Source: an uncultured Eubacterium sp. (GTDB taxonomy: Bacteria > Bacillota > Clostridia > Lachnospirales > Lachnospiraceae). Taken from it: a stretch of 51,543 nucleotides of DNA. Location of the stretch: contig CANDJC010000015.1 in the NCBI GenBank assembly GCA_947384955.1, positions 1-51,543 of the forward strand, read 5' to 3'. The notes beneath the pieces were generated by a model. The model saw nothing but the letters and a program-made list of their open reading frames with translations, was not told the DNA's origin and made no database searches. Both the position numbers and the translations under genes were made by a program. Below, piece by piece: positions 1-51,543 of this stretch (position 1 is the stretch's first letter; each line of letters starts with the position of its first letter).

Positions 1-147
1 ATTCTTCCAATGCCGCAGAAAGACCGTGCAAATCCCCTCTCCCGGCTGGTTTTTGGGAAGCGTTACATACCCGTTCTTTCGGCCGTTTTGGGAAAGCGTT
101 ACATACTTGCTTTCTTCCTTTTCCAGATGCATCCGTTTCTGCGCTGA
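1..147 (+). CDS. Small repeat-derived ORF, 5' end outside window
   Basis: The frame is open from base 1 to a TGA at 145-147, about 48 codons, and no start is certain. It begins ILPMPQKDRANPLSR and then has a 12-codon internal near-duplication, VFGKRYIPVLSA followed by VLGKRYILAFFL. At DNA level this is two copies of a roughly 20-bp block at 51-70 and 86-106. The first 15 codons resemble a frame at the other end of the window on the opposite strand (PQEDRANPLSR). I do not recognise a function. It may be a coding or decaying copy of a dispersed repeat rather than a normal gene. The stretch 148-258 up to the histidine kinase stop holds nothing I can identify. Confidence 0.3.
   Translation: MLPMPQKDRANPLSRLVFGKRYIPVLSAVLGKRYILAFFLFQMHPFLR
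12..46 (+). repeat. 35-bp dispersed repeat, left copy
   Basis: These 35 bases match the reverse complement of 51426-51460 with one mismatch. The two copies are inverted and sit at opposite ends of the window. In both, the matching stretch is in the same reading frame (PQ-K/E-DRANPLSR). No terminal repeats or transposase accompany it here. Confidence 0.75.
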
Positions 148-258
148 TGGAACGGGAAGCTGGATGGGATGGATTTATCATACACGCTGCATGTGAAGCT
201 GGAATGAATCTGGGATGAATTTTTGTTGCAGGTGTTATGAAGGTTTTATTTAGGAGGT

Positions 259-1857
259 TTATCTCCATGAGAAAATGGCCTCTACCCCTTCAGCTTTGTT
301 ACAGACTGTCAGTTCTGCGTTCAGGAGGTTTGCATAGTATGATGCGATATATAGTCCAAGCCCGTGTGAGGGTACTTCGTGGCTGCCGCGTACAAATGGC
401 TCGAAAATATGTGGAAGGATATCATCTGGAATCTGGGTGCCTTCGTTACGGATGATGCAGGAATGCTGCCCTATCTGTATGTGTATTTTATTTCCAGAGG
501 GTGTATATGCTGCTGCGTTTGACAAAAGGCTGTCGAATATTTTTCCAAGAATATCGGCATCTGTACGGATGCTGATATCCCGGTCTCCTTCGAGGATGAT
601 TTCCAGCTGTCTGTCTGATGCCGTGACGCGGTATGCGGCTAGCTGAGACTGCAGCAGGTCATACAGGCGGATTTCTTCATTTTTGATGGATTCCCGTTTT
701 TTATTCAGGGATAGTATTTCGTCTGTCATTCTGCGCATAGACAGAAGCTGTTCTTTGACTTTGGGTAAATAGGCTGCCGTATCTTTGTATTTTCCAATCT
801 GGTTTATCATGCCGTCTAAAAGCAAAAGCGCTGCTGTTACAGGCGTTTTCAGCTGATGGGAGGAGGCTTTTAAAAACATTTCCTGGCGTTCGTTTTCTTC
901 TTTCAGATGCTGATTGATGTCCTGCAGCTTCCGATAGACGGGATGTACGATTCCCTCTGAATAAATCTGGGAAAAAATGAGGACAAGCATGAAAATAACT
1001 GCGCATATCATCGGAAGGCTCTGCAGGACTATCGGCCTGATTTCTCCCATCTGGGGCGTAATCGCGGGAAGGACAGAAAATACGACGCTGCCGGCTGTTT
1101 TTTCTGCTGCGAGATAATTGGTGTACTGATTGCCGGCATCTCTTACAGAAGATTCCATAATGATTCTGTGCTGCGTAAGTTCATGTACCTGACAGGATTC
1201 GCCGTAGTATTGTTCTTCTGCGTGTTCCGAGCGGAGTATTTCTATGCGGACCGGAAGTTTTATGCGGGTGTCCTGCTGAGACTGAAGCTCATTCCAGTAT
1301 TGTATGAATTTCTCGTACTGCTCTTTCCAGTCTGCATTCTGTATGGATTCTTTCTGTGTTTCTCTGCGGATTTCTATGCTTTCTTCTGCATTGTTTCCAG
1401 CTGCTATATCTGATTCGGTTTCTGTGCCTTTCTTTTCTGATGCTCTTTCTGATGCCGGTGTCTGTATTCTTTTTGGGGAATTTACGGTTTCGTCTTTTAT
1501 CTTTTTTATGTCAATGCCTCGTATGAGCTGCTGCAGCTCGTCCATCAGCCGGATTGTCTGCGCATCGGATGCTGTGATTTTCATGGAAATCATTTTGGAG
1601 GCCAGTTCGATGTAATGCTCTTCGAGCGGGATTCTGATAGAAACGCATGCTGTCGGATTTTTAACCGGAACACCGTCGTAGGAGCCGTTTTTCATAAATG
1701 CTTCATGCTGGATTTTCAGCGCTTTTACATTTTGTTCTTCCACGTAAGATACGTACAGGGACGGGAGCATCCATATAAAATAACCGACCAGCAGCAGGAC
1801 CATCACGGATGCAAGCAGCATGCTGTAAGTCAGATTTTTCTTTCCAAGCTGTTTCAT
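259..1857 (-). CDS. Sensor histidine kinase (HisKA/HATPase)
   Basis: Membrane histidine kinase of about 532 residues. The first transmembrane helix is near residues 12-33. A long, variable and partly polar extracytoplasmic region of about 250 residues follows, then a second helix near 282-300 and a HisKA box with SHQLKTP (phospho-acceptor His near 334). The N box is DSLLSNAAAYTPSG and the G box GLGLYIAS. The start is the ATG at 1857, which overlaps the response regulator stop in an ATGA, so the two are translationally coupled. A longer frame upstream would lie inside the regulator gene and is not needed. The signal sensed is unknown, because the extracellular domain matches no sensor type I recognise. 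Pairing with the adjacent OmpR-type regulator is clear from the overlap. Confidence 0.9.
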   Translation of the reverse strand: MKQLGKKNLTYSMLLASVMVLLLVGYFIWMLPSLYVSYVEEQNVKALKIQHEAFMKNGSYDGVPVKNPTACVSIRIPLEEHYIELASKMISMKITASDAQTIRLMDELQQLIRGIDIKKIKDETVNSPKRIQTPASERASEKKGTETESDIAAGNNAEESIEIRRETQKESIQNADWKEQYEKFIQYWNELQSQQDTRIKLPVRIEILRSEHAEEQYYGESCQVHELTQHRIIMESSVRDAGNQYTNYLAAEKTAGSVVFSVLPAITPQMGEIRPIVLQSLPMICAVIFMLVLIFSQIYSEGIVHPVYRKLQDINQHLKEENERQEMFLKASSHQLKTPVTAALLLLDGMINQIGKYKDTAAYLPKVKEQLLSMRRMTDEILSLNKKRESIKNEEIRLYDLLQSQLAAYRVTASDRQLEIILEGDRDISIRTDADILGKIFDSLLSNAAAYTPSGNKIHIQIGQHSCIIRNEGTQIPDDILPHIFEPFVRGSHEVPSHGLGLYIASYYANLLNAELTVCNKAEGVEAIFSWR

Positions 1858-2534
1858 TGTACCGCCTCCCTGTCGAACTGATAGCCGACTCCGATTACGG
1901 TCTTGATACACGGTACCGGGAGTTTTTTTCTCAGGTTTTTTACATGTGCGTCTATAATGCGGTCATTGCCGATGTAATCTTCATTGAAAATCCGAAGTAT
2001 CAGCTGCTCTCTTGTAAATACTCTGTCCGGCGCTTCGTAAAGTGCCTGGAAAAGCAGGTATTCGCTTAATGTCAGCGGCAGTTTGTTTCCTTCATAATAG
2101 GCGCTGTAGGATTCCTGGTGCAGATAGATTCCTCGGCGCTGCGCTTCTTCTTTTTTCTGAATGTTTCCGGCTGTGCGCCGCAGTACGGTTTCTATGCGCT
2201 TTAATAATATGATGGGGGATACGGGCTTGATGATGTAGTCATCTGCATAAAGGTTGAACGCCTGTACCTGTGTTTTGTCATCGTCTAAGGCGGTCAGCAT
2301 GATAACGGCCATTTCCGGGGTCTGGCTTCTGATGCGGCGAAGGACTTCAAAGCCGTCTGCTCCGGGTACCATGATGTCTAGTACGGCTGCGTCGAAATGG
2401 TGCTGCTTTAGCAGGGTGATGGCTTCGTCGCCGCTGACGGCTGGTGTTACATGGAAGCTGGAGATGGTCATGTATTCTTTTAATACTTCGCGGATGGTTG
2501 GTTCGTCTTCTAAAAACAGAATGCGGTACTGCAT
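1854..2534 (-). CDS. OmpR/PhoB-family response regulator
   Basis: DNA-binding response regulator of 226 residues, a typical OmpR-family length. The receiver domain starts ILFLEDEP (acidic pocket). The phospho-acceptor is Asp53 in AAVLDIMVPGADG, and a conserved Lys lies in YIIKPV. A C-terminal winged helix contains the usual DAHVKNLRKKL recognition segment. The start at 2534 was chosen because AAAGGA lies about 9 bases upstream; the open frame to 2735 has no such support and would run through a terminator-like hairpin. It is the first gene of a two-gene operon with the kinase. Its targets cannot be told from this window. Confidence 0.92.
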   Translation of the reverse strand: MQYRILFLEDEPTIREVLKEYMTISSFHVTPAVSGDEAITLLKQHHFDAAVLDIMVPGADGFEVLRRIRSQTPEMAVIMLTALDDDKTQVQAFNLYADDYIIKPVSPIILLKRIETVLRRTAGNIQKKEEAQRRGIYLHQESYSAYYEGNKLPLTLSEYLLFQALYEAPDRVFTREQLILRIFNEDYIGNDRIIDAHVKNLRKKLPVPCIKTVIGVGYQFDREAVQ

Positions 2535-2687
2535 GGGCTGGGGTCCTTTCTTGGGTGATGCGGGCGGGAGGCCTGGGGTGGTGTATGATTCTGTTTTTAT
2601 TATATCACTTTGGGATGAATTTCGTGTGAATTTTGTGTGTAGGAGATGTTTCTGTTTAGTCTGGAACTGAGAAGAAGTGAAAAGAAG

Positions 2688-2722
2688 CGGGCTGTTTTTA
2701 ACGTTTCTCGTAAAACAGCCCG
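2688..2722 (-). terminator. Rho-independent terminator after the TOPRIM gene
   Basis: An 11-bp perfect stem (CGGGCTGTTTT with AAAACAGCCCG) around a 13-base loop, followed on the minus strand by CTTCTTTTC. It lies between the TOPRIM gene stop and the response regulator start, so it would separate the two transcription units. Confidence 0.7.
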
Positions 2723-2775
2723 GTAAATGAATCATAAATGCAATGGTTTTCAGAGCCTGAAATGCTTTCTGTGGT

Positions 2776-3453
2776 TTACTTAAATATCAGGTGCATATTC
2801 GTGTGCCGGTTTAAAGAATTTCTGTCCTCTTCGATATAGTCCCAGGTCTTCTGATAAGTACCTTGCACGGCAGCATCCGAAGCTAAAATAAATTCTACAA
2901 ACTCGCCTGCTTTTCCATCATACTTGTCTGCAAAGTTATCTGACAGCCTTTGCTTTTCCTCATCCGAATAACCTTTTAATTCACCATATAGTACATGTTC
3001 CAGATTGCAGGAATTAAAATAAATTCGATATGGTATACCATTAACTTTTCCTGTTTTCCTAAGCTTATACAGCATATCCCCTTTTCTTTTATTTCGCTGT
3101 GCAATTATACCCGCATTTTTTGCTTCAATATGATTTTCATAATATTGAATCTCTTCCACATCTGCTTCTAAAATATCCTTCTCTGAAATATAAACACCAT
3201 CCATGTCAGCAATATGGATAATCTTTAAAAAATCGTTCTGCCTGTATCGATACTTGCTTTTCACACCTTCAATCTGCTCATTAATCTTTTTCAATATACT
3301 GTCCCTGGAAACACAGTTTTTTAATGTAATGTCGCCATGTACAATAACAAACTGCACTTCATGATTGGAAAAGTAATCTTTCATAATCGTACCAAGTGCA
3401 GCTTCATCACTTGGACCCTCCACTATGAACACAACCACTTTCTTTTCACTCAT
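2776..3453 (-). CDS. TOPRIM-domain protein, putative defence nuclease
   Basis: Protein of 225 residues with a TOPRIM-like start: hydrophobic strand then VEGPSDEAAL (Glu12, Asp16), and a second acidic motif IADMDG (Asp83, Asp85). These are the metal-binding elements of OLD-, RNase M5- and AriB/DUF4435-type TOPRIM folds. The C-terminal half is charged and not recognised. The start at 3453 (MSEKK) follows the upstream ATPase with an 8-base overlap, so the two are coupled. By comparison with known ATPase/TOPRIM pairs, such as OLD-type systems and PARIS (AriA/AriB), I infer a toxic nuclease effector released or activated by the ATPase during phage attack. Membership of a named system is not established. 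The gene is clearly AT-richer than its neighbours. Confidence 0.7.
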   Translation of the reverse strand: MSEKKVVVFIVEGPSDEAALGTIMKDYFSNHEVQFVIVHGDITLKNCVSRDSILKKINEQIEGVKSKYRYRQNDFLKIIHIADMDGVYISEKDILEADVEEIQYYENHIEAKNAGIIAQRNKRKGDMLYKLRKTGKVNGIPYRIYFNSCNLEHVLYGELKGYSDEEKQRLSDNFADKYDGKAGEFVEFILASDAAVQGTYQKTWDYIEEDRNSLNRHTNMHLIFK

Positions 3454-4837
3454 GCTGTATCGTTCTGCCTGCCTTTCTAAATGCCCTTGCAATTCTCAGA
3501 CTGTCTGTTTCCTCATAAATTACCTCATCCTGTCCGCCAAGCGTAATCCCTCTGATATAAGTATCCCTTAAGTTATTTGATGCTTTAATATTTTTCATTC
3601 GGATATATCTTCTTTTCGGATTTACCGTAGAAAACATGATATTTTCTTTATCCAGCATTTCCAAAGCGCGCAGATTATGGGACGTAAAAATTAACTGTCC
3701 TTTTGCATTTTTGTTAAAAATATCAAGCAGCTCTCCAAGCATATACTCAAAAATTCCTGCATCCAGTTCGTCTATTGCAAGGCAGATGGAAGGATTTCCA
3801 AACGCCTGAATCAAAGCATTTAATATAGAAATAATCTTAATAATTCCTTCTGACTCCATTCGGATAGGTATCGGCGGCATACCTTCCCGAGCAGAAACAA
3901 GCTCCACCCGATATCCGTTTTCTCCATTATCTGTCAGCTGCCTGCCATAATGATAGACATCTATTTTCATTCCAGGAATAATCGTAAACAAAACCATATT
4001 AATCTGCTCTGTAATCGTATCTAAGATTTTTTTTCTTTCTTCGTTTAAGACAACTGGTTCCGTTAATGGAACAGCAAAATCCCCTTTCATTCCGATTTCA
4101 TTCTGTTCAATTTTAAATGCCATGGGAAGCAGAAAGTTTGCAGAAATCACACCAGAATGTGTATTACGGATTACGAACAAATCCTTTAAAGCAAATTGGA
4201 ATAATGCCTTTATTATATCTGAATAATGTTTAAAATGGTTTTCATAAGCCTGACAGAAAATTTCCCTGCTGCTCTCTCCAAAAATATAAGAATAATTACT
4301 TTTCTCAGCAATTTTCCTTGCTACAATCAAATCTGTTTTATTTTCTGCATTCGCTTCTACAACCTCATCCAGCCTTTTTTTCGGAGCAAACACTGTTTCC
4401 CGCTCCGAACGCTGATAATCCATAAACACTGTTTTATTACTTCTGGAATGGTTTTCATTTATCGCACAGCTTAGTGTTTCCCGGACAATATTCGCACCAT
4501 TTTCGCTTCTCTGTAATATAATTTTATAGCTTGCTTCATAGATGACTGCTCCTATAAAAATATTAAAATCAGCTGTTATCTCTGCCTGACTGCTGCCTGC
4601 GTCAATGTAATCCCCTATTTCAGTCTCAATCGTACTGCCAGTCATTATTTTCTGTAAATAGTACAATGTATCAATAACAGCTGTTTTTCCTGAACCGTTC
4701 TGACCATATAAGCCTAATACCTCCGCACGTTTATAAGTCAGCTGCTTTTGGCAGGTATCTGGCATAACAATCTGTCCAGATTTAACATTTTTAATATTCG
4801 AAATCTTCAGGGAAGATAATCTTACAATGCTCTCCAT
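3446..4837 (-). CDS. AAA/SMC-like ATPase of a two-gene ATPase-TOPRIM system
   Basis: ATPase of 463 residues in the AAA_15/RecF-like class. The Walker A motif GQNGSGKT is near residues 45-52. The intervening region is long and helical. A Walker B LAIDELDAG lies near 353-361, followed by FTSHN near 384-388, the switch histidine typical of ABC/SMC-like heads. The start at 4837 has GGAGG 9 bases upstream; an upstream in-frame ATG at 4870 lacks a site. It is the first gene of an operon with the TOPRIM protein. The order (ATPase then TOPRIM) is that of PARIS-type systems. The pair is AT-rich and sits between unrelated housekeeping-type operons, which suggests horizontal acquisition. An anti-phage role is inferred. 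Confidence 0.8.
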   Translation of the reverse strand: MESIVRLSSLKISNIKNVKSGQIVMPDTCQKQLTYKRAEVLGLYGQNGSGKTAVIDTLYYLQKIMTGSTIETEIGDYIDAGSSQAEITADFNIFIGAVIYEASYKIILQRSENGANIVRETLSCAINENHSRSNKTVFMDYQRSERETVFAPKKRLDEVVEANAENKTDLIVARKIAEKSNYSYIFGESSREIFCQAYENHFKHYSDIIKALFQFALKDLFVIRNTHSGVISANFLLPMAFKIEQNEIGMKGDFAVPLTEPVVLNEERKKILDTITEQINMVLFTIIPGMKIDVYHYGRQLTDNGENGYRVELVSAREGMPPIPIRMESEGIIKIISILNALIQAFGNPSICLAIDELDAGIFEYMLGELLDIFNKNAKGQLIFTSHNLRALEMLDKENIMFSTVNPKRRYIRMKNIKASNNLRDTYIRGITLGGQDEVIYEETDSLRIARAFRKAGRTIQHE

Positions 4838-4932
4838 AATCTTCTGCCTCCATATGGATAATTTTATCACAAATACTGCTTTATTTCAATTATTTTTCCT
4901 GATTTTATATTTTTTATTCCTTTTTTAGAAAA

Positions 4933-5091
4933 ATGCAAAAACAAAAGCAAGTGTCTGATTTATATTCTAATGATAAGGAGACTGATATTATACCAGCAAT
5001 CGAGCATGAAAGAATTACATATATTAAAGAAATGGAAAATTATCTGCATAAACGAAAAGAAATACCAAAAGAACGGGTCAAAAAATGTTGA
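4933..5091 (+). CDS. Short unrecognised ORF, probably a remnant
   Basis: A 52-codon frame on the plus strand, rich in Lys and Glu (it contains HERITYIKEMENYLHKRKEI). There is no clear ribosome binding site before the ATG. It lies in the AT-rich gap between the ATPase gene and the capsule operon terminator and reads opposite to both. I recognise no domain. It may be the stub of a gene lost when the ATPase-TOPRIM pair inserted, or chance. The rest of 4838-5226 holds only the terminator hairpin. Confidence 0.25.
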   Translation: MQKQKQVSDLYSNDKETDIIPAIEHERITYIKEMENYLHKRKEIPKERVKKC

Positions 5092-5109
5092 AAGAAAATT
5101 TAATGAAAA

Positions 5110-5132
5110 GCCGGCTCCAGACAATAGCCGGC
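5110..5132 (-). terminator. Terminator of the capsule operon
   Basis: A perfect GCCGGCT/AGCCGGC stem with a 9-base loop, followed on the minus strand by TTTTCATT. It lies about 95 bases beyond the stop of the last capsule gene, so it plausibly ends the long capsule transcript. Confidence 0.65.
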
Positions 5133-5226
5133 ATGTTGTCTAAATTGGGGTTTTGAGGGTGAAAGCTACACAGCACACTGCTCCCGCAGATATGCCAGGG
5201 CAGCTTTCCCTTGTTTATTCCATCTG

Positions 5227-6300
5227 TCACAAAAACCTGTCAGCCAGATATCTTAATTTTCCGCGTTTCCCGGGTATCTGCCAGACCGGTGTTATTTCTC
5301 CGGCCTTCCTGTCCGCCCAGGCCTCATACGCATGGTAAAACCCGTCCCATGCCGGATTCGCAGTAAATTCCCTGATGCATTTATACAGCCCGCTGTCTGC
5401 CTTCTGAAATTTCACGCAGTCCTTCCCGGCTGCTTCCTTTAATCTGGAACAGTCAAAGCGCCTGTCATAAATACGGTCGTACTTTATAAGCGCATCCGGC
5501 CAGTATTTATAGTAATCAGATATCTGTTCTGCTTCCTGAACTTTTAACTCTGTGCCGCAGATTTCTTTCAGCGCATGCCTGTAAATTTCTATTACATCCC
5601 TCCACCTCAGGCATTCCTCAGACGCTATCTGAAACGTCTGCCCGCATGCCTCCGTGCATCCGGTCAGCAGGGCCACTGCCTGCGCCACATCCTCCCCATA
5701 TGTAAGCGTTGTCTTTTTATCCAGCATCCGGGACGGAAAAAGAACGGTCCTGCCATTCAGCGCCCGGTACAGCCAGTGCTCTTTTTCATAAAATCCCAGC
5801 TGAAGCCTGTAATTATGATAAGTAAGATACGGCCTTATGATTGTCCAGTTCCTGCTTCTGCAGCTCTTTAGGATATCCTCTTCCGCAGCTTTATGAATGG
5901 CATACTTTTCCGTTTCAAATAAGGACGGATCCGTACAGACATCCAGAAGCCTGGGCGATTTTTCTGTCAGGGGAAGCTCTGACTGTGCATATACCCTGCA
6001 GGAGCTCAGGAAAAAATACCGGCCAGTGCTTTTCAGCAGTACAGGAATGTTATTTCTGAAAGCCTCCGGCTCATAGGTCATAAAATCAATCACGGCATCG
6101 TAGCTGTTTGCCGATAAAATACCTTCCAGAAACTGCAGATTATGGCCGTCTCCCTGAAAGTACCGGATTCTTCCATCCGTTCTTCCATCCGTATTTCTCC
6201 GCTTTCTGGAAGTAATATGGACCTCCTCCCCCTTCTCGGACAGTATCCGGGCCAGAGGCTTTCCCATTGCCCCGGTGCCTCCTATCAGCAGTATTTTCAT
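5227..6300 (-). CDS. NAD(P)-dependent SDR (epimerase/dehydratase-like)
   Basis: Extended short-chain dehydrogenase of 357 residues. The Rossmann motif GGTGAMGK starts at residue 8, and YAIHK supplies the YxxxK catalytic pair, with SSCRVY just before it. Family members act on nucleotide sugars or similar polyols (epimerase, dehydratase or reductase). It is the last gene of the capsule operon, directly after a MenD-like enzyme, a ferredoxin-type protein and a cytidylyltransferase. I infer it completes a modified, CDP-activated precursor. The substrate is unknown. A 12-base tandem duplication around 6170-6194 encodes TDGRTDGR in a loop near residue 40. Confidence 0.8.
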   Translation of the reverse strand: MKILLIGGTGAMGKPLARILSEKGEEVHITSRKRRNTDGRTDGRIRYFQGDGHNLQFLEGILSANSYDAVIDFMTYEPEAFRNNIPVLLKSTGRYFFLSSCRVYAQSELPLTEKSPRLLDVCTDPSLFETEKYAIHKAAEEDILKSCRSRNWTIIRPYLTYHNYRLQLGFYEKEHWLYRALNGRTVLFPSRMLDKKTTLTYGEDVAQAVALLTGCTEACGQTFQIASEECLRWRDVIEIYRHALKEICGTELKVQEAEQISDYYKYWPDALIKYDRIYDRRFDCSRLKEAAGKDCVKFQKADSGLYKCIREFTANPAWDGFYHAYEAWADRKAGEITPVWQIPGKRGKLRYLADRFL

Positions 6301-6335
6301 ATATCCTCCCTCTGCTCATGCCCTGAATTTAGAAA

Positions 6336-8105
6336 TCAGGACCTGATTATTTCATAAATCTCTTTTGCCTTTTTCAGCGATTTCCCGGAAAGCAGCTTTC
6401 CTGCAGCAGATCGGATGCCGCTTTTCAGGCCATGCTTCCCCCGGCCCGGTTTCCTGCTGTTTCTGCGGTACATTTCCCGAATCGCCTGCGCATCTTTATC
6501 CATGTCTAAAAATATCTCTAAAAGCATGGGCTTTTCAGACGGTCTGGAAAAGGCCTCCAGAATCTTTTCCGTCTCTTTATGCCCGGAAGCCGTAAAATAA
6601 GAAAACCCGCATTCCAGCGCCCATCCTTTCGCACTAAGCGTGTTTCGGGCGCACACAAACTCTTCCATATCCGGATAATCCATTTTTATTTTAAACTCTT
6701 CTCCGCCGCCATTATTTAAAAGCACGATTCTGATATTGTTTTTCATTCCCCGCATCCCGGCCGCATTCATTCCATAGAAAAAACTCAGATCCCCGGTCAG
6801 CAGATAAGCCAGGGAATCCGCCGCAGCTGCTTCGCCCATAAATGCCGCCATGCATCCGTCAGTGCCAAGGGCCCCGAGATTGCAGAAATACTGTACCCTC
6901 TGATGCTCCAGATAATCAGAAAACTGCATCACCCTGGTACTGTTCAGCACTGCCGTATGAAGAAGCGCCCCTTCCGGCATGGTTTTGGAAAGAATGCGTG
7001 CAATGCTGAGGCTTGAAAAAACTTCTGCCTGAAAATCACACCGGTCATACAGTCCCTTCCATCTCCTGCAGTACAGATGTCTATTCTGCGGATTCTGCCT
7101 GCTGCCGCATGCAAGCAGCCTTTCAAAAAATTCCCCGGCCTCTCCTTCAAATATGCTGCTGCAGCACCAGAAAGGGTCTCTTACCTCGCCGCTTTCATGC
7201 ACCACCCAGCTTTCAACGGATTCCCTGTGTTTTCTTAAAAACTGTTTCAGCTGATAAGACGCGATATGGTTTCCAATCGAAATCACGATATCCGGCACAA
7301 ACTCCCTTCCCTCTCCCACTGCCCCTGTCTCTATCAGAGGATAAACTGCAGCCGCTCCCGGGCACCTGAGATTTGAAACTGTTTCCACGGCAAACATGCA
7401 GTCATACATTTCATAAAACCTGCCGCACACCGCCAGAAACTTCTCATCCGTCTTAAGCCCCTGCCCTGCAACAGCCATAATCTTTTTCCCTGACAGTTTT
7501 AAATGCAGGCTTTCATAATCCGCTTCCGGCACCTGATACCGCCTGATCACCCTCTGCTTTGGAATACAGCGTGTACTGCATGCAAGCGTCTGTGTAATCT
7601 GCACATTGATGTGCACAGGGCCGCTGCCGTGATGCGACAGCGCAAGAACCGCCTCATTCACCATCCGGTTACATGCCCACGCATCCGTTTCACTCAGTAC
7701 CGCCGGCAAAGTCACATGCTTCTTCACCACTCCGTCAAAGATATTTTCCTGATTTATCTTCTGCAGCTCCAGCTGTCCGAGCAGATAGGGAGCGCTGTCC
7801 GCGGTCACTGCCACAACCGGCAGATTCTGATAAAAAGCCTCTGTCATGCCGGGAAGATAATTCGATGCAGCAGTTCCTGCAGTACATACGCAGACAACCG
7901 GCTCCCCTGTAACCTGCGCAATCCCGGCTGCAAAGTAAACGGCATTTCTCTCATCGGCAGCGGAATAACATTCAAAAAAGCTGTCATGCTGAAAAGACTG
8001 AACAATCGGAGCACTGCTTCCTCCCGGCGATAAAACCGCTTTTCTTATCCGGCTTTCTTTTAAAACCCCTGTCAGAATCTGAATATTCTTTTCATCCGCA
8101 TACAT
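6336..8105 (-). CDS. MenD-like thiamine diphosphate enzyme
   Basis: ThDP-dependent enzyme of 589 residues, the usual length and domain order of MenD (SEPHCHC synthase): N-terminal pyrimidine-binding domain with SPGGSSAP and DERNAV (the activating Glu), middle domain, and C-terminal diphosphate-binding domain with GDLSFFYGMNAAG and NNGGGEEF. No other menaquinone gene is in the window, and the MenD substrate motif PGSRS is altered to PGGSS. I therefore infer a carboligase or decarboxylase working on a capsule precursor rather than menaquinone synthesis. The start at 8105 has GGGGGA just upstream. It overlaps the preceding FrhB gene by 14 bases, but only because a nine-G tract keeps that gene open. 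Confidence 0.78.
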   Translation of the reverse strand: MYADEKNIQILTGVLKESRIRKAVLSPGGSSAPIVQSFQHDSFFECYSAADERNAVYFAAGIAQVTGEPVVCVCTAGTAASNYLPGMTEAFYQNLPVVAVTADSAPYLLGQLELQKINQENIFDGVVKKHVTLPAVLSETDAWACNRMVNEAVLALSHHGSGPVHINVQITQTLACSTRCIPKQRVIRRYQVPEADYESLHLKLSGKKIMAVAGQGLKTDEKFLAVCGRFYEMYDCMFAVETVSNLRCPGAAAVYPLIETGAVGEGREFVPDIVISIGNHIASYQLKQFLRKHRESVESWVVHESGEVRDPFWCCSSIFEGEAGEFFERLLACGSRQNPQNRHLYCRRWKGLYDRCDFQAEVFSSLSIARILSKTMPEGALLHTAVLNSTRVMQFSDYLEHQRVQYFCNLGALGTDGCMAAFMGEAAAADSLAYLLTGDLSFFYGMNAAGMRGMKNNIRIVLLNNGGGEEFKIKMDYPDMEEFVCARNTLSAKGWALECGFSYFTASGHKETEKILEAFSRPSEKPMLLEIFLDMDKDAQAIREMYRRNSRKPGRGKHGLKSGIRSAAGKLLSGKSLKKAKEIYEIIRS

Positions 8106-9528
8106 TTCTGTTTCCCCCATGCTGCTGCAGACTGACAAAGGATACCGGTAAACCGCACACATCAATCCGGCAAGCTGTTTTAGAACAGAGTTCTAACCCC
8201 CCCCCTTGCAAAATCCGGCTTATGAATTTTAAAACCATGCGAATCATCCCCCTGCATTTCTGTATGTAATAAATAAACCTGTTTTTCCAGTATAAATAAA
8301 ATTCAGATTCCCCGTATACGTTTTTCATCGCCGCATCAAACCCCTTCTCCGGAATTATCCTCCAGAGCCTATCATATTCCTCCGGTTTTTCAGTCGGCTC
8401 CTTTAACGTATCATTGCCCCGGACTGCTTCCTGTCTGTCCCGCTCGAAGCACACCGTCCGGCTTTTTATTTTAAGAAATAATTCCCTGCCTTTCCGGGAA
8501 TTTACCAGCACCATATTCATTCCCTGTAACGGATTTTCTGCTGCGACTGCTTCCGCAATTCCCCAGAAATCCCCCAGCGTAATGTCGCCCTGCCTGTGCC
8601 CGCCTGCAAACGGACAGACATAACATGCTTCCTGAAATAAACAGTGGCGCATAAAATTTTTAAAATAGGCATCCTGATACTGAAACCCCTGATACAGAAT
8701 TCTCCAGTTTTCAGACCATGCCGTAAGCCTGCAGTCGAATCTTCCGCCGCGAAAAGTAACATCCCGGACATGCTTTCCCCTGCTGACATATGCTAAATGC
8801 TCGCGCAGACAGCGCGGGGAGCTTCCGCCGTGGCATAAAAGGTCCGCCGTTATCAGCTTCCCGGTCAATCCCGGATTTCTGGCATCCAGATATGCATATA
8901 CAGCGTTCACTTCACACGGAACACCGATAAAAAGTCCCTCCTGCCCGTCTGCGAGCCGTTTTTCCGTTTCCCTGTAAACGCCTGTTTTATTGCTGAGCAC
9001 ATATTTTGATTTTGAAATCCGCGGGATATCGGATACGCGGTCAGTCACGATGTGCCTTGCAATACCCGTACCGCTGTCAAAGATAACGCCTGCCACAAAG
9101 CCGCCGCTTCTTATCACTTCCTCAGACAGTTCCCCCGCCAGCCCGCCGGAAGCGCTGTGATAATGCCTCTTCTTATCCCTGCTCCATGCAGCATAACACC
9201 TGGATTTTTCGATATCTTCCAGACAGCTCTTTTCTCCGGCATCCGTCCCGTCTGACATTCCGCCCTGTTTCCTGTCATCCGTGACGTCCTCTGTTCTGCT
9301 TTGTTTCCTGCCGTCCGTCTTGTCTCTGAATCCGTCCTGTTTCCTGCCGGCATGACTGCTTTTTCGTGCCGGACAGACTCTCCGGCACAGGCCACATCCT
9401 GTACAGTGTGCTTCGTCTGTCACCGGACGCCAGAAGCCGCCTGTATCCTGCATGGAAACAGCGTCCTCCGGACAGATATCACAGCATGCTGCACAGCCAC
9501 AGCATTCTCTGTCGCTTACAATCCTCAT
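8092..9528 (-). CDS. Ferredoxin/FrhB-family protein of a polysaccharide cluster
   Basis: Protein of 478 residues. Two [4Fe-4S] ferredoxin motifs lie at the N-terminus (Cys9/12/15/19 and Cys42/45/48/52), followed by an F420-hydrogenase beta-subunit (FrhB)-like domain with SASGGLAGELSEEV and GVPCEVNAVYAYL and a cysteine group near the end (CYVCPFAGGHRQGDITLGDFWG). Such proteins are common in polysaccharide clusters, usually beside a pyruvyltransferase, which is absent here. Residues 62-97 are three 12-residue repeats beginning RKQ, a hydrophilic linker. Near the C-terminus nine G bases encode GGG. The 33 or so residues after it look unlike family protein and run into the MenD-like gene, so the natural end may be at the tract. 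It overlaps the cytidylyltransferase stop in an ATGA. Confidence 0.8.
   Translation of the reverse strand: MRIVSDRECCGCAACCDICPEDAVSMQDTGGFWRPVTDEAHCTGCGLCRRVCPARKSSHAGRKQDGFRDKTDGRKQSRTEDVTDDRKQGGMSDGTDAGEKSCLEDIEKSRCYAAWSRDKKRHYHSASGGLAGELSEEVIRSGGFVAGVIFDSGTGIARHIVTDRVSDIPRISKSKYVLSNKTGVYRETEKRLADGQEGLFIGVPCEVNAVYAYLDARNPGLTGKLITADLLCHGGSSPRCLREHLAYVSRGKHVRDVTFRGGRFDCRLTAWSENWRILYQGFQYQDAYFKNFMRHCLFQEACYVCPFAGGHRQGDITLGDFWGIAEAVAAENPLQGMNMVLVNSRKGRELFLKIKSRTVCFERDRQEAVRGNDTLKEPTEKPEEYDRLWRIIPEKGFDAAMKNVYGESEFYLYWKNRFIYYIQKCRGMIRMVLKFISRILQGGGLELCSKTACRIDVCGLPVSFVSLQQHGGNRNVCG
8180..8196 (-). repeat. Short perfect inverted repeat beside the G tract
   Basis: TTAGAA and TTCTAA arms around a 5-base centre. 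It directly abuts the nine-G tract at the 3' end of the FrhB gene. It is too AT-rich and short to be a good terminator. It could promote pausing or slippage at the tract. Confidence 0.4.
8197..8205 (-). repeat. Nine-G tract in the FrhB-like gene
   Basis: Nine C on the plus strand, nine G in the coding strand. With nine, the frame continues about 33 codons to 8092. With eight it meets TAG at once. With ten it stops after VRTLF. It is one of three such tracts in this operon. Confidence 0.85.
9238..9345 (-). repeat. 36-bp in-frame tandem repeat, three copies
   Basis: Three 36-base units encode RKQDGFRDKTDG, RKQSRTEDVTDD and RKQGGMSDGTDA. The core TGTTTCCTG (plus strand) recurs at 9266, 9302 and 9338, exactly 36 bases apart. 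Copy number could change without a frameshift and would alter the linker between the ferredoxin and FrhB domains. Confidence 0.8.
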
Positions 9529-9959
9529 ATTTCCCCGCCCTGAATTTTGTGAAGAACATCCGCTAAGAGCGTCGAAGATACGCCCTTCGTATATTCTAAA
9601 AATACAACATCCACTCCGGTATTTTCGAAATCCTTTCTGATTTTCTGATACATCACAGAATCCTTCCAGTCTGTTCCGTGAAACAGGACATCAAAATGCA
9701 GCCTGTTCCATGCCTCCATTTTATCCATGGATGTCTGAGGCACAGCTTCATCCACATATTTAATCGATTCCACTATCGCAATCCGCTCACGGAACGGTAT
9801 CACCGGATGCTTCTGTTTGTAAGCTTCTGCCAGCTCATCCGTACTGACGCCGACAATCAGCCTTTCGCACTGCTGCCTGGCTCTTTTTAAAAGATTCAGA
9901 TGCCCGATATGAAACATATCATAAACACCGGTTGTGTAGCCTGTTTTATACTTTTGCAT
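9525..9959 (-). CDS. Cytidylyltransferase-like protein (TagD family)
   Basis: Nucleotidyltransferase of 144 residues, the size of glycerol-3-phosphate cytidylyltransferase. The HIGH motif is HIGH at residues 17-20 within GVYDMFHIGHLNLL. The family C-terminal RTEGISTT segment appears as YTKGVSSTLL, a noticeable change. Members transfer CMP (or AMP) from the nucleotide to a phosphorylated polyol, giving for example CDP-glycerol. As it directly precedes the FrhB, MenD-like and SDR genes, I infer it activates the product or a precursor of that module for capsule decoration. The true substrate cannot be read from sequence. Confidence 0.85.
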   Translation of the reverse strand: MQKYKTGYTTGVYDMFHIGHLNLLKRARQQCERLIVGVSTDELAEAYKQKHPVIPFRERIAIVESIKYVDEAVPQTSMDKMEAWNRLHFDVLFHGTDWKDSVMYQKIRKDFENTGVDVVFLEYTKGVSSTLLADVLHKIQGGEI

Positions 9960-9991
9960 TGTTCCAGATTTTCCTTCCGCATTTTATTCTG

Positions 9992-11458
9992 TCAGTCACT
10001 GCCGCCTGACAGCAGCTGCAGTGCTTCTGCAAATTTTCTCCTCCCAAACAGCCCTGCTGTCAGAAGCATCAGGATAAAAAATCCCCGCCGCAGCAGCGTA
10101 TCGTGATACAGCACCGTCAGAAGCATCATAAAAATCAGCGCTGCCGCAGAAAGCCCGGACAGAAATTTCGTATCATAAATGCTGCTCTGCACCCCGTTTT
10201 TCCTGAGTATCTTTTTCATAAAATAATAATGTGCCAGTGTATAAATCACATAGCAGACAAGTGTCGTGTATGCCGCAGCACAAAAGCCAAATCGTTTCAG
10301 AAAGAGCGCATTCAGAATGATATTTGCCACAGCGCTTACTGCCGACGCAGCCGTGATATACTTATTTTCTTCATAATAAAACTCAACCGCTCCAAACAGC
10401 GGATACAGAAACATGAAAAAGGAAGCCACCGCAGCCGGCGGTATTACCCGGAGAGCTTCCTCATATTCTTCTGGAAGCATCCACCGGAACACATCAGGAA
10501 TGATGCAGATTAACAGAAAGGTAACCAGTGCAACAAAAACAACAGCCAGATTTGTAACTTTTGAAATTACTTCATATTTCTGTTCCTTTATCTTCCGGTA
10601 CAGCCACGGCGTAAAGGACGAGTGCACCGCCGATGTCAGAAGCCCCAGAAGCATTGCAAACGTATAGGCCGCGCTGTATATTCCTGCATCCGAGCTTCCG
10701 CATATACTGTTTATCATCAGTCTGTCCGACTGATTTAAAATCTGCATGGACAGATAATGCGGAATTAACACCGCGTTAAACCGGAACCCGTACGTCCAGT
10801 ACCTTCTGCTGTAATAAGCCTTTCCTTTTTTCTGATTTGCCGCAAAAAGCCAGACACCCAGCACTGCATTTATAAAAAGCGGGACAAGAATCTTCGCTTC
10901 TGCCCGGTACTCCGTATGCATCAGTACATAATAACTGGCAGCCGGATTTAATACAGCCGTCGTCACGGAACACGCGACCAGCAGCTTGTATTTATAAAAA
11001 TAACGCTGCACCGCAGACCACAGGGCAAACGGAATAAGAGCCAGAATTTCAATATACATGCAGACTGTCAGGAATTCTGACAGTCCAAGCAGCCTGCTGA
11101 AAGGCCCTAGAAAAAGAACTGTCACAAATAAAAACGCCAGTGTGAGCGTTGCCGCAAGCCCCTGAAAGGAGGAAACCACTTCGTAAATTTTTTCCGGATT
11201 CTTTACAATCGCTACATTAAACACGCCTCCCCAGATAGTGAGTGTGCAGAATATGGTAAAAATTCCAGTCCAGGACTGATACACGGAAATCAGCCCGTAC
11301 TCCTCCGTCGTAAGAATCCTGCTGAATACCGGAAGCGTCAGAAAGGAAATCCCTCTGACTAAAATATTCGAAACCGCAAACCAGACAGAAGCCTTCAGGG
11401 CATCTGAAACTGTCTGATACCGCTTTAAAATCTCTTTCATCTCCAGCTCATCCCGCAT
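9992..11458 (-). CDS. Wzx-type polysaccharide flippase
   Basis: Integral membrane protein of 488 residues with about 12-14 predicted helices, from the polysaccharide transporter branch of the MATE/MOP superfamily. The N-terminal pattern SVWFAVSNILVRGISFLTLP followed by FSRILTTEEYGL is characteristic. It would flip undecaprenyl-linked repeat units across the membrane. The start at 11458 overlaps the previous gene by 11 bases; an ATG at 11440 is an alternative. Both have weak binding sites. With the Wzy-like polymerase and the Wzz-like protein in the same operon, it defines a Wzx/Wzy-type capsule pathway. Confidence 0.88.
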   Translation of the reverse strand: MRDELEMKEILKRYQTVSDALKASVWFAVSNILVRGISFLTLPVFSRILTTEEYGLISVYQSWTGIFTIFCTLTIWGGVFNVAIVKNPEKIYEVVSSFQGLAATLTLAFLFVTVLFLGPFSRLLGLSEFLTVCMYIEILALIPFALWSAVQRYFYKYKLLVACSVTTAVLNPAASYYVLMHTEYRAEAKILVPLFINAVLGVWLFAANQKKGKAYYSRRYWTYGFRFNAVLIPHYLSMQILNQSDRLMINSICGSSDAGIYSAAYTFAMLLGLLTSAVHSSFTPWLYRKIKEQKYEVISKVTNLAVVFVALVTFLLICIIPDVFRWMLPEEYEEALRVIPPAAVASFFMFLYPLFGAVEFYYEENKYITAASAVSAVANIILNALFLKRFGFCAAAYTTLVCYVIYTLAHYYFMKKILRKNGVQSSIYDTKFLSGLSAAALIFMMLLTVLYHDTLLRRGFFILMLLTAGLFGRRKFAEALQLLSGGSD

Positions 11459-12965
11459 CCGTCATTCTGTTATAATTATCCACCGCTATCAGATATCCGC
11501 CCTGAAGCTCCCTGTCATCCGCAATCCGGGATATGAAATCCGAAATGCCAGGGACATCCTCAAAATGCGGAAACCCCAGCTCCGTCAGCGCACAGAAAAA
11601 ATTTCTCCTGCCCGTCATATTCACAGAAGCAAACGGGATTCCCGTCAGCGCACCGTCCACCATTGCAACCGAATGCTCACCAAAAACCAGATCCGCTTCT
11701 TCCAGATCCTTCTGCAGGCTGCCCCTGGAAAGCGACAGTTTAAAATCGCTGATATCATTATCCGGAATGTTGCCGGACAATACAAGATTGGGCAGTCCCA
11801 GGGAGGAAAAATACTGCGCATATCTCTGAATGGAACTGACTCCCTGGTGCAGCGGATGCACCCAGGCCGGATGACAGCGGTATAAAAAGCGGATTTCCGG
11901 GAATTTTTCTGCCAGATGCGCGACCGCAAGAGCCATCCGGTCCTCATCCGACCTGTTTTTCAGCGCCGTCCAGTCGCCGGAGCCGCTTGCCGCAATCAGT
12001 ACCGTGCGCACCTTTTTCGGAAACACAGGCTCCGGAAGATACAGTTTTCTGCGAAACGGCATGATGCTGACCGCAAGCCCCATATTCCGAAACATCTGCT
12101 CCCCCATCTCATCCCATGCATAATACTTTACATTTGACGGATGAAACGCCAGATAGCGGCTTGCATAATTCGGCGGAAGATACCCGTCCTGAATATATCT
12201 TACATCATACCTTCTGTCATCCGGCACAAGGCTGTTTCCCGCCTCATGCAGCGCCGTCAGGTACTGGCAGCGGGAAGCATCTTCAAACTCACCGTTTAAC
12301 AGCTTCCTGCATTCTTCATCCGACTGCTTCCACTCGATATCCATCCGGTAGCCGGTCCGTTCCAGCCTTCCCATAAAGACATATTTTTTCTGCCGAAACT
12401 GTCCGGTAAAAATTTTATCTCTGTACCGGCTGAAATTCTGCTCTTTTTCAGAATTTTTCCAGAATCCTTTTCTGATTCTCCGGTAAGCAGCCGCCATCCA
12501 TTCATTCTGATGCAGCGCTTTTTTCACCGTTTCCACAGTGCCCCTGCGGTAATAGTACCTGCCCCTCCGGTATCGGAATCCGTGCCGGAGCCATGTTTTC
12601 AGGCAGATTCCCAGGTCATCGGACAGAATATATCCTTTAAAGTCCCCGTACCGCTGTTTCAGCTTCTGGACAATCCGCTCATTTTTCAGCTCCTTTATTT
12701 TATCATAATATTCTTCCAGGTTTTTTACATTCTGCCTGAATGCCTGCACATCACACGCTTCCATCTGTGCATCTGTCAGAAAATCTGCAAATGTCAGATA
12801 CCGGACTGCTGCCGGCTTCTTAAAAAAGCGTTCTATTTTCCTGCGCTCAAAATCAAACAACAGCTGTGTTGTGACAAACAAAACCTTTTCAGATTTTATT
12901 TTATGCACGACAGGCTCTAAAGAATCTAGCTTCAGGTTCTGGCTGAATACAATTATGCTTATCAT
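11448..12965 (-). CDS. Unrecognised capsule protein, possible GT-B transferase
   Basis: Protein of 505 residues without a signal peptide or membrane helix. I do not recognise the family. The N-terminal part (about residues 1-170) is charged, with many Arg/Tyr (RYRRGRYYYRRG). The C-terminal part looks like the second half of a GT-B fold: TVLIAASGSGDWTAL, then RFLYRCHPAWVHPL, NLVLSGNIPDND, and ADLVFGEHSVAMVDGALTG, which resembles the donor-site helix of capsule and teichoic-acid-type transferases. I infer a glycosyl- or polyol-phosphate transferase. The transferase using the CDP-linked precursor from the adjacent module is not otherwise evident, so this is a candidate. ATGA overlap with the methyltransferase gene. 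Confidence 0.6.
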   Translation of the reverse strand: MISIIVFSQNLKLDSLEPVVHKIKSEKVLFVTTQLLFDFERRKIERFFKKPAAVRYLTFADFLTDAQMEACDVQAFRQNVKNLEEYYDKIKELKNERIVQKLKQRYGDFKGYILSDDLGICLKTWLRHGFRYRRGRYYYRRGTVETVKKALHQNEWMAAAYRRIRKGFWKNSEKEQNFSRYRDKIFTGQFRQKKYVFMGRLERTGYRMDIEWKQSDEECRKLLNGEFEDASRCQYLTALHEAGNSLVPDDRRYDVRYIQDGYLPPNYASRYLAFHPSNVKYYAWDEMGEQMFRNMGLAVSIMPFRRKLYLPEPVFPKKVRTVLIAASGSGDWTALKNRSDEDRMALAVAHLAEKFPEIRFLYRCHPAWVHPLHQGVSSIQRYAQYFSSLGLPNLVLSGNIPDNDISDFKLSLSRGSLQKDLEEADLVFGEHSVAMVDGALTGIPFASVNMTGRRNFFCALTELGFPHFEDVPGISDFISRIADDRELQGGYLIAVDNYNRMTDAG

Positions 12966-13804
12966 TGTTTTCCTCTCTCATTACATGCTTCCAGCAGAAA
13001 TCCTTTATCTGCTGTCTCCTGAAATCCCGCCCTTCTTTTCACCGGTATCGAACCGTCATAATCCCATTCAAAAATAATCCTGTATTTCATTTTCCGGATA
13101 AAATGCCTGAACCTTTTCAGCTCAAATAAATATACCGGATATACTGCCTGATAAATGGATTCCGGAACATGCTGAAGCATATACTGTTCCTTCCCTTTCC
13201 AAAAGGCGGTTTCATCGATTACTACATATCTGATTTTCTTATCCAGAAATTCCCTCAGCATATCATAAGGATCCGGAAGATAGCCTAAAACACTCGAAAG
13301 CAGCAGCACACTGCAGTCCTTCTGCTCCAGGCACTCATCAAGCGTATCATAAAAAGAAATCTCCGGAATACAGCGCCTTCCATACTCTGTAAAATGCTTC
13401 TGTTCAATCACGCTCCAGTCCAGATTCAGTCCCCGGGTTTCCTCCCGTATCCGGAAAAAGATGCTTCCAAGCGAACCTCCGAAATCTGCCACATGCAGCC
13501 GGCTTTCCTTTAAATGAACATAATAAAGCGAGCAGAGCAGTTCGTAGTTTATCTTTTTTTCCAGAAACGCCACCCCGTCCTGTTCATAGGCCGCCTTATT
13601 CTGCCGCACTGAATTCGTGGCCGCAATTACCTTCTTCAGAATCTCAGGCCGCTCATACCCCCCCCCGCAGGAATCTGCCGCTTTCTGCGCCTCGTCCCAG
13701 GACGGATACGAATCATAATAATACAGTACCTTCTCCAGGCTGAAAAACCTGTTTTTCAAATCCCTCACAGCAGGGGGAATCCATTTTTTTATATATTCAT
13801 GCAT
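12962..13804 (-). CDS. TIGR04325-family methyltransferase
   Basis: Protein of about 280 residues of the LIC12133/TIGR04325 methyltransferase family, common in surface polysaccharide loci. The family N-terminal pattern is visible: SWDEAQKAADS, a Gly-Tyr, EILKKV, then YEQDGVAF. The SAM-binding strand is LHVADFGGSLGS, and the later motif is VLGYLPDPYDML. The start at 13804 has AAGGA 8 bases upstream; the longer frame overlaps the preceding GT2. Family proteins have GY where this one has GGGY, because nine G bases lie at codons 47-49. With eight or ten G the product would end within about ten codons. It probably methylates a sugar of the repeat unit. Confidence 0.8.
   Translation of the reverse strand: MHEYIKKWIPPAVRDLKNRFFSLEKVLYYYDSYPSWDEAQKAADSCGGGYERPEILKKVIAATNSVRQNKAAYEQDGVAFLEKKINYELLCSLYYVHLKESRLHVADFGGSLGSIFFRIREETRGLNLDWSVIEQKHFTEYGRRCIPEISFYDTLDECLEQKDCSVLLLSSVLGYLPDPYDMLREFLDKKIRYVVIDETAFWKGKEQYMLQHVPESIYQAVYPVYLFELKRFRHFIRKMKYRIIFEWDYDGSIPVKRRAGFQETADKGFLLEACNERGKQ
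13658..13666 (-). repeat. Nine-G tract in the methyltransferase gene
   Basis: Nine G in the coding strand at codons 47-49. Loss of one G gives GGGMSGLRF then a stop. Gain of one gives GGGV then a stop. So only multiples of three around nine keep the enzyme intact, as expected of an on/off contingency tract. Confidence 0.85.
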
Positions 13805-13818
13805 GGTCTGATTCCTTT

Positions 13819-14751
13819 TCACACTCCCTTTAACAGACTGGCAGACATGCGCTTTGCAAGCCTGGCAGAATCTTTTAACAAAAGTCCCGGCACACCCATC
13901 CTTACCGCTGCCATCGAATAAAATACTCCGCACGCCTTTTTATATCCGCTCAGATCATACGTGCACGGCATCTTTTTTACGATATACTGATAATACAGCT
14001 CCTGGACAAATGCCCTGTTTTTCTTTTTGACATGCGCAAAATCACAGATCCTTAAATCGCCGTCCCTGACTAAATCCAGAAGAATCTGCGGGTAATCCAC
14101 AGCAAACGCGTAGAACAGGTTATACGTTCCTTTATGCCTGTCACCCGACGGCATTTCATCCAGGAGAATGCTGTCATCTATCATATAAGTCTTCGCATCT
14201 CTTCTGGAAAATAAAATATTTGTATGCGGATAAAGCTCATGATACCTTTCGCTGTCTGGAATCCTGTCAAAATCCTCTTTCCAGAACGCCATGCCCGTCG
14301 ACCAGGAAGAATAAATGCCCAGCTCCCTTACAAACGAAGAAAAATCTTTCACTGTCGTTACTTTCTTTTTTCTTTTCAGCACTCCGTTTGTAAAATAAAT
14401 CACAGGCTTTTCGCTTTCATATTTTTTCACAAACCGGAGCCAGTAACGCAGCGCCCCGTCTGTCAACCTGGTTCTGTGATTCAGAAATTTAATAAAAACC
14501 CCCCTGGCATGCCTGTAAGCATCCGGCTCGCTCATAAATTCATTCGTGCCGGACGGATAGTAATACAGATTTTCATGCCCTGCAGCATAGGCTTCCATTT
14601 CTTTTCGAAACTTCCGGTTATTTCCATTATCTGCAACAATCACTTCAAACCATTTCTGCTTTATATTCTGTGCATAGATGCTCTCCAGCACAGGAAATAC
14701 CCACTCCGAAATCCCGTTTGTGGGCATGCACAGAGAAATCAGCGGCCTCAT
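13819..14751 (-). CDS. Family 2 glycosyltransferase
   Basis: Protein of 310 residues beginning LISLCMPTNGISEWVFPVLES, the GT-A N-terminal strand of family 2. IVADNGNN gives the first Asp. The usual second acidic motif (DxD) is not obvious: the equivalent place reads FIKFLNHRTRL, so metal binding may differ. It belongs to the group of glycosyltransferases that also carry a C-terminal domain of unknown role. One-base overlap (TGATG) with the FdtA gene before it and 14 bases to the methyltransferase after it. It would add one sugar to the lipid-linked repeat unit; donor and linkage are unknown. Confidence 0.75.
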   Translation of the reverse strand: MRPLISLCMPTNGISEWVFPVLESIYAQNIKQKWFEVIVADNGNNRKFRKEMEAYAAGHENLYYYPSGTNEFMSEPDAYRHARGVFIKFLNHRTRLTDGALRYWLRFVKKYESEKPVIYFTNGVLKRKKKVTTVKDFSSFVRELGIYSSWSTGMAFWKEDFDRIPDSERYHELYPHTNILFSRRDAKTYMIDDSILLDEMPSGDRHKGTYNLFYAFAVDYPQILLDLVRDGDLRICDFAHVKKKNRAFVQELYYQYIVKKMPCTYDLSGYKKACGVFYSMAAVRMGVPGLLLKDSARLAKRMSASLLKGV

Positions 14752-15167
14752 CAGACACCCTCCCCCATCATTTTCAGATATGTACCGTAATCCCTGATAT
14801 ATTCCGTATCATCGTAATGCGTGCTTGCCAGAACAAGGAGCACGCTGTCCGGGGAAAAATCATACATATCCTTCCATATCATGCGCGGAATATAAATCCC
14901 CGTCATAGGCCTGTCCAGCGCCACGCTTATTTCTTCTTTTCCGTCTGTCATCCGCACCCTGCTGGTGCCGGCGACATTGACTAAGACAAATTCCGACCTG
15001 AGGTTCGCGTGCTGTCCGCGGATTACCTTCGAATCTGACTGGCAGATATAAAAGACCCGCCGGATTTCAAAAGGCACGGAGCGGCCTCCTTCGATTACAA
15101 CCAGCTTTCCCCGCTCGTCCCCGAGATCAGAAAATGTTAAAACCGGACATCTTTCTTTTAAGCTCAT
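14751..15167 (-). CDS. fdtA: FdtA/QdtA-type sugar 3,4-ketoisomerase
   Basis: Cupin of 138 residues matching the FdtA/QdtA/WxcM-like family: DERGKLVVIEGG, PFEIRRVFYI, RGQHAN (metal or catalytic His), GIYIPRMIWKDMYDFS and LVLASTHYDDTEYIRDY. Family members convert dTDP-4-keto-6-deoxyglucose to the 3-keto sugar, which an aminotransferase then aminates. It precedes no rml gene here, so the dTDP-sugar must come from elsewhere in the genome. It overlaps the DegT aminotransferase by 4 bases. FdtA versus QdtA (galacto versus gluco product) cannot be decided by eye. Confidence 0.85.
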   Translation of the reverse strand: MSLKERCPVLTFSDLGDERGKLVVIEGGRSVPFEIRRVFYICQSDSKVIRGQHANLRSEFVLVNVAGTSRVRMTDGKEEISVALDRPMTGIYIPRMIWKDMYDFSPDSVLLVLASTHYDDTEYIRDYGTYLKMMGEGV

Positions 15168-16339
15168 AATACCTTCCTTTTATTTTCCAAATGCCTGGCG
15201 TGCATCCGCTGCCCTGTCTGCCGGCTGCTTCTGAACGCATTGAGTGCATCCGCCACCCTCTCCGTTTCGCACGGATACATGCCGTTATAAATAGGAATGC
15301 TGAGAACCTCATCCGCATATCTTTCCGCTATCGGATAATCCCCCTTATGAAACCCGAGATACCGGTAGGCCTTTGAAAGATGCGGCGGCACCGGATAATG
15401 GATCAGCGTCTGTATGCCTTTTTCGTTTAAATATGCCGCAAGCTCATCCCTGTGCCCCGGCACATGGAGCACAAACTGATGCCAGCTGCTGTCTGCGCCG
15501 GGACGTATTTCAGGAAGCTGCAGGAGAGGATTGTTAATATCCCTCAGGTAGCGCTGCGCAATCCCGGCCCGCTCCCGGTTCAGCTCATCCAGATGCTTCA
15601 GCTTCACCCGCAGAAGGCCTGCCTGCAGCTCGTCCAGGCGGCTGTTTACGCCCACAGCTTCATGCTGATACCGGCTGCCCGCGCCATAATTGCGGTATAT
15701 CCTGAATTTCTGAATGAGCTCCTCATCATCCGTGATTACTGCCCCCGCATCTCCAAAAGCCCCGCAGCCTTTCGTCGGATAAAAACTGAAACACCCGATA
15801 TCCCCGAATGTCCCGGCCTTTTTTCCCATCCAGTGATTCCCGTGGCTCTGCGCACAGTCCTCCACCACCTTTAAATGATGCCTTGCAGCAATATCCATAA
15901 TCTTTGTCATGTCACAGCACTGCCCGTATAAGTGAACTGCCAGGACAGCTTTTGTATGCGGGGTTACTGCGTCTTCTATTTTATCTGCGTCGATATTGTC
16001 ATACTCATCCGGCTCCACAAATACCGGCCGCGCCCCGTTCATCGTAATCCCCATCACACAGGCAATGTAGGCATTGGCACACACAATAACCTCGTCTCCC
16101 TCCCGAATGCCCAGCAGCTGAAAGCTCAGCCGCAGCGCATCCAGCCCGCAGGCCAGCCCGGCGCAGTATTTCGCGCCCGTATACTCCGCCCACTCCTTTT
16201 CGAACTGCTCCCCCTCTCTGCCAAGCACATACCAGCCGGAGCGGAGCACCTGAACAGCCTTTTTCTCATATTCCCGTGCATAAAGCGCATACTGCCTGCC
16301 AAGATTATTTGTCATGATGACCTGACTGTTTTCCTGCAT
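15164..16339 (-). CDS. DegT/DnrJ/EryC1/StrS sugar aminotransferase (FdtB-like)
   Basis: PLP-dependent aminotransferase of 391 residues. The PLP lysine is in GCFSFYPTKGCGAFGDAGAV. Also present are ACGLDALRLS, AVHLYGQCCDM, EDCAQSHGNHWMGKKAGTFG and YRNYGAGSRYQHEAVGVNSR, all standard for this family. The start at 16339 follows AAAGGAGG with a 9-base spacer, although this lies inside the end of the acetyltransferase gene (35-base overlap). Next to FdtA, it most likely aminates dTDP-3-keto-6-deoxyhexose to a 3-amino sugar (Fuc3N or Qui3N). Confidence 0.88.
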   Translation of the reverse strand: MQENSQVIMTNNLGRQYALYAREYEKKAVQVLRSGWYVLGREGEQFEKEWAEYTGAKYCAGLACGLDALRLSFQLLGIREGDEVIVCANAYIACVMGITMNGARPVFVEPDEYDNIDADKIEDAVTPHTKAVLAVHLYGQCCDMTKIMDIAARHHLKVVEDCAQSHGNHWMGKKAGTFGDIGCFSFYPTKGCGAFGDAGAVITDDEELIQKFRIYRNYGAGSRYQHEAVGVNSRLDELQAGLLRVKLKHLDELNRERAGIAQRYLRDINNPLLQLPEIRPGADSSWHQFVLHVPGHRDELAAYLNEKGIQTLIHYPVPPHLSKAYRYLGFHKGDYPIAERYADEVLSIPIYNGMYPCETERVADALNAFRSSRQTGQRMHARHLENKRKVL

Positions 16340-17042
16340 CCTTTTTATCCTCCTTTCTGAAAACCGGGCCTGTCTCAGGACTGATGCCCGGCAGAAAGTC
16401 CATTGCACAGACGTCTTCTGCCTTTGTGACCGGCTGATACAGCTGTCTGATATGGCCCCGGACCAGTTCCGGGGTCAGCTTCGAATAATCAATCTTCATC
16501 AGTTCCTGAATGACTTCTCCGCTGAACCGGTACTTTATCACCTCTGCCGGAACCCCGCCTGCAACTGCATAGGGCGGTATATCCCTGCTCACAACTGCCC
16601 CTGCTGCGATAACGGCTCCCTGGCCGACGGTCACCCCGGATAATACTGTGCATCCGTGGCCAATCCATACATCATCCTTGATTATAATGTCTCCTTTTGC
16701 AAACGCTTCCGGTGTCTTAGAGCCAAGCATTTTTACCTTAAAAGGGTAGGTTGAAATATGACTGGTGTAATGCTCGGTATCAAGAAGGAAGGTTACGCCT
16801 GAGGCTATGGATACAAAGTTTCCTATTTTCAGTTTTGCCTTGTCATTATATGTAATTACATTCAGAACTCCATAGCTGCCTCTTCCAGCTGTTACCAGTC
16901 TGTGTAAAAATGTATTTCCCGGAACTGTATCATTGTGGGGATTGTTTTTTATCCAGATGCGCTTTTGCATCATTCGTTTACACCGCTCTAAAATCTTTAT
17001 ACATAAAAAGTTATTCCAATATGCTCTATATAGCGGTTTCAT
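16305..17042 (-). CDS. Hexapeptide-repeat acetyltransferase (XAT/CatB type)
   Basis: Left-handed beta-helix acyltransferase of 245 residues. The signature LLDTEHYTSHISTYPF belongs to the CatB/Vat branch, followed by hexapeptide repeats IIIKDDVWIGHGCTVLSG and VTVGQGAVIAAGAVV. It lies directly before the aminotransferase and FdtA genes, so it is the best candidate for N-acetylating the 3-amino-3,6-dideoxyhexose (the FdtC role). The XAT-type signature is also found in O-acetyltransferases, so capsule O-acetylation is the main alternative. The ATG at 17042 has GGAG 6 bases upstream; a TTG two codons earlier is unlikely. Confidence 0.82.
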   Translation of the reverse strand: MKPLYRAYWNNFLCIKILERCKRMMQKRIWIKNNPHNDTVPGNTFLHRLVTAGRGSYGVLNVITYNDKAKLKIGNFVSIASGVTFLLDTEHYTSHISTYPFKVKMLGSKTPEAFAKGDIIIKDDVWIGHGCTVLSGVTVGQGAVIAAGAVVSRDIPPYAVAGGVPAEVIKYRFSGEVIQELMKIDYSKLTPELVRGHIRQLYQPVTKAEDVCAMDFLPGISPETGPVFRKEDKKDAGKQSGHHDK

Positions 17043-17088
17043 ATACAACTCCTTTCATACCTGAAGTATACTTCAATTTGCGGACACA

Positions 17089-18033
17089 CTATTTCTGAAA
17101 CTTTTTCCTTAACCGAGAGATTTTCATATAAATATACGGTATCATAACAGCTGTAAGCATTCTTATCCGCTGTAAATACGGCATTGTCAAAATGGCTGAT
17201 TTACTGTCCTTAATTGCCGCTACACTTGCATTCACATATCTAAGATTCAATTCCTGTTTCATTCCCATTACATCCATTGTCCAGACAGCCCTTTTCAGTA
17301 TTCCTCTGCGAATCGCACACTGCGTCTGATAATCTGCTTTATATTCCATTCCTAATTCCAGACAGTTCTGCGTCATAACTAAAGCATCAAAATACTGCTT
17401 CGCCCCTGATAAATTACAGGAATTGTATCTGGAATACATTTGATGATAATAATTATCTGAGACATAGCGAATCTTTTCTGCTTTCGAAACTGCCTGAAAC
17501 AAAAACCACATATCTTCTCCCATGCCAATCCCTCTTGGAAAAGATATCTGCCTGATAAGCGATTTTCTATATATCTTGCCCCACACATTTACTCCAAAAT
17601 TATCATCATCAAACATCTGTTTCCATGCCGCATCTCTGTCTAACTCCAATCGAAATCTGCAGGAGGCTTTAGCATTCGAACTGACGACAATCTGTGTCTG
17701 TTCATCGAATAACGGCATCAGCCTGGCTGCAAAATCAGAAGACAGAACGTCATCTGCATCCACAAATGTAATGTATTCCCCTGAGGAAGCACGGATACCG
17801 CAGTTTCTTGCTTCCGATACTCCCGAATTCATTTGGTGAATGACCCTGATATTTGAAAAACGGCCTGCATATTCGTCACATATCTCTCCGCATTTATCAG
17901 GAGAGCCATCGTCAATCATGATAATTTCAAGATTTTTATAATCCTGTTTTATTACTGATTTTATGCAGCGTCTGACTGTATCTTCTTTACAATATACTGG
18001 TATAATAACGCTTAATTTTCCTAAAGATTCCAT
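17089..18033 (-). CDS. Family 2 glycosyltransferase
   Basis: Protein of 314 residues with the textbook GT2 start LSVIIPVYCKEDTVRRCI, IDDGSPDKC, NSGVSEARN and the DxD-type motif FVDADDVL. A later FGVNVWGKIYRKSLI and GMGEDMWF supply the acceptor-side Asp-containing motif. It would be a cytoplasmic, membrane-associated enzyme that extends the repeat unit. It overlaps the polymerase gene before it by 13 bases. Donor sugar unknown. Confidence 0.92.
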   Translation of the reverse strand: MESLGKLSVIIPVYCKEDTVRRCIKSVIKQDYKNLEIIMIDDGSPDKCGEICDEYAGRFSNIRVIHQMNSGVSEARNCGIRASSGEYITFVDADDVLSSDFAARLMPLFDEQTQIVVSSNAKASCRFRLELDRDAAWKQMFDDDNFGVNVWGKIYRKSLIRQISFPRGIGMGEDMWFLFQAVSKAEKIRYVSDNYYHQMYSRYNSCNLSGAKQYFDALVMTQNCLELGMEYKADYQTQCAIRRGILKRAVWTMDVMGMKQELNLRYVNASVAAIKDSKSAILTMPYLQRIRMLTAVMIPYIYMKISRLRKKFQK

Positions 18034-19313
18034 GCCGTCTCACCTGCCAGTGCCGAAGTATTTTGACAAATATTTTCAAGGCCATGCTGCTTTGTATGAA
18101 AAATAAAGAATAAATCCGTTAAAAAAAATGCGGAAAATAGCGGATAGCTTGTGCAGTTCATAATGACAAAATACAGAAACACCGCTTTTCCCAGATAGTT
18201 TTTTCTGCTTATCCTGTGATATAAAATACCGCAGGCTGCCAGCAAAATACCCAGTCCTGCCATACCAAAATAAACAATCACCAGCGCATAACCGGGAATC
18301 CAGCCTATTTCCCGGACAACATCGTCATACGCAAAGCCTCTGCCAAACAAAACATAAAGAAAATCACCATCAAAAATATATCCGATATTTCCGAACCTTA
18401 AGTTTAAGGAAGAATGATCTATAAAAACTCTTGTTACAAAAATACGAAACATAGGCGTATTCATCAGGCAAAGCAGTGCTGCTGCTATAAGCGGGAAATA
18501 TTTTCCTGTTTTCTGCAGCACATTATCTGCTTTTAAAATACTTCTCCAAAAATACAGCACCAGAAAAATAACGCAGCCAAGAATTCCCGTTGTTGAACCT
18601 GTAATAAAACAGGTTGCGGTTATAAATAAAATTTTTACAAACTTCTTCCTTTTATATTTTCTGATACTCTTTCCTTCCGATAACAGCCCCGCTTGATTTC
18701 CTGACATATCGTGAAACAGCAGCAATATGAAATAGAGCAGAATATACTCACAAAATATGGAAGGTTCTGAAAATATAGAATGCGGCCTGTAATAGCTTTT
18801 ATGATTCAGATACTGATATTCAAAGTCCAAATCGCTTCGGTGCTCAAAAAAAGGCAGAAAAGACGGCAGAATTGTATTTCTGACATATAGAAAAAACACT
18901 TGCATCCAGCAGTATATACTGGTAAAAACAGCAGTAACTTCCAAGGCTTTAAATGCAGCAGAAAAGCTGCCACACCTGCTCAGTCCAAAAACAGCTATAA
19001 ACAGCATAAAAAACTGTCTCAGATAATCCGTCACTGCACCGGATAGCTCTGTATGAAATAAAAAACTAAAAAATATAACCACTGCATAAGGAAGAAATAG
19101 ATTTCCATAGCCGGAATAGCTGATTCTGGGATTTCTCACTAAAGAAACTGCTGTCATTACTGCCATAAACACAATCGCTATATCCGACAAAGCCCCGGGA
19201 ATACGTTTTACAGAATATGCATTGAGTAAAGGTAACAGGCAGATTAAAACAGAAAACATGTTATTTACAAAATGATTTCTGCACTTTTTTTCTGTATCAA
19301 AAAAATACCGCAT
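18021..19313 (-). CDS. Wzy-type O-antigen/capsule polymerase
   Basis: Membrane protein of 430 residues with about 10-12 helices and a large loop in the second half (around FEHRSDLDFEYQYLNHKSYY, and later GNIGYIFDGDFLYVLFGRG), as in Wzy polymerases. These have very low sequence conservation, so the call rests on topology, the single copy in the operon and the presence of Wzx. The start at 19313 has GGAG 6 bases upstream; an ATG 4 codons earlier is in frame but less well placed. It would join lipid-linked repeat units at the outer face of the membrane. Confidence 0.78.
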   Translation of the reverse strand: MRYFFDTEKKCRNHFVNNMFSVLICLLPLLNAYSVKRIPGALSDIAIVFMAVMTAVSLVRNPRISYSGYGNLFLPYAVVIFFSFLFHTELSGAVTDYLRQFFMLFIAVFGLSRCGSFSAAFKALEVTAVFTSIYCWMQVFFLYVRNTILPSFLPFFEHRSDLDFEYQYLNHKSYYRPHSIFSEPSIFCEYILLYFILLLFHDMSGNQAGLLSEGKSIRKYKRKKFVKILFITATCFITGSTTGILGCVIFLVLYFWRSILKADNVLQKTGKYFPLIAAALLCLMNTPMFRIFVTRVFIDHSSLNLRFGNIGYIFDGDFLYVLFGRGFAYDDVVREIGWIPGYALVIVYFGMAGLGILLAACGILYHRISRKNYLGKAVFLYFVIMNCTSYPLFSAFFLTDLFFIFHTKQHGLENICQNTSALAGETAWNL

Positions 19314-19329
19314 AAAAATCTCCATATGC

Positions 19330-20418
19330 CTAAGACATCATTACATTTGACAATGCTTCAAGATAACTGAAGCCTGTTTCTTCATCCGGTTCGAGATAAG
19401 CGCCTTCGCTCCATTCGTTCCAGGCAGTGATAAAAAGAAACTCGTTCTTTCGTTTTTTACTTTTAGACAGCTGAATCGATAAATAATGTTCAAACAGTTC
19501 CGGGGAAGCGCCAGTGTATACACTTCCTTTATGTCCCCATCTTGCTGTCGTGTCCCAGCCGCTAAACGCTCCTAAAAACGTTTTGACACTGCCTTTATAT
19601 TCTTTTTTTAGTATACTGCTCCATACCTTTTTACAGCTGAACTTCGTTACATGATTATGAATTCTTAAATTTAATACATTGTATTTGAAATGATACCAAA
19701 ATCCATAATCCAGTTTATATCCTTCTCTTCTTGTCCCAAACGTCGGCTGATACTCAAACTGCGCATCTAAACCCAGTTTTTCAGCTGCTCCTATATCTGC
19801 CTGCGACTTTAAAGTTGATATATAGTAAATTCCGTCCCATCCTGCTTTTCGTGCAAGCTGTTTCCAGCAGGCAGACATGCGGTTCCAGCAGCTGATATCT
19901 GCTGCATCATACAAAACAAGTACCGGTTTATTATCAATCTTTATATATCTTTTATCTTTAAAAAAACGGTTTAAATACTCAAAATGACTTTTCCAGTCTT
20001 CTACGCCGCCGTATGTCTGTCTGATAAGAATTTTCTCACCTTTTTTACCCGGTGCCTTTGTCCATGTATGATTCGCCCAGGAAAAACAGAATCTGATATT
20101 GATATCTTTGCTTTTCAGCAAAATCTCCGGCGGCTTTTCCATCATCTGAATGCCTTCAAACCAGTAATGATAGATACAGAATCCATACACATGATACTTG
20201 CGTGCCATCTCAGCCTGCCGCCTGATTTCTTTTTCATCCAGCAGGCAGTAATAATTTTTCTTATACGGCACCCGCGGCTGTCTGTGTCCTTTAAATAGAG
20301 GCCTGGCCCTTTTTAAGCTGGTCCATTCGGTAAATCCCTTCTCCCACCACAAATTATTCTGTTCAAACTCATAAAACTGTGGGAGATACATTGCAAGAAT
20401 TTTTGTCTGCATTATCAT
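19330..20418 (-). CDS. WbsX-like glycan protein (GH99-like domain)
   Basis: Protein of 362 residues of the WbsX/glyco_hydro_99-like family found in O-antigen and capsule loci. Typical elements are LAMYLPQFYEF, NLWWEKGFTEWTSLKRARP, GFCIYHYWFEG, FCFSWANHTWTK, FITAWNEWSEGAYLEP. The family is thought to act in polysaccharide assembly, as transferase or processing enzyme, but its reaction is not settled. It overlaps the DUF6625-like gene by 4 bases if the ATG at 20418 is used. The ATG at 20412 has a better-spaced GGTGG and is an alternative start. Confidence 0.82.
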   Translation of the reverse strand: MIMQTKILAMYLPQFYEFEQNNLWWEKGFTEWTSLKRARPLFKGHRQPRVPYKKNYYCLLDEKEIRRQAEMARKYHVYGFCIYHYWFEGIQMMEKPPEILLKSKDINIRFCFSWANHTWTKAPGKKGEKILIRQTYGGVEDWKSHFEYLNRFFKDKRYIKIDNKPVLVLYDAADISCWNRMSACWKQLARKAGWDGIYYISTLKSQADIGAAEKLGLDAQFEYQPTFGTRREGYKLDYGFWYHFKYNVLNLRIHNHVTKFSCKKVWSSILKKEYKGSVKTFLGAFSGWDTTARWGHKGSVYTGASPELFEHYLSIQLSKSKKRKNEFLFITAWNEWSEGAYLEPDEETGFSYLEALSNVMMS

Positions 20419-21380
20419 ATACCACCATTCATACGGCGATGAATTCTGTATCGAATTGCGCCATTTTTAACATTTGTAACAATCTCTTTCATTCGTTCAA
20501 TTCTGCGTCTTATATAAAGCACACCTTCTGGAGCATTTTGGACTATAAATTCCGCATTCATTGCATCTGTACCATTTATAAAACAATTCGGAACAATCAT
20601 ATAATGATTTATATTCTTAATATTTTCAGCTTTCATATGCCGCTTCTGCAAATGTATATATGCCCATTCATCTTTCTTCACATTACCCCCCCCCACCATA
20701 TAAAATCTGTACACTGCTCCATTATGATATAAATATATTTGTTTTGCCTTACCGCAGGTACCCTGTACCGCATGAAAGGAAAATGAATTGCAGTCTATAT
20801 CTGCATACACTACCTGATTCCATTCTCTGATGCCGCGCTTTTTTGTAATCACATGCCACATTTCATTTTCATCAAAATGGCAGCAATAATTTGTCTTGTA
20901 TACAAACCTGTAATCTGCCGGCATGCCTCTCATTCTCGTTTTATATAACTTTCTGCATGCAGAATTATTTCTCATCAGTACAAGATGTCCCCGGAACAGG
21001 ATTTTATCATATGTGTCCAAAACTTCATCCGTAATAAACTGCTTCAAATGTCCAAAAATCAGGTCCGTATCACAAAATCCCCAGAATTCATATCCGGTAA
21101 TGTATTCTTTGAATATATCCCCGTAAGCAATTTTATAATCACATAATTTATATGGCTTTTTTAATGTAATTTTAAAATTAAAATGCTGCTGAATATAGGA
21201 CCTCATTTTATCAAAATCCGTATATTTCACAGTTACATTTTCCGGGTAATCAAAATATCTGCGGTCATCTGTAAATATCAGCCAGTCAAAATCCGGGTTA
21301 TGTCTGCATGAATTTAAAAACAAATGAAAGTAGCTGTTAAACTTTCCAAAATAAGGTATGATTATCATACATCGATTCAT
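20415..21380 (-). CDS. DUF6625-like putative glycosyltransferase
   Basis: Protein of 321 residues starting CMIIIPYFGKFNSYFHLFLN, with FDWLIFTDD and FWGFCDTDLIFGHL (a DxD-like pair, DTD). This layout matches DUF6625-type proteins of polysaccharide loci, which look like GT-A glycosyltransferases. The start at 21380 has GAGGG 11 bases upstream; the longer frame lies inside the fucosyltransferase gene. Codons 230-232 are GGG, encoded within a nine-G tract. Losing or gaining one G gives a stop within three codons and would remove the last 90 or so residues. Confidence 0.7.
   Translation of the reverse strand: MNRCMIIIPYFGKFNSYFHLFLNSCRHNPDFDWLIFTDDRRYFDYPENVTVKYTDFDKMRSYIQQHFNFKITLKKPYKLCDYKIAYGDIFKEYITGYEFWGFCDTDLIFGHLKQFITDEVLDTYDKILFRGHLVLMRNNSACRKLYKTRMRGMPADYRFVYKTNYCCHFDENEMWHVITKKRGIREWNQVVYADIDCNSFSFHAVQGTCGKAKQIYLYHNGAVYRFYMVGGGNVKKDEWAYIHLQKRHMKAENIKNINHYMIVPNCFINGTDAMNAEFIVQNAPEGVLYIRRRIERMKEIVTNVKNGAIRYRIHRRMNGGI
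20686..20694 (-). repeat. Nine-G tract in the DUF6625-like gene
   Basis: Nine G in the coding strand at codons 229-232. With eight G the frame reads GGV-M then stop. With ten it reads GGG then TAA. The same length and the same in-frame state are found in the other two tracts of this operon. Confidence 0.85.
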
Positions 21381-21393
21381 CTTTAACCGTCCC

Positions 21394-22296
21394 TCAGCAT
21401 TGAATCCTGTACCATTCCTTTTGCATAATGTCACAGGGAATGTCCTGTGCGTACCATCTGTCTGGCGATATGACAATCTTTTCTGGATTTCTGGAAAGGT
21501 ACTGCGCCCACCAGCTGAAACTGCTGTTGGAAATTATAAAATTTTTGCACTGGCACATAAGAGCCAGTGATATGCTGTCTTTTGATTTGCCGGAATCATA
21601 AACAGCCGGATACCGGAACTGAAACATTTTTCTGGCAGTCTCTATTTCATCTGAGAACACAAAGAATCTGCAGTCCGGTTTCATTTTTACCATCATATCC
21701 ATTGCTTTCATATAATACTCTTTGGTACATACCTGATGTACTGTATTCCCAAGATAATCTCCAAGTCTTATGGTCAGACAGACAGATTCACAGTTTTTTA
21801 TCTGTTCCAGAAATATCTGTTCTTCTTTCGTAAACTTATCTTTTGGTACAATTTCATTTAAAAGTTTATCTTTAACCGGCTCTAAATAAGCGGCTGACTG
21901 AAAATATCCATCACAGAATATTTCCCTGGGCAGATTCAAAGGCAGTTCGTAATAACCATCCATCAAAAGAAACAGACCCTTTTTCAAGTTTGACTGCATT
22001 TTTTTAATCTGTCTTTCATGTATCTGCCGGTTTGTCTGGTATTTACACTGTATTCTGTCCATAAAAAATGCCGTCTTTGCAGGCAGAGGCATTTTTAATA
22101 CTCTTTCTTCTTTGCTGGTAAAGGAAACAGACGGATGCAGGACAAACCGGTCCAGATGACTGTGCCAGACTGTATCTTTTTCTTCTGTCCTGTCATACAG
22201 TAATGCTTTCATATGATATTTATCACATACCATTCTGGCAAACCCATAAATAAACAGCTGATTTCCCAGCCGTCCTTTTATCCGCATTTTTACCAT
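21394..22296 (-). CDS. GT11 alpha-1,2-fucosyltransferase-like protein
   Basis: Protein of 300 residues of glycosyltransferase family 11. The donor motif LTIRLGDYLGN (family H/SxRxGDY), the N-terminal GRLGNQLFIYGFARM and the C-terminal FIISNSSFSWWAQYLSRNP are the three family hallmarks. Members transfer fucose from GDP-fucose, mostly in alpha-1,2 linkage, which in gut bacteria can mimic host glycans. No GDP-fucose synthesis genes are in the window. The ATG at 22296 is preceded by AGAGGA with a 7-base spacer. Confidence 0.9.
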   Translation of the reverse strand: MVKMRIKGRLGNQLFIYGFARMVCDKYHMKALLYDRTEEKDTVWHSHLDRFVLHPSVSFTSKEERVLKMPLPAKTAFFMDRIQCKYQTNRQIHERQIKKMQSNLKKGLFLLMDGYYELPLNLPREIFCDGYFQSAAYLEPVKDKLLNEIVPKDKFTKEEQIFLEQIKNCESVCLTIRLGDYLGNTVHQVCTKEYYMKAMDMMVKMKPDCRFFVFSDEIETARKMFQFRYPAVYDSGKSKDSISLALMCQCKNFIISNSSFSWWAQYLSRNPEKIVISPDRWYAQDIPCDIMQKEWYRIQC

Positions 22297-22349
22297 TTAA
22301 CATTCCTCTCACACTGATTCAGGTTCTGTATATTTTCAGACCAGGCTTT

Positions 22350-23420
22350 TTATAACTGATATACGCTCTGCATGCTTACAGCCAGCCCTTTCAGACTGTA
22401 CCTGCTCTGTTCTATCAGTTCACTGTTTTTTTCAGAAAAACCCCTGTTTTTCGCTGCTGCAATTTTTTTTACTGCATTTACCCATTTTTCTTTCTGAAGC
22501 GGAATACGGTATACATTTGGACAGAGCACGGATGTCTGAGGTATCCTATCCGAAATTACACAGGGAATCCCGCTGCACTGCGCCTCTAAAAATGCAATGC
22601 TAAGTCCTTCATATTTTGACGGCATTAAAAAAATATCCGATTTTTTCAGCAGCTGTTCCACTGCTTCTATATTTCCGAGAAGTTCCACATAGTCCGATAT
22701 CCCTTTTTCCCTGACTGCCCTTATAAGGTCCTTCTTAAGCCTTCCCTCTCCGGCTATCTGGTACTTTACCTCCATTCCTTCTGTTTTAAGCTGCTTTATT
22801 ACAGACAGCATAAAGAAATAATTTTTCTGATTTTCAATTTTCCCTACCGACACAAGCCGCACTGTATCTGTACACGCTCTTTTAACAGACTCAGATTTAA
22901 ACCTTGTCACATCTATTCCATTCGGAATCACTGTATAACGGTCAGAAAACATCCACTTCCCTGCTTCATCAGAACATGCCAGGTTTATTGTCTGATATTT
23001 TTTCAAAATTCTGCGGTTTACAAAATGAACCGGCATTGCGAAGAAATGTCTGGTTCTCGTATTGTGGCTGTGCATAATCATCTTTGTGCCGCGCATATAT
23101 TTCACTGCCATTCTGACCGGAAGCATATATAGCAGAGCATTCGCATGAATATGTATGTAATCATAATCATCTGCATGTTTAGAAAAAAAACATTTCATCT
23201 GGCAATAATTCTGAATAAAATGTAATGGCCAGGCTTTTGTTATATATATGCGGCTTCCTATATTTTTAAAATAACGGACCATTTTATTGTCACATCCTCT
23301 GCTTCTAAGCAGAAAATCAAATCTGATTTCGCTGTCCTTAAGCGCTTTATGCAGATTCATTACAAAGCTCTCAACTCCGCCTTTATTCATTCCCGCAAAA
23401 ACATGAAGAACTTTTACCAT
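22350..23420 (-). CDS. Family 4 glycosyltransferase
   Basis: GT-B protein of 356 residues: VKVLHVFAGMNKGGVESFVM at the N-terminus, IPNGIDVTRFK, LVSVGKIENQKNYFFML, and the donor-binding helix FLMPSKYEGLSIAFLEAQCSG with the family E-x7-E pattern (EGLSIAFLE). The start at 23420 overlaps the preceding stop in a TGATG and has GGAG 6 bases upstream; ATGs at 23423 and 23432 are possible. Retaining transferase; donor unknown. Confidence 0.9.
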   Translation of the reverse strand: MVKVLHVFAGMNKGGVESFVMNLHKALKDSEIRFDFLLRSRGCDNKMVRYFKNIGSRIYITKAWPLHFIQNYCQMKCFFSKHADDYDYIHIHANALLYMLPVRMAVKYMRGTKMIMHSHNTRTRHFFAMPVHFVNRRILKKYQTINLACSDEAGKWMFSDRYTVIPNGIDVTRFKSESVKRACTDTVRLVSVGKIENQKNYFFMLSVIKQLKTEGMEVKYQIAGEGRLKKDLIRAVREKGISDYVELLGNIEAVEQLLKKSDIFLMPSKYEGLSIAFLEAQCSGIPCVISDRIPQTSVLCPNVYRIPLQKEKWVNAVKKIAAAKNRGFSEKNSELIEQSRYSLKGLAVSMQSVYQL

Positions 23421-24607
23421 CATCTTCTCCATTTCTGATTTCTTCTTGTTTTATCATCCAATACATTTTGAAATAAATGCATATACCGCTTCATCATATA
23501 GGAAACATTGTATCTGCTCTCTGCAAGTGCAATGGCCCTCTGTCCGTATTTCTCACGAAGCGGTATATCTTCTCCGAGTTTTTTGATTGCCCCGGCCAGC
23601 TCTTTTTCATTCTGCGGCTTTACGGTTATTCCACATTCACCATGCGGACATACTTCCGGCACCCCGCTTGGAAGCCATGTATTAATAACCGGCTTGCCAA
23701 ATGCCATTGCTTCAATCTGTACAATCGCAAATGCTTCCGCTTTTGAAACAGAAGGGAGCACGAGAAAATCACACCATTCAATCTTTCTTATTTTCTCTTC
23801 CTGTGTTACCGTACCCGCAAAAGTTACATTATTAAGACCAAGATTATCTGCCAGCAGACGGATATCATCATAAAGCGGCCCGTCTCCGGCTAAAAGCAGT
23901 TCATACTTTTCGGCATCTAATTTTGTAAATGCCTTTAAAAGAACATCCAGCCCCTTGTACCATACAAATCTTCCTATAAAAAGCACACATACTTTATCCG
24001 CAGGTGTTTTCTTTTTTCGTGAATCATAATATTCTCTTCCTGTCTGTGCCATTTCATCACTGACTGAAAACGGAATGACTCTGCATTTATTTTTGTACTT
24101 TCTAAGTATCTTAGAACCCTTTATATTCCCTTTTGCAGAAACAATAATCGCATCCGCTTTCTTTAGTGTATGTTCTGCAAGCGGCTTATAAAGTTTTGCA
24201 AGTATCCTTCCTTTTTGTGTATCGAAATCACAATGCCACCAGACAATCAGCCTGCCCCGGTATAGTTTTAACAATACGCCAATATCAGCCATTGGGTACG
24301 GGAAATGATAAACAACAATGTCAGCATCTTTTGCTGCTCTGCAGCCCTTTATTAAAAATTCAGCTGAAAAAGGTGTTGATGCAATATCTGCAAAGGTTCT
24401 GCATCTGTAAACATTCACGCCATGATACTCATCCTGTTGAAACGGCATTCCCGGACGCGGCCTGCAGACAACCATTTCCTGCCTGCATTCTCTGTCATCC
24501 AGTTTGTTTGCTATGAATTCAAATGCATGAGAAACCATATCCATCACAGCCGCTATCCCGCCGCCATTATCCGGCCAGTATATTTTAAAAAGCTGCACTA
24601 ATTTCAT
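23420..24607 (-). CDS. Family 4 glycosyltransferase
   Basis: GT-B protein of 395 residues. N-terminal LVQLFKIYWPDNGGGIAAVM, central VLFIGRFVWYKGLDVLLKAF, ELLLAGDGPL and donor motif FLVLPSVSKAEAFAIVQIEA (E-x7-E) are all present. In this family such a protein with VIPFSVSDE often adds mannose, rhamnose or N-acetylhexosamine, but the sugar cannot be told here. First glycosyltransferase of the operon after wzz, so it may act early in repeat-unit assembly. No initiating phosphoglycosyltransferase is seen in the window. The binding site before the ATG is weak. Confidence 0.9.
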   Translation of the reverse strand: MKLVQLFKIYWPDNGGGIAAVMDMVSHAFEFIANKLDDRECRQEMVVCRPRPGMPFQQDEYHGVNVYRCRTFADIASTPFSAEFLIKGCRAAKDADIVVYHFPYPMADIGVLLKLYRGRLIVWWHCDFDTQKGRILAKLYKPLAEHTLKKADAIIVSAKGNIKGSKILRKYKNKCRVIPFSVSDEMAQTGREYYDSRKKKTPADKVCVLFIGRFVWYKGLDVLLKAFTKLDAEKYELLLAGDGPLYDDIRLLADNLGLNNVTFAGTVTQEEKIRKIEWCDFLVLPSVSKAEAFAIVQIEAMAFGKPVINTWLPSGVPEVCPHGECGITVKPQNEKELAGAIKKLGEDIPLREKYGQRAIALAESRYNVSYMMKRYMHLFQNVLDDKTRRNQKWRR

Positions 24608-24754
24608 CCGTTCATCTTATGCAAAAAGGCAGGCTTCGCCATCCCTCCAGCATTCTATCCTTTCCTGCTCCAGGCAATTATACGTGCTTCACACGGCTCT
24701 TTATAACCCCTGCCCGGTTATGCAGCCTTCAGACTCTCATAATCAGGTTCGGTT

Positions 24755-26161
24755 TTATTCATTCTGCGAGATAACAGCGGCTCCCATTACGAAAATGCCA
24801 TTTTGCAGATAAAAACTCATTGCATCGTCTATCATCCGATGCGTCGTAACGCCTTCCTTACATATCATCAGCACATTTCCTATTGCAGTGAGATTATCCC
24901 ATTCAGCAGTATCTCTGCCTATATCCCCGGCCACAGACATACCTATTTCCATGCCGGAAAGCTGTCTTTTTAAGTTTTCCAGATAATCCCTTTCTTTTTC
25001 ATTCAGTTGCGAATCATAAGCTGCACACAGTTTCTTTATTCCTTTTCTCTGACATGCAAGCCTGATTCTATGAAACGTCTGCTCTTCTGTAATTCCTCCA
25101 AAAACAGGAAATGTATACCGTCTTTTCATCTCTTTTACACTTTTTATTGTGTCTTTGAAAATATACCGGCCTGAAAAAAAGCATCCATATGCAAAAATTC
25201 CCGCGAATACACCGGCAGCTAAATATTTTATCATATCTGCCAGTCTTCCCTGTATGGCAGCTGGAACACTATCATCAGATACTTTATCTGTATCCCCGGA
25301 TTTTTCGTGAACTGCATCCGTTTCCTTTTGATAAGCCTTTAGCTGCTCTTCACTAAAATTATCTGTTACTGCTTTTAAGCTTGAGCGGTTTGATGACAAA
25401 GCAGCTTTCTTATCATGCTGCTGCGACTGCAGCCCGCTGTCCATTGTTACGCTTTCCATACTGCTGATAAGCACCAGCCTGTGACTTCCGGCATTTTGCT
25501 CCACTTCATCCGAATATTCCTTCAAAACCTTCTGCAAATCCAGCGCCATTTCCTGTGCTTCCTCAGCGCTTCTTCCGGTTATCTCTGCATAAAAAAGCGA
25601 TTCCGCCATCATCCCGCTTACTGCTGCATCCTGCACAATCACCTGATAAGGAGAACTATAAGTTTTCTGATATGCTGTAATCAGCTCTGCCAGGCAGCTT
25701 TTATCCATCTGCCGCCCGCTGCCTGTTTTCTGCAGCGCATCTGCCGCCCCGCCATTCACTAAAAAACTCAGATAATTTTCCGTAATTACGGGCAGTTCCT
25801 GCCTTTCTGCATGGTCAATGCGGTAAAGCATGATATTTCTGTTTTTATGGTATGCATCAATCTGCATAAGCACGGAGCTGTCCAGATATTCTTCCAGACT
25901 GCTGATTTCATTTTTAAGCATCACAGCATCCGCAACCGCCTGTTCCTCCGTTTCTGTCAGCACACTTTCACTGCCTGTTTTCTCTGATACAGCATTCTGT
26001 GCTGCCGGCCTGGATTTCAGCCATACATACGCACCCATAAGCACAGCGGCTGCAAGTGCGCAGACCGCCATGCGCTTCCACTGCATGCACAGCCTATGCA
26101 GCAAATCTGCCAGGTCAATCTCTATTTCTTCTGTTCTTTTCCAGGAGTCCTGCCTGTCCAT
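24755..26161 (-). CDS. Wzz-like chain-length/co-polymerase membrane protein
   Basis: Protein of 468 residues with two helices near residues 33-48 and 312-332, which bracket a large extracytoplasmic region, the layout of polysaccharide co-polymerases. The N-terminus has EIEIDLADLLHRL, as in Wzz/CpsC proteins. A cytoplasmic C-terminal domain of about 130 residues follows the second helix. It resembles a degenerate kinase-like domain without a Walker A motif (FPVFGGITEEQTFHRIRLAC), so it probably does not act as a tyrosine kinase. It would control chain length or export of the polymer. First structural gene of the capsule operon. Confidence 0.78.
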   Translation of the reverse strand: MDRQDSWKRTEEIEIDLADLLHRLCMQWKRMAVCALAAAVLMGAYVWLKSRPAAQNAVSEKTGSESVLTETEEQAVADAVMLKNEISSLEEYLDSSVLMQIDAYHKNRNIMLYRIDHAERQELPVITENYLSFLVNGGAADALQKTGSGRQMDKSCLAELITAYQKTYSSPYQVIVQDAAVSGMMAESLFYAEITGRSAEEAQEMALDLQKVLKEYSDEVEQNAGSHRLVLISSMESVTMDSGLQSQQHDKKAALSSNRSSLKAVTDNFSEEQLKAYQKETDAVHEKSGDTDKVSDDSVPAAIQGRLADMIKYLAAGVFAGIFAYGCFFSGRYIFKDTIKSVKEMKRRYTFPVFGGITEEQTFHRIRLACQRKGIKKLCAAYDSQLNEKERDYLENLKRQLSGMEIGMSVAGDIGRDTAEWDNLTAIGNVLMICKEGVTTHRMIDDAMSFYLQNGIFVMGAAVISQNE

Positions 26162-26192
26162 CTCAATACCTGTCTTTCCATCCAGACTGCTT

Positions 26193-26386
26193 AATTTCTA
26201 TTCTGAAATCTAAATTTTCTATTTGTATTTTCTATCTAAATGCTCAATCTGAATTTTTATCTGAATTTTTTATCTAAATTCTCTGTCCGAATTCCCTATC
26301 CAAATCTTTTATTCCAAATTTTCTATTCCGAATTTTCTATCCAAATATTTTTCTATTTATTATCTCAGCTTTCAGTTATCTGAATT
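26193..26386 (-). repeat. Imperfect 13-nt tandem repeat array in the wzz leader
   Basis: The whole gap between the XRE gene stop and wzz is built from about 11 imperfect units of 12-14 bases. On the minus strand the consensus is RGATAGAAAATTY. It is very AT-rich and does not code for anything in frame with wzz. Its position means it is transcribed as the leader of the capsule genes or carries their promoter. Number and spacing of units could tune expression. No hairpin terminator is visible within it. Confidence 0.65.
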
Positions 26387-26400
26387 TTCATTTATCCGCC

Positions 26401-26787
26401 TCATGCCTCATTCATAATCTCAGCCACCGACTTCATAATCCTTACATACATCGCATAACTGTCCGCCTTCGCGCCGTCAGGCTCCTTCCCTGCTGCCTTT
26501 CCGCCATCCTTCTTCCCCGCTCTCCCCTTCTCCGGCCGGTTCCACATATCCAGCATGGCATCAGAAGGATTCGCCACGCCCCAGAGCAGTTCATCCGCCC
26601 CAGCCTCAAGTGCCCTGCAGATATTTACAAATGTCTCCATGCTCATAATCCTGGTGCCGCGTTCAATATGTCCTAAAAACGACATGCTGATGCCGCATTT
26701 TTCTGCCAGTTCACTCTGAGACCAGCCTTTTGCTTTCCTGACCTGACGGATTCTCATCCCCATTTTTCCATAATCCAGTGCCTGCAT
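26401..26787 (-). CDS. XRE-family helix-turn-helix regulator
   Basis: Protein of 128 residues. A Cro/C1-type HTH occupies residues 8-63 (RIRQVRKAKGWSQSELAEKC, then ISMSFLGHIERGTRIMSMET). A basic, Gly/Lys-rich linker and a short helical tail (YAMYVRIMKSVAEIM) follow, perhaps for oligomerisation. The start at 26787 has GGAGGG with a proper spacer; the upstream ATG at 26832 does not. A 25-bp site with three GTTAT-type half-sites lies 44 bases upstream, consistent with autoregulation. It heads the capsule operon and is transcribed in the same direction, so it may control capsule expression. Confidence 0.88.
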   Translation of the reverse strand: MQALDYGKMGMRIRQVRKAKGWSQSELAEKCGISMSFLGHIERGTRIMSMETFVNICRALEAGADELLWGVANPSDAMLDMWNRPEKGRAGKKDGGKAAGKEPDGAKADSYAMYVRIMKSVAEIMNEA

Positions 26788-26830
26788 AAATTCCCTCCGG
26801 CTTCTGCCCTGTACAAAGTTCTGTGAAAAC

Positions 26831-26855
26831 ATAACAATTTATAACAAAATGTTAT
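26831..26855 (-). promoter_or_regulatory. 25-bp operator-like site, left copy
   Basis: A 25-base sequence with ATAAC-N5-GTTAT-N5-GTTAT structure (read on the minus strand), half-sites 10 bp apart. It is repeated perfectly, in inverted orientation, at 27139-27163. Lying just upstream of the XRE gene, it is the likely binding site of that regulator (inference). Confidence 0.6.
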
Positions 26856-27138
26856 GCTTTTTATTTTAATGAATTTGACTGCAAAAGTCTTAAAAGCCAC
26901 GATTTACAAGGAAATGTACACATTCCAGCAAAATGCCGGCTTATTTTCATCCACCCTTCCTTTGCCCGGCTGCTTTTTTTCCAAAACTGTATCAGCCTTG
27001 TGATTCTGGGTAAACTTTTGTTGAATATAGATAAATAAGATTGAAAAATTCTAGTTATATACGACCGAAATTAGGAAATATAGCCAATTTTATCTTTGGG
27101 GTTGCAAAAAATAAGAATTTGATATAGAATACTTGAAG

Positions 27139-27163
27139 ATAACATTTTGTTATAAATTGTTAT
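27139..27163 (+). promoter_or_regulatory. 25-bp operator-like site, right copy
   Basis: Exact inverted copy of the site at 26831-26855; the two are 283 bp apart and flank an AT-rich region without genes. It lies 79 bp upstream of the -35 box for the small-protein/zeta operon. The rest of the gap 26788-27385 shows only the promoter listed below and no convincing RNA or ORF. Confidence 0.6.
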
Positions 27164-27242
27164 CAATTAGAAGTATTTCATGCATAATCTAACACACTAT
27201 CCAGATGATGTTCAAAATGTGACAAACGCTTCTCTTTAAGAA

Positions 27243-27271
27243 TTGACATCCTTACAGTCCTCACATATAAT
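27243..27271 (+). promoter_or_regulatory. Consensus sigma-70 promoter of the zeta operon
   Basis: TTGACA and TATAAT, both perfect, with a 17-base spacer. It reads toward the small protein and zeta toxin genes, giving a leader of roughly 105 bases. It is the strongest promoter by sequence in the window. Confidence 0.85.
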
Positions 27272-27385
27272 AATCCTTAGACACTGTTTCTTACGAATGA
27301 TAAACACAGCCTGATTCATTTTTCAACTTCCTACACAGTAAAACATCAGCAAAATTAACTTCTAATAAAGAGAGGATGCTATACA

Positions 27386-27568
27386 ATGTGCGATATAAAA
27401 GCATATGAAAATCTTTATGACAAAATGATAAATACACTTTCGCCTGCGGATACTCTTCAGCTTATGGTGCAGGCTGAAACAGAGGAACAAAGAAATTTCT
27501 ATCGTATTGTTGGAAATTACCTGTTGCAAAAGGGACAAAAGAGCCTCATTGAAAGGAATATATTTTAA
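27386..27568 (+). CDS. Small protein upstream of zeta toxin, putative antitoxin
   Basis: A 60-residue acidic, helical protein (DIKAYENLYDKMINTLSPAD, then LQLMVQAETEEQ). It has AGAGGA 9 bases upstream and overlaps the toxin start by one base (TAATG), so both are coupled. Not homologous to the classical epsilon antitoxin as far as I can see. Position and coupling suggest it is the antitoxin, or an epsilon replacement. Alone I would not recognise it. Confidence 0.7.
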   Translation: MCDIKAYENLYDKMINTLSPADTLQLMVQAETEEQRNFYRIVGNYLLQKGQKSLIERNIF

Positions 27569-28143
27569 TGCCCGAATATATTTTAATTGCAGGTGTTAAT
27601 GGTGCGGGTAAATCAACTTTGTACCACCTTTTAGATAATCTGAAGGATATGCCCAGAATTAATATTGATGAAACAGTACGAAAACTGGGCAGCTGGAAGA
27701 ATCCTTCAGATATGCTAACAGCTGGAAAAATATCAGTAAAATGTTTACAACAGTATCTCAAAGAAAATCGTTCTTTTAATCAAGAAACAACATTATGCGG
27801 AAAATCTATCATAAACAATATAAATAAAGCTAAATATCTGGGCTATAAGATAACGGTACACTATGTCGGGGTTGATTCTCCTGATATCGCGAAATCAAGA
27901 GTAAAAGAACGTGTAAAAAGAGGCGGGCATGGTATTCCCGATAAAGACATTGAAAAGCGGTATAAAGAATCTCTTTCCAATCTGAAATGCATGATACCTA
28001 TATGTGACACCATATTTTTTTACGATAATTCGAAATCTTTTAACTGCTTTGCTGTGTATCAGTCAAAAAAAGGAATGATAATATATCCCGATGTCCCGGC
28101 ATGGTTTCATATGGTTTCGGAATCATTCATCCAGACAAAATAA
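27568..28143 (+). CDS. Zeta-type toxin (small-molecule kinase)
   Basis: P-loop kinase of 191 residues. Walker A GVNGAGKS lies at residues 9-16, followed by RINIDE near 30-35, FNQETTLCG (substrate/catalytic segment) near 66-74 and the Arg-rich lid SRVKERVKRGGHGIPDKDI. This is the zeta toxin/AAA_33 layout. Classical zeta toxins phosphorylate UDP-N-acetylglucosamine and block cell-wall synthesis. Many chromosomal relatives have other or unknown substrates. It is AT-rich and reads opposite to its flanking genes. Start overlaps the small gene before it. Confidence 0.85.
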   Translation: MPEYILIAGVNGAGKSTLYHLLDNLKDMPRINIDETVRKLGSWKNPSDMLTAGKISVKCLQQYLKENRSFNQETTLCGKSIINNINKAKYLGYKITVHYVGVDSPDIAKSRVKERVKRGGHGIPDKDIEKRYKESLSNLKCMIPICDTIFFYDNSKSFNCFAVYQSKKGMIIYPDVPAWFHMVSESFIQTK

Positions 28144-28144
28144 A

Positions 28145-28168
28145 GCGGGACAGATAATTCCGTCCCGC
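28145..28168 (-). terminator. Rho-independent terminator of trpS
   Basis: A GCGGGAC/GTCCCGC stem with a 10-base loop, followed on the minus strand by TTTATTTTG. It lies 44 bases after the trpS stop. It also lies just past the zeta toxin stop, but the plus-strand side lacks a T-run. Confidence 0.75.
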
Positions 28169-28211
28169 CAGACACAAAATGACGCCAAAAGCTTTATCAC
28201 TAATATCCGGG

Positions 28212-29300
28212 TTAAAACCGCCCCTTCTGCTCCGCCAGAAATGCCGCATCCTCAAAATAATCTATCCGCATCGCATGCTTCACTTCCCGCAGCGTTTCAG
28301 CCGCCATCTCCTTCGCCGCCCTGCTTCCTTCCCGCAGAATCTCATACACCCCTTCAATATTTTTCTCATATTCCGCCCTGCGTGCCCGAATCGGGCTTAA
28401 TTCTTCCTGCATCACGCTGTTCAAAAACTTCTTGACCTTCACGTCTCCAAGCCCGCCGCGTTTGTAATGCTCCTTTAGTTCATCCAGATTCGCATATTCC
28501 GGCAGATACTCCGCAAAATGGCCCTCCTTACTGAACGCATCCAGATACGTAAATACTGTATTCCCTTCCAGCTTTCCAGGGTCCTGAACGCGGATATGGT
28601 CAGGGTCTGTAAACATGGACATGATTTTCTTTCTGACATCTTCTTCCGTATCGGACAGATAAATGCAGTTGCCAAGCGATTTGCTCATTTTCGCTTTGCC
28701 GTCTGTACCAGGCAGCCTGAGGCATGCTTCGTTATCCGGCAGAAGTATCTGCGGTTCTGTTAATGTTTCGCCATAGACGGAATTAAATTTATGCACAATC
28801 TCCCTTGTCTGTTCTATCATAGGCGCCTGGTCTTCGCCTACCGGGACTGTCGTAGCATGAAACGCCGTAATGTCAGCGGCCTGACTGATTGGGTAGGTGA
28901 AAAATCCAACCGGAATGCTTGTTTCAAAATTCCGCATCTGGATTTCCGCTTTTACGGTCGGATTGCGCTGCAGCCTGGATACCGTTACGAGGTTCATGTA
29001 ATAAAAGGACAGTTCTGTCAGCTCTGACACATGCGACTGGATAAAAATCGTCGATTTGGCAGGGTCAATCCCGATAGAGAGATAATCCAGCGCCACCTCC
29101 ATAATGCTTTCCCGGATTTTGGCCGGATTATCCGCGTTATCTGTCAGTGCCTGCGCATCCGCTATCATAATAAATATCTGATTAAATTCGCCCGAATCCT
29201 GCAGTTCCACCCGCCGCTTCAGGGAGCCTGCATAATGTCCCACATGCAGCTTTCCTGTCGGACGGTCTCCTGTCAGAATAATCTTTTTCTTATTTTCCAT
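28212..29300 (-). CDS. trpS: Tryptophanyl-tRNA synthetase
   Basis: Class I aminoacyl-tRNA synthetase of 362 residues. GDRPTGKLHVGHYAGSL holds the HIGH-type motif (HVGH, residues 19-22). KMSKS is at 204-208, with the Trp-site segments FFTYPISQAADI and PVGEDQAPMIEQTREI. It charges tRNA-Trp. Slightly longer than many TrpRS (about 330). No T-box-like leader is visible upstream; a plain promoter is. Single-gene transcription unit. Confidence 0.96.
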   Translation of the reverse strand: MENKKKIILTGDRPTGKLHVGHYAGSLKRRVELQDSGEFNQIFIMIADAQALTDNADNPAKIRESIMEVALDYLSIGIDPAKSTIFIQSHVSELTELSFYYMNLVTVSRLQRNPTVKAEIQMRNFETSIPVGFFTYPISQAADITAFHATTVPVGEDQAPMIEQTREIVHKFNSVYGETLTEPQILLPDNEACLRLPGTDGKAKMSKSLGNCIYLSDTEEDVRKKIMSMFTDPDHIRVQDPGKLEGNTVFTYLDAFSKEGHFAEYLPEYANLDELKEHYKRGGLGDVKVKKFLNSVMQEELSPIRARRAEYEKNIEGVYEILREGSRAAKEMAAETLREVKHAMRIDYFEDAAFLAEQKGRF

Positions 29301-29321
29301 ATTTTAAACTCCGCTTTCCTA

Positions 29322-29349
29322 ATATTAATCTACAAATGAAAAAATTCAA
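29322..29349 (-). promoter_or_regulatory. Probable trpS promoter
   Basis: On the minus strand TTGAAT and TAATAT with a 16-base spacer, about 20 bases before the start codon. The rest of the gap to the YhgE gene is AT-rich with no visible RNA element. Confidence 0.45.
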
Positions 29350-29479
29350 AATAATTATCAAAACATATTTTTGCCGTTTGCAAATGTTATACAAAACAGC
29401 ATTTTTAAAATATACAATATAACCAATGTAAAATGGTTTTGTTCTTTAAAACCGCGGCACGAAAGAATAACATTCTGCA

Positions 29480-31129
29480 TCATATCATCAGCTTTGACCG
29501 TTCCTTGCTCTTTTCTATCATGGCATTCAGCCTGCGGAACGGAATGCTCAGCACCAGCCCGATAAACAGTGCCGCGGGCAGAAAAGCCGCCAGGTATTTC
29601 AGGCTGTCCAGGTGCGCATGCTCATAAATCCCGCCGACTGCCTCTTTCATTGCATCCATTGCATATGGAAATGGCAGATACGCGTAAATCCGCTGGTAAA
29701 TATCCGGGAGCACTTCTTTTGGAAACGTTCCGCCTGCCCCGGCTACCTGGATAACCATAATGACGACAGCAAGCGCTTCTCCCACATTGCCGAACGCAAA
29801 CGTCAGAGAATAAATCAGCAGCGTAAATACAAAGCTGGCCAGCGCCGCCGAGCACCAGAATAAAAACAGGTGCCTGCACTGGATTTCTAAGAAAAATACA
29901 TCTCCCAGCACACAGAGCAGCGTCTGTATCTGTCCTACAAGGAAAAATACCGCATACCGCCCGAAATATTCCTGATAATATCTGACATCTTCAACGCCCT
30001 TTACCGGATGTACTTTTGTATGAATAATTGCTGCTAATATCAGTGCGCCGACCCAGATGGAAAGCACGGTATAAAAAGGAGCCATCTGTGAGCCATAATT
30101 TTTAATCGGAAATACCCGCTCGGTTTTCAGACTGACCGGCGTGGAAAAGAAGGTTCCGATTTTTTCCGGTTCATTTTCCAGCACTTCTACAATCTGCTGC
30201 AGACGCTCGCTATTGCTGATGCCGGAAAGCCGCTTTTCTAATTCCTCTACCTGGCTGTACAGATTTTTTAATAGTCTGCGCATCTGATTCAGGCTGCTTT
30301 TTCCGTCTTCGAGCAGGGAAATATAATCCTGAAGGCGGACGTTTGCCGTTTCAATCCCCGAGGTGCCAAACGCTGCGGAAGCCGTTGAAATGAAGTTTAA
30401 ATCATTTCGCAAATCCGCAATGATTTTTTCATTTAACTCACTGATTCCGGTCATCGTCTGGGCTGTGGCATCTGTCATTTTCTTTGCAGAGCCGAGCATA
30501 TGCTGGAAACTTTGAATATCCGTTTTCAGATTTTCCAGCCGCGTCATAACCTGGCGGATGACAGCGCTGCTGTCTGTATTTTCCAAAGCACTGCCGATTT
30601 TCGCAGCTATTTCGGTAATTGTACGAAATACCGTGGCATTCACCTGTGTTTCAACCGCTGTTTTTGCCTTGCCTGTGATTTTTGTGGCAATCGCATTTTT
30701 CTTGTCATTTTCATAATATAAAATCCTGCCGCCGTCCAGCCTGCCGTCAATGAGTCCTGCAATGCTCTCGGTAAAGTCCTCCGGTATGATAAGCGCCGCA
30801 TAATACTCCCCGCTGTATACACCGTTCACCGCAGTCCGCTCGTCTTCCGGGAATACCCAGCCGATTGTCGTATTTTCATGCAGCGCTGACACCACCGAAT
30901 CTCCGACTGCCAGTTCCATATCCTGGACCCGGACACCCTGGTCTTTGGAAAAGACGGCAATCTTAAGATTGGATGTGGAGGCTTCGCTGTACGGGTCCCA
31001 GTTGGAATGAATATTAAACCATGCATATAAAGACGGTATTACGCAAAGACCCATAATAATCACAAGAGCCGTTACATTTGTGCTGATGCTTTTCAAATCT
31101 CTGAGCATTATTTTTATGATGTTAGTCAT
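29480..31129 (-). CDS. YhgE/Pip-domain membrane protein
   Basis: Protein of 549 residues. N-terminal helix VTALVIIMGLCVIPSLYAWF followed by the family motif NIHSNWDPY, a large extracytoplasmic part with coiled-coil character (about residues 190-350), then five to six helices at the C-terminus in an ABC-2 permease-like arrangement. The family includes phage infection protein Pip and the ESX/T7SS-associated YhgE proteins. Its usual role is unclear. The start at 31129 has AAAGGAAG and overlaps the small membrane gene upstream by 8 bases. Confidence 0.88.
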   Translation of the reverse strand: MTNIIKIMLRDLKSISTNVTALVIIMGLCVIPSLYAWFNIHSNWDPYSEASTSNLKIAVFSKDQGVRVQDMELAVGDSVVSALHENTTIGWVFPEDERTAVNGVYSGEYYAALIIPEDFTESIAGLIDGRLDGGRILYYENDKKNAIATKITGKAKTAVETQVNATVFRTITEIAAKIGSALENTDSSAVIRQVMTRLENLKTDIQSFQHMLGSAKKMTDATAQTMTGISELNEKIIADLRNDLNFISTASAAFGTSGIETANVRLQDYISLLEDGKSSLNQMRRLLKNLYSQVEELEKRLSGISNSERLQQIVEVLENEPEKIGTFFSTPVSLKTERVFPIKNYGSQMAPFYTVLSIWVGALILAAIIHTKVHPVKGVEDVRYYQEYFGRYAVFFLVGQIQTLLCVLGDVFFLEIQCRHLFLFWCSAALASFVFTLLIYSLTFAFGNVGEALAVVIMVIQVAGAGGTFPKEVLPDIYQRIYAYLPFPYAMDAMKEAVGGIYEHAHLDSLKYLAAFLPAALFIGLVLSIPFRRLNAMIEKSKERSKLMI

Positions 31130-31613
31130 GATGTACTTCCTTTCGTTCAGATTCCAGAAGCTGTTCTCTCTGCTGACCAATCATCTGCAGCATTCTTTGC
31201 CGGTTCTGCGTCTTCTTTTCATCTATCTGGTTTAACAGCTGCATCACCGTTTCTTCAAAGGCTTCCATATCAGCGCCAATCAGGCCCGCATATGCTTCCT
31301 GCCCTTCCTTATCCTTATCCTGTTCGTTCTCATACTCATACCTGTGCAGCCGCTCCTGTGCCTTAAAGTCGGTATATTCTACATAAATTAAATAACTGGC
31401 TGTCAGAAATAACGATACAATCCACAGTACAAGAAAAATTACTTTTTCACTTTCTGTCAGAAACAGAAGGATTAAAAACAGCATCGGTATCCAGATTAAG
31501 CACTGGATGCCTGCTTTGATGCGCTTTTGATTTTCTGTATGCAGCTGCTGTTCCTCTAAAACCAGTTCCTGAAACATCTGCCTGTAACAGGCTTCTTCTT
31601 TCTTTATATCCAT
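31122..31613 (-). CDS. Small two-helix membrane protein with coiled coils
   Basis: Protein of 163 residues. A hydrophilic N-terminal helix is followed by two transmembrane segments (near residues 37-54 and 58-77) and a charged coiled-coil C-terminus (Gln/Glu/Arg-rich, from about 115). I do not recognise the family. It lies between the two YhgE-type genes and overlaps the second by 8 bases, so it probably works with it. The start site is only moderately supported (GGGTGAG). Confidence 0.7.
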   Translation of the reverse strand: MDIKKEEACYRQMFQELVLEEQQLHTENQKRIKAGIQCLIWIPMLFLILLFLTESEKVIFLVLWIVSLFLTASYLIYVEYTDFKAQERLHRYEYENEQDKDKEGQEAYAGLIGADMEAFEETVMQLLNQIDEKKTQNRQRMLQMIGQQREQLLESERKEVHHD

Positions 31614-31670
31614 CCGCTCACCCCGCTATCCTGCCTGATTTATTCTATGCATGCTGAGACTTCCTTACTG

Positions 31671-31818
31671 TTTTATCTGCAAGTCCGATGCCTCTTTCCT
31701 ACCGTCCGCTGCATATACTTTTTTAAGCAAATCCGATGCCTTTTGTCACGCTGTCTGCTGCGCCTGCTTTTTCCCGCAAGTCCGATGTCTCTTTCCCGCT
31801 CTCCGCGTTTTCACTGCT
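31671..31818. repeat. Three imperfect ~49-bp tandem repeats
   Basis: The gap between the second YhgE gene and the small membrane gene holds three units starting at about 31671, 31719 and 31768. Each has a T-rich start and the core GCAARTCCGATGYC. They contain no clear hairpin and no credible gene. Confidence 0.6.
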
Positions 31819-31833
31819 TTACTCCCGCGCTGC

Positions 31834-33939
31834 TTACATCATCTGCGTATCTTCCATCCTTTGTTCTATAAAATGACTGAACTTACGGAACGGCAGCCGT
31901 ATCAGAAGCCCCAGTACCAGCGCAGCAGCCGCAAACAGCAGCAGCCGAAGCAGATACAGCGTATAATCATATTCATACATCCCCGCTACAGCCTCGCGCA
32001 TCGCATTGATTGCATATGGAAATGGGAAAAAGATATACAGCTTCTGGTAAAACTGCGGCAGTATTTCAATCGGATACGTGCCGCTTGAGCCTGCAATCTG
32101 AATAACCATCAGCACGACAATCAGTGCTTTCCCCAAATCCCCGAACGATATTGTAAGCGCATAAATCAGCAGCGAAAATGTAAGGCTTGTCACAAATGCC
32201 GCCAGAAGGAACCTGCGCGGATACAGGCACTGGATATGCAGCAGATAGAAATTGCCCCATACCGTTATCGCTGCCTGTAAAAGCGCCATGACCAGAAACA
32301 GCAGATATCTTCCTAAAAATAATTCATACGGCTTCGGATGCTCCAGCCCTTCCGTATGCGCCTTTACTTTAATCAGAGATACGAGCACTACGCCGCCTAC
32401 CCATAACGCCAGTGTCGTATAAAAAGGCGCTACGCCGGAACCATAGTTATCTACCGGATAAACTGCCTGCGTTTCAATCGTTACCGGCTCTGCAAAAAAT
32501 GCCCCGTACTCCTCGGAGTTCCCTTTCATAAAATCCAGAAACCGCTGCGCCAGCTGTGCATTGCTGACTCCCTGAATCACATCCATAATCTGGTCCAGCT
32601 TTGCCGTGACTGTATTTAAATCCTTTGCCAGTCCGGAAAAGCTCTGATTGGTAAGGTCCACAGCTGTTACGCCGTTTTCCAGAATCATGCCAAGCAGCTG
32701 CGTATCTTCTTTGATATTTCCAATGACCTGCAGCATTTCTGCCGAAGCCTTCTGCAAATCGCTGCCCAGCATTGCCAGTGACTGGCTGACGGTTGTCTGC
32801 AGCGACTGCTGCACGGCTTTTATCTGCTGTTCCAGCTGCTGCTCCATTTCTGTGACAATTCCGTTTTCCTGTGTGTCTTCAGAAGCACCGCTGCTCAGCC
32901 GCCCAATCATCAGCTCCAGAGCCTGTGACTGGTTTTCCAGCTGCGTCAGCACGATTCCGCGGGAAATGTTCACGGTCGCCGCATTCAGTGACTGCAGAGA
33001 ATTCATCAGGCTCTCCAGGGAATTTTTCGCGCTGGACAGACTCGCCGCCAGCTGCTGGTAGACTGCATTCTTCTGCTGCGCAATGCCGGTTTTCTTTGCC
33101 TGCTCTAGCTGTGCCAGCGCATCGCTGACCGACTGGACTGCATGTGCGTTTGCCGCATTCAGCCGCTCTGCCAGAGCCTGCATATCCGGGACATCCGCAA
33201 TTCCCTCCTGCGCATGGTCGAGATTATTGCGTATCGTGCCAAGGTCGCTGTTCGCTCCGTCCAAAGACGCGGTCAGCTTATCATTTGCCTGCACCAGCGA
33301 ACCGAGTATAATGGAAAATCGCTGCGCGGTATCTTTTGCCCGCTGGATTTTAGATAAGACTGTATCGGTGATATCAGCTGCCTCCATATCGCTGACCATA
33401 TCGCCCTGCCTGTCAAAAAGCATACGCACTACAAGCGAAATATACTGCTCGTTAATATTATTTTCAAGCGTGGATACCGCTGTATCCGTTATTTTCGTCG
33501 CTACAGCATTCTTTTTTTCATTTTCATAATAAGTAACCTGCGGACGCTTCAGTCCGTTTAAAAATCCCTGGTACATACATTCCGTAAAGTCTTCTGAAAA
33601 TACAACTGCCGCATAATAGCTGCCGTTATAGACTCCTTTTACGGCATCCTCTTCTGATTTCACCATAACCCAGCGGATGCTCTTATTTTCCTTTAAGGAT
33701 TCCATGACCGTATCCGCGACACTGACTGCATGTCCGTCCGCATCCGTATAGCCTTTATCGTTTGATACGGCCGCAATCTGAATATTTCCTGTATTTCCAT
33801 ACGGGTCCCAGTTGGAATAAATGTTAAACCATGCATATAATGCCGGAATCACACATAATCCCCCTGCAATAATCAGTGCAAACGGATTTTTCAAAAGCGC
33901 TTTAACATCCCTGAAAAAAATTTTTCTGATATTACGCAT
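31834..33939 (-). CDS. YhgE/Pip-domain membrane protein, longer paralogue
   Basis: Protein of 701 residues with the same architecture as the gene at 29480: N-terminal helix FALIIAGGLCVIPALYAWF and NIYSNWDPYG motif, a long extracytoplasmic part of about 450 residues with heptad-like Ala/Gln/Leu repeats, then several C-terminal helices. It is about 150 residues longer than its neighbour, mostly in the coiled-coil part. First gene of the three-gene set. Function unclear; family members have been linked to phage entry and to secretion systems. Confidence 0.9.
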   Translation of the reverse strand: MRNIRKIFFRDVKALLKNPFALIIAGGLCVIPALYAWFNIYSNWDPYGNTGNIQIAAVSNDKGYTDADGHAVSVADTVMESLKENKSIRWVMVKSEEDAVKGVYNGSYYAAVVFSEDFTECMYQGFLNGLKRPQVTYYENEKKNAVATKITDTAVSTLENNINEQYISLVVRMLFDRQGDMVSDMEAADITDTVLSKIQRAKDTAQRFSIILGSLVQANDKLTASLDGANSDLGTIRNNLDHAQEGIADVPDMQALAERLNAANAHAVQSVSDALAQLEQAKKTGIAQQKNAVYQQLAASLSSAKNSLESLMNSLQSLNAATVNISRGIVLTQLENQSQALELMIGRLSSGASEDTQENGIVTEMEQQLEQQIKAVQQSLQTTVSQSLAMLGSDLQKASAEMLQVIGNIKEDTQLLGMILENGVTAVDLTNQSFSGLAKDLNTVTAKLDQIMDVIQGVSNAQLAQRFLDFMKGNSEEYGAFFAEPVTIETQAVYPVDNYGSGVAPFYTTLALWVGGVVLVSLIKVKAHTEGLEHPKPYELFLGRYLLFLVMALLQAAITVWGNFYLLHIQCLYPRRFLLAAFVTSLTFSLLIYALTISFGDLGKALIVVLMVIQIAGSSGTYPIEILPQFYQKLYIFFPFPYAINAMREAVAGMYEYDYTLYLLRLLLFAAAALVLGLLIRLPFRKFSHFIEQRMEDTQMM

Positions 33940-33966
33940 ATACTCTTCTTCCTAATTTTATACTTT

Positions 33967-34485
33967 TCATTTCCTGCTATCTGTCCCGAATTCAGTGGCT
34001 GGCACACTCTCCATCACAGAATCTGGAAAATAAGACTCATAAATCACATCGCCATGGTTATCCATTATCTTTCCAACAGAATCATAACACTGGTAGTCTT
34101 TTGCATAATTATTTATAATTACACTGCGATGTACAAAGTCTAAGTCTAAATTAACTCTCCTAAACATCGATGCCCCCAGAATAATCTGCTGAAATGCTTT
34201 TCCAGGTTTTATTTCCGGATTTAAAATATGAACATTTTTCCAGTAAAACCTGCCAATATTAATATCTATTGTATATAACCATGCTTTTGTTGAATGTCCT
34301 GTAAAACCAGCCACTTCCACTTTACTCCCTGTTATTTGTCTGCATGCAATTTTATTCAGCAGCCAGTCTGAGCCCAGCCAGACATTAAAATCGGCTCCCG
34401 TATCAATTAGTGCCGTAAACTTATTTATGTGAATCATAGGCCTGGCGCCTGTATAAGATTTTATCATATCAACAGCATCTAACAT
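33967..34485 (-). CDS. Retropepsin-like aspartic protease
   Basis: Protein of 172 residues. TALIDTGADFNVW has the catalytic Asp28-Thr-Gly-Ala of retroviral-type aspartic proteases. IILGASMFRRVNLDLDF (residues 101-117) fits the second family motif (hydrophobic-LGxxxL), so this is a single-domain protease that would work as a dimer. No signal peptide or membrane helix; cytoplasmic. It follows a 93-residue gene with a 7-base overlap. Substrate unknown. Protease activity is inferred from motifs only. AT-rich relative to neighbours, suggesting transfer. Confidence 0.7.
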   Translation of the reverse strand: MLDAVDMIKSYTGARPMIHINKFTALIDTGADFNVWLGSDWLLNKIACRQITGSKVEVAGFTGHSTKAWLYTIDINIGRFYWKNVHILNPEIKPGKAFQQIILGASMFRRVNLDLDFVHRSVIINNYAKDYQCYDSVGKIMDNHGDVIYESYFPDSVMESVPATEFGTDSRK

Positions 34486-34760
34486 ACAAAACTTACCTCG
34501 GGGCTGTATGGATTCGCACTTACAGGAAATACTTCTAATGGTGTTACAAATAATTCTTCGCCTTCTACCCTGCTATTTACAATCCTCCACAGTTCTTCTG
34601 AATAATCCTCATCCAGCTCAAATACCTTGTTTAAAAAAATATGATTCGGAAGTTCTATATTTTCATATTTCTGATAATCATGTATGACCGCTGACACCCG
34701 TTTATTTTTGTATTGATTAATAAGCTCTTCCCATGTCATTTCTTTATTTACTTCAGTCAT
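34479..34760 (-). CDS. Small protein coupled to the retropepsin-like gene
   Basis: Acidic protein of 93 residues (EMTWEELINQYKNKRVSAVI, later ELDEDYSEELWRIV). Not recognised. It has AAGGAAGGA before the ATG and overlaps the protease gene, so the two are made together. It could be a regulator, substrate or inhibitor of the protease. The arrangement of a small acidic protein followed by an enzyme resembles toxin-antitoxin pairs, but that is only a thought. Confidence 0.6.
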   Translation of the reverse strand: MTEVNKEMTWEELINQYKNKRVSAVIHDYQKYENIELPNHIFLNKVFELDEDYSEELWRIVNSRVEGEELFVTPLEVFPVSANPYSPEVSFVC

Positions 34761-34820
34761 TTAAATCCTTCCTTTCTTTAAAAGCTGTATGTAAATGCAG
34801 ACTGCGCAGGGCTGCTGTCT

Positions 34821-35819
34821 TTACTGCTTTATCTTAATTTTAACAGCCGGAGAGCTCATTGTGTAATTCTCTCCATCCCGTGTCATCCGTGCGGTTATTT
34901 TTACATAATATGTCTTGCCTGGTTTGAGCTTTGCACTGCCGTATTTCGTAAGCACAGCCGCCGGGCTTTTTACGGAAGCAGCTTTTTTGAAACCGCTGGA
35001 CGCATTTTTCGAAACAGACACCGTATAGCTCTGCGCGCCCTGCACCTGGTTCCATTTCGCATTTACCCTGCCGTTTTTCTGTGTAAATCTGATATCCGGC
35101 TTCATGGATGCAGCGATATAATTCAGGCTGCTCCACTCTCCTTCGCTGCGGTATCCGCCCGCCTGGTCATATATCCCGCGTACTCTGACGGCATAAAACC
35201 CGTTTGCGCGGATGTCATTATCTTCGATTACAGCGCCCGCATAGTCTCCTTCGCTGCTTTCGATGAAATTGCCGGATGCATCGTAAATCTCGGCCTCTGA
35301 CTGATAAATTTTCTCCAGTCCGTCTATTTTGACAGAGCAGTATCCCTGTTTCACATGATTGAATGTTATCTTTGACGGAGCAGACGGCGACGGGGCTCCT
35401 TCTGTGGAAGCAATTGCTCCTTTTAGCGGGATTCCCGTATGGAGCTTATTTGCCGGCTGAATCTGGAAAATATATTTAGTCTGTTTTAAATTTGTTATTT
35501 TACATTCCGATACATTGCCGATGTCTTCCCTGTCCATGGATGTGCTCGGTTTTCCCGACTCCCAGTAGCTGATATAATAAGTCTGCGCATCGGATGCTTT
35601 TGTCCATGTCAGTGTCACAGAATCAACCGACGAAGCGCTGAGCGCAAAATCAGTCACATGCTCATCCGGCGCTTTCACCAGAATATTGTCCAGCCGTTCC
35701 GCGGCCTGCGGCTTCTGCCGGTATCCGGCTGTCAGCAGCGCCATAAATAAAACCGCCGATAACACCACCAGGCAAAACGTTTTCCAAAAAGTGCTGCCTT
35801 TCATTTTCCTCTGCATCAT
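34821..35819 (-). CDS. Secreted or membrane-anchored Fn3-domain protein
   Basis: Protein of 332 residues with an N-terminal hydrophobic segment (residues 14-28, CLVVLSAVLFMALLTAG) that would be a signal peptide or anchor. It is followed by two or three fibronectin type III-like domains: VTLTWTKASDAQTYYISYWE, then VNAKWNQVQGAQSYTVSVS and a C-terminal KPGKTYYVKITARM. Such Fn3 chains are common in Clostridia surface proteins. Ligand unknown. GGAGG precedes two consecutive ATGs (35819 and 35816). A terminator upstream separates it from the FGGY kinase. Confidence 0.8.
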   Translation of the reverse strand: MMQRKMKGSTFWKTFCLVVLSAVLFMALLTAGYRQKPQAAERLDNILVKAPDEHVTDFALSASSVDSVTLTWTKASDAQTYYISYWESGKPSTSMDREDIGNVSECKITNLKQTKYIFQIQPANKLHTGIPLKGAIASTEGAPSPSAPSKITFNHVKQGYCSVKIDGLEKIYQSEAEIYDASGNFIESSEGDYAGAVIEDNDIRANGFYAVRVRGIYDQAGGYRSEGEWSSLNYIAASMKPDIRFTQKNGRVNAKWNQVQGAQSYTVSVSKNASSGFKKAASVKSPAAVLTKYGSAKLKPGKTYYVKITARMTRDGENYTMSSPAVKIKIKQ

Positions 35820-35852
35820 GCATACCTCCTTTTTATTCTGGCTGCCTGTAAC

Positions 35853-35897
35853 AAACCCCCAATTATCAAGACTCTTTCTCTCAGTAATCAGGGGTTT
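35853..35897 (-). terminator. Rho-independent terminator after the FGGY kinase
   Basis: AAACCCCCAATTA pairs imperfectly with TAATCAGGGGTTTT around a 19-base loop. It sits between the kinase stop and the Fn3 gene start. On the minus strand the stem is followed by TTTGTT. Confidence 0.6.
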
Positions 35898-35915
35898 TCG
35901 CTATTGTTTATACCG

Positions 35916-37511
35916 TTATTTCAGGCTGTCTACAGCAGCCCTCTCAATTGGCAGCCCCGCTGTATAGACCGCAAGGAATTCGTCAAATCCTTTTACATCT
36001 GCAGGGTCCGGGTCCATCCTTGTTCCTTCCTGTCCCGCAAATACTTTGTTATTCAGATAATCATCCAGGCTCTCTCCTTCGGCCTTATGTACCATATAGG
36101 ACGCAAGAAGCGCGATTCCCCATGCACCGCCTTCGCCGGCTGTCTCCATTACAAATACCGGCGCATCAATGGCAGCAGCCAGAATACTCTGTCCGACACC
36201 TTTTGTCTTAAACAGCCCGCCATGGCCTAACATCTTGTCTACTTTTACGCCTTCTTCCTTCAGCATCAGGTTCAGTCCGGTCTTTAATACGCTTAACGAT
36301 GCCATTAAATGTACGCGCATAAAGTTTGCAAGATTAAAGCTGCTGTCCGGTTTTCTTACAAATAACGGACGCCCGGCTTCGAAATTCGTCACATGCTCGC
36401 CTGAGAAATAATTATAAGCAAGCAGTCCGCCGCAGTCCTTATCCCCTTCCAGCGCTTTGTTATATAAGGTGCCGAACAGCTGGTTCATATCTACAGTCAT
36501 TCCAAAGCTTTCCGCGAATTCCTTAAATAAATTTACCCATGCATTTAAATCCGATGTACAGTTATTGCAGTGTACCATGCCGACCAGATTTCCTGTCGGA
36601 GTCGTTACCAGGTCGATTTCCTCATAAACCTTTGACAGTTCTTTTTCCATAACAACCATGCCAAATACAGAAGTGCCTGCCGATACATTGCCCGTACGCA
36701 CTGCCACACTGTTCGTAGCCGCCATGCCCGTACCCGCGTCGCCTTCCGGCGGACACACCGGGATTCCAGCCTGAAGCTTTCCAGATACATCCAGCTTCTT
36801 AGCGCCTTCTTCTGTCAGTGAGCCCGCATCCTCGCCTGCCACAAGCACCTTCGGCATAATATCTCTTAATTTCCACGAAAATCCTTTGTCCGCAATCCGC
36901 GCATCAAACTGCTCAGCCATGCGCTGATTGTAATCTTTTGTCTTAATGTCAATCGGGAACATGCCGGATGCTTCGCCAACGCCCAGCACTTTCTTCCCTG
37001 TCAGCTGCCAGTGAATATATCCTGCCAGAGTAACAAGATAATCTATTTTAGATGTATGTGCTTCTCCGTTTAAAATCGCCTGGTCCAGATGAGCGATACT
37101 CCATCTTTGCGGGATATGATACGCAAACAGCTCCGTCAGCTGCTCGCTTGCCTGCTCTGTAATCGTATTCCTCCATGTACGGAACGGCACAAGCAGCTCG
37201 CCGGATTTGTCAAATACCATATAGCCGTGCATCATTGCAGAAAAACCTATGGCTGCCAGATTCGTAATTTCTGCGCCGTATTTTGCCTTTACATCTTCTG
37301 CCATCTTTGTATAACTGTCCTGCAGCCCGCCCCAGATATCTTCCAGCGTATAGGTCCAGATTCCATCCTCTAACCGGTTCTCCCAGTCATGCGCGCCGGA
37401 TGCAATCGGTGCGTTGTCTTCCCCGATTAATACCGCTTTGATGCGGGTGGAACCGAATTCAATGCCGAGGACAGCTTTGCCGTTCATAATTGTATCTTTT
37501 ACTTCGCTCAT
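35916..37511 (-). CDS. FGGY-family carbohydrate kinase
   Basis: Sugar kinase of 531 residues. The N-terminal phosphate motif is [15 protein letters not shown], and later FGGY elements include [20 protein letters not shown] and [15 protein letters not shown]. The family phosphorylates pentuloses, pentitols or glycerol using ATP. Length and [11 protein letters not shown] resemble ribulokinase/xylulokinase-like sugar (pentulose or hexulose) kinases, but the substrate cannot be assigned. No isomerase or transporter is adjacent. It is a single-gene unit with a good terminator. Confidence 0.88.
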
Positions 37512-37626
37512 TTAGCACCTCCGTGTGAAAATTGTTGATATGTCTATGTTACTCTTTTTTGTGGCATTTGTCATCAAAAAGTCAAAAAATTTTCTGCTCT
37601 GTATCCGGAACGGGCCAGAATGAGGA

Positions 37627-37655
37627 TTGTTTTTCATAATTAGGTATGATATAAT
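37627..37655 (+). promoter_or_regulatory. Promoter upstream of the GNAT remnant and yhcG
   Basis: TTGTTT and TATAAT with a 17-base spacer on the plus strand, about 45 bases before the GNAT-like start. It is the only strong promoter for the plus-strand pair. The remaining gap 37512-37626 holds the kinase leader only. Confidence 0.6.
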
Positions 37656-37700
37656 TCCCCCAATACAAACCGGCAAATCGAGATTTAAGGAGAAACAATC

Positions 37701-37862
37701 ATGGTAATTGAAACGGAAAGACTGCTGTTAAAAGAATTTACTCATGAGGATTTTCCAGATAATTTAATAAAGACATATTTTGAGGCTATGCAAGGGGATG
37801 GCAGGATAAAAAGAATTAAGGATAGAATGTGTTACGCAAATGTATTTTACCTTTTGGAATGA
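37701..37862 (+). pseudogene. Truncated GNAT acetyltransferase
   Basis: 53 codons starting MVIETERLLLKEFTHEDF, the typical N-terminus of RimJ/RimL-type GNAT acetyltransferases. Normal members have about 170 residues. After residue 24 the sequence loses GNAT character (YFEAMQGDGRIKRIKDRM) and stops at 37862, so the gene looks cut and joined to another sequence. It has its own AGGAG-like site and promoter. It may be a deletion scar at the edge of an inserted yhcG gene. Confidence 0.6.
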
Positions 37863-37929
37863 TAAGAGATAATTAATATCTGACAATGAATGATTTTATA
37901 ATGAATTGATACATACTATGGAGGAAAAG

Positions 37930-39021
37930 ATGAAAGCTGGCATCAAAAAGCAAGAGGTAAAATTTATCGTGACTGATGAATACAGGGAATGGATTGCTTT
38001 GATTAAAGACAGGATTAGAAACAGTCAGATTAAAGCCTCTATTAAAGTGAATAGAGAACTATTAAATCTTTATTGGCATATTGGCGAAGATATCGTAAAT
38101 CGGCAGAAACATTCAAAGTGGGGAGAAGGTCTTTTGCGGCAGATGAGTATTGACTTGAAAAAGACTTTTCCTGATATGGCAGGATTTTCAGAAACGAATT
38201 TGAAAACGATGCGGCTATGGTACCGCTTTTATGCAAAAGCTATAAATGGTCAGCAAGCTGTAGACGAATTGAGGTCTGATGATATTTTCCGGCTGATAAC
38301 AGCAATTCCGTGGGGACATAATCAGCGTATTATTTTTAAATGTAAAGATGTGCGTGAAGCTGTTTTTTATGCGCAGTATGCTTTGGAAAACAATTGGAGC
38401 CGGAATGTATTAGAACATCAGATTGAAAGCGGATTATATGAGCGTAAGGGAAAAGCCATTACGAATTTTAAGGATAAACTTCCTGCCAATGCTTCTGATT
38501 TGGCTGTACAGACATTAAAAGATCCATATAGTTTCGATTTTTTAACAATGCGGGATGATTATGATGAAAAAGAATTGGAAGATGCTCTGGTAAATCAGAT
38601 TACACAGTTCCTGCTAGAACTGGGAACAGGTTTTTCCTATGTGGGGCGTCAGGTGCATTTACAGGTTGGAGAGCGTGAATTTTATATTGATTTGCTGTTT
38701 TATCACATAAAACTTCATTGTTATGTTGTAGTAGAACTTAAAACAAAGAGATTTGAACCGGAGTATGTTGGAAAATTGAATTTTTACGTTACAGCAGTAA
38801 ATAAACAATTAACAGGAAAAGGCGATAATCCGGCGATAGGTTTGCTTATTTGCAAGGATAAGGATAACGTTGTGGCAGAATATTCTTTGGAAGAAGTTTC
38901 ACAACCGATTGGTATTGCAGGTTATGAATTAAGCAATGCGCTCAGCAAAGAATATCAATGCAGTCTTCCTACAATAGAAATGCTGGAGTCTGAAGTCGCA
39001 AAAATGATGGATACAAAATAG
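37930..39021 (+). CDS. YhcG/DUF1016 PD-(D/E)XK nuclease family protein
   Basis: Protein of 363 residues of the DUF1016/YhcG family. The N-terminal domain has LLNLYWHIGEDIV and FPDMAGFSETNLKTMRLWYR. The C-terminal PD-(D/E)XK domain has REFYIDLLFYH and YVVVELKTKRFEPEY, giving Asp254 and Glu269-x-Lys271. The start at 37930 has GGAGG with a 5-base spacer; a TTG at 37906 and ATG at 37918 are alternatives. Relatives occur in restriction-modification and other defence regions, so a DNA-targeting role is likely but unproven. AT-rich and isolated on the plus strand. Confidence 0.88.
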   Translation: MKAGIKKQEVKFIVTDEYREWIALIKDRIRNSQIKASIKVNRELLNLYWHIGEDIVNRQKHSKWGEGLLRQMSIDLKKTFPDMAGFSETNLKTMRLWYRFYAKAINGQQAVDELRSDDIFRLITAIPWGHNQRIIFKCKDVREAVFYAQYALENNWSRNVLEHQIESGLYERKGKAITNFKDKLPANASDLAVQTLKDPYSFDFLTMRDDYDEKELEDALVNQITQFLLELGTGFSYVGRQVHLQVGEREFYIDLLFYHIKLHCYVVVELKTKRFEPEYVGKLNFYVTAVNKQLTGKGDNPAIGLLICKDKDNVVAEYSLEEVSQPIGIAGYELSNALSKEYQCSLPTIEMLESEVAKMMDTK

Positions 39022-39037
39022 TCTGCAAGCTGCAGAC
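39021..39037 (+). terminator. Weak terminator after yhcG
   Basis: A 6-bp perfect stem GTCTGC/GCAGAC with a 5-base loop, followed by GGTTTTG. It starts at the last base of the stop codon. Short, so only tentative. Confidence 0.4.
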
Positions 39038-39154
39038 GGTTTTGTATCCATGTTATTTGGCACTAAACTGTCAGAATGAACAAGCTGTTTCCAAACAATT
39101 CCTAACGATTTATCATTGTAAAACTTTGTTCATATATGATGTAAGTGTGGGCAG

Positions 39155-39820
39155 TCAGTACCCCGAAGCCGGTTCATTCTTAACCAGCCTGACAATTCTG
39201 CTCGTCCCCAGCCGGTCTGCCCCCAGTTCCAGGAATTTCTCTGCATCCTCCATAGAAGAAATCCCCCCTGCCGCCTTCATTTTCACACCTTTTCCGATAT
39301 GCTCCGAAAACAGCCTGATATCTTCAAATGTCGCTCCCGATGCAGCAAATCCCGTCGAAGTTTTAATATAATCCGCCCCCGCATTCGTCACCGCATGGCA
39401 CATCTTTATTTTCTCCTCATCCGTCAGCAGGCATGTTTCAATAATAACCTTAAGTATCTTATCCCCGCAGGCCGCTTTCAGTGTCCGGATTTCTTCCTCA
39501 ATACAGTCAAACTTCCCATCCTTTGCCCAGCCGATGTTAATGACCATATCAATTTCATCCGCCCCATTCGCCAGCGCGTCTTTCGTTTCAAACTCCTTTG
39601 CCGCTGTCGTCATATAACCGTTCGGGAATCCGATAACCGTGCAGACTGCCATGTTATCCTGCACATATTCTTTTACCTGCTTTACATAGCCAGGCGGAAT
39701 ACATACCGATGCTGTATGGTATTCCATCGCATCGTCACAAATCTGACGAATTTCATCCCACGTCGCTGTCTGTGTCAGCAGCGTATGGTCCACATGCTTT
39801 AAAATTTCTTTTACTTCCAT
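39155..39820 (-). CDS. deoC: Deoxyribose-phosphate aldolase
   Basis: Class I aldolase of 221 residues. The Schiff-base lysine is Lys153 in [11 protein letters not shown]. Asp91 in [11 protein letters not shown], Lys124 in KVIIET and [13 protein letters not shown] fit the family. It splits 2-deoxyribose-5-phosphate to acetaldehyde and glyceraldehyde-3-phosphate, the last step of deoxynucleoside breakdown. It is the last gene of the nucleoside block, after the ABC transporter and a YczE-like gene. No terminator was seen after it. Confidence 0.96.
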
Positions 39821-39862
39821 TTGATTCTCTCCTGTTTCTTTTATAAAATAGATATCTGTGTG

Positions 39863-40495
39863 TCATTTTTCTTCTGTTTTCAGCCAGTATTTTTTTAACA
39901 GCCCGGAAAAGAACTGAATGACCGGGCCGACTGCAAATGCAGTGATAATCGTGACCAGTCCCAGTTTTCCGCCCAGAACCGTTCCCAGTACAATCATGGC
40001 AATGTCGAATCCGATTTTCACATACCGGTATTCCTTATTTAGTCTGTCCCGAATCACCAGAACAATACCGGTAAACGGGTCTACGCCGATGTCCACTGTG
40101 ATATAAACCGCTACTCCCAGGCAGAGCAGCAGGCATCCGATAACACTGAACAAAATCCTTACAGCCGTTCCATCCGACCAGGCGAGATGACGGTACAGAA
40201 ACCTTCCGGCATCTAAACAGAACCCGTATGGAAGCAGATAGACAAACGTACCGATGCTTACATACCGCCTGCCGATGAAAAACAGCAGTACCAGAAGCGA
40301 CAGATTTACCACATTCGAAGCCATGCCAAGCTGCGCCTGATTCATGCCGCTGATGCTGCGTATCCCGTCATAGACGATTCCGATGGAATCATTTCCAAAA
40401 CCGGCGCAGTTGTTAAACGCTGCGCCGGTTCCAACCAGCAGGATACCGAATGCCGCGGCCAGGATACTGATTCCCGTAATCTTTCCCTGCTTCAT
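39863..40495 (-). CDS. YczE/YyaS/YitT-family membrane protein
   Basis: Protein of 210 residues with five predicted helices and the YczE-like segments AAFNNCAGFGNDSIGIVYDG, GFCLDAGRFLY and VDIGVDPFTGIVL. The family's function is poorly known; some members are described as permease- or efflux-like. Its place between deoC and the nucleoside permease suggests a link to import or export of nucleoside products, but this is inference. Confidence 0.82.
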   Translation of the reverse strand: MKQGKITGISILAAAFGILLVGTGAAFNNCAGFGNDSIGIVYDGIRSISGMNQAQLGMASNVVNLSLLVLLFFIGRRYVSIGTFVYLLPYGFCLDAGRFLYRHLAWSDGTAVRILFSVIGCLLLCLGVAVYITVDIGVDPFTGIVLVIRDRLNKEYRYVKIGFDIAMIVLGTVLGGKLGLVTIITAFAVGPVIQFFSGLLKKYWLKTEEK

Positions 40496-40525
40496 ATGCC
40501 TCCTGCACCAGATTTTCAGATATGC

Positions 40526-41461
40526 TTATCTGGATTTTACAAAAATCTTTCCGTTTGCCGCCGGTGTGTGCGCTTTGCCTACGAACAGCACCAGAGCCAG
40601 AATTGTTACAATATACGGTATCATAGAAATCAGGTTCGGCGATATCGTATTGCTCTGGCCGGCCAGCGTTTTAATTCCGCTGCACAGTCCGAACAGCAGG
40701 CATGCCTTTGTCGCTCCCTCTGGAGAAAACTTTCCGAAGATGACCGCTGCGATGGCGATAAAGCCCTGTCCTACAATGACGCTTGGGCGGAACTGGTTAA
40801 TCGTTGCCAGGGTTACAAATGCTCCTCCGAGCCCTGCCAGGAATCCTGACAGAATCACACAGCCGTAGCGCACCCTGTAAACATCGATACCAAGGGATTC
40901 GCATGCCTCCGGGTGTTCTCCCACCGCCCGAAGATGTGCGCCGAATTTCGTTTTGTAAAAGACGAACCAGCATACAAAGGCCAGGATAAACACCAGATAT
41001 GCCACTGCATAGACGTTCAGCACGTTGCTCCAAAAGGAGCCTGTCGGAAATACGCCCTCAAACAGCTTCGGCAGCTTGCTGCCCGGGTCCATGGCCGGCG
41101 TATCCGAGGAATTGTTGTACATGGCCTTGCACAGGAATACCGCAAGACCCGGCCCGAGGAAATTGATGGCAGTCCCGGCAATCGTCTGGTCTGCATGGAA
41201 GGAGATACATGCCACCGCATGGATTGCTCCAAACAGCGCGCCAGCCAGTCCGGCACATAAAAACGCCACCCATCCGTTTCCGGTAGTCAGCCCCATCACT
41301 GCGCCTGTGAAAGCTCCTATGGTCATCATGCCTTCGATTCCGATGTTAACCACGCCGCTCCGTTCTGAGAAACAGGAGCCGAGAGCCGCCAGCAGAAGAG
41401 GCGGAGTGGCTATCAGAGTCGCATTAATCAGCAGCCCGAGATTTTTAATAATCACATCCAT
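40526..41461 (-). CDS. Nucleoside ABC transporter permease (NupQ-like)
   Basis: Membrane permease of 311 residues, BPD_transp_2 family, with about nine helices: CFSERSGVVNIGIEGMMTIG at the N-terminus and GEHPEACESLGIDVYRVRY (EAA-like loop) in the second half. The start at 41461 has GGAGG 9 bases upstream. It follows the first permease gene by 4 bases and belongs with the BMP lipoprotein and the ATPase. Such systems import purine and pyrimidine nucleosides. Confidence 0.9.
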   Translation of the reverse strand: MDVIIKNLGLLINATLIATPPLLLAALGSCFSERSGVVNIGIEGMMTIGAFTGAVMGLTTGNGWVAFLCAGLAGALFGAIHAVACISFHADQTIAGTAINFLGPGLAVFLCKAMYNNSSDTPAMDPGSKLPKLFEGVFPTGSFWSNVLNVYAVAYLVFILAFVCWFVFYKTKFGAHLRAVGEHPEACESLGIDVYRVRYGCVILSGFLAGLGGAFVTLATINQFRPSVIVGQGFIAIAAVIFGKFSPEGATKACLLFGLCSGIKTLAGQSNTISPNLISMIPYIVTILALVLFVGKAHTPAANGKIFVKSR

Positions 41462-41465
41462 GTTA

Positions 41466-42533
41466 TCATGCCTCCTTCTTTTTGCCAAAACGCGCGAACA
41501 GGATTCGGAATACCTGGGATATGGCGATAAACAAAATTACACAGCCCATAATGATATCCACTACTTCCGACGGCGCTTTTACAATGCTCAGCTTGGAACC
41601 GCCGTATTTCATGGCTCCGTAAAAAAGCCCTGAGAAAATACAGCCGATAGGGCTCGAGGAGCCAATCAGCGCAACGGTGATTCCTTCAAATCCGAACCCT
41701 TCCTGTCCGGCAAACTGGCTGAGACGCCCGGACATGCCCAGAGTCTGTACGGCTCCTCCAAGCCCTGCCAGCGCCCCGGAGATTCCGAGAGCCGTCAGTA
41801 CGGAAGCGTCTGCATTAATGCCCGCATACAGCGCTCCGTTACTGTTAAAGCCTACCGCTTTCAGTTTGTAGCCCAGTGTTGTTTTTTCAATAATAATATA
41901 AATCAGAACCGCGGCCAGTACCGCCATGACAATGCCCCAGTTGGCTGAGCTGCAGTCCAGTGCGCTGCGCAGCCCTTCCGGGAACAGCAGCCTTGCAGAA
42001 GCCAGCACATCCTTTGTGGCTTCTCCGCCGCCCTCCTTATGAATGGCATCCAGGTTTACCACATAATTTGACAGATAGAACGCAATCCAGTTGAACATAA
42101 TAAATGAAAGGACTTCGTGAATCCCGCGTTTTACCTTCAGAATCCCTGCCATCAGCGACCATACCGCACCGGCAGCCGCAGCCGCCAGAACGCACACCAG
42201 GGCATGCAGCACCGGAGGAAGCTTCAGCACAATTCCAAGCACACAGGCAGTCAGCGAACCGACTACAAACTGCCCCTCCGCGCCGATATTAAAAACGCCG
42301 GTCCGGAAGGAAAACGCTACGCTTAATCCCGTAAAAATCAGCGGGCTGGCATAAATCAGCGTCCATACCAGATATTTCGGTTTTCCAAACACGCTGTTCA
42401 GGAGCTTGCCGTAAGCTGCCGCCGGGCTGATTCCGGCTGCCAGCAGGAACACTGCGCCAATGGCAAAGCCTGCCGCGATGGCAATCAGGGTATAGAATAC
42501 ATTGCTTTCGAAAATACTCTTTTTCTTATTCAT
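41466..42533 (-). CDS. Nucleoside ABC transporter permease (NupP-like)
   Basis: Permease of 355 residues, BPD_transp_2 family. N-terminal helix FAIGAVFLLAAGISPAAAYG, TGVFNIGAEGQFVVGSL motif and EAA-like loop GYKLKAVGFNSNGALYAGIN. First of the two permeases, with an 8-base overlap with the ATPase gene. Pairing of two different permeases of this type with one ATPase is the standard layout of BMP-type nucleoside importers. Confidence 0.92.
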   Translation of the reverse strand: MNKKKSIFESNVFYTLIAIAAGFAIGAVFLLAAGISPAAAYGKLLNSVFGKPKYLVWTLIYASPLIFTGLSVAFSFRTGVFNIGAEGQFVVGSLTACVLGIVLKLPPVLHALVCVLAAAAAGAVWSLMAGILKVKRGIHEVLSFIMFNWIAFYLSNYVVNLDAIHKEGGGEATKDVLASARLLFPEGLRSALDCSSANWGIVMAVLAAVLIYIIIEKTTLGYKLKAVGFNSNGALYAGINADASVLTALGISGALAGLGGAVQTLGMSGRLSQFAGQEGFGFEGITVALIGSSSPIGCIFSGLFYGAMKYGGSKLSIVKAPSEVVDIIMGCVILFIAISQVFRILFARFGKKKEA

Positions 42534-44070
42534 GTGTTTTACCTCCTGCCATCATAAAGCCCAGTTCTTTCTCATCCGCATCTTTTCCAGGCACGCTTCC
42601 GGTAATCTGCCCGTCGAAAATAACTTCAATCCGGTCGGACAGGCTCATAATCTCGTCCAGCTCGAACGATACCAGAAGCACGGCACGGTTTTTATTCCGC
42701 TGTTCCACCAGATATTTATGTACAAACTCAATGGCTCCCACATCCAGTCCCCTTGTAGGATTTACCGCAATCAGAAGTTCTTTGTCGTTTGTCACCTCTC
42801 TGGCAATAATGACCTTCTGCTGATTTCCGCCTGACAGAGTGCCCGACGGCGCTCCTTCGCTGCCTCTCGGCCTTACATCGAATTTTTCCGAAAGCTTTGT
42901 GGCATGCTCGCGGATTGCCTTCCGGTTCAGAAATCCCCTGGTGGAAAACGGCTCTTCTTCAAAGTGCTGCAGAATCAGATTATCTTCGTTGGAAAATTCC
43001 AGAACCAGGCCGTGTTTCTGACGGTCTGCAGGAATACTGGAAATGCCGCTTTCAAAGGTCGTTTTCGGAGATTTGTTAAACACATCCTGGCCGAGCAGCG
43101 TTACAGAGCCGGATTCCGCTTTGCGAAGCCCTGTCAGCACCTCCACCAGCTCGGTCTGGCCGTTGCCGTCCACACCCGCCAGGCCGACAATCTCGCCTCT
43201 TCTTACATTCAGATTCAGCCCCTTTAAAATCTCCACGTCACGGTAGTCCTTCGCATGGATATCGCGGACCTCTAAAACCGTTTCTCCCGGCGTAATCTCC
43301 TTTTTCTCCACCTTAAAGTTTACGTCACGGCCCACCATCATAGCTGCCAGGTCGTTTTCACTGACTTCATCTACTTTCACGGTCCGGATATATTTCCCCT
43401 GACGGATAATGGTACACTGGTCGGACGAAGCAGTGATTTCTTTTAATTTATGAGTAATCAGTATCACGCTCTTGCCGTCTGCCGTCAGATTTTCAATAAT
43501 CTCCATAAGTCCTTCGATTTCCTGAGGTGTCAGCGAAGCCGTAGGCTCGTCCAGAATCAGAGTGTCCGCACCGCGGTAGAGCACTTTTAAAATCTCCACC
43601 CTCTGCTGCATGCCTACGGAAATATCTTCGATTTTCGCATCCGGGTCTACCTTCATCCCGTAGCGCTCTGACAGCTCCATGACTTTCTTCTTAGCCGTCT
43701 CTTTATCCACCACCAGTCCTTTCACCGGCTCCATGCCAAGAATGATATTCTCGGTCACTGTAAACGGCTGAATCAGCATGAAATGCTGGTGAACCATGCC
43801 GATACCGATGTCAATGGCGTCCTTCGGACTTGAGAACTGCACTTCTTTTCCATTGATTAAAATCTGACCGCTGGTCGGCTTATAAAGCCCGCAGAGCACA
43901 TTCATCATCGTACTTTTGCCCGCACCGTTCTCTCCAAGAATCGCATGCACTTCTCCTTTGTGCACCGTTAAATTAATGTGGTCATTGGCGGTAAAATCAC
44001 CAAATTTTTTTACTATGTCTTTCATCTGGACCACAACTGTCCCAGGGTCCATATGACTTACTCTCCCCAC
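42526..44070 (-). CDS. Nucleoside ABC transporter ATPase (NupO-like)
   Basis: Fused double ABC ATPase of 514 residues. The first cassette has GENGAGKS near residues 45-52 and ISVGMQQRVEIL as its signature. The second has a degenerate Walker A (GVDGNGQTEL) and a good signature LSGGNQQK, as in RbsA- and NupO-type proteins, so one site is probably catalytic. The GTG at 44070 has GGAGG 8 bases upstream. An ATG at 44052 is also possible. It powers the two permeases downstream. Order yjjW-ATPase-permease-permease in one operon. Confidence 0.92.
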   Translation of the reverse strand: MGRVSHMDPGTVVVQMKDIVKKFGDFTANDHINLTVHKGEVHAILGENGAGKSTMMNVLCGLYKPTSGQILINGKEVQFSSPKDAIDIGIGMVHQHFMLIQPFTVTENIILGMEPVKGLVVDKETAKKKVMELSERYGMKVDPDAKIEDISVGMQQRVEILKVLYRGADTLILDEPTASLTPQEIEGLMEIIENLTADGKSVILITHKLKEITASSDQCTIIRQGKYIRTVKVDEVSENDLAAMMVGRDVNFKVEKKEITPGETVLEVRDIHAKDYRDVEILKGLNLNVRRGEIVGLAGVDGNGQTELVEVLTGLRKAESGSVTLLGQDVFNKSPKTTFESGISSIPADRQKHGLVLEFSNEDNLILQHFEEEPFSTRGFLNRKAIREHATKLSEKFDVRPRGSEGAPSGTLSGGNQQKVIIAREVTNDKELLIAVNPTRGLDVGAIEFVHKYLVEQRNKNRAVLLVSFELDEIMSLSDRIEVIFDGQITGSVPGKDADEKELGFMMAGGKTHE

Positions 44071-44085
44071 GCCCTTCGCCTCCTT

Positions 44086-44925
44086 TCATATGATAATGAT
44101 ATTTTGAAATCCGTATTCTCTGAGGATGTCCGCCAGATGCTCCAGGTATTCCTGCCCGGGCACCTCATAGCAGGCATATTCTCTGCGCACGCCCATCGGC
44201 CGGTAGGCAATGATTTTGATTCGAAACTCGCAGACCGCCAGATAAGGCGCAAGAAATGCCCCCATGCTGCGGATGCTGCATTCCGTATCATAAAGTCCCG
44301 GGACAATCACTGCCCGTACTTCATATAATTTGCCATGCTCCGCCAGCCAGGAGGCATTCGCAAGAACCGTATCATTTGGCGCGCCTGTCACTGTCCGGTG
44401 TTCTTCACAGTCAAACGCTTTGATATCCAGCATCACTCCGTCCGTGACTTCCATCAGCTTTGGATACTCCCAGAACGGAATCGTCCCGTTGCTGTCTATC
44501 AGAGTCGTCAGTCCGTCCGCCTTCGCAAGCTCAAACAGCTCTGTGAGAAACTCCGGCTGCAGCATGCACTCTCCTCCGGAAACAGATATTCCGCGGATAA
44601 ACGGAATCTGTCTGCGGATTCGCTCCTCCACTTCTTCCGGGGACAGCTCCTCTGTCTTTGGAGAGCTGCCGTGCGGGCAGACACGGATACAGGTATCGCA
44701 CTGTACACATTTTTCCGGATAAAAACGAATCTTTCCGTCTTCTGCTGACAGTGCGCCTGCGGGGCAGCTGCCCGCACAGACGCCGCAGTTCTGGCACAGT
44801 CCTCTGGTTTCCGGATTGTGGCAGTATCTGCAGTCAATATTGCATCCCTGCAGAAAAACCGCCGTCCGGTTGCCGGGGCCGTCTACGCTGCTAAACGGAA
44901 TAATCCGGTTTACTGCCGCCTTCAT
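44086..44925 (-). CDS. yjjW: YjjW-type glycyl radical enzyme activase
   Basis: Radical SAM protein of 279 residues. Cys28/32/35 (CNIDCRYC) bind the radical SAM cluster. Two further [4Fe-4S] sites lie at Cys44/47/50/54 and Cys73/76/79/83, as in glycyl radical enzyme activases. GISVSGGECMLQPEF is typical of the family. It would install the glycyl radical on YjjI, encoded at the other end of the block. Its gene starts one base inside the BMP stop (TGATG), so it is made with the nucleoside transporter rather than beside its target. Confidence 0.9.
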   Translation of the reverse strand: MKAAVNRIIPFSSVDGPGNRTAVFLQGCNIDCRYCHNPETRGLCQNCGVCAGSCPAGALSAEDGKIRFYPEKCVQCDTCIRVCPHGSSPKTEELSPEEVEERIRRQIPFIRGISVSGGECMLQPEFLTELFELAKADGLTTLIDSNGTIPFWEYPKLMEVTDGVMLDIKAFDCEEHRTVTGAPNDTVLANASWLAEHGKLYEVRAVIVPGLYDTECSIRSMGAFLAPYLAVCEFRIKIIAYRPMGVRREYACYEVPGQEYLEHLADILREYGFQNIIII

Positions 44926-46046
44926 CAGTCTAACTGATAGACGTCGCCGTAAGCTGCTTCAAACTCTTCTTTTGAAGAAGGAACCGTGATTTCTCCGTCT
45001 ATGATTTTCTTCTTAACATCATCCACTGCGCTGATTACTTCTTCTGTCAGAAGGTCCTGTGTAGGTGCGATATCTACACCGCCTGCTGCCAGGTCATACG
45101 TATGCACGCCGCCTTCGAGCGTTCCGTCTATCAGTGACTGTACGGTATCATACACTGCATTATCCACTCTCTTCATAGCGGAAGTAATTACCGTATTCTT
45201 CGCGATAATGGACTGGTCGCTGTCCACGCCGACTGCGTAAATTCCAGCTTCCTGACATGCCTCGATAACCCCGAGACCCGTTGCTCCTGCTGCATGGAAG
45301 ATAATATCCGCGCCATTGGTAATCGCCGTGTTGGCATTTGTCTTGCCGGTTGCAGAATCTGCAAAGGAGTTGGCATTAAACTGCTGCACGGTAATATCCG
45401 GGTTCGCATCTATCGCGCCTGCACAGTATCCGTATCCAAACCTGTTCATCGTATCGTTTGCCATGCCAAGCACAAAGCCGATATTATTTGTCTCTGTCAT
45501 CATGCCGGCAACATAGCCTGCCAGGTAAGAAGCCTGCTCATGCTTGAACATCAGACAGGTAACATTATCCAAATCAATAGACTCATCATCGATAATCGCA
45601 AATTTGCTGTCCGGGTAAGATTCTGCGGCTGTCTTTGTAGCGTCCGCCAGCATATACCCTACGCTGATAATCAAATCATATTCTTCGTCAATAAAGGTTT
45701 CCATATTCGGCACATAATCCGCATCTGTTGCTGATTCCAGATAATTTGCCTCAATTCCCAGCTCGTCCATGGCCCTCTGCAGTCCTTCCCAGGAAGACTG
45801 GTTAAAGGAGCCGTCATTTACACCGCCCACATCCGTAATCAGTCCAACCTTCAGGCCTTCCCCGGAACCGGAAGCTTCCCCGCCGCCGGAAGAATCTTTA
45901 TCATCAGAAGAGCCCCCTTCATCGGAAGACGTCTCACTGCCGCTGCCGGAATTATCTTTTGTACTGTCCGCGCCTCCTCCGCACGCTGTCAGTCCCAGTG
46001 CCATAACCATTGCCATAATCAATGCCATTACTTTTTTCTTTCTCAT
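44925..46046 (-). CDS. BMP-family nucleoside-binding lipoprotein
   Basis: Substrate-binding lipoprotein of 373 residues. MRKKKVMALIMAMVMALGLT leads to the lipobox LTAC (acylated Cys22). A Ser/Gly-rich linker and a BMP domain follow, with KVGLITDVGGVNDGSFNQSS and ADIIFHAAGATGLGVIEAC as the recognised motifs. BMP proteins bind purine and pyrimidine nucleosides for an ABC importer. The start at 46046 was picked by the signal peptide and AAGGCGG upstream; the open frame further upstream is spurious. First gene of the transporter operon. Confidence 0.94.
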   Translation of the reverse strand: MRKKKVMALIMAMVMALGLTACGGGADSTKDNSGSGSETSSDEGGSSDDKDSSGGGEASGSGEGLKVGLITDVGGVNDGSFNQSSWEGLQRAMDELGIEANYLESATDADYVPNMETFIDEEYDLIISVGYMLADATKTAAESYPDSKFAIIDDESIDLDNVTCLMFKHEQASYLAGYVAGMMTETNNIGFVLGMANDTMNRFGYGYCAGAIDANPDITVQQFNANSFADSATGKTNANTAITNGADIIFHAAGATGLGVIEACQEAGIYAVGVDSDQSIIAKNTVITSAMKRVDNAVYDTVQSLIDGTLEGGVHTYDLAAGGVDIAPTQDLLTEEVISAVDDVKKKIIDGEITVPSSKEEFEAAYGDVYQLD

Positions 46047-46131
46047 ATATTTATCCGCCTTTCTCATAATATCATGTAACTTTTGCTTCAGCTTCCAGAT
46101 TACCATCTGTCTGTCCGCCCTTTTGCTCAGA

Positions 46132-46851
46132 TTACTCTTCAAACTTATACATTTTGTCTTCAAGCAGCTCCCGTATCATCCCGTACTGCCGTTCATCTAT
46201 CTGAATCTTCCACCTGTCCCTGGTAATGCATCCCTTTTCTTCGAGTGCCTTTAACGTCCTGGTCACCGTCCGTTCCGATACTCCGGCTGTTTCTGTAAAA
46301 TCCTTCCGGCTCATATACAGGCTGCATTTTCCATTTTTTTCATAGGACTGATACATCTTATAAAGCACCAGATAGATGCGTTCCACACCCTGGAGCAATA
46401 CATACAGTCTCTCCTTTTTGGCCTGCTTTAAAAGATACCTTCCCACTTTTTTGCATTCCATACGGTAAGCGCAGAAATCATGCTCAAACCACTTTCCGAA
46501 CTGTTCCCGGCTGGTTTTTAAAAAAATACTTTCCACAGTCGTTACGAGTGTGGTCTGGTATTCCTCCATTTCCAGCATCAGTTCCATAACGCCGAATACC
46601 TCAATCGGAAGAAACTGGATAAAACCATAGGTCATATCTTTCACACGGTGCTCCTCCGCCGTCACACTTCCCTTTAAAAGAATGTAAATATCCTCTGCCG
46701 GCTCTCCTTCTGTGATAAACGTTCTGTTTTTCGGCATATGAATCACCTGAAACGCATCCATAAGCCAGAAGGGTGCACCCGCGAAATAGGTCTCCAGGTA
46801 GACTCTGTGCTGTGTCTCAAGCTTCTGTATCTGCCTGACCGTTTCATTCAT
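46132..46851 (-). CDS. Crp/Fnr-family transcriptional regulator
   Basis: Protein of 239 residues. A cyclic-nucleotide-binding-like domain (about residues 30-140, with FITEGEPAEDIYILLKGSVT) is followed by a Crp-type winged HTH (SLYMSRKDFTETAGVSERTV with TRTLKALEEKGCI). The ligand pocket residues of cAMP-binding CRP are not evident, so the signal is unknown. It lies between deoB and the BMP lipoprotein gene, all on the minus strand, so it probably controls nucleoside use. No matching binding site could be picked out with confidence. Confidence 0.85.
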   Translation of the reverse strand: MNETVRQIQKLETQHRVYLETYFAGAPFWLMDAFQVIHMPKNRTFITEGEPAEDIYILLKGSVTAEEHRVKDMTYGFIQFLPIEVFGVMELMLEMEEYQTTLVTTVESIFLKTSREQFGKWFEHDFCAYRMECKKVGRYLLKQAKKERLYVLLQGVERIYLVLYKMYQSYEKNGKCSLYMSRKDFTETAGVSERTVTRTLKALEEKGCITRDRWKIQIDERQYGMIRELLEDKMYKFEE

Positions 46852-46877
46852 CTGTCACCACCTGTATTCCGCTGATT

Positions 46878-48068
46878 TTATACAAGCTTCTCAAGGAGCG
46901 AGGTGCCAATCGTTCCTTCTGGCATGGCAATGCCGAAATTATCCGCTACAGTCGCCCCGATGACCGCAAACGTATCGGTTTCCGGCAGCAGGCCATGTCC
47001 CTGCATAGACGGAGACCAGGCCAGAAACGGTACTTTTTCCCTCGTATGGTCTGTGCCTGTATAAGTCGGGTCATTGCCGTGGTCCGCTGTAATAATAAGA
47101 AGGTCTTTTTCCTTCATAAGCTCCATCAGCACTCCCAGATTCCGGTCAAATTTTTCAATCTCCCGCGCATATCCGGCCGGGTCCCTTCTGTGTCCCCAGA
47201 GTGCGTCAAAATCCACCAGATTCACAAAGCATAGTCCGTGAAAATCTTCCTTTGCCAGCTCAATCGTCTGTTCCATCCCGTGAACCGAGCTTTGGGATTT
47301 CAGTGCCCTTGTAATGCCCTCTCCGTCAAAGATATCTTTAATCTTGCCAACGGAAATCACGTCCAGTCCGGCTTCCTTCAATGCATCCAGCACCGTCTTT
47401 CCAAAAGGCTTGAGCGCATAATCGTGGCGGTTGCTGGTCCTTTTGAATTCGCCGCGCTTCTTTCCCAAATATGGCCTCGCGATGACTCTTCCGACCTTCC
47501 ACTCGTCTTTCATGGTAATGTCTCTTGCAATTTCACAGCAGCGGTAGAGCTCGTCCAGCCCGAACGTCTCTTCATTTCCGCAAATCTGCAGCACAGAATC
47601 CGCGGAAGTATAGACAATCATATGTCCGGTGGCAATCTCTTCCTCTGCCAGCTCTTCCAGAATTTCTGTCCCGCTGGCGCTTTTGTTTCCGATGACCTTA
47701 TGCCCTGTCCGTTCTTCCAGTTCCCGAATCAGCTCCGGCGGAAATCCGGTATCGGTGAAGGTTTTAAACGGCTGTTTTCCTTCGAGCCCCATCATCTCCC
47801 AGTGTCCGGTCATCGTATCCTTGCTGCAGCTTTTTTCATTCAGCTTCGTATAATATGCCAGCGGCTCCTCTGCCGGCTTTACCTGTTTTAAGGTACACAG
47901 GTTTGCCATTCCAAGCTTTCTTAGATTTGGCATCTCCAGATGCTCCGCCGATTCCGAGATATGTTCCAGCGTGTTCACGCCTATATCCCCATACTCTTTG
48001 GAATCCGGCATTTCTCCCACACCCAGAGAATCCATAACGACTACAAAAATACGGTTATATCTGTGCAT
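46878..48068 (-). CDS. deoB: Phosphopentomutase
   Basis: Metalloenzyme of 396 residues of the alkaline phosphatase-like superfamily. [15 protein letters not shown] holds the first metal Asp, [12 protein letters not shown] the catalytic Thr, and [20 protein letters not shown] the remaining metal ligands. It converts (deoxy)ribose-1-phosphate to the 5-phosphate, linking the phosphorylase to deoC. Coding order in the operon is udp, cdd, deoB, then the Crp/Fnr-like gene. Confidence 0.97.
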
Positions 48069-48110
48069 ATTCTTTCTCCTGATTCAAATCCTGCTGTTTT
48101 CCTTTTCCTT

Positions 48111-48530
48111 TTACGTCAGATTCCCGGGGCCAAAGCCCATTGGCAGAAGCTCTTTGAGACGAAGCACCTGATAATGCTCTGTATCCGTTGCAAGGATAAT
48201 CTCAAATGTCTCCGGGTCGCAGAACTCCATCATTACCTGACGGCATACTCCGCAGGGAGGGGTATATTCTGTCAGCTTTCCATCCTGGCCTCCCACGACG
48301 CAGATAGCGGAAAACTCCTTTACGCCTTCGCTGACTGCCTTGAAAAAAGCGGTACGCTCCGCACAGTTCGAAGGCGTATAAGCCGCATTTTCAATGTTGC
48401 AGCCTTTATAAATGCTCCCGTCTTTTGCCAGCAGGGCCGCGCCTACATGAAAATGGGAATATGGAACATAAGAATAAGCAAGCTGTCCGACAGCCGTCTG
48501 AATCAGCTCCTGTATCCGTTCTTTTTCCAT
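48111..48530 (-). CDS. cdd: Cytidine deaminase
   Basis: Zinc enzyme of 139 residues, the size of the homotetrameric family. The catalytic motifs are SNCAERTAFF (His replaced by Cys, with catalytic Glu) and PPCGVCRQVMMEF. It converts cytidine and deoxycytidine to uridine and deoxyuridine, feeding the downstream phosphorylase. The start at 48530 overlaps the udp stop by one base (TAATG). The longer upstream frame lies inside udp and is spurious. Confidence 0.95.
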   Translation of the reverse strand: MEKERIQELIQTAVGQLAYSYVPYSHFHVGAALLAKDGSIYKGCNIENAAYTPSNCAERTAFFKAVSEGVKEFSAICVVGGQDGKLTEYTPPCGVCRQVMMEFCDPETFEIILATDTEHYQVLRLKELLPMGFGPGNLT

Positions 48531-49312
48531 TATTTTCCTCCTTCCTGCTCCTCTCTGATAAGTCTTCGCAAAGCACCTACCGCAGTCCGAATTGCCATAT
48601 CCGTATCGTGCACCACCGGATTGTCCAGTCCTTCGCGCTCCCGCTCCTGATTTGCTATGACCAGAAATACAGAGCCCACGCGCACATGCAGCTTGCTTGC
48701 AGCCACAAAAAGCGCCGCGGATTCCATCTCCGAAGCCAGACAGCCCAGCCGCTTCCATGCTTCCCATTTATTAAGAAGCTCATAGCTTACCGGCATGGCT
48801 TCCGGCTCATGCTGTCCATAGAAAGCATCTTTGCACTGCACAACACCTGCGTGATACTCTTTTCCCTGTTCCTTTGCGGATGAAATCAGCGCATTGATAA
48901 CACCGATATCCGCTACCGCCGGAAACTCAATGGGGGCATACTCTCTGCTGGTACCTTCCATACGGACTGCACCTGTGGCGATAACAAGGTCCCCGCTCTT
49001 TACGTCCAGCTGCATTCCGCCACAGGTTCCCACGCGGATAAACGTATCTGCTCCTGCCCTGACCAGTTCTTCCAAAGCGATAGATGCAGACGGGCCGCCG
49101 ATTCCTGTGGATGTCACACTGACCTTTACCCCATCCAGATACCCTGTATAGGTCACATATTCCCGGCTGTCTGCCACAAGCTGCGCATCAAAGAAATATT
49201 TTGCAATCTTTACACACCGCTTGGGGTCTCCGGGCAGAATTACGTATTTCCCTACGTCGCCTTCACCTACCTGGACATGGTACTGCCTGCTCGCATCTTC
49301 TGAATAATTCAT
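48530..49312 (-). CDS. udp: Uridine phosphorylase
   Basis: Phosphorylase of 260 residues of the NP-I family. [32 protein letters not shown] and [11 protein letters not shown] (phosphate and base pocket) place it with uridine phosphorylases. It splits uridine, and perhaps deoxyuridine and thymidine, to base and (deoxy)ribose-1-phosphate. First gene of its operon, with a promoter upstream. No separate purine phosphorylase is in the window. Confidence 0.93.
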
Positions 49313-49385
49313 TACCGTCCTCCATTCTTCGCAAAAAAGCCTTTTGGCGCTTTTTTGGTCATTTTACCTGCTTTTGCTTCTTTCC

Positions 49386-49413
49386 ATAATATGAATATAT
49401 CATATTTTGACAA
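49386..49413 (-). promoter_or_regulatory. Promoter of the udp-cdd-deoB operon
   Basis: On the minus strand TTGTCA and TATTAT with a 16-base spacer, about 75 bases before the udp start. The rest of the gap 49313-49655 contains the yjjI terminator and nothing else recognised. Confidence 0.6.
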
Positions 49414-49542
49414 CAAACAAAAGGCCATGTGGCATATTTAATGCAATTTTTTGTTATTATAGACATAATATGCTGATATCCTCCTGCTTTTCTTATACAC
49501 TGCCGAAAAGTCTGGCAGATGCATAAGGATTATTACAAAAAA

Positions 49543-49641
49543 CGAGGCTGCCGCACTAAGTAAAATACATACAGAATATCGCAGATACAAAAATTTTATA
49601 CTGCTATATTTTGCTGTATTTTCCTTAATGCGGCAGCCCCG
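49543..49641 (-). terminator. Long-stem terminator after yjjI
   Basis: CGAGGCTGCCGCACTAAG and CTTAATGCGGCAGCCCCG form an 18-bp stem with a few mismatches. Inside it AAAATACA and TGTATTTT can extend the pairing. On the minus strand it is followed by TTTTTTG. It sits right after the yjjI stop and would end that transcript. Confidence 0.8.
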
Positions 49642-49655
49642 TTTTACTTATTCAG

Positions 49656-51200
49656 TCAGCGGATTTTCCGCTCCAGTATGTGTCCGTTTTTAGAAGCTCC
49701 AAGTCCAAGCCCCGTTGTATTCTGAAGAACCGCGAGACCGCTGTCGAGTTTTTCCATCTCCGAACGCTTCACCAGATATCCGGTTACACGAATCACATCG
49801 CTGTCACTGGAATAAAAGGACAGATATCTGAGCTCCTGCCGGAACGAACCTTTGATAATATCCAGCACAAATTCCGGATTCTTATGCACCGTTATATCTA
49901 TCGGGAAGATATCCCCGGTCCCGGACGGAAAATATTTATGGAATCTGTTCAGCACCTTCAGCTGATCAATCAGTTCCTTTGGTTCCTCGCCAATCGGAAT
50001 CCTGGTTCCCGGCGATACATGCTCATCTTCCGCAAGCCCTACCTGTGCATGCAGCAGATAATGGCCGCCCGTTACTTCACAGTACGGAGCTTCATGGTGC
50101 TGGTTAAAATCATTGATGATTTCCATAATCTCCACGCCTAAATCATTCGCAAAATCATCATGGCCGAATCTGCCGGTCTTCCCTTCCTTTTCCAGCAGAA
50201 TATTGACGCATTCTGCCATGCCTACCATGCCAAACATAGCGGTAAACCGGTCTCTGTGCACAAAGCCTTCTTTAATAAGGAAGTGATTCTCAAAAAATCC
50301 GCTTTCTTCCACTTCAAACCGGACTCTCGCGTCCATATAACGCGCCATAATATCAAGGACATACGGAAGCTCGCGCTCCTTGAAATCCTGAATATTTTTG
50401 GCCCTTTTTGCAATATTTCCAAGAATCAGACGGCAGAGCGTATAACTGCCGCCGCCCAGAGGCAGCCCGTTATAGCAGCTTGCAATCACATAGTTCTCTG
50501 TCAGCTCGCTGCGGAACATTGCATGATTGGCAAAGCTCGGCTTCGCGCTGTGCAGTGCGCAGTCAATGGCTTTCAGGGCAAATTCATCATCCGTTACGCC
50601 TTCTTCATACTTCATGGTTATATTCGGCACGGCATGCTCCAGCTCCGTTTCTACCTCGAGCAGCAGCCTTCCGGCTTTGGTCGCCTTCGGCCCGATGTTG
50701 GCATGGGAAAAGGAATCCAGAATCGTGCGGTCCATATGAATCATAAACATCCGAAGAAGCTTCTTCGCCTGCTCCTCGTCTACGGTATCGATAAACGGCT
50801 CTAAAAGTTCATCCAGCTGCCCTACATAAACCGGATAATTGGTTATGCTCGGCACATGCTTATAGAAAATCAGAAGACTGTTGAGCGCTTCATACAGGTC
50901 TGACGGCGCTGGCAGCTGCAGGAAACTGCATCCTTCTTTCATGAATTTAGCATAATCCGGCGCAATGTAACGCGGACGCACCGGCGCATGCCCTTCTGCA
51001 AGGTCACAGATACACTTTTTGTCAATGCCTGTATTCAAAAGCTCATCCAGTCCTTCCGGGAGGTCCAGTACCTCCATCAGGGAGTCTGCCTGATTCGAAA
51101 GATTCGTCAGCTTCTGTTCGTGGGTCAGTACCGGACTTTTAATAATCTCCAGAATCTTTTCCCTTGTTTCATTTACCCGTTCCATGGAAATTTCTCTCAT
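49656..51200 (-). CDS. yjjI: YjjI-family glycyl radical enzyme
   Basis: Glycyl radical enzyme of about 514 residues of the YjjI family, shorter than pyruvate formate-lyase. The C-terminal radical loop is IRVTGYLV (Gly474 in RVTGY). A likely active-site Cys is Cys242 in ASCYNGLPLGGGSYTLCR. The start at 51200 has GGAGG 6 bases upstream. In E. coli yjjI and yjjW are neighbours of the deo operon; here both genes lie in the same block as udp, deoB and deoC, which supports a role in nucleoside or acetaldehyde metabolism. The reaction is not known to me. Requires YjjW and anaerobic conditions. Confidence 0.92.
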   Translation of the reverse strand: MREISMERVNETREKILEIIKSPVLTHEQKLTNLSNQADSLMEVLDLPEGLDELLNTGIDKKCICDLAEGHAPVRPRYIAPDYAKFMKEGCSFLQLPAPSDLYEALNSLLIFYKHVPSITNYPVYVGQLDELLEPFIDTVDEEQAKKLLRMFMIHMDRTILDSFSHANIGPKATKAGRLLLEVETELEHAVPNITMKYEEGVTDDEFALKAIDCALHSAKPSFANHAMFRSELTENYVIASCYNGLPLGGGSYTLCRLILGNIAKRAKNIQDFKERELPYVLDIMARYMDARVRFEVEESGFFENHFLIKEGFVHRDRFTAMFGMVGMAECVNILLEKEGKTGRFGHDDFANDLGVEIMEIINDFNQHHEAPYCEVTGGHYLLHAQVGLAEDEHVSPGTRIPIGEEPKELIDQLKVLNRFHKYFPSGTGDIFPIDITVHKNPEFVLDIIKGSFRQELRYLSFYSSDSDVIRVTGYLVKRSEMEKLDSGLAVLQNTTGLGLGASKNGHILERKIR

Positions 51201-51259
51201 ATTCTGCCTCCTGTTCAAAATAATATGCTGATGCCTGCGGTGTCTGTCTGCTTACTAAT

Positions 51260-51287
51260 TTTATATCATAAATTCACAAATTTGCAA
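51260..51287 (-). promoter_or_regulatory. Probable yjjI promoter
   Basis: On the minus strand TTGCAA and TATAAA with a 16-base spacer, about 60 bases before the yjjI start. Confidence 0.5.
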
Positions 51288-51528
51288 AGGACAGATGGCC
51301 TTTTTTTGATGATATTCTGCATGTATTTTTTGCTATAAATAAAAAAAATCGGCCATTCTGCATAAATGCGGATTCAGGGAGCAGATTAGACAAAAAAAGG
51401 GGGGGGACATTATGGCTGCGCGGACGCCGGGAGAGGGGATTTGCACGGTCTTCCTGCGGCTGCTCCAGAATGTTAAGAATCCCTAAGCATTCTGCATTTA
51501 CGCTGTGGCACCGGACGGGACGCGGCAC
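51274..51528 (-). CDS. ORF containing the repeat-encoded peptide, doubtful
   Basis: An 84-codon frame on the minus strand containing ILEQPQEDRANPLSR, which matches the peptide at the left edge of the window. Outside that segment it has no recognisable feature and runs through a G tract and a hairpin into the yjjI promoter, so it may not be a real gene. It is recorded for the repeat link only. The rest of 51201-51543 holds the yjjI promoter, a possible ATGGCC/GGCCAT hairpin with T and A arms at 51294-51355, and the repeat. Confidence 0.2.
   Translation of the reverse strand: MPRPVRCHSVNAECLGILNILEQPQEDRANPLSRRPRSHNVPPLFLSNLLPESAFMQNGRFFLFIAKNTCRISSKKGHLSFANL
51426..51460 (-). repeat. 35-bp dispersed repeat, right copy
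   Basis: Reverse complement of 12-46 with one mismatch in 35. A tract of seven A and eight G (51392-51406) lies 20 bases to its left. Confidence 0.75.
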
Positions 51529-51543
51529 CTATTCGCCCTGGCT

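Follow-up and report, generated by a model that had tools for sequence, protein, structure and literature searches.

Nine-guanine tracts in surface-glycan genes of an uncultured Eubacterium as candidate phase-variation switches

Why should three genes on one contig of an uncultured Eubacterium sp. each carry a run of exactly nine G in the coding strand? The stretch of DNA analysed here, referred to as the window, is 51,543 nucleotides long and corresponds to contig C15 of a genome of 5.06 Mb in 271 contigs (our G000, below also the “own” genome). A preliminary description, made from the letters of the window, proposed that the tracts are contingency loci that switch sugar modifications. Slippage switches of this kind are textbook matter for host-adapted Gram-negatives. 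Our answer is that in-gene tracts of nine G (G9) are very probably slipped-strand phase-variation contingency loci for surface glycans. The proposal draws its support from the link between tract length and reading frame, from broken genes that retain two parts of one protein, and from the same gene families recurring across species.

Three tracts and their genes in the window

The features are collected in Table 1. All three tracts read as C9 on the plus strand and lie as G9 in three minus-strand ORFs, at the positions and on the coding strand first described; a count of runs in the window also confirms that the sole other G/C run longer than six is a G8 near its end. Extrapolation from run lengths gives a chance expectation of at most ~0.05 runs of at least nine in the window, and three are observed. 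The methyltransferase of the window matches no Pfam family.

Early stops after one-base shifts had been claimed for two of the genes. At 7, 8, 10 or 11 G a stop indeed follows the tract after 1-7 codons in the methyltransferase gene and after 0-2 codons in the DUF6625 gene. The claim extends to the FrhB-like gene (1-5 codons at the same four lengths), though here just the C-terminal tail, the last ~34 of 478 residues, is altered or removed. The effect of a shift in this gene may be mild, or may fall on the ORF downstream: in its readable form the FrhB-like gene extends to 8092, within the MenD-like ORF, and because of this overlap its tract might act via translational coupling. At their current lengths the FrhB-like, methyltransferase and DUF6625 genes are all three predicted to be in the readable state. 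The presence of three tracts in one operon, which the preliminary description had stressed, is real but not peculiar to this operon, as much of the genus has dozens of tracts per genome.

Table 1. Coordinates of window features, of the dispersed repeat, and of broken genes with both parts of a protein
Feature	Tract	Position	Strand	Remarks
FrhB-like gene	G9	8092..9528	-	Fe-S + FrhB_FdhB_C, Pfam 3.5e-16; readable at current tract length
G9 tract of FrhB-like gene	G9	8197..8205	-	codons 442-444 of 478, close to C-terminus
Methyltransferase gene	G9	12962..13933	-	NCBIfam TIGR04325, 164 bits vs cut-off 80; readable at current length
G9 tract of methyltransferase gene	G9	13658..13666	-	codons 90-92 of 323; TAT next
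DUF6625 gene	G9	20415..21476	-	Pfam 6.3e-92; readable at current tract length
G9 tract of DUF6625 gene	G9	20686..20694	-	starts at codon 261 of 353; TAA next, in other frame
MenD-like enzyme		6336..8165		same-strand neighbour; best NCBIfam match, under its cut-off
Sugar-aminotransferase-like protein				same-strand neighbour; NCBIfam matches under their cut-offs
Flippase (Polysacc_synt), WbsX, GT11 and GT4 glycosyltransferases				same-strand neighbours; Pfam
G8 tract	G8	51399..51406	+	intergenic class adjoining GCGGACGCCGGGAGAGGGG repeat; outside in-gene set
~270-bp palindromic element		window 51399-51543; L069:3073-3345, 4142-4419; L138; L157; L101		
Acyl_transf_3, broken	G11	profile 2-181 before tract, 207-320 after		
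Acyl_transf_3, broken	G8	profile 2-94 before tract, 125-321 after		
Acyl_transf_3, broken	G10	profile 4-200 before tract, 220-322 after		
Glycos_transf_2, broken	G8	profile 1-45 before tract, 56-166 after		
LicD, broken	G10	profile 1-103 before tract, 129-227 after		
FrhB-like gene of G005, broken	G10	pieces match residues 7-188 and 250-380		matched to own C71 relative (readable, G9)

Tract length and reading frame in the genome and genus

The own genome holds 35 exact G8, 73 exact G9 and 43 runs of at least ten, about 150 runs of at least eight altogether, part of which sit at contig ends and are suspect. Runs of up to 21 G occur no more than about 150 bases from contig ends (for example C10:82-100, C91:48-131 and C253:3781-3820), and these look like sequencing or assembly artefacts. 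By run-length extrapolation, 0.4-5.2 runs of at least nine are expected by chance per 5.06 Mb, as against 73 exact G9 alone, the chance rates being derived from 522 kb that were picked for containing tracts and are a biased sample. A repeat tract so far beyond chance is a mark of simple-sequence-repeat contingency loci. In those 522 kb the G/C runs number 267 of five, 20 of six, 7 of seven, 9 of eight, 69 of nine, 9 of ten, 9 of eleven and 7 longer, a bimodal spectrum with its mode at nine; A/T runs dwindle at eight (76 of eight, 4 longer). A chance tail of run lengths is ruled out by the dip at 7-8 and the peak at nine. The mode at nine is also found in G008 (13 G8, 79 G9, 18 longer), G003 (34, 58 and 35) and G002 (20, 43 and 20). 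Among 61 genomes searched, exact G9 occurs in 13 of the 13 from the genus, with 1 to 79 each (own 73; the others 7, 43, 58, 12, 35, 17, 28, 79, 1, 22, 12 and 1, so that two have one only), and in 23 of 48 outside it, with at most 10.

Tracts were classed by a dicodon score together with stop-to-stop frames. From the own genome 84 tracts were classed, all of them 400 bases or more from the nearest contig end; only nine of the 35 own G8 and 25 of the 43 own runs of at least ten were read. The 84 tracts comprise 35 that are mid-gene and in frame, 11 mid-gene with a broken frame, 17 at gene edges and 21 intergenic. The 80 tracts of G008, which cover 60 of its 79 G9, gave 28, 8, 25 and 19 in the same order. 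G003 and G002 contributed 19 tracts each, chiefly of lengths other than nine because their 40 loci had been fetched for other lengths.

When the mid-gene tracts are pooled, leaving aside edge and intergenic ones, 65 G9 are in frame and 8 broken, against 3 in frame and 22 broken at lengths 8, 10 and 11 (Fisher p 2e-12). That tract length decides readability is another mark of contingency loci; the three exceptions, mid-gene tracts of 8 or 10 that are in frame, count against the switching reading. Of the four tracts of length 12, three were classed as broken, and the remaining one is an in-frame tract at a gene edge. Two G10 of G005 lie beyond the pooled count, one of them broken and the other (L204:3027) in frame, as does a G9 of G001 (L093) that was called broken. 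A score retrained on all loci gave 34 in frame and 6 broken for the own G9, compared with 35 and 5 before.

Control runs were called broken in 20/288 cases for A7-8, 6/192 for T7-8, 28/336 for G5-7 and 4/25 for C runs of five and longer. These calls reflect gene junctions and show the false rate. Because it is low, the broken share at 8, 10 and 11 G far exceeds it. The share of broken G9 (8/73) is near this rate, and most of these eight may be gene junctions.

The proposed mechanism is simple. Slipped-strand mispairing at replication would add or remove one G; with nine G a gene is predicted to read through (as in 65/73 mid-gene tracts), and with 8, 10 or 11 its frame would be broken (22/25). 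We infer within-strain switching from many genes and species. A genome might hold up to dozens of switches, mainly in genes making or decorating surface glycans, as judged by families and uncorrected for a background rate. By analogy with known systems, cells would then vary randomly in their glycans, a bet-hedge against phages, antibodies and changing niches.

Broken genes, families, relatives and rival explanations

In six broken genes the flanks of the tract, searched as separate pieces, match two parts of one protein (Table 1); a seventh has a B12-binding domain upstream of the tract and a radical SAM domain downstream. Among the relatives, 16 genes were scanned, 14 with both flanks of the tract and two with the upstream flank only. 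The remaining relatives' genes gave a one-sided match, none, or different whole domains per side (GHMP kinase and epimerase in L121, Big_2 and fn3 in L142), and outcomes of these three sorts are no proof of a single broken gene. For the 11 broken own genes, both pieces were scanned for eight and the downstream piece only for three; one piece of a pair was often without a match.

The families involved point in one direction. Apart from the three of the window, 40 own tract proteins were scanned (33 mid-gene in frame, 7 edge), of which 31 had a Pfam match and nine had none. By our own sorting, with generic methyltransferases entered as glycan-type, 26 of the 31 are of glycan type, a raw share with no background rate behind it; for the mid-gene proteins alone the figure is 21 of 25, sorted in the same way and equally uncorrected. 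With the same reservation, a concentration in genes for surface structures is a further contingency-locus mark. The glycan-type set comprises 11 methyltransferases (four FkbM), six glycosyltransferases (that of L008 below the Pfam cut-off), three acyltransferases, and one each of NKWYS, GDP-mannose dehydratase, FrhB, Asn synthase, radical SAM/SPASM and CDP-alcohol transferase. The five non-glycan proteins are regulators, a sensor kinase or solute-binding proteins. Two CAT_RBD/PRD antiterminator genes of the own genome carry G9, at C48:21123 (L032:2627-3466) and C87:14756 (L042:3067-3507), so sugar regulation may switch too.

The in-frame G9 are spread across the three codon phases (18, 27 and 20 of 65), and their flanks are biased. 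T directly follows the tract in 31/34 own and 49/65 pooled cases, as against 452/2397 control runs of G4-6, and the next base is A in 29/34 own tracts; C directly precedes it in 37/65 cases versus 788/2397. The T bias is weaker in G008 (T 15, A 11, C 2 of 28). TA does not serve merely for placing stops, because it is also present in the phase that gives Tyr. Sites of the form HG9TA were counted against their reversed control in 294 genomes drawn from the order, with no member of the genus among them besides the own one; 101 of the 294 were matched. The own genome gave 37 against 3, and the others, summed by hand, 248 against about 71. Genomes from other families of the order, G275, G209, G075, G128 and G317 among them, hold 8-12 G9TA sites each, mostly well above the reversed control, which suggests smaller tract sets of the same kind beyond the genus.

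A plain account of the nine-G rule would be that tracts settle at nine, so that a gene is retained only if nine G leave it readable. The further idea of a genome-wide glycan lottery, in which some process favours exactly G9 plus TA in any codon phase and would thereby give the genes a shared readable length and slippage rate, we regard as unlikely.

MutS_I scores above its cut-off in 12 of the 13 genus genomes, the own one included. This counts against the switching reading. A missing MutS is a mark of the Campylobacter-type poly-G set that these 12 genomes do not share; to our knowledge, Campylobacter lacks MutS. Loss of MutS as the cause of the tracts is unsupported by the same count.

Comparison with relatives bears on where tracts arise. 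Among seven relatives of the DUF6625 protein, one from G008 (36% identical) has G9 in the same loop, one from G001 has it further on, and five carry no tract. In the FrhB-like family the tract position, in aligned residues, is 442 in the window gene, 277 in own C71, 248 in G008 and between 245 and 284 in G005; five further genes, with alignments of about 280 residues or longer, have no tract. The relatives with tracts are ~25-37% identical and do not represent one orthologous gene; those of own C71 and G008 can be read at G9, and that of G005 is broken at G10. The methyltransferase tract is absent from 3 of 3 relatives, all in G006, the closest of which has GDSY in place of GGGY. MBOAT proteins that are 36% identical share the loop in which their G9 lies, but not the codon phase of the tract. 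In a pair of loci with 77% identical DNA (own C83 and L144 of G008), the own G9 lies in a solute-binding gene, and in L144 the adjacent gene bears a tract, a G8, of which own C83 has no counterpart. That a family may have its tracts at one shared place or at several would be better explained by selection for switching than by inheritance of a single motif. A fixed three-residue insertion was not seen: the length difference between relatives at the tract ranges from 0 to 3 residues.

The same comparison weakens the view that the tracts are fixed Gly-rich coding stretches kept for protein reasons, with the odd lengths due to sequencing or assembly errors. At the tract position relatives usually have different residues or a shorter loop, and the remaining Gly codons would serve equally, even if some tracts do coincide with natural glycine motifs such as the PGG of methyltransferases (which we take to be their glycine motif). 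Mid-gene G9 are mostly in frame, as this view would have it, and all data are consensus assemblies of metagenome type, whose errors could account for some odd tract lengths. However, tracts other than nine are common (35 G8 and 43 of at least ten, partly at contig ends or in repeats) and mostly gene-breaking, whereas A/T runs of 7-8 were called broken in just 3-7%. We consider fixed stretches quite improbable.

Still less probable, in our estimate very improbable, is a mutational bias of the lineage that lengthens G runs with no benefit from switching. Intergenic tracts of 8-12 and more do exist, and the directional TA flank hints at a mutational component. Such a bias does not explain why tracts sit mainly in glycan-type genes (26/31 family-matched, a share uncorrected for background) or recur independently within the same families, nor why 0 of 84 own tracts lies in frame mid-gene as poly-C in a gene of the opposite strand.

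The intergenic tracts lead to a dispersed palindromic element of ~270 bp with inverted arms of 71 and 159 nt, many copies of which are edged by a G tract. It is present in G000, G002, G003 and G008, and several G000 contigs terminate in it. An Rfam search of 63,280 bases (three repeat-bearing loci plus the window) gave no gathering-level match. At L069:3310-3992 a tandem array with a 38-bp unit lies between two copies. That the tracts are remnants or edges of this repeat is scarcely credible: many intergenic tracts, the G8 at 51399 included, do edge it, but it adjoins none of the three window G9 tracts, whose flanks refute such an origin, and the flanks of in-gene tracts have no longer sequence in common.

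Meaning and comparison with known systems

If slipped-strand switching at these tracts is real, cells of one strain would differ randomly in their surface sugars, with consequences for phage resistance, antibody coating and the tracking of gut strains. It would also call for caution in annotation: in genomes of this sort, an apparently broken or missing gene may be a switch that happened to be sequenced in its unreadable state. With a fixed length of nine and a TA flank, both the rate of slippage and the origin of the tracts become open to testing.

Among open-licence papers we found no report of poly-G phase variation in Lachnospiraceae or Clostridiales, which is weak evidence of novelty. A survey of homopolymeric tracts in the coding genes of prokaryotes had Clostridia among its sampled groups; the part of it available to us stresses poly(A) and poly(T) and names no poly-G set in Clostridia (PMC2831843). 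Phase variation as such is described within Clostridia for Clostridioides difficile, but there, in the part of the source consulted, it works through invertible promoters, by DNA inversion and not by tract length (PMC11868660).

Closer in mechanism are the pilus genes of Bifidobacterium, for which the portion of the source at hand describes a G-tract slippage switch, with replication slippage measured by deep sequencing (PMC9187656). The likeness lies in Gram-positive gut bacteria and in a G tract between two parts of an ORF; unlike those sortase pilus clusters (PMC9187656), the candidates here, seen in assemblies, are dozens of glycan-type genes per genome.

The poly-G loci of Campylobacter jejuni, as far as the excerpt consulted describes them, are similar in having tracts of 8-9 G within surface-glycan genes, in that a one-base change breaks the frame, and in the many glycan genes involved (PMC6437147). 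In cgtB of that species, according to the same excerpt, G8 is readable and G9 broken (PMC6437147), whereas the readable length here is nearly always nine. The present tracts differ from those of Campylobacter also in their Clostridia-type host with MutS, and in the TA that tends to follow them.
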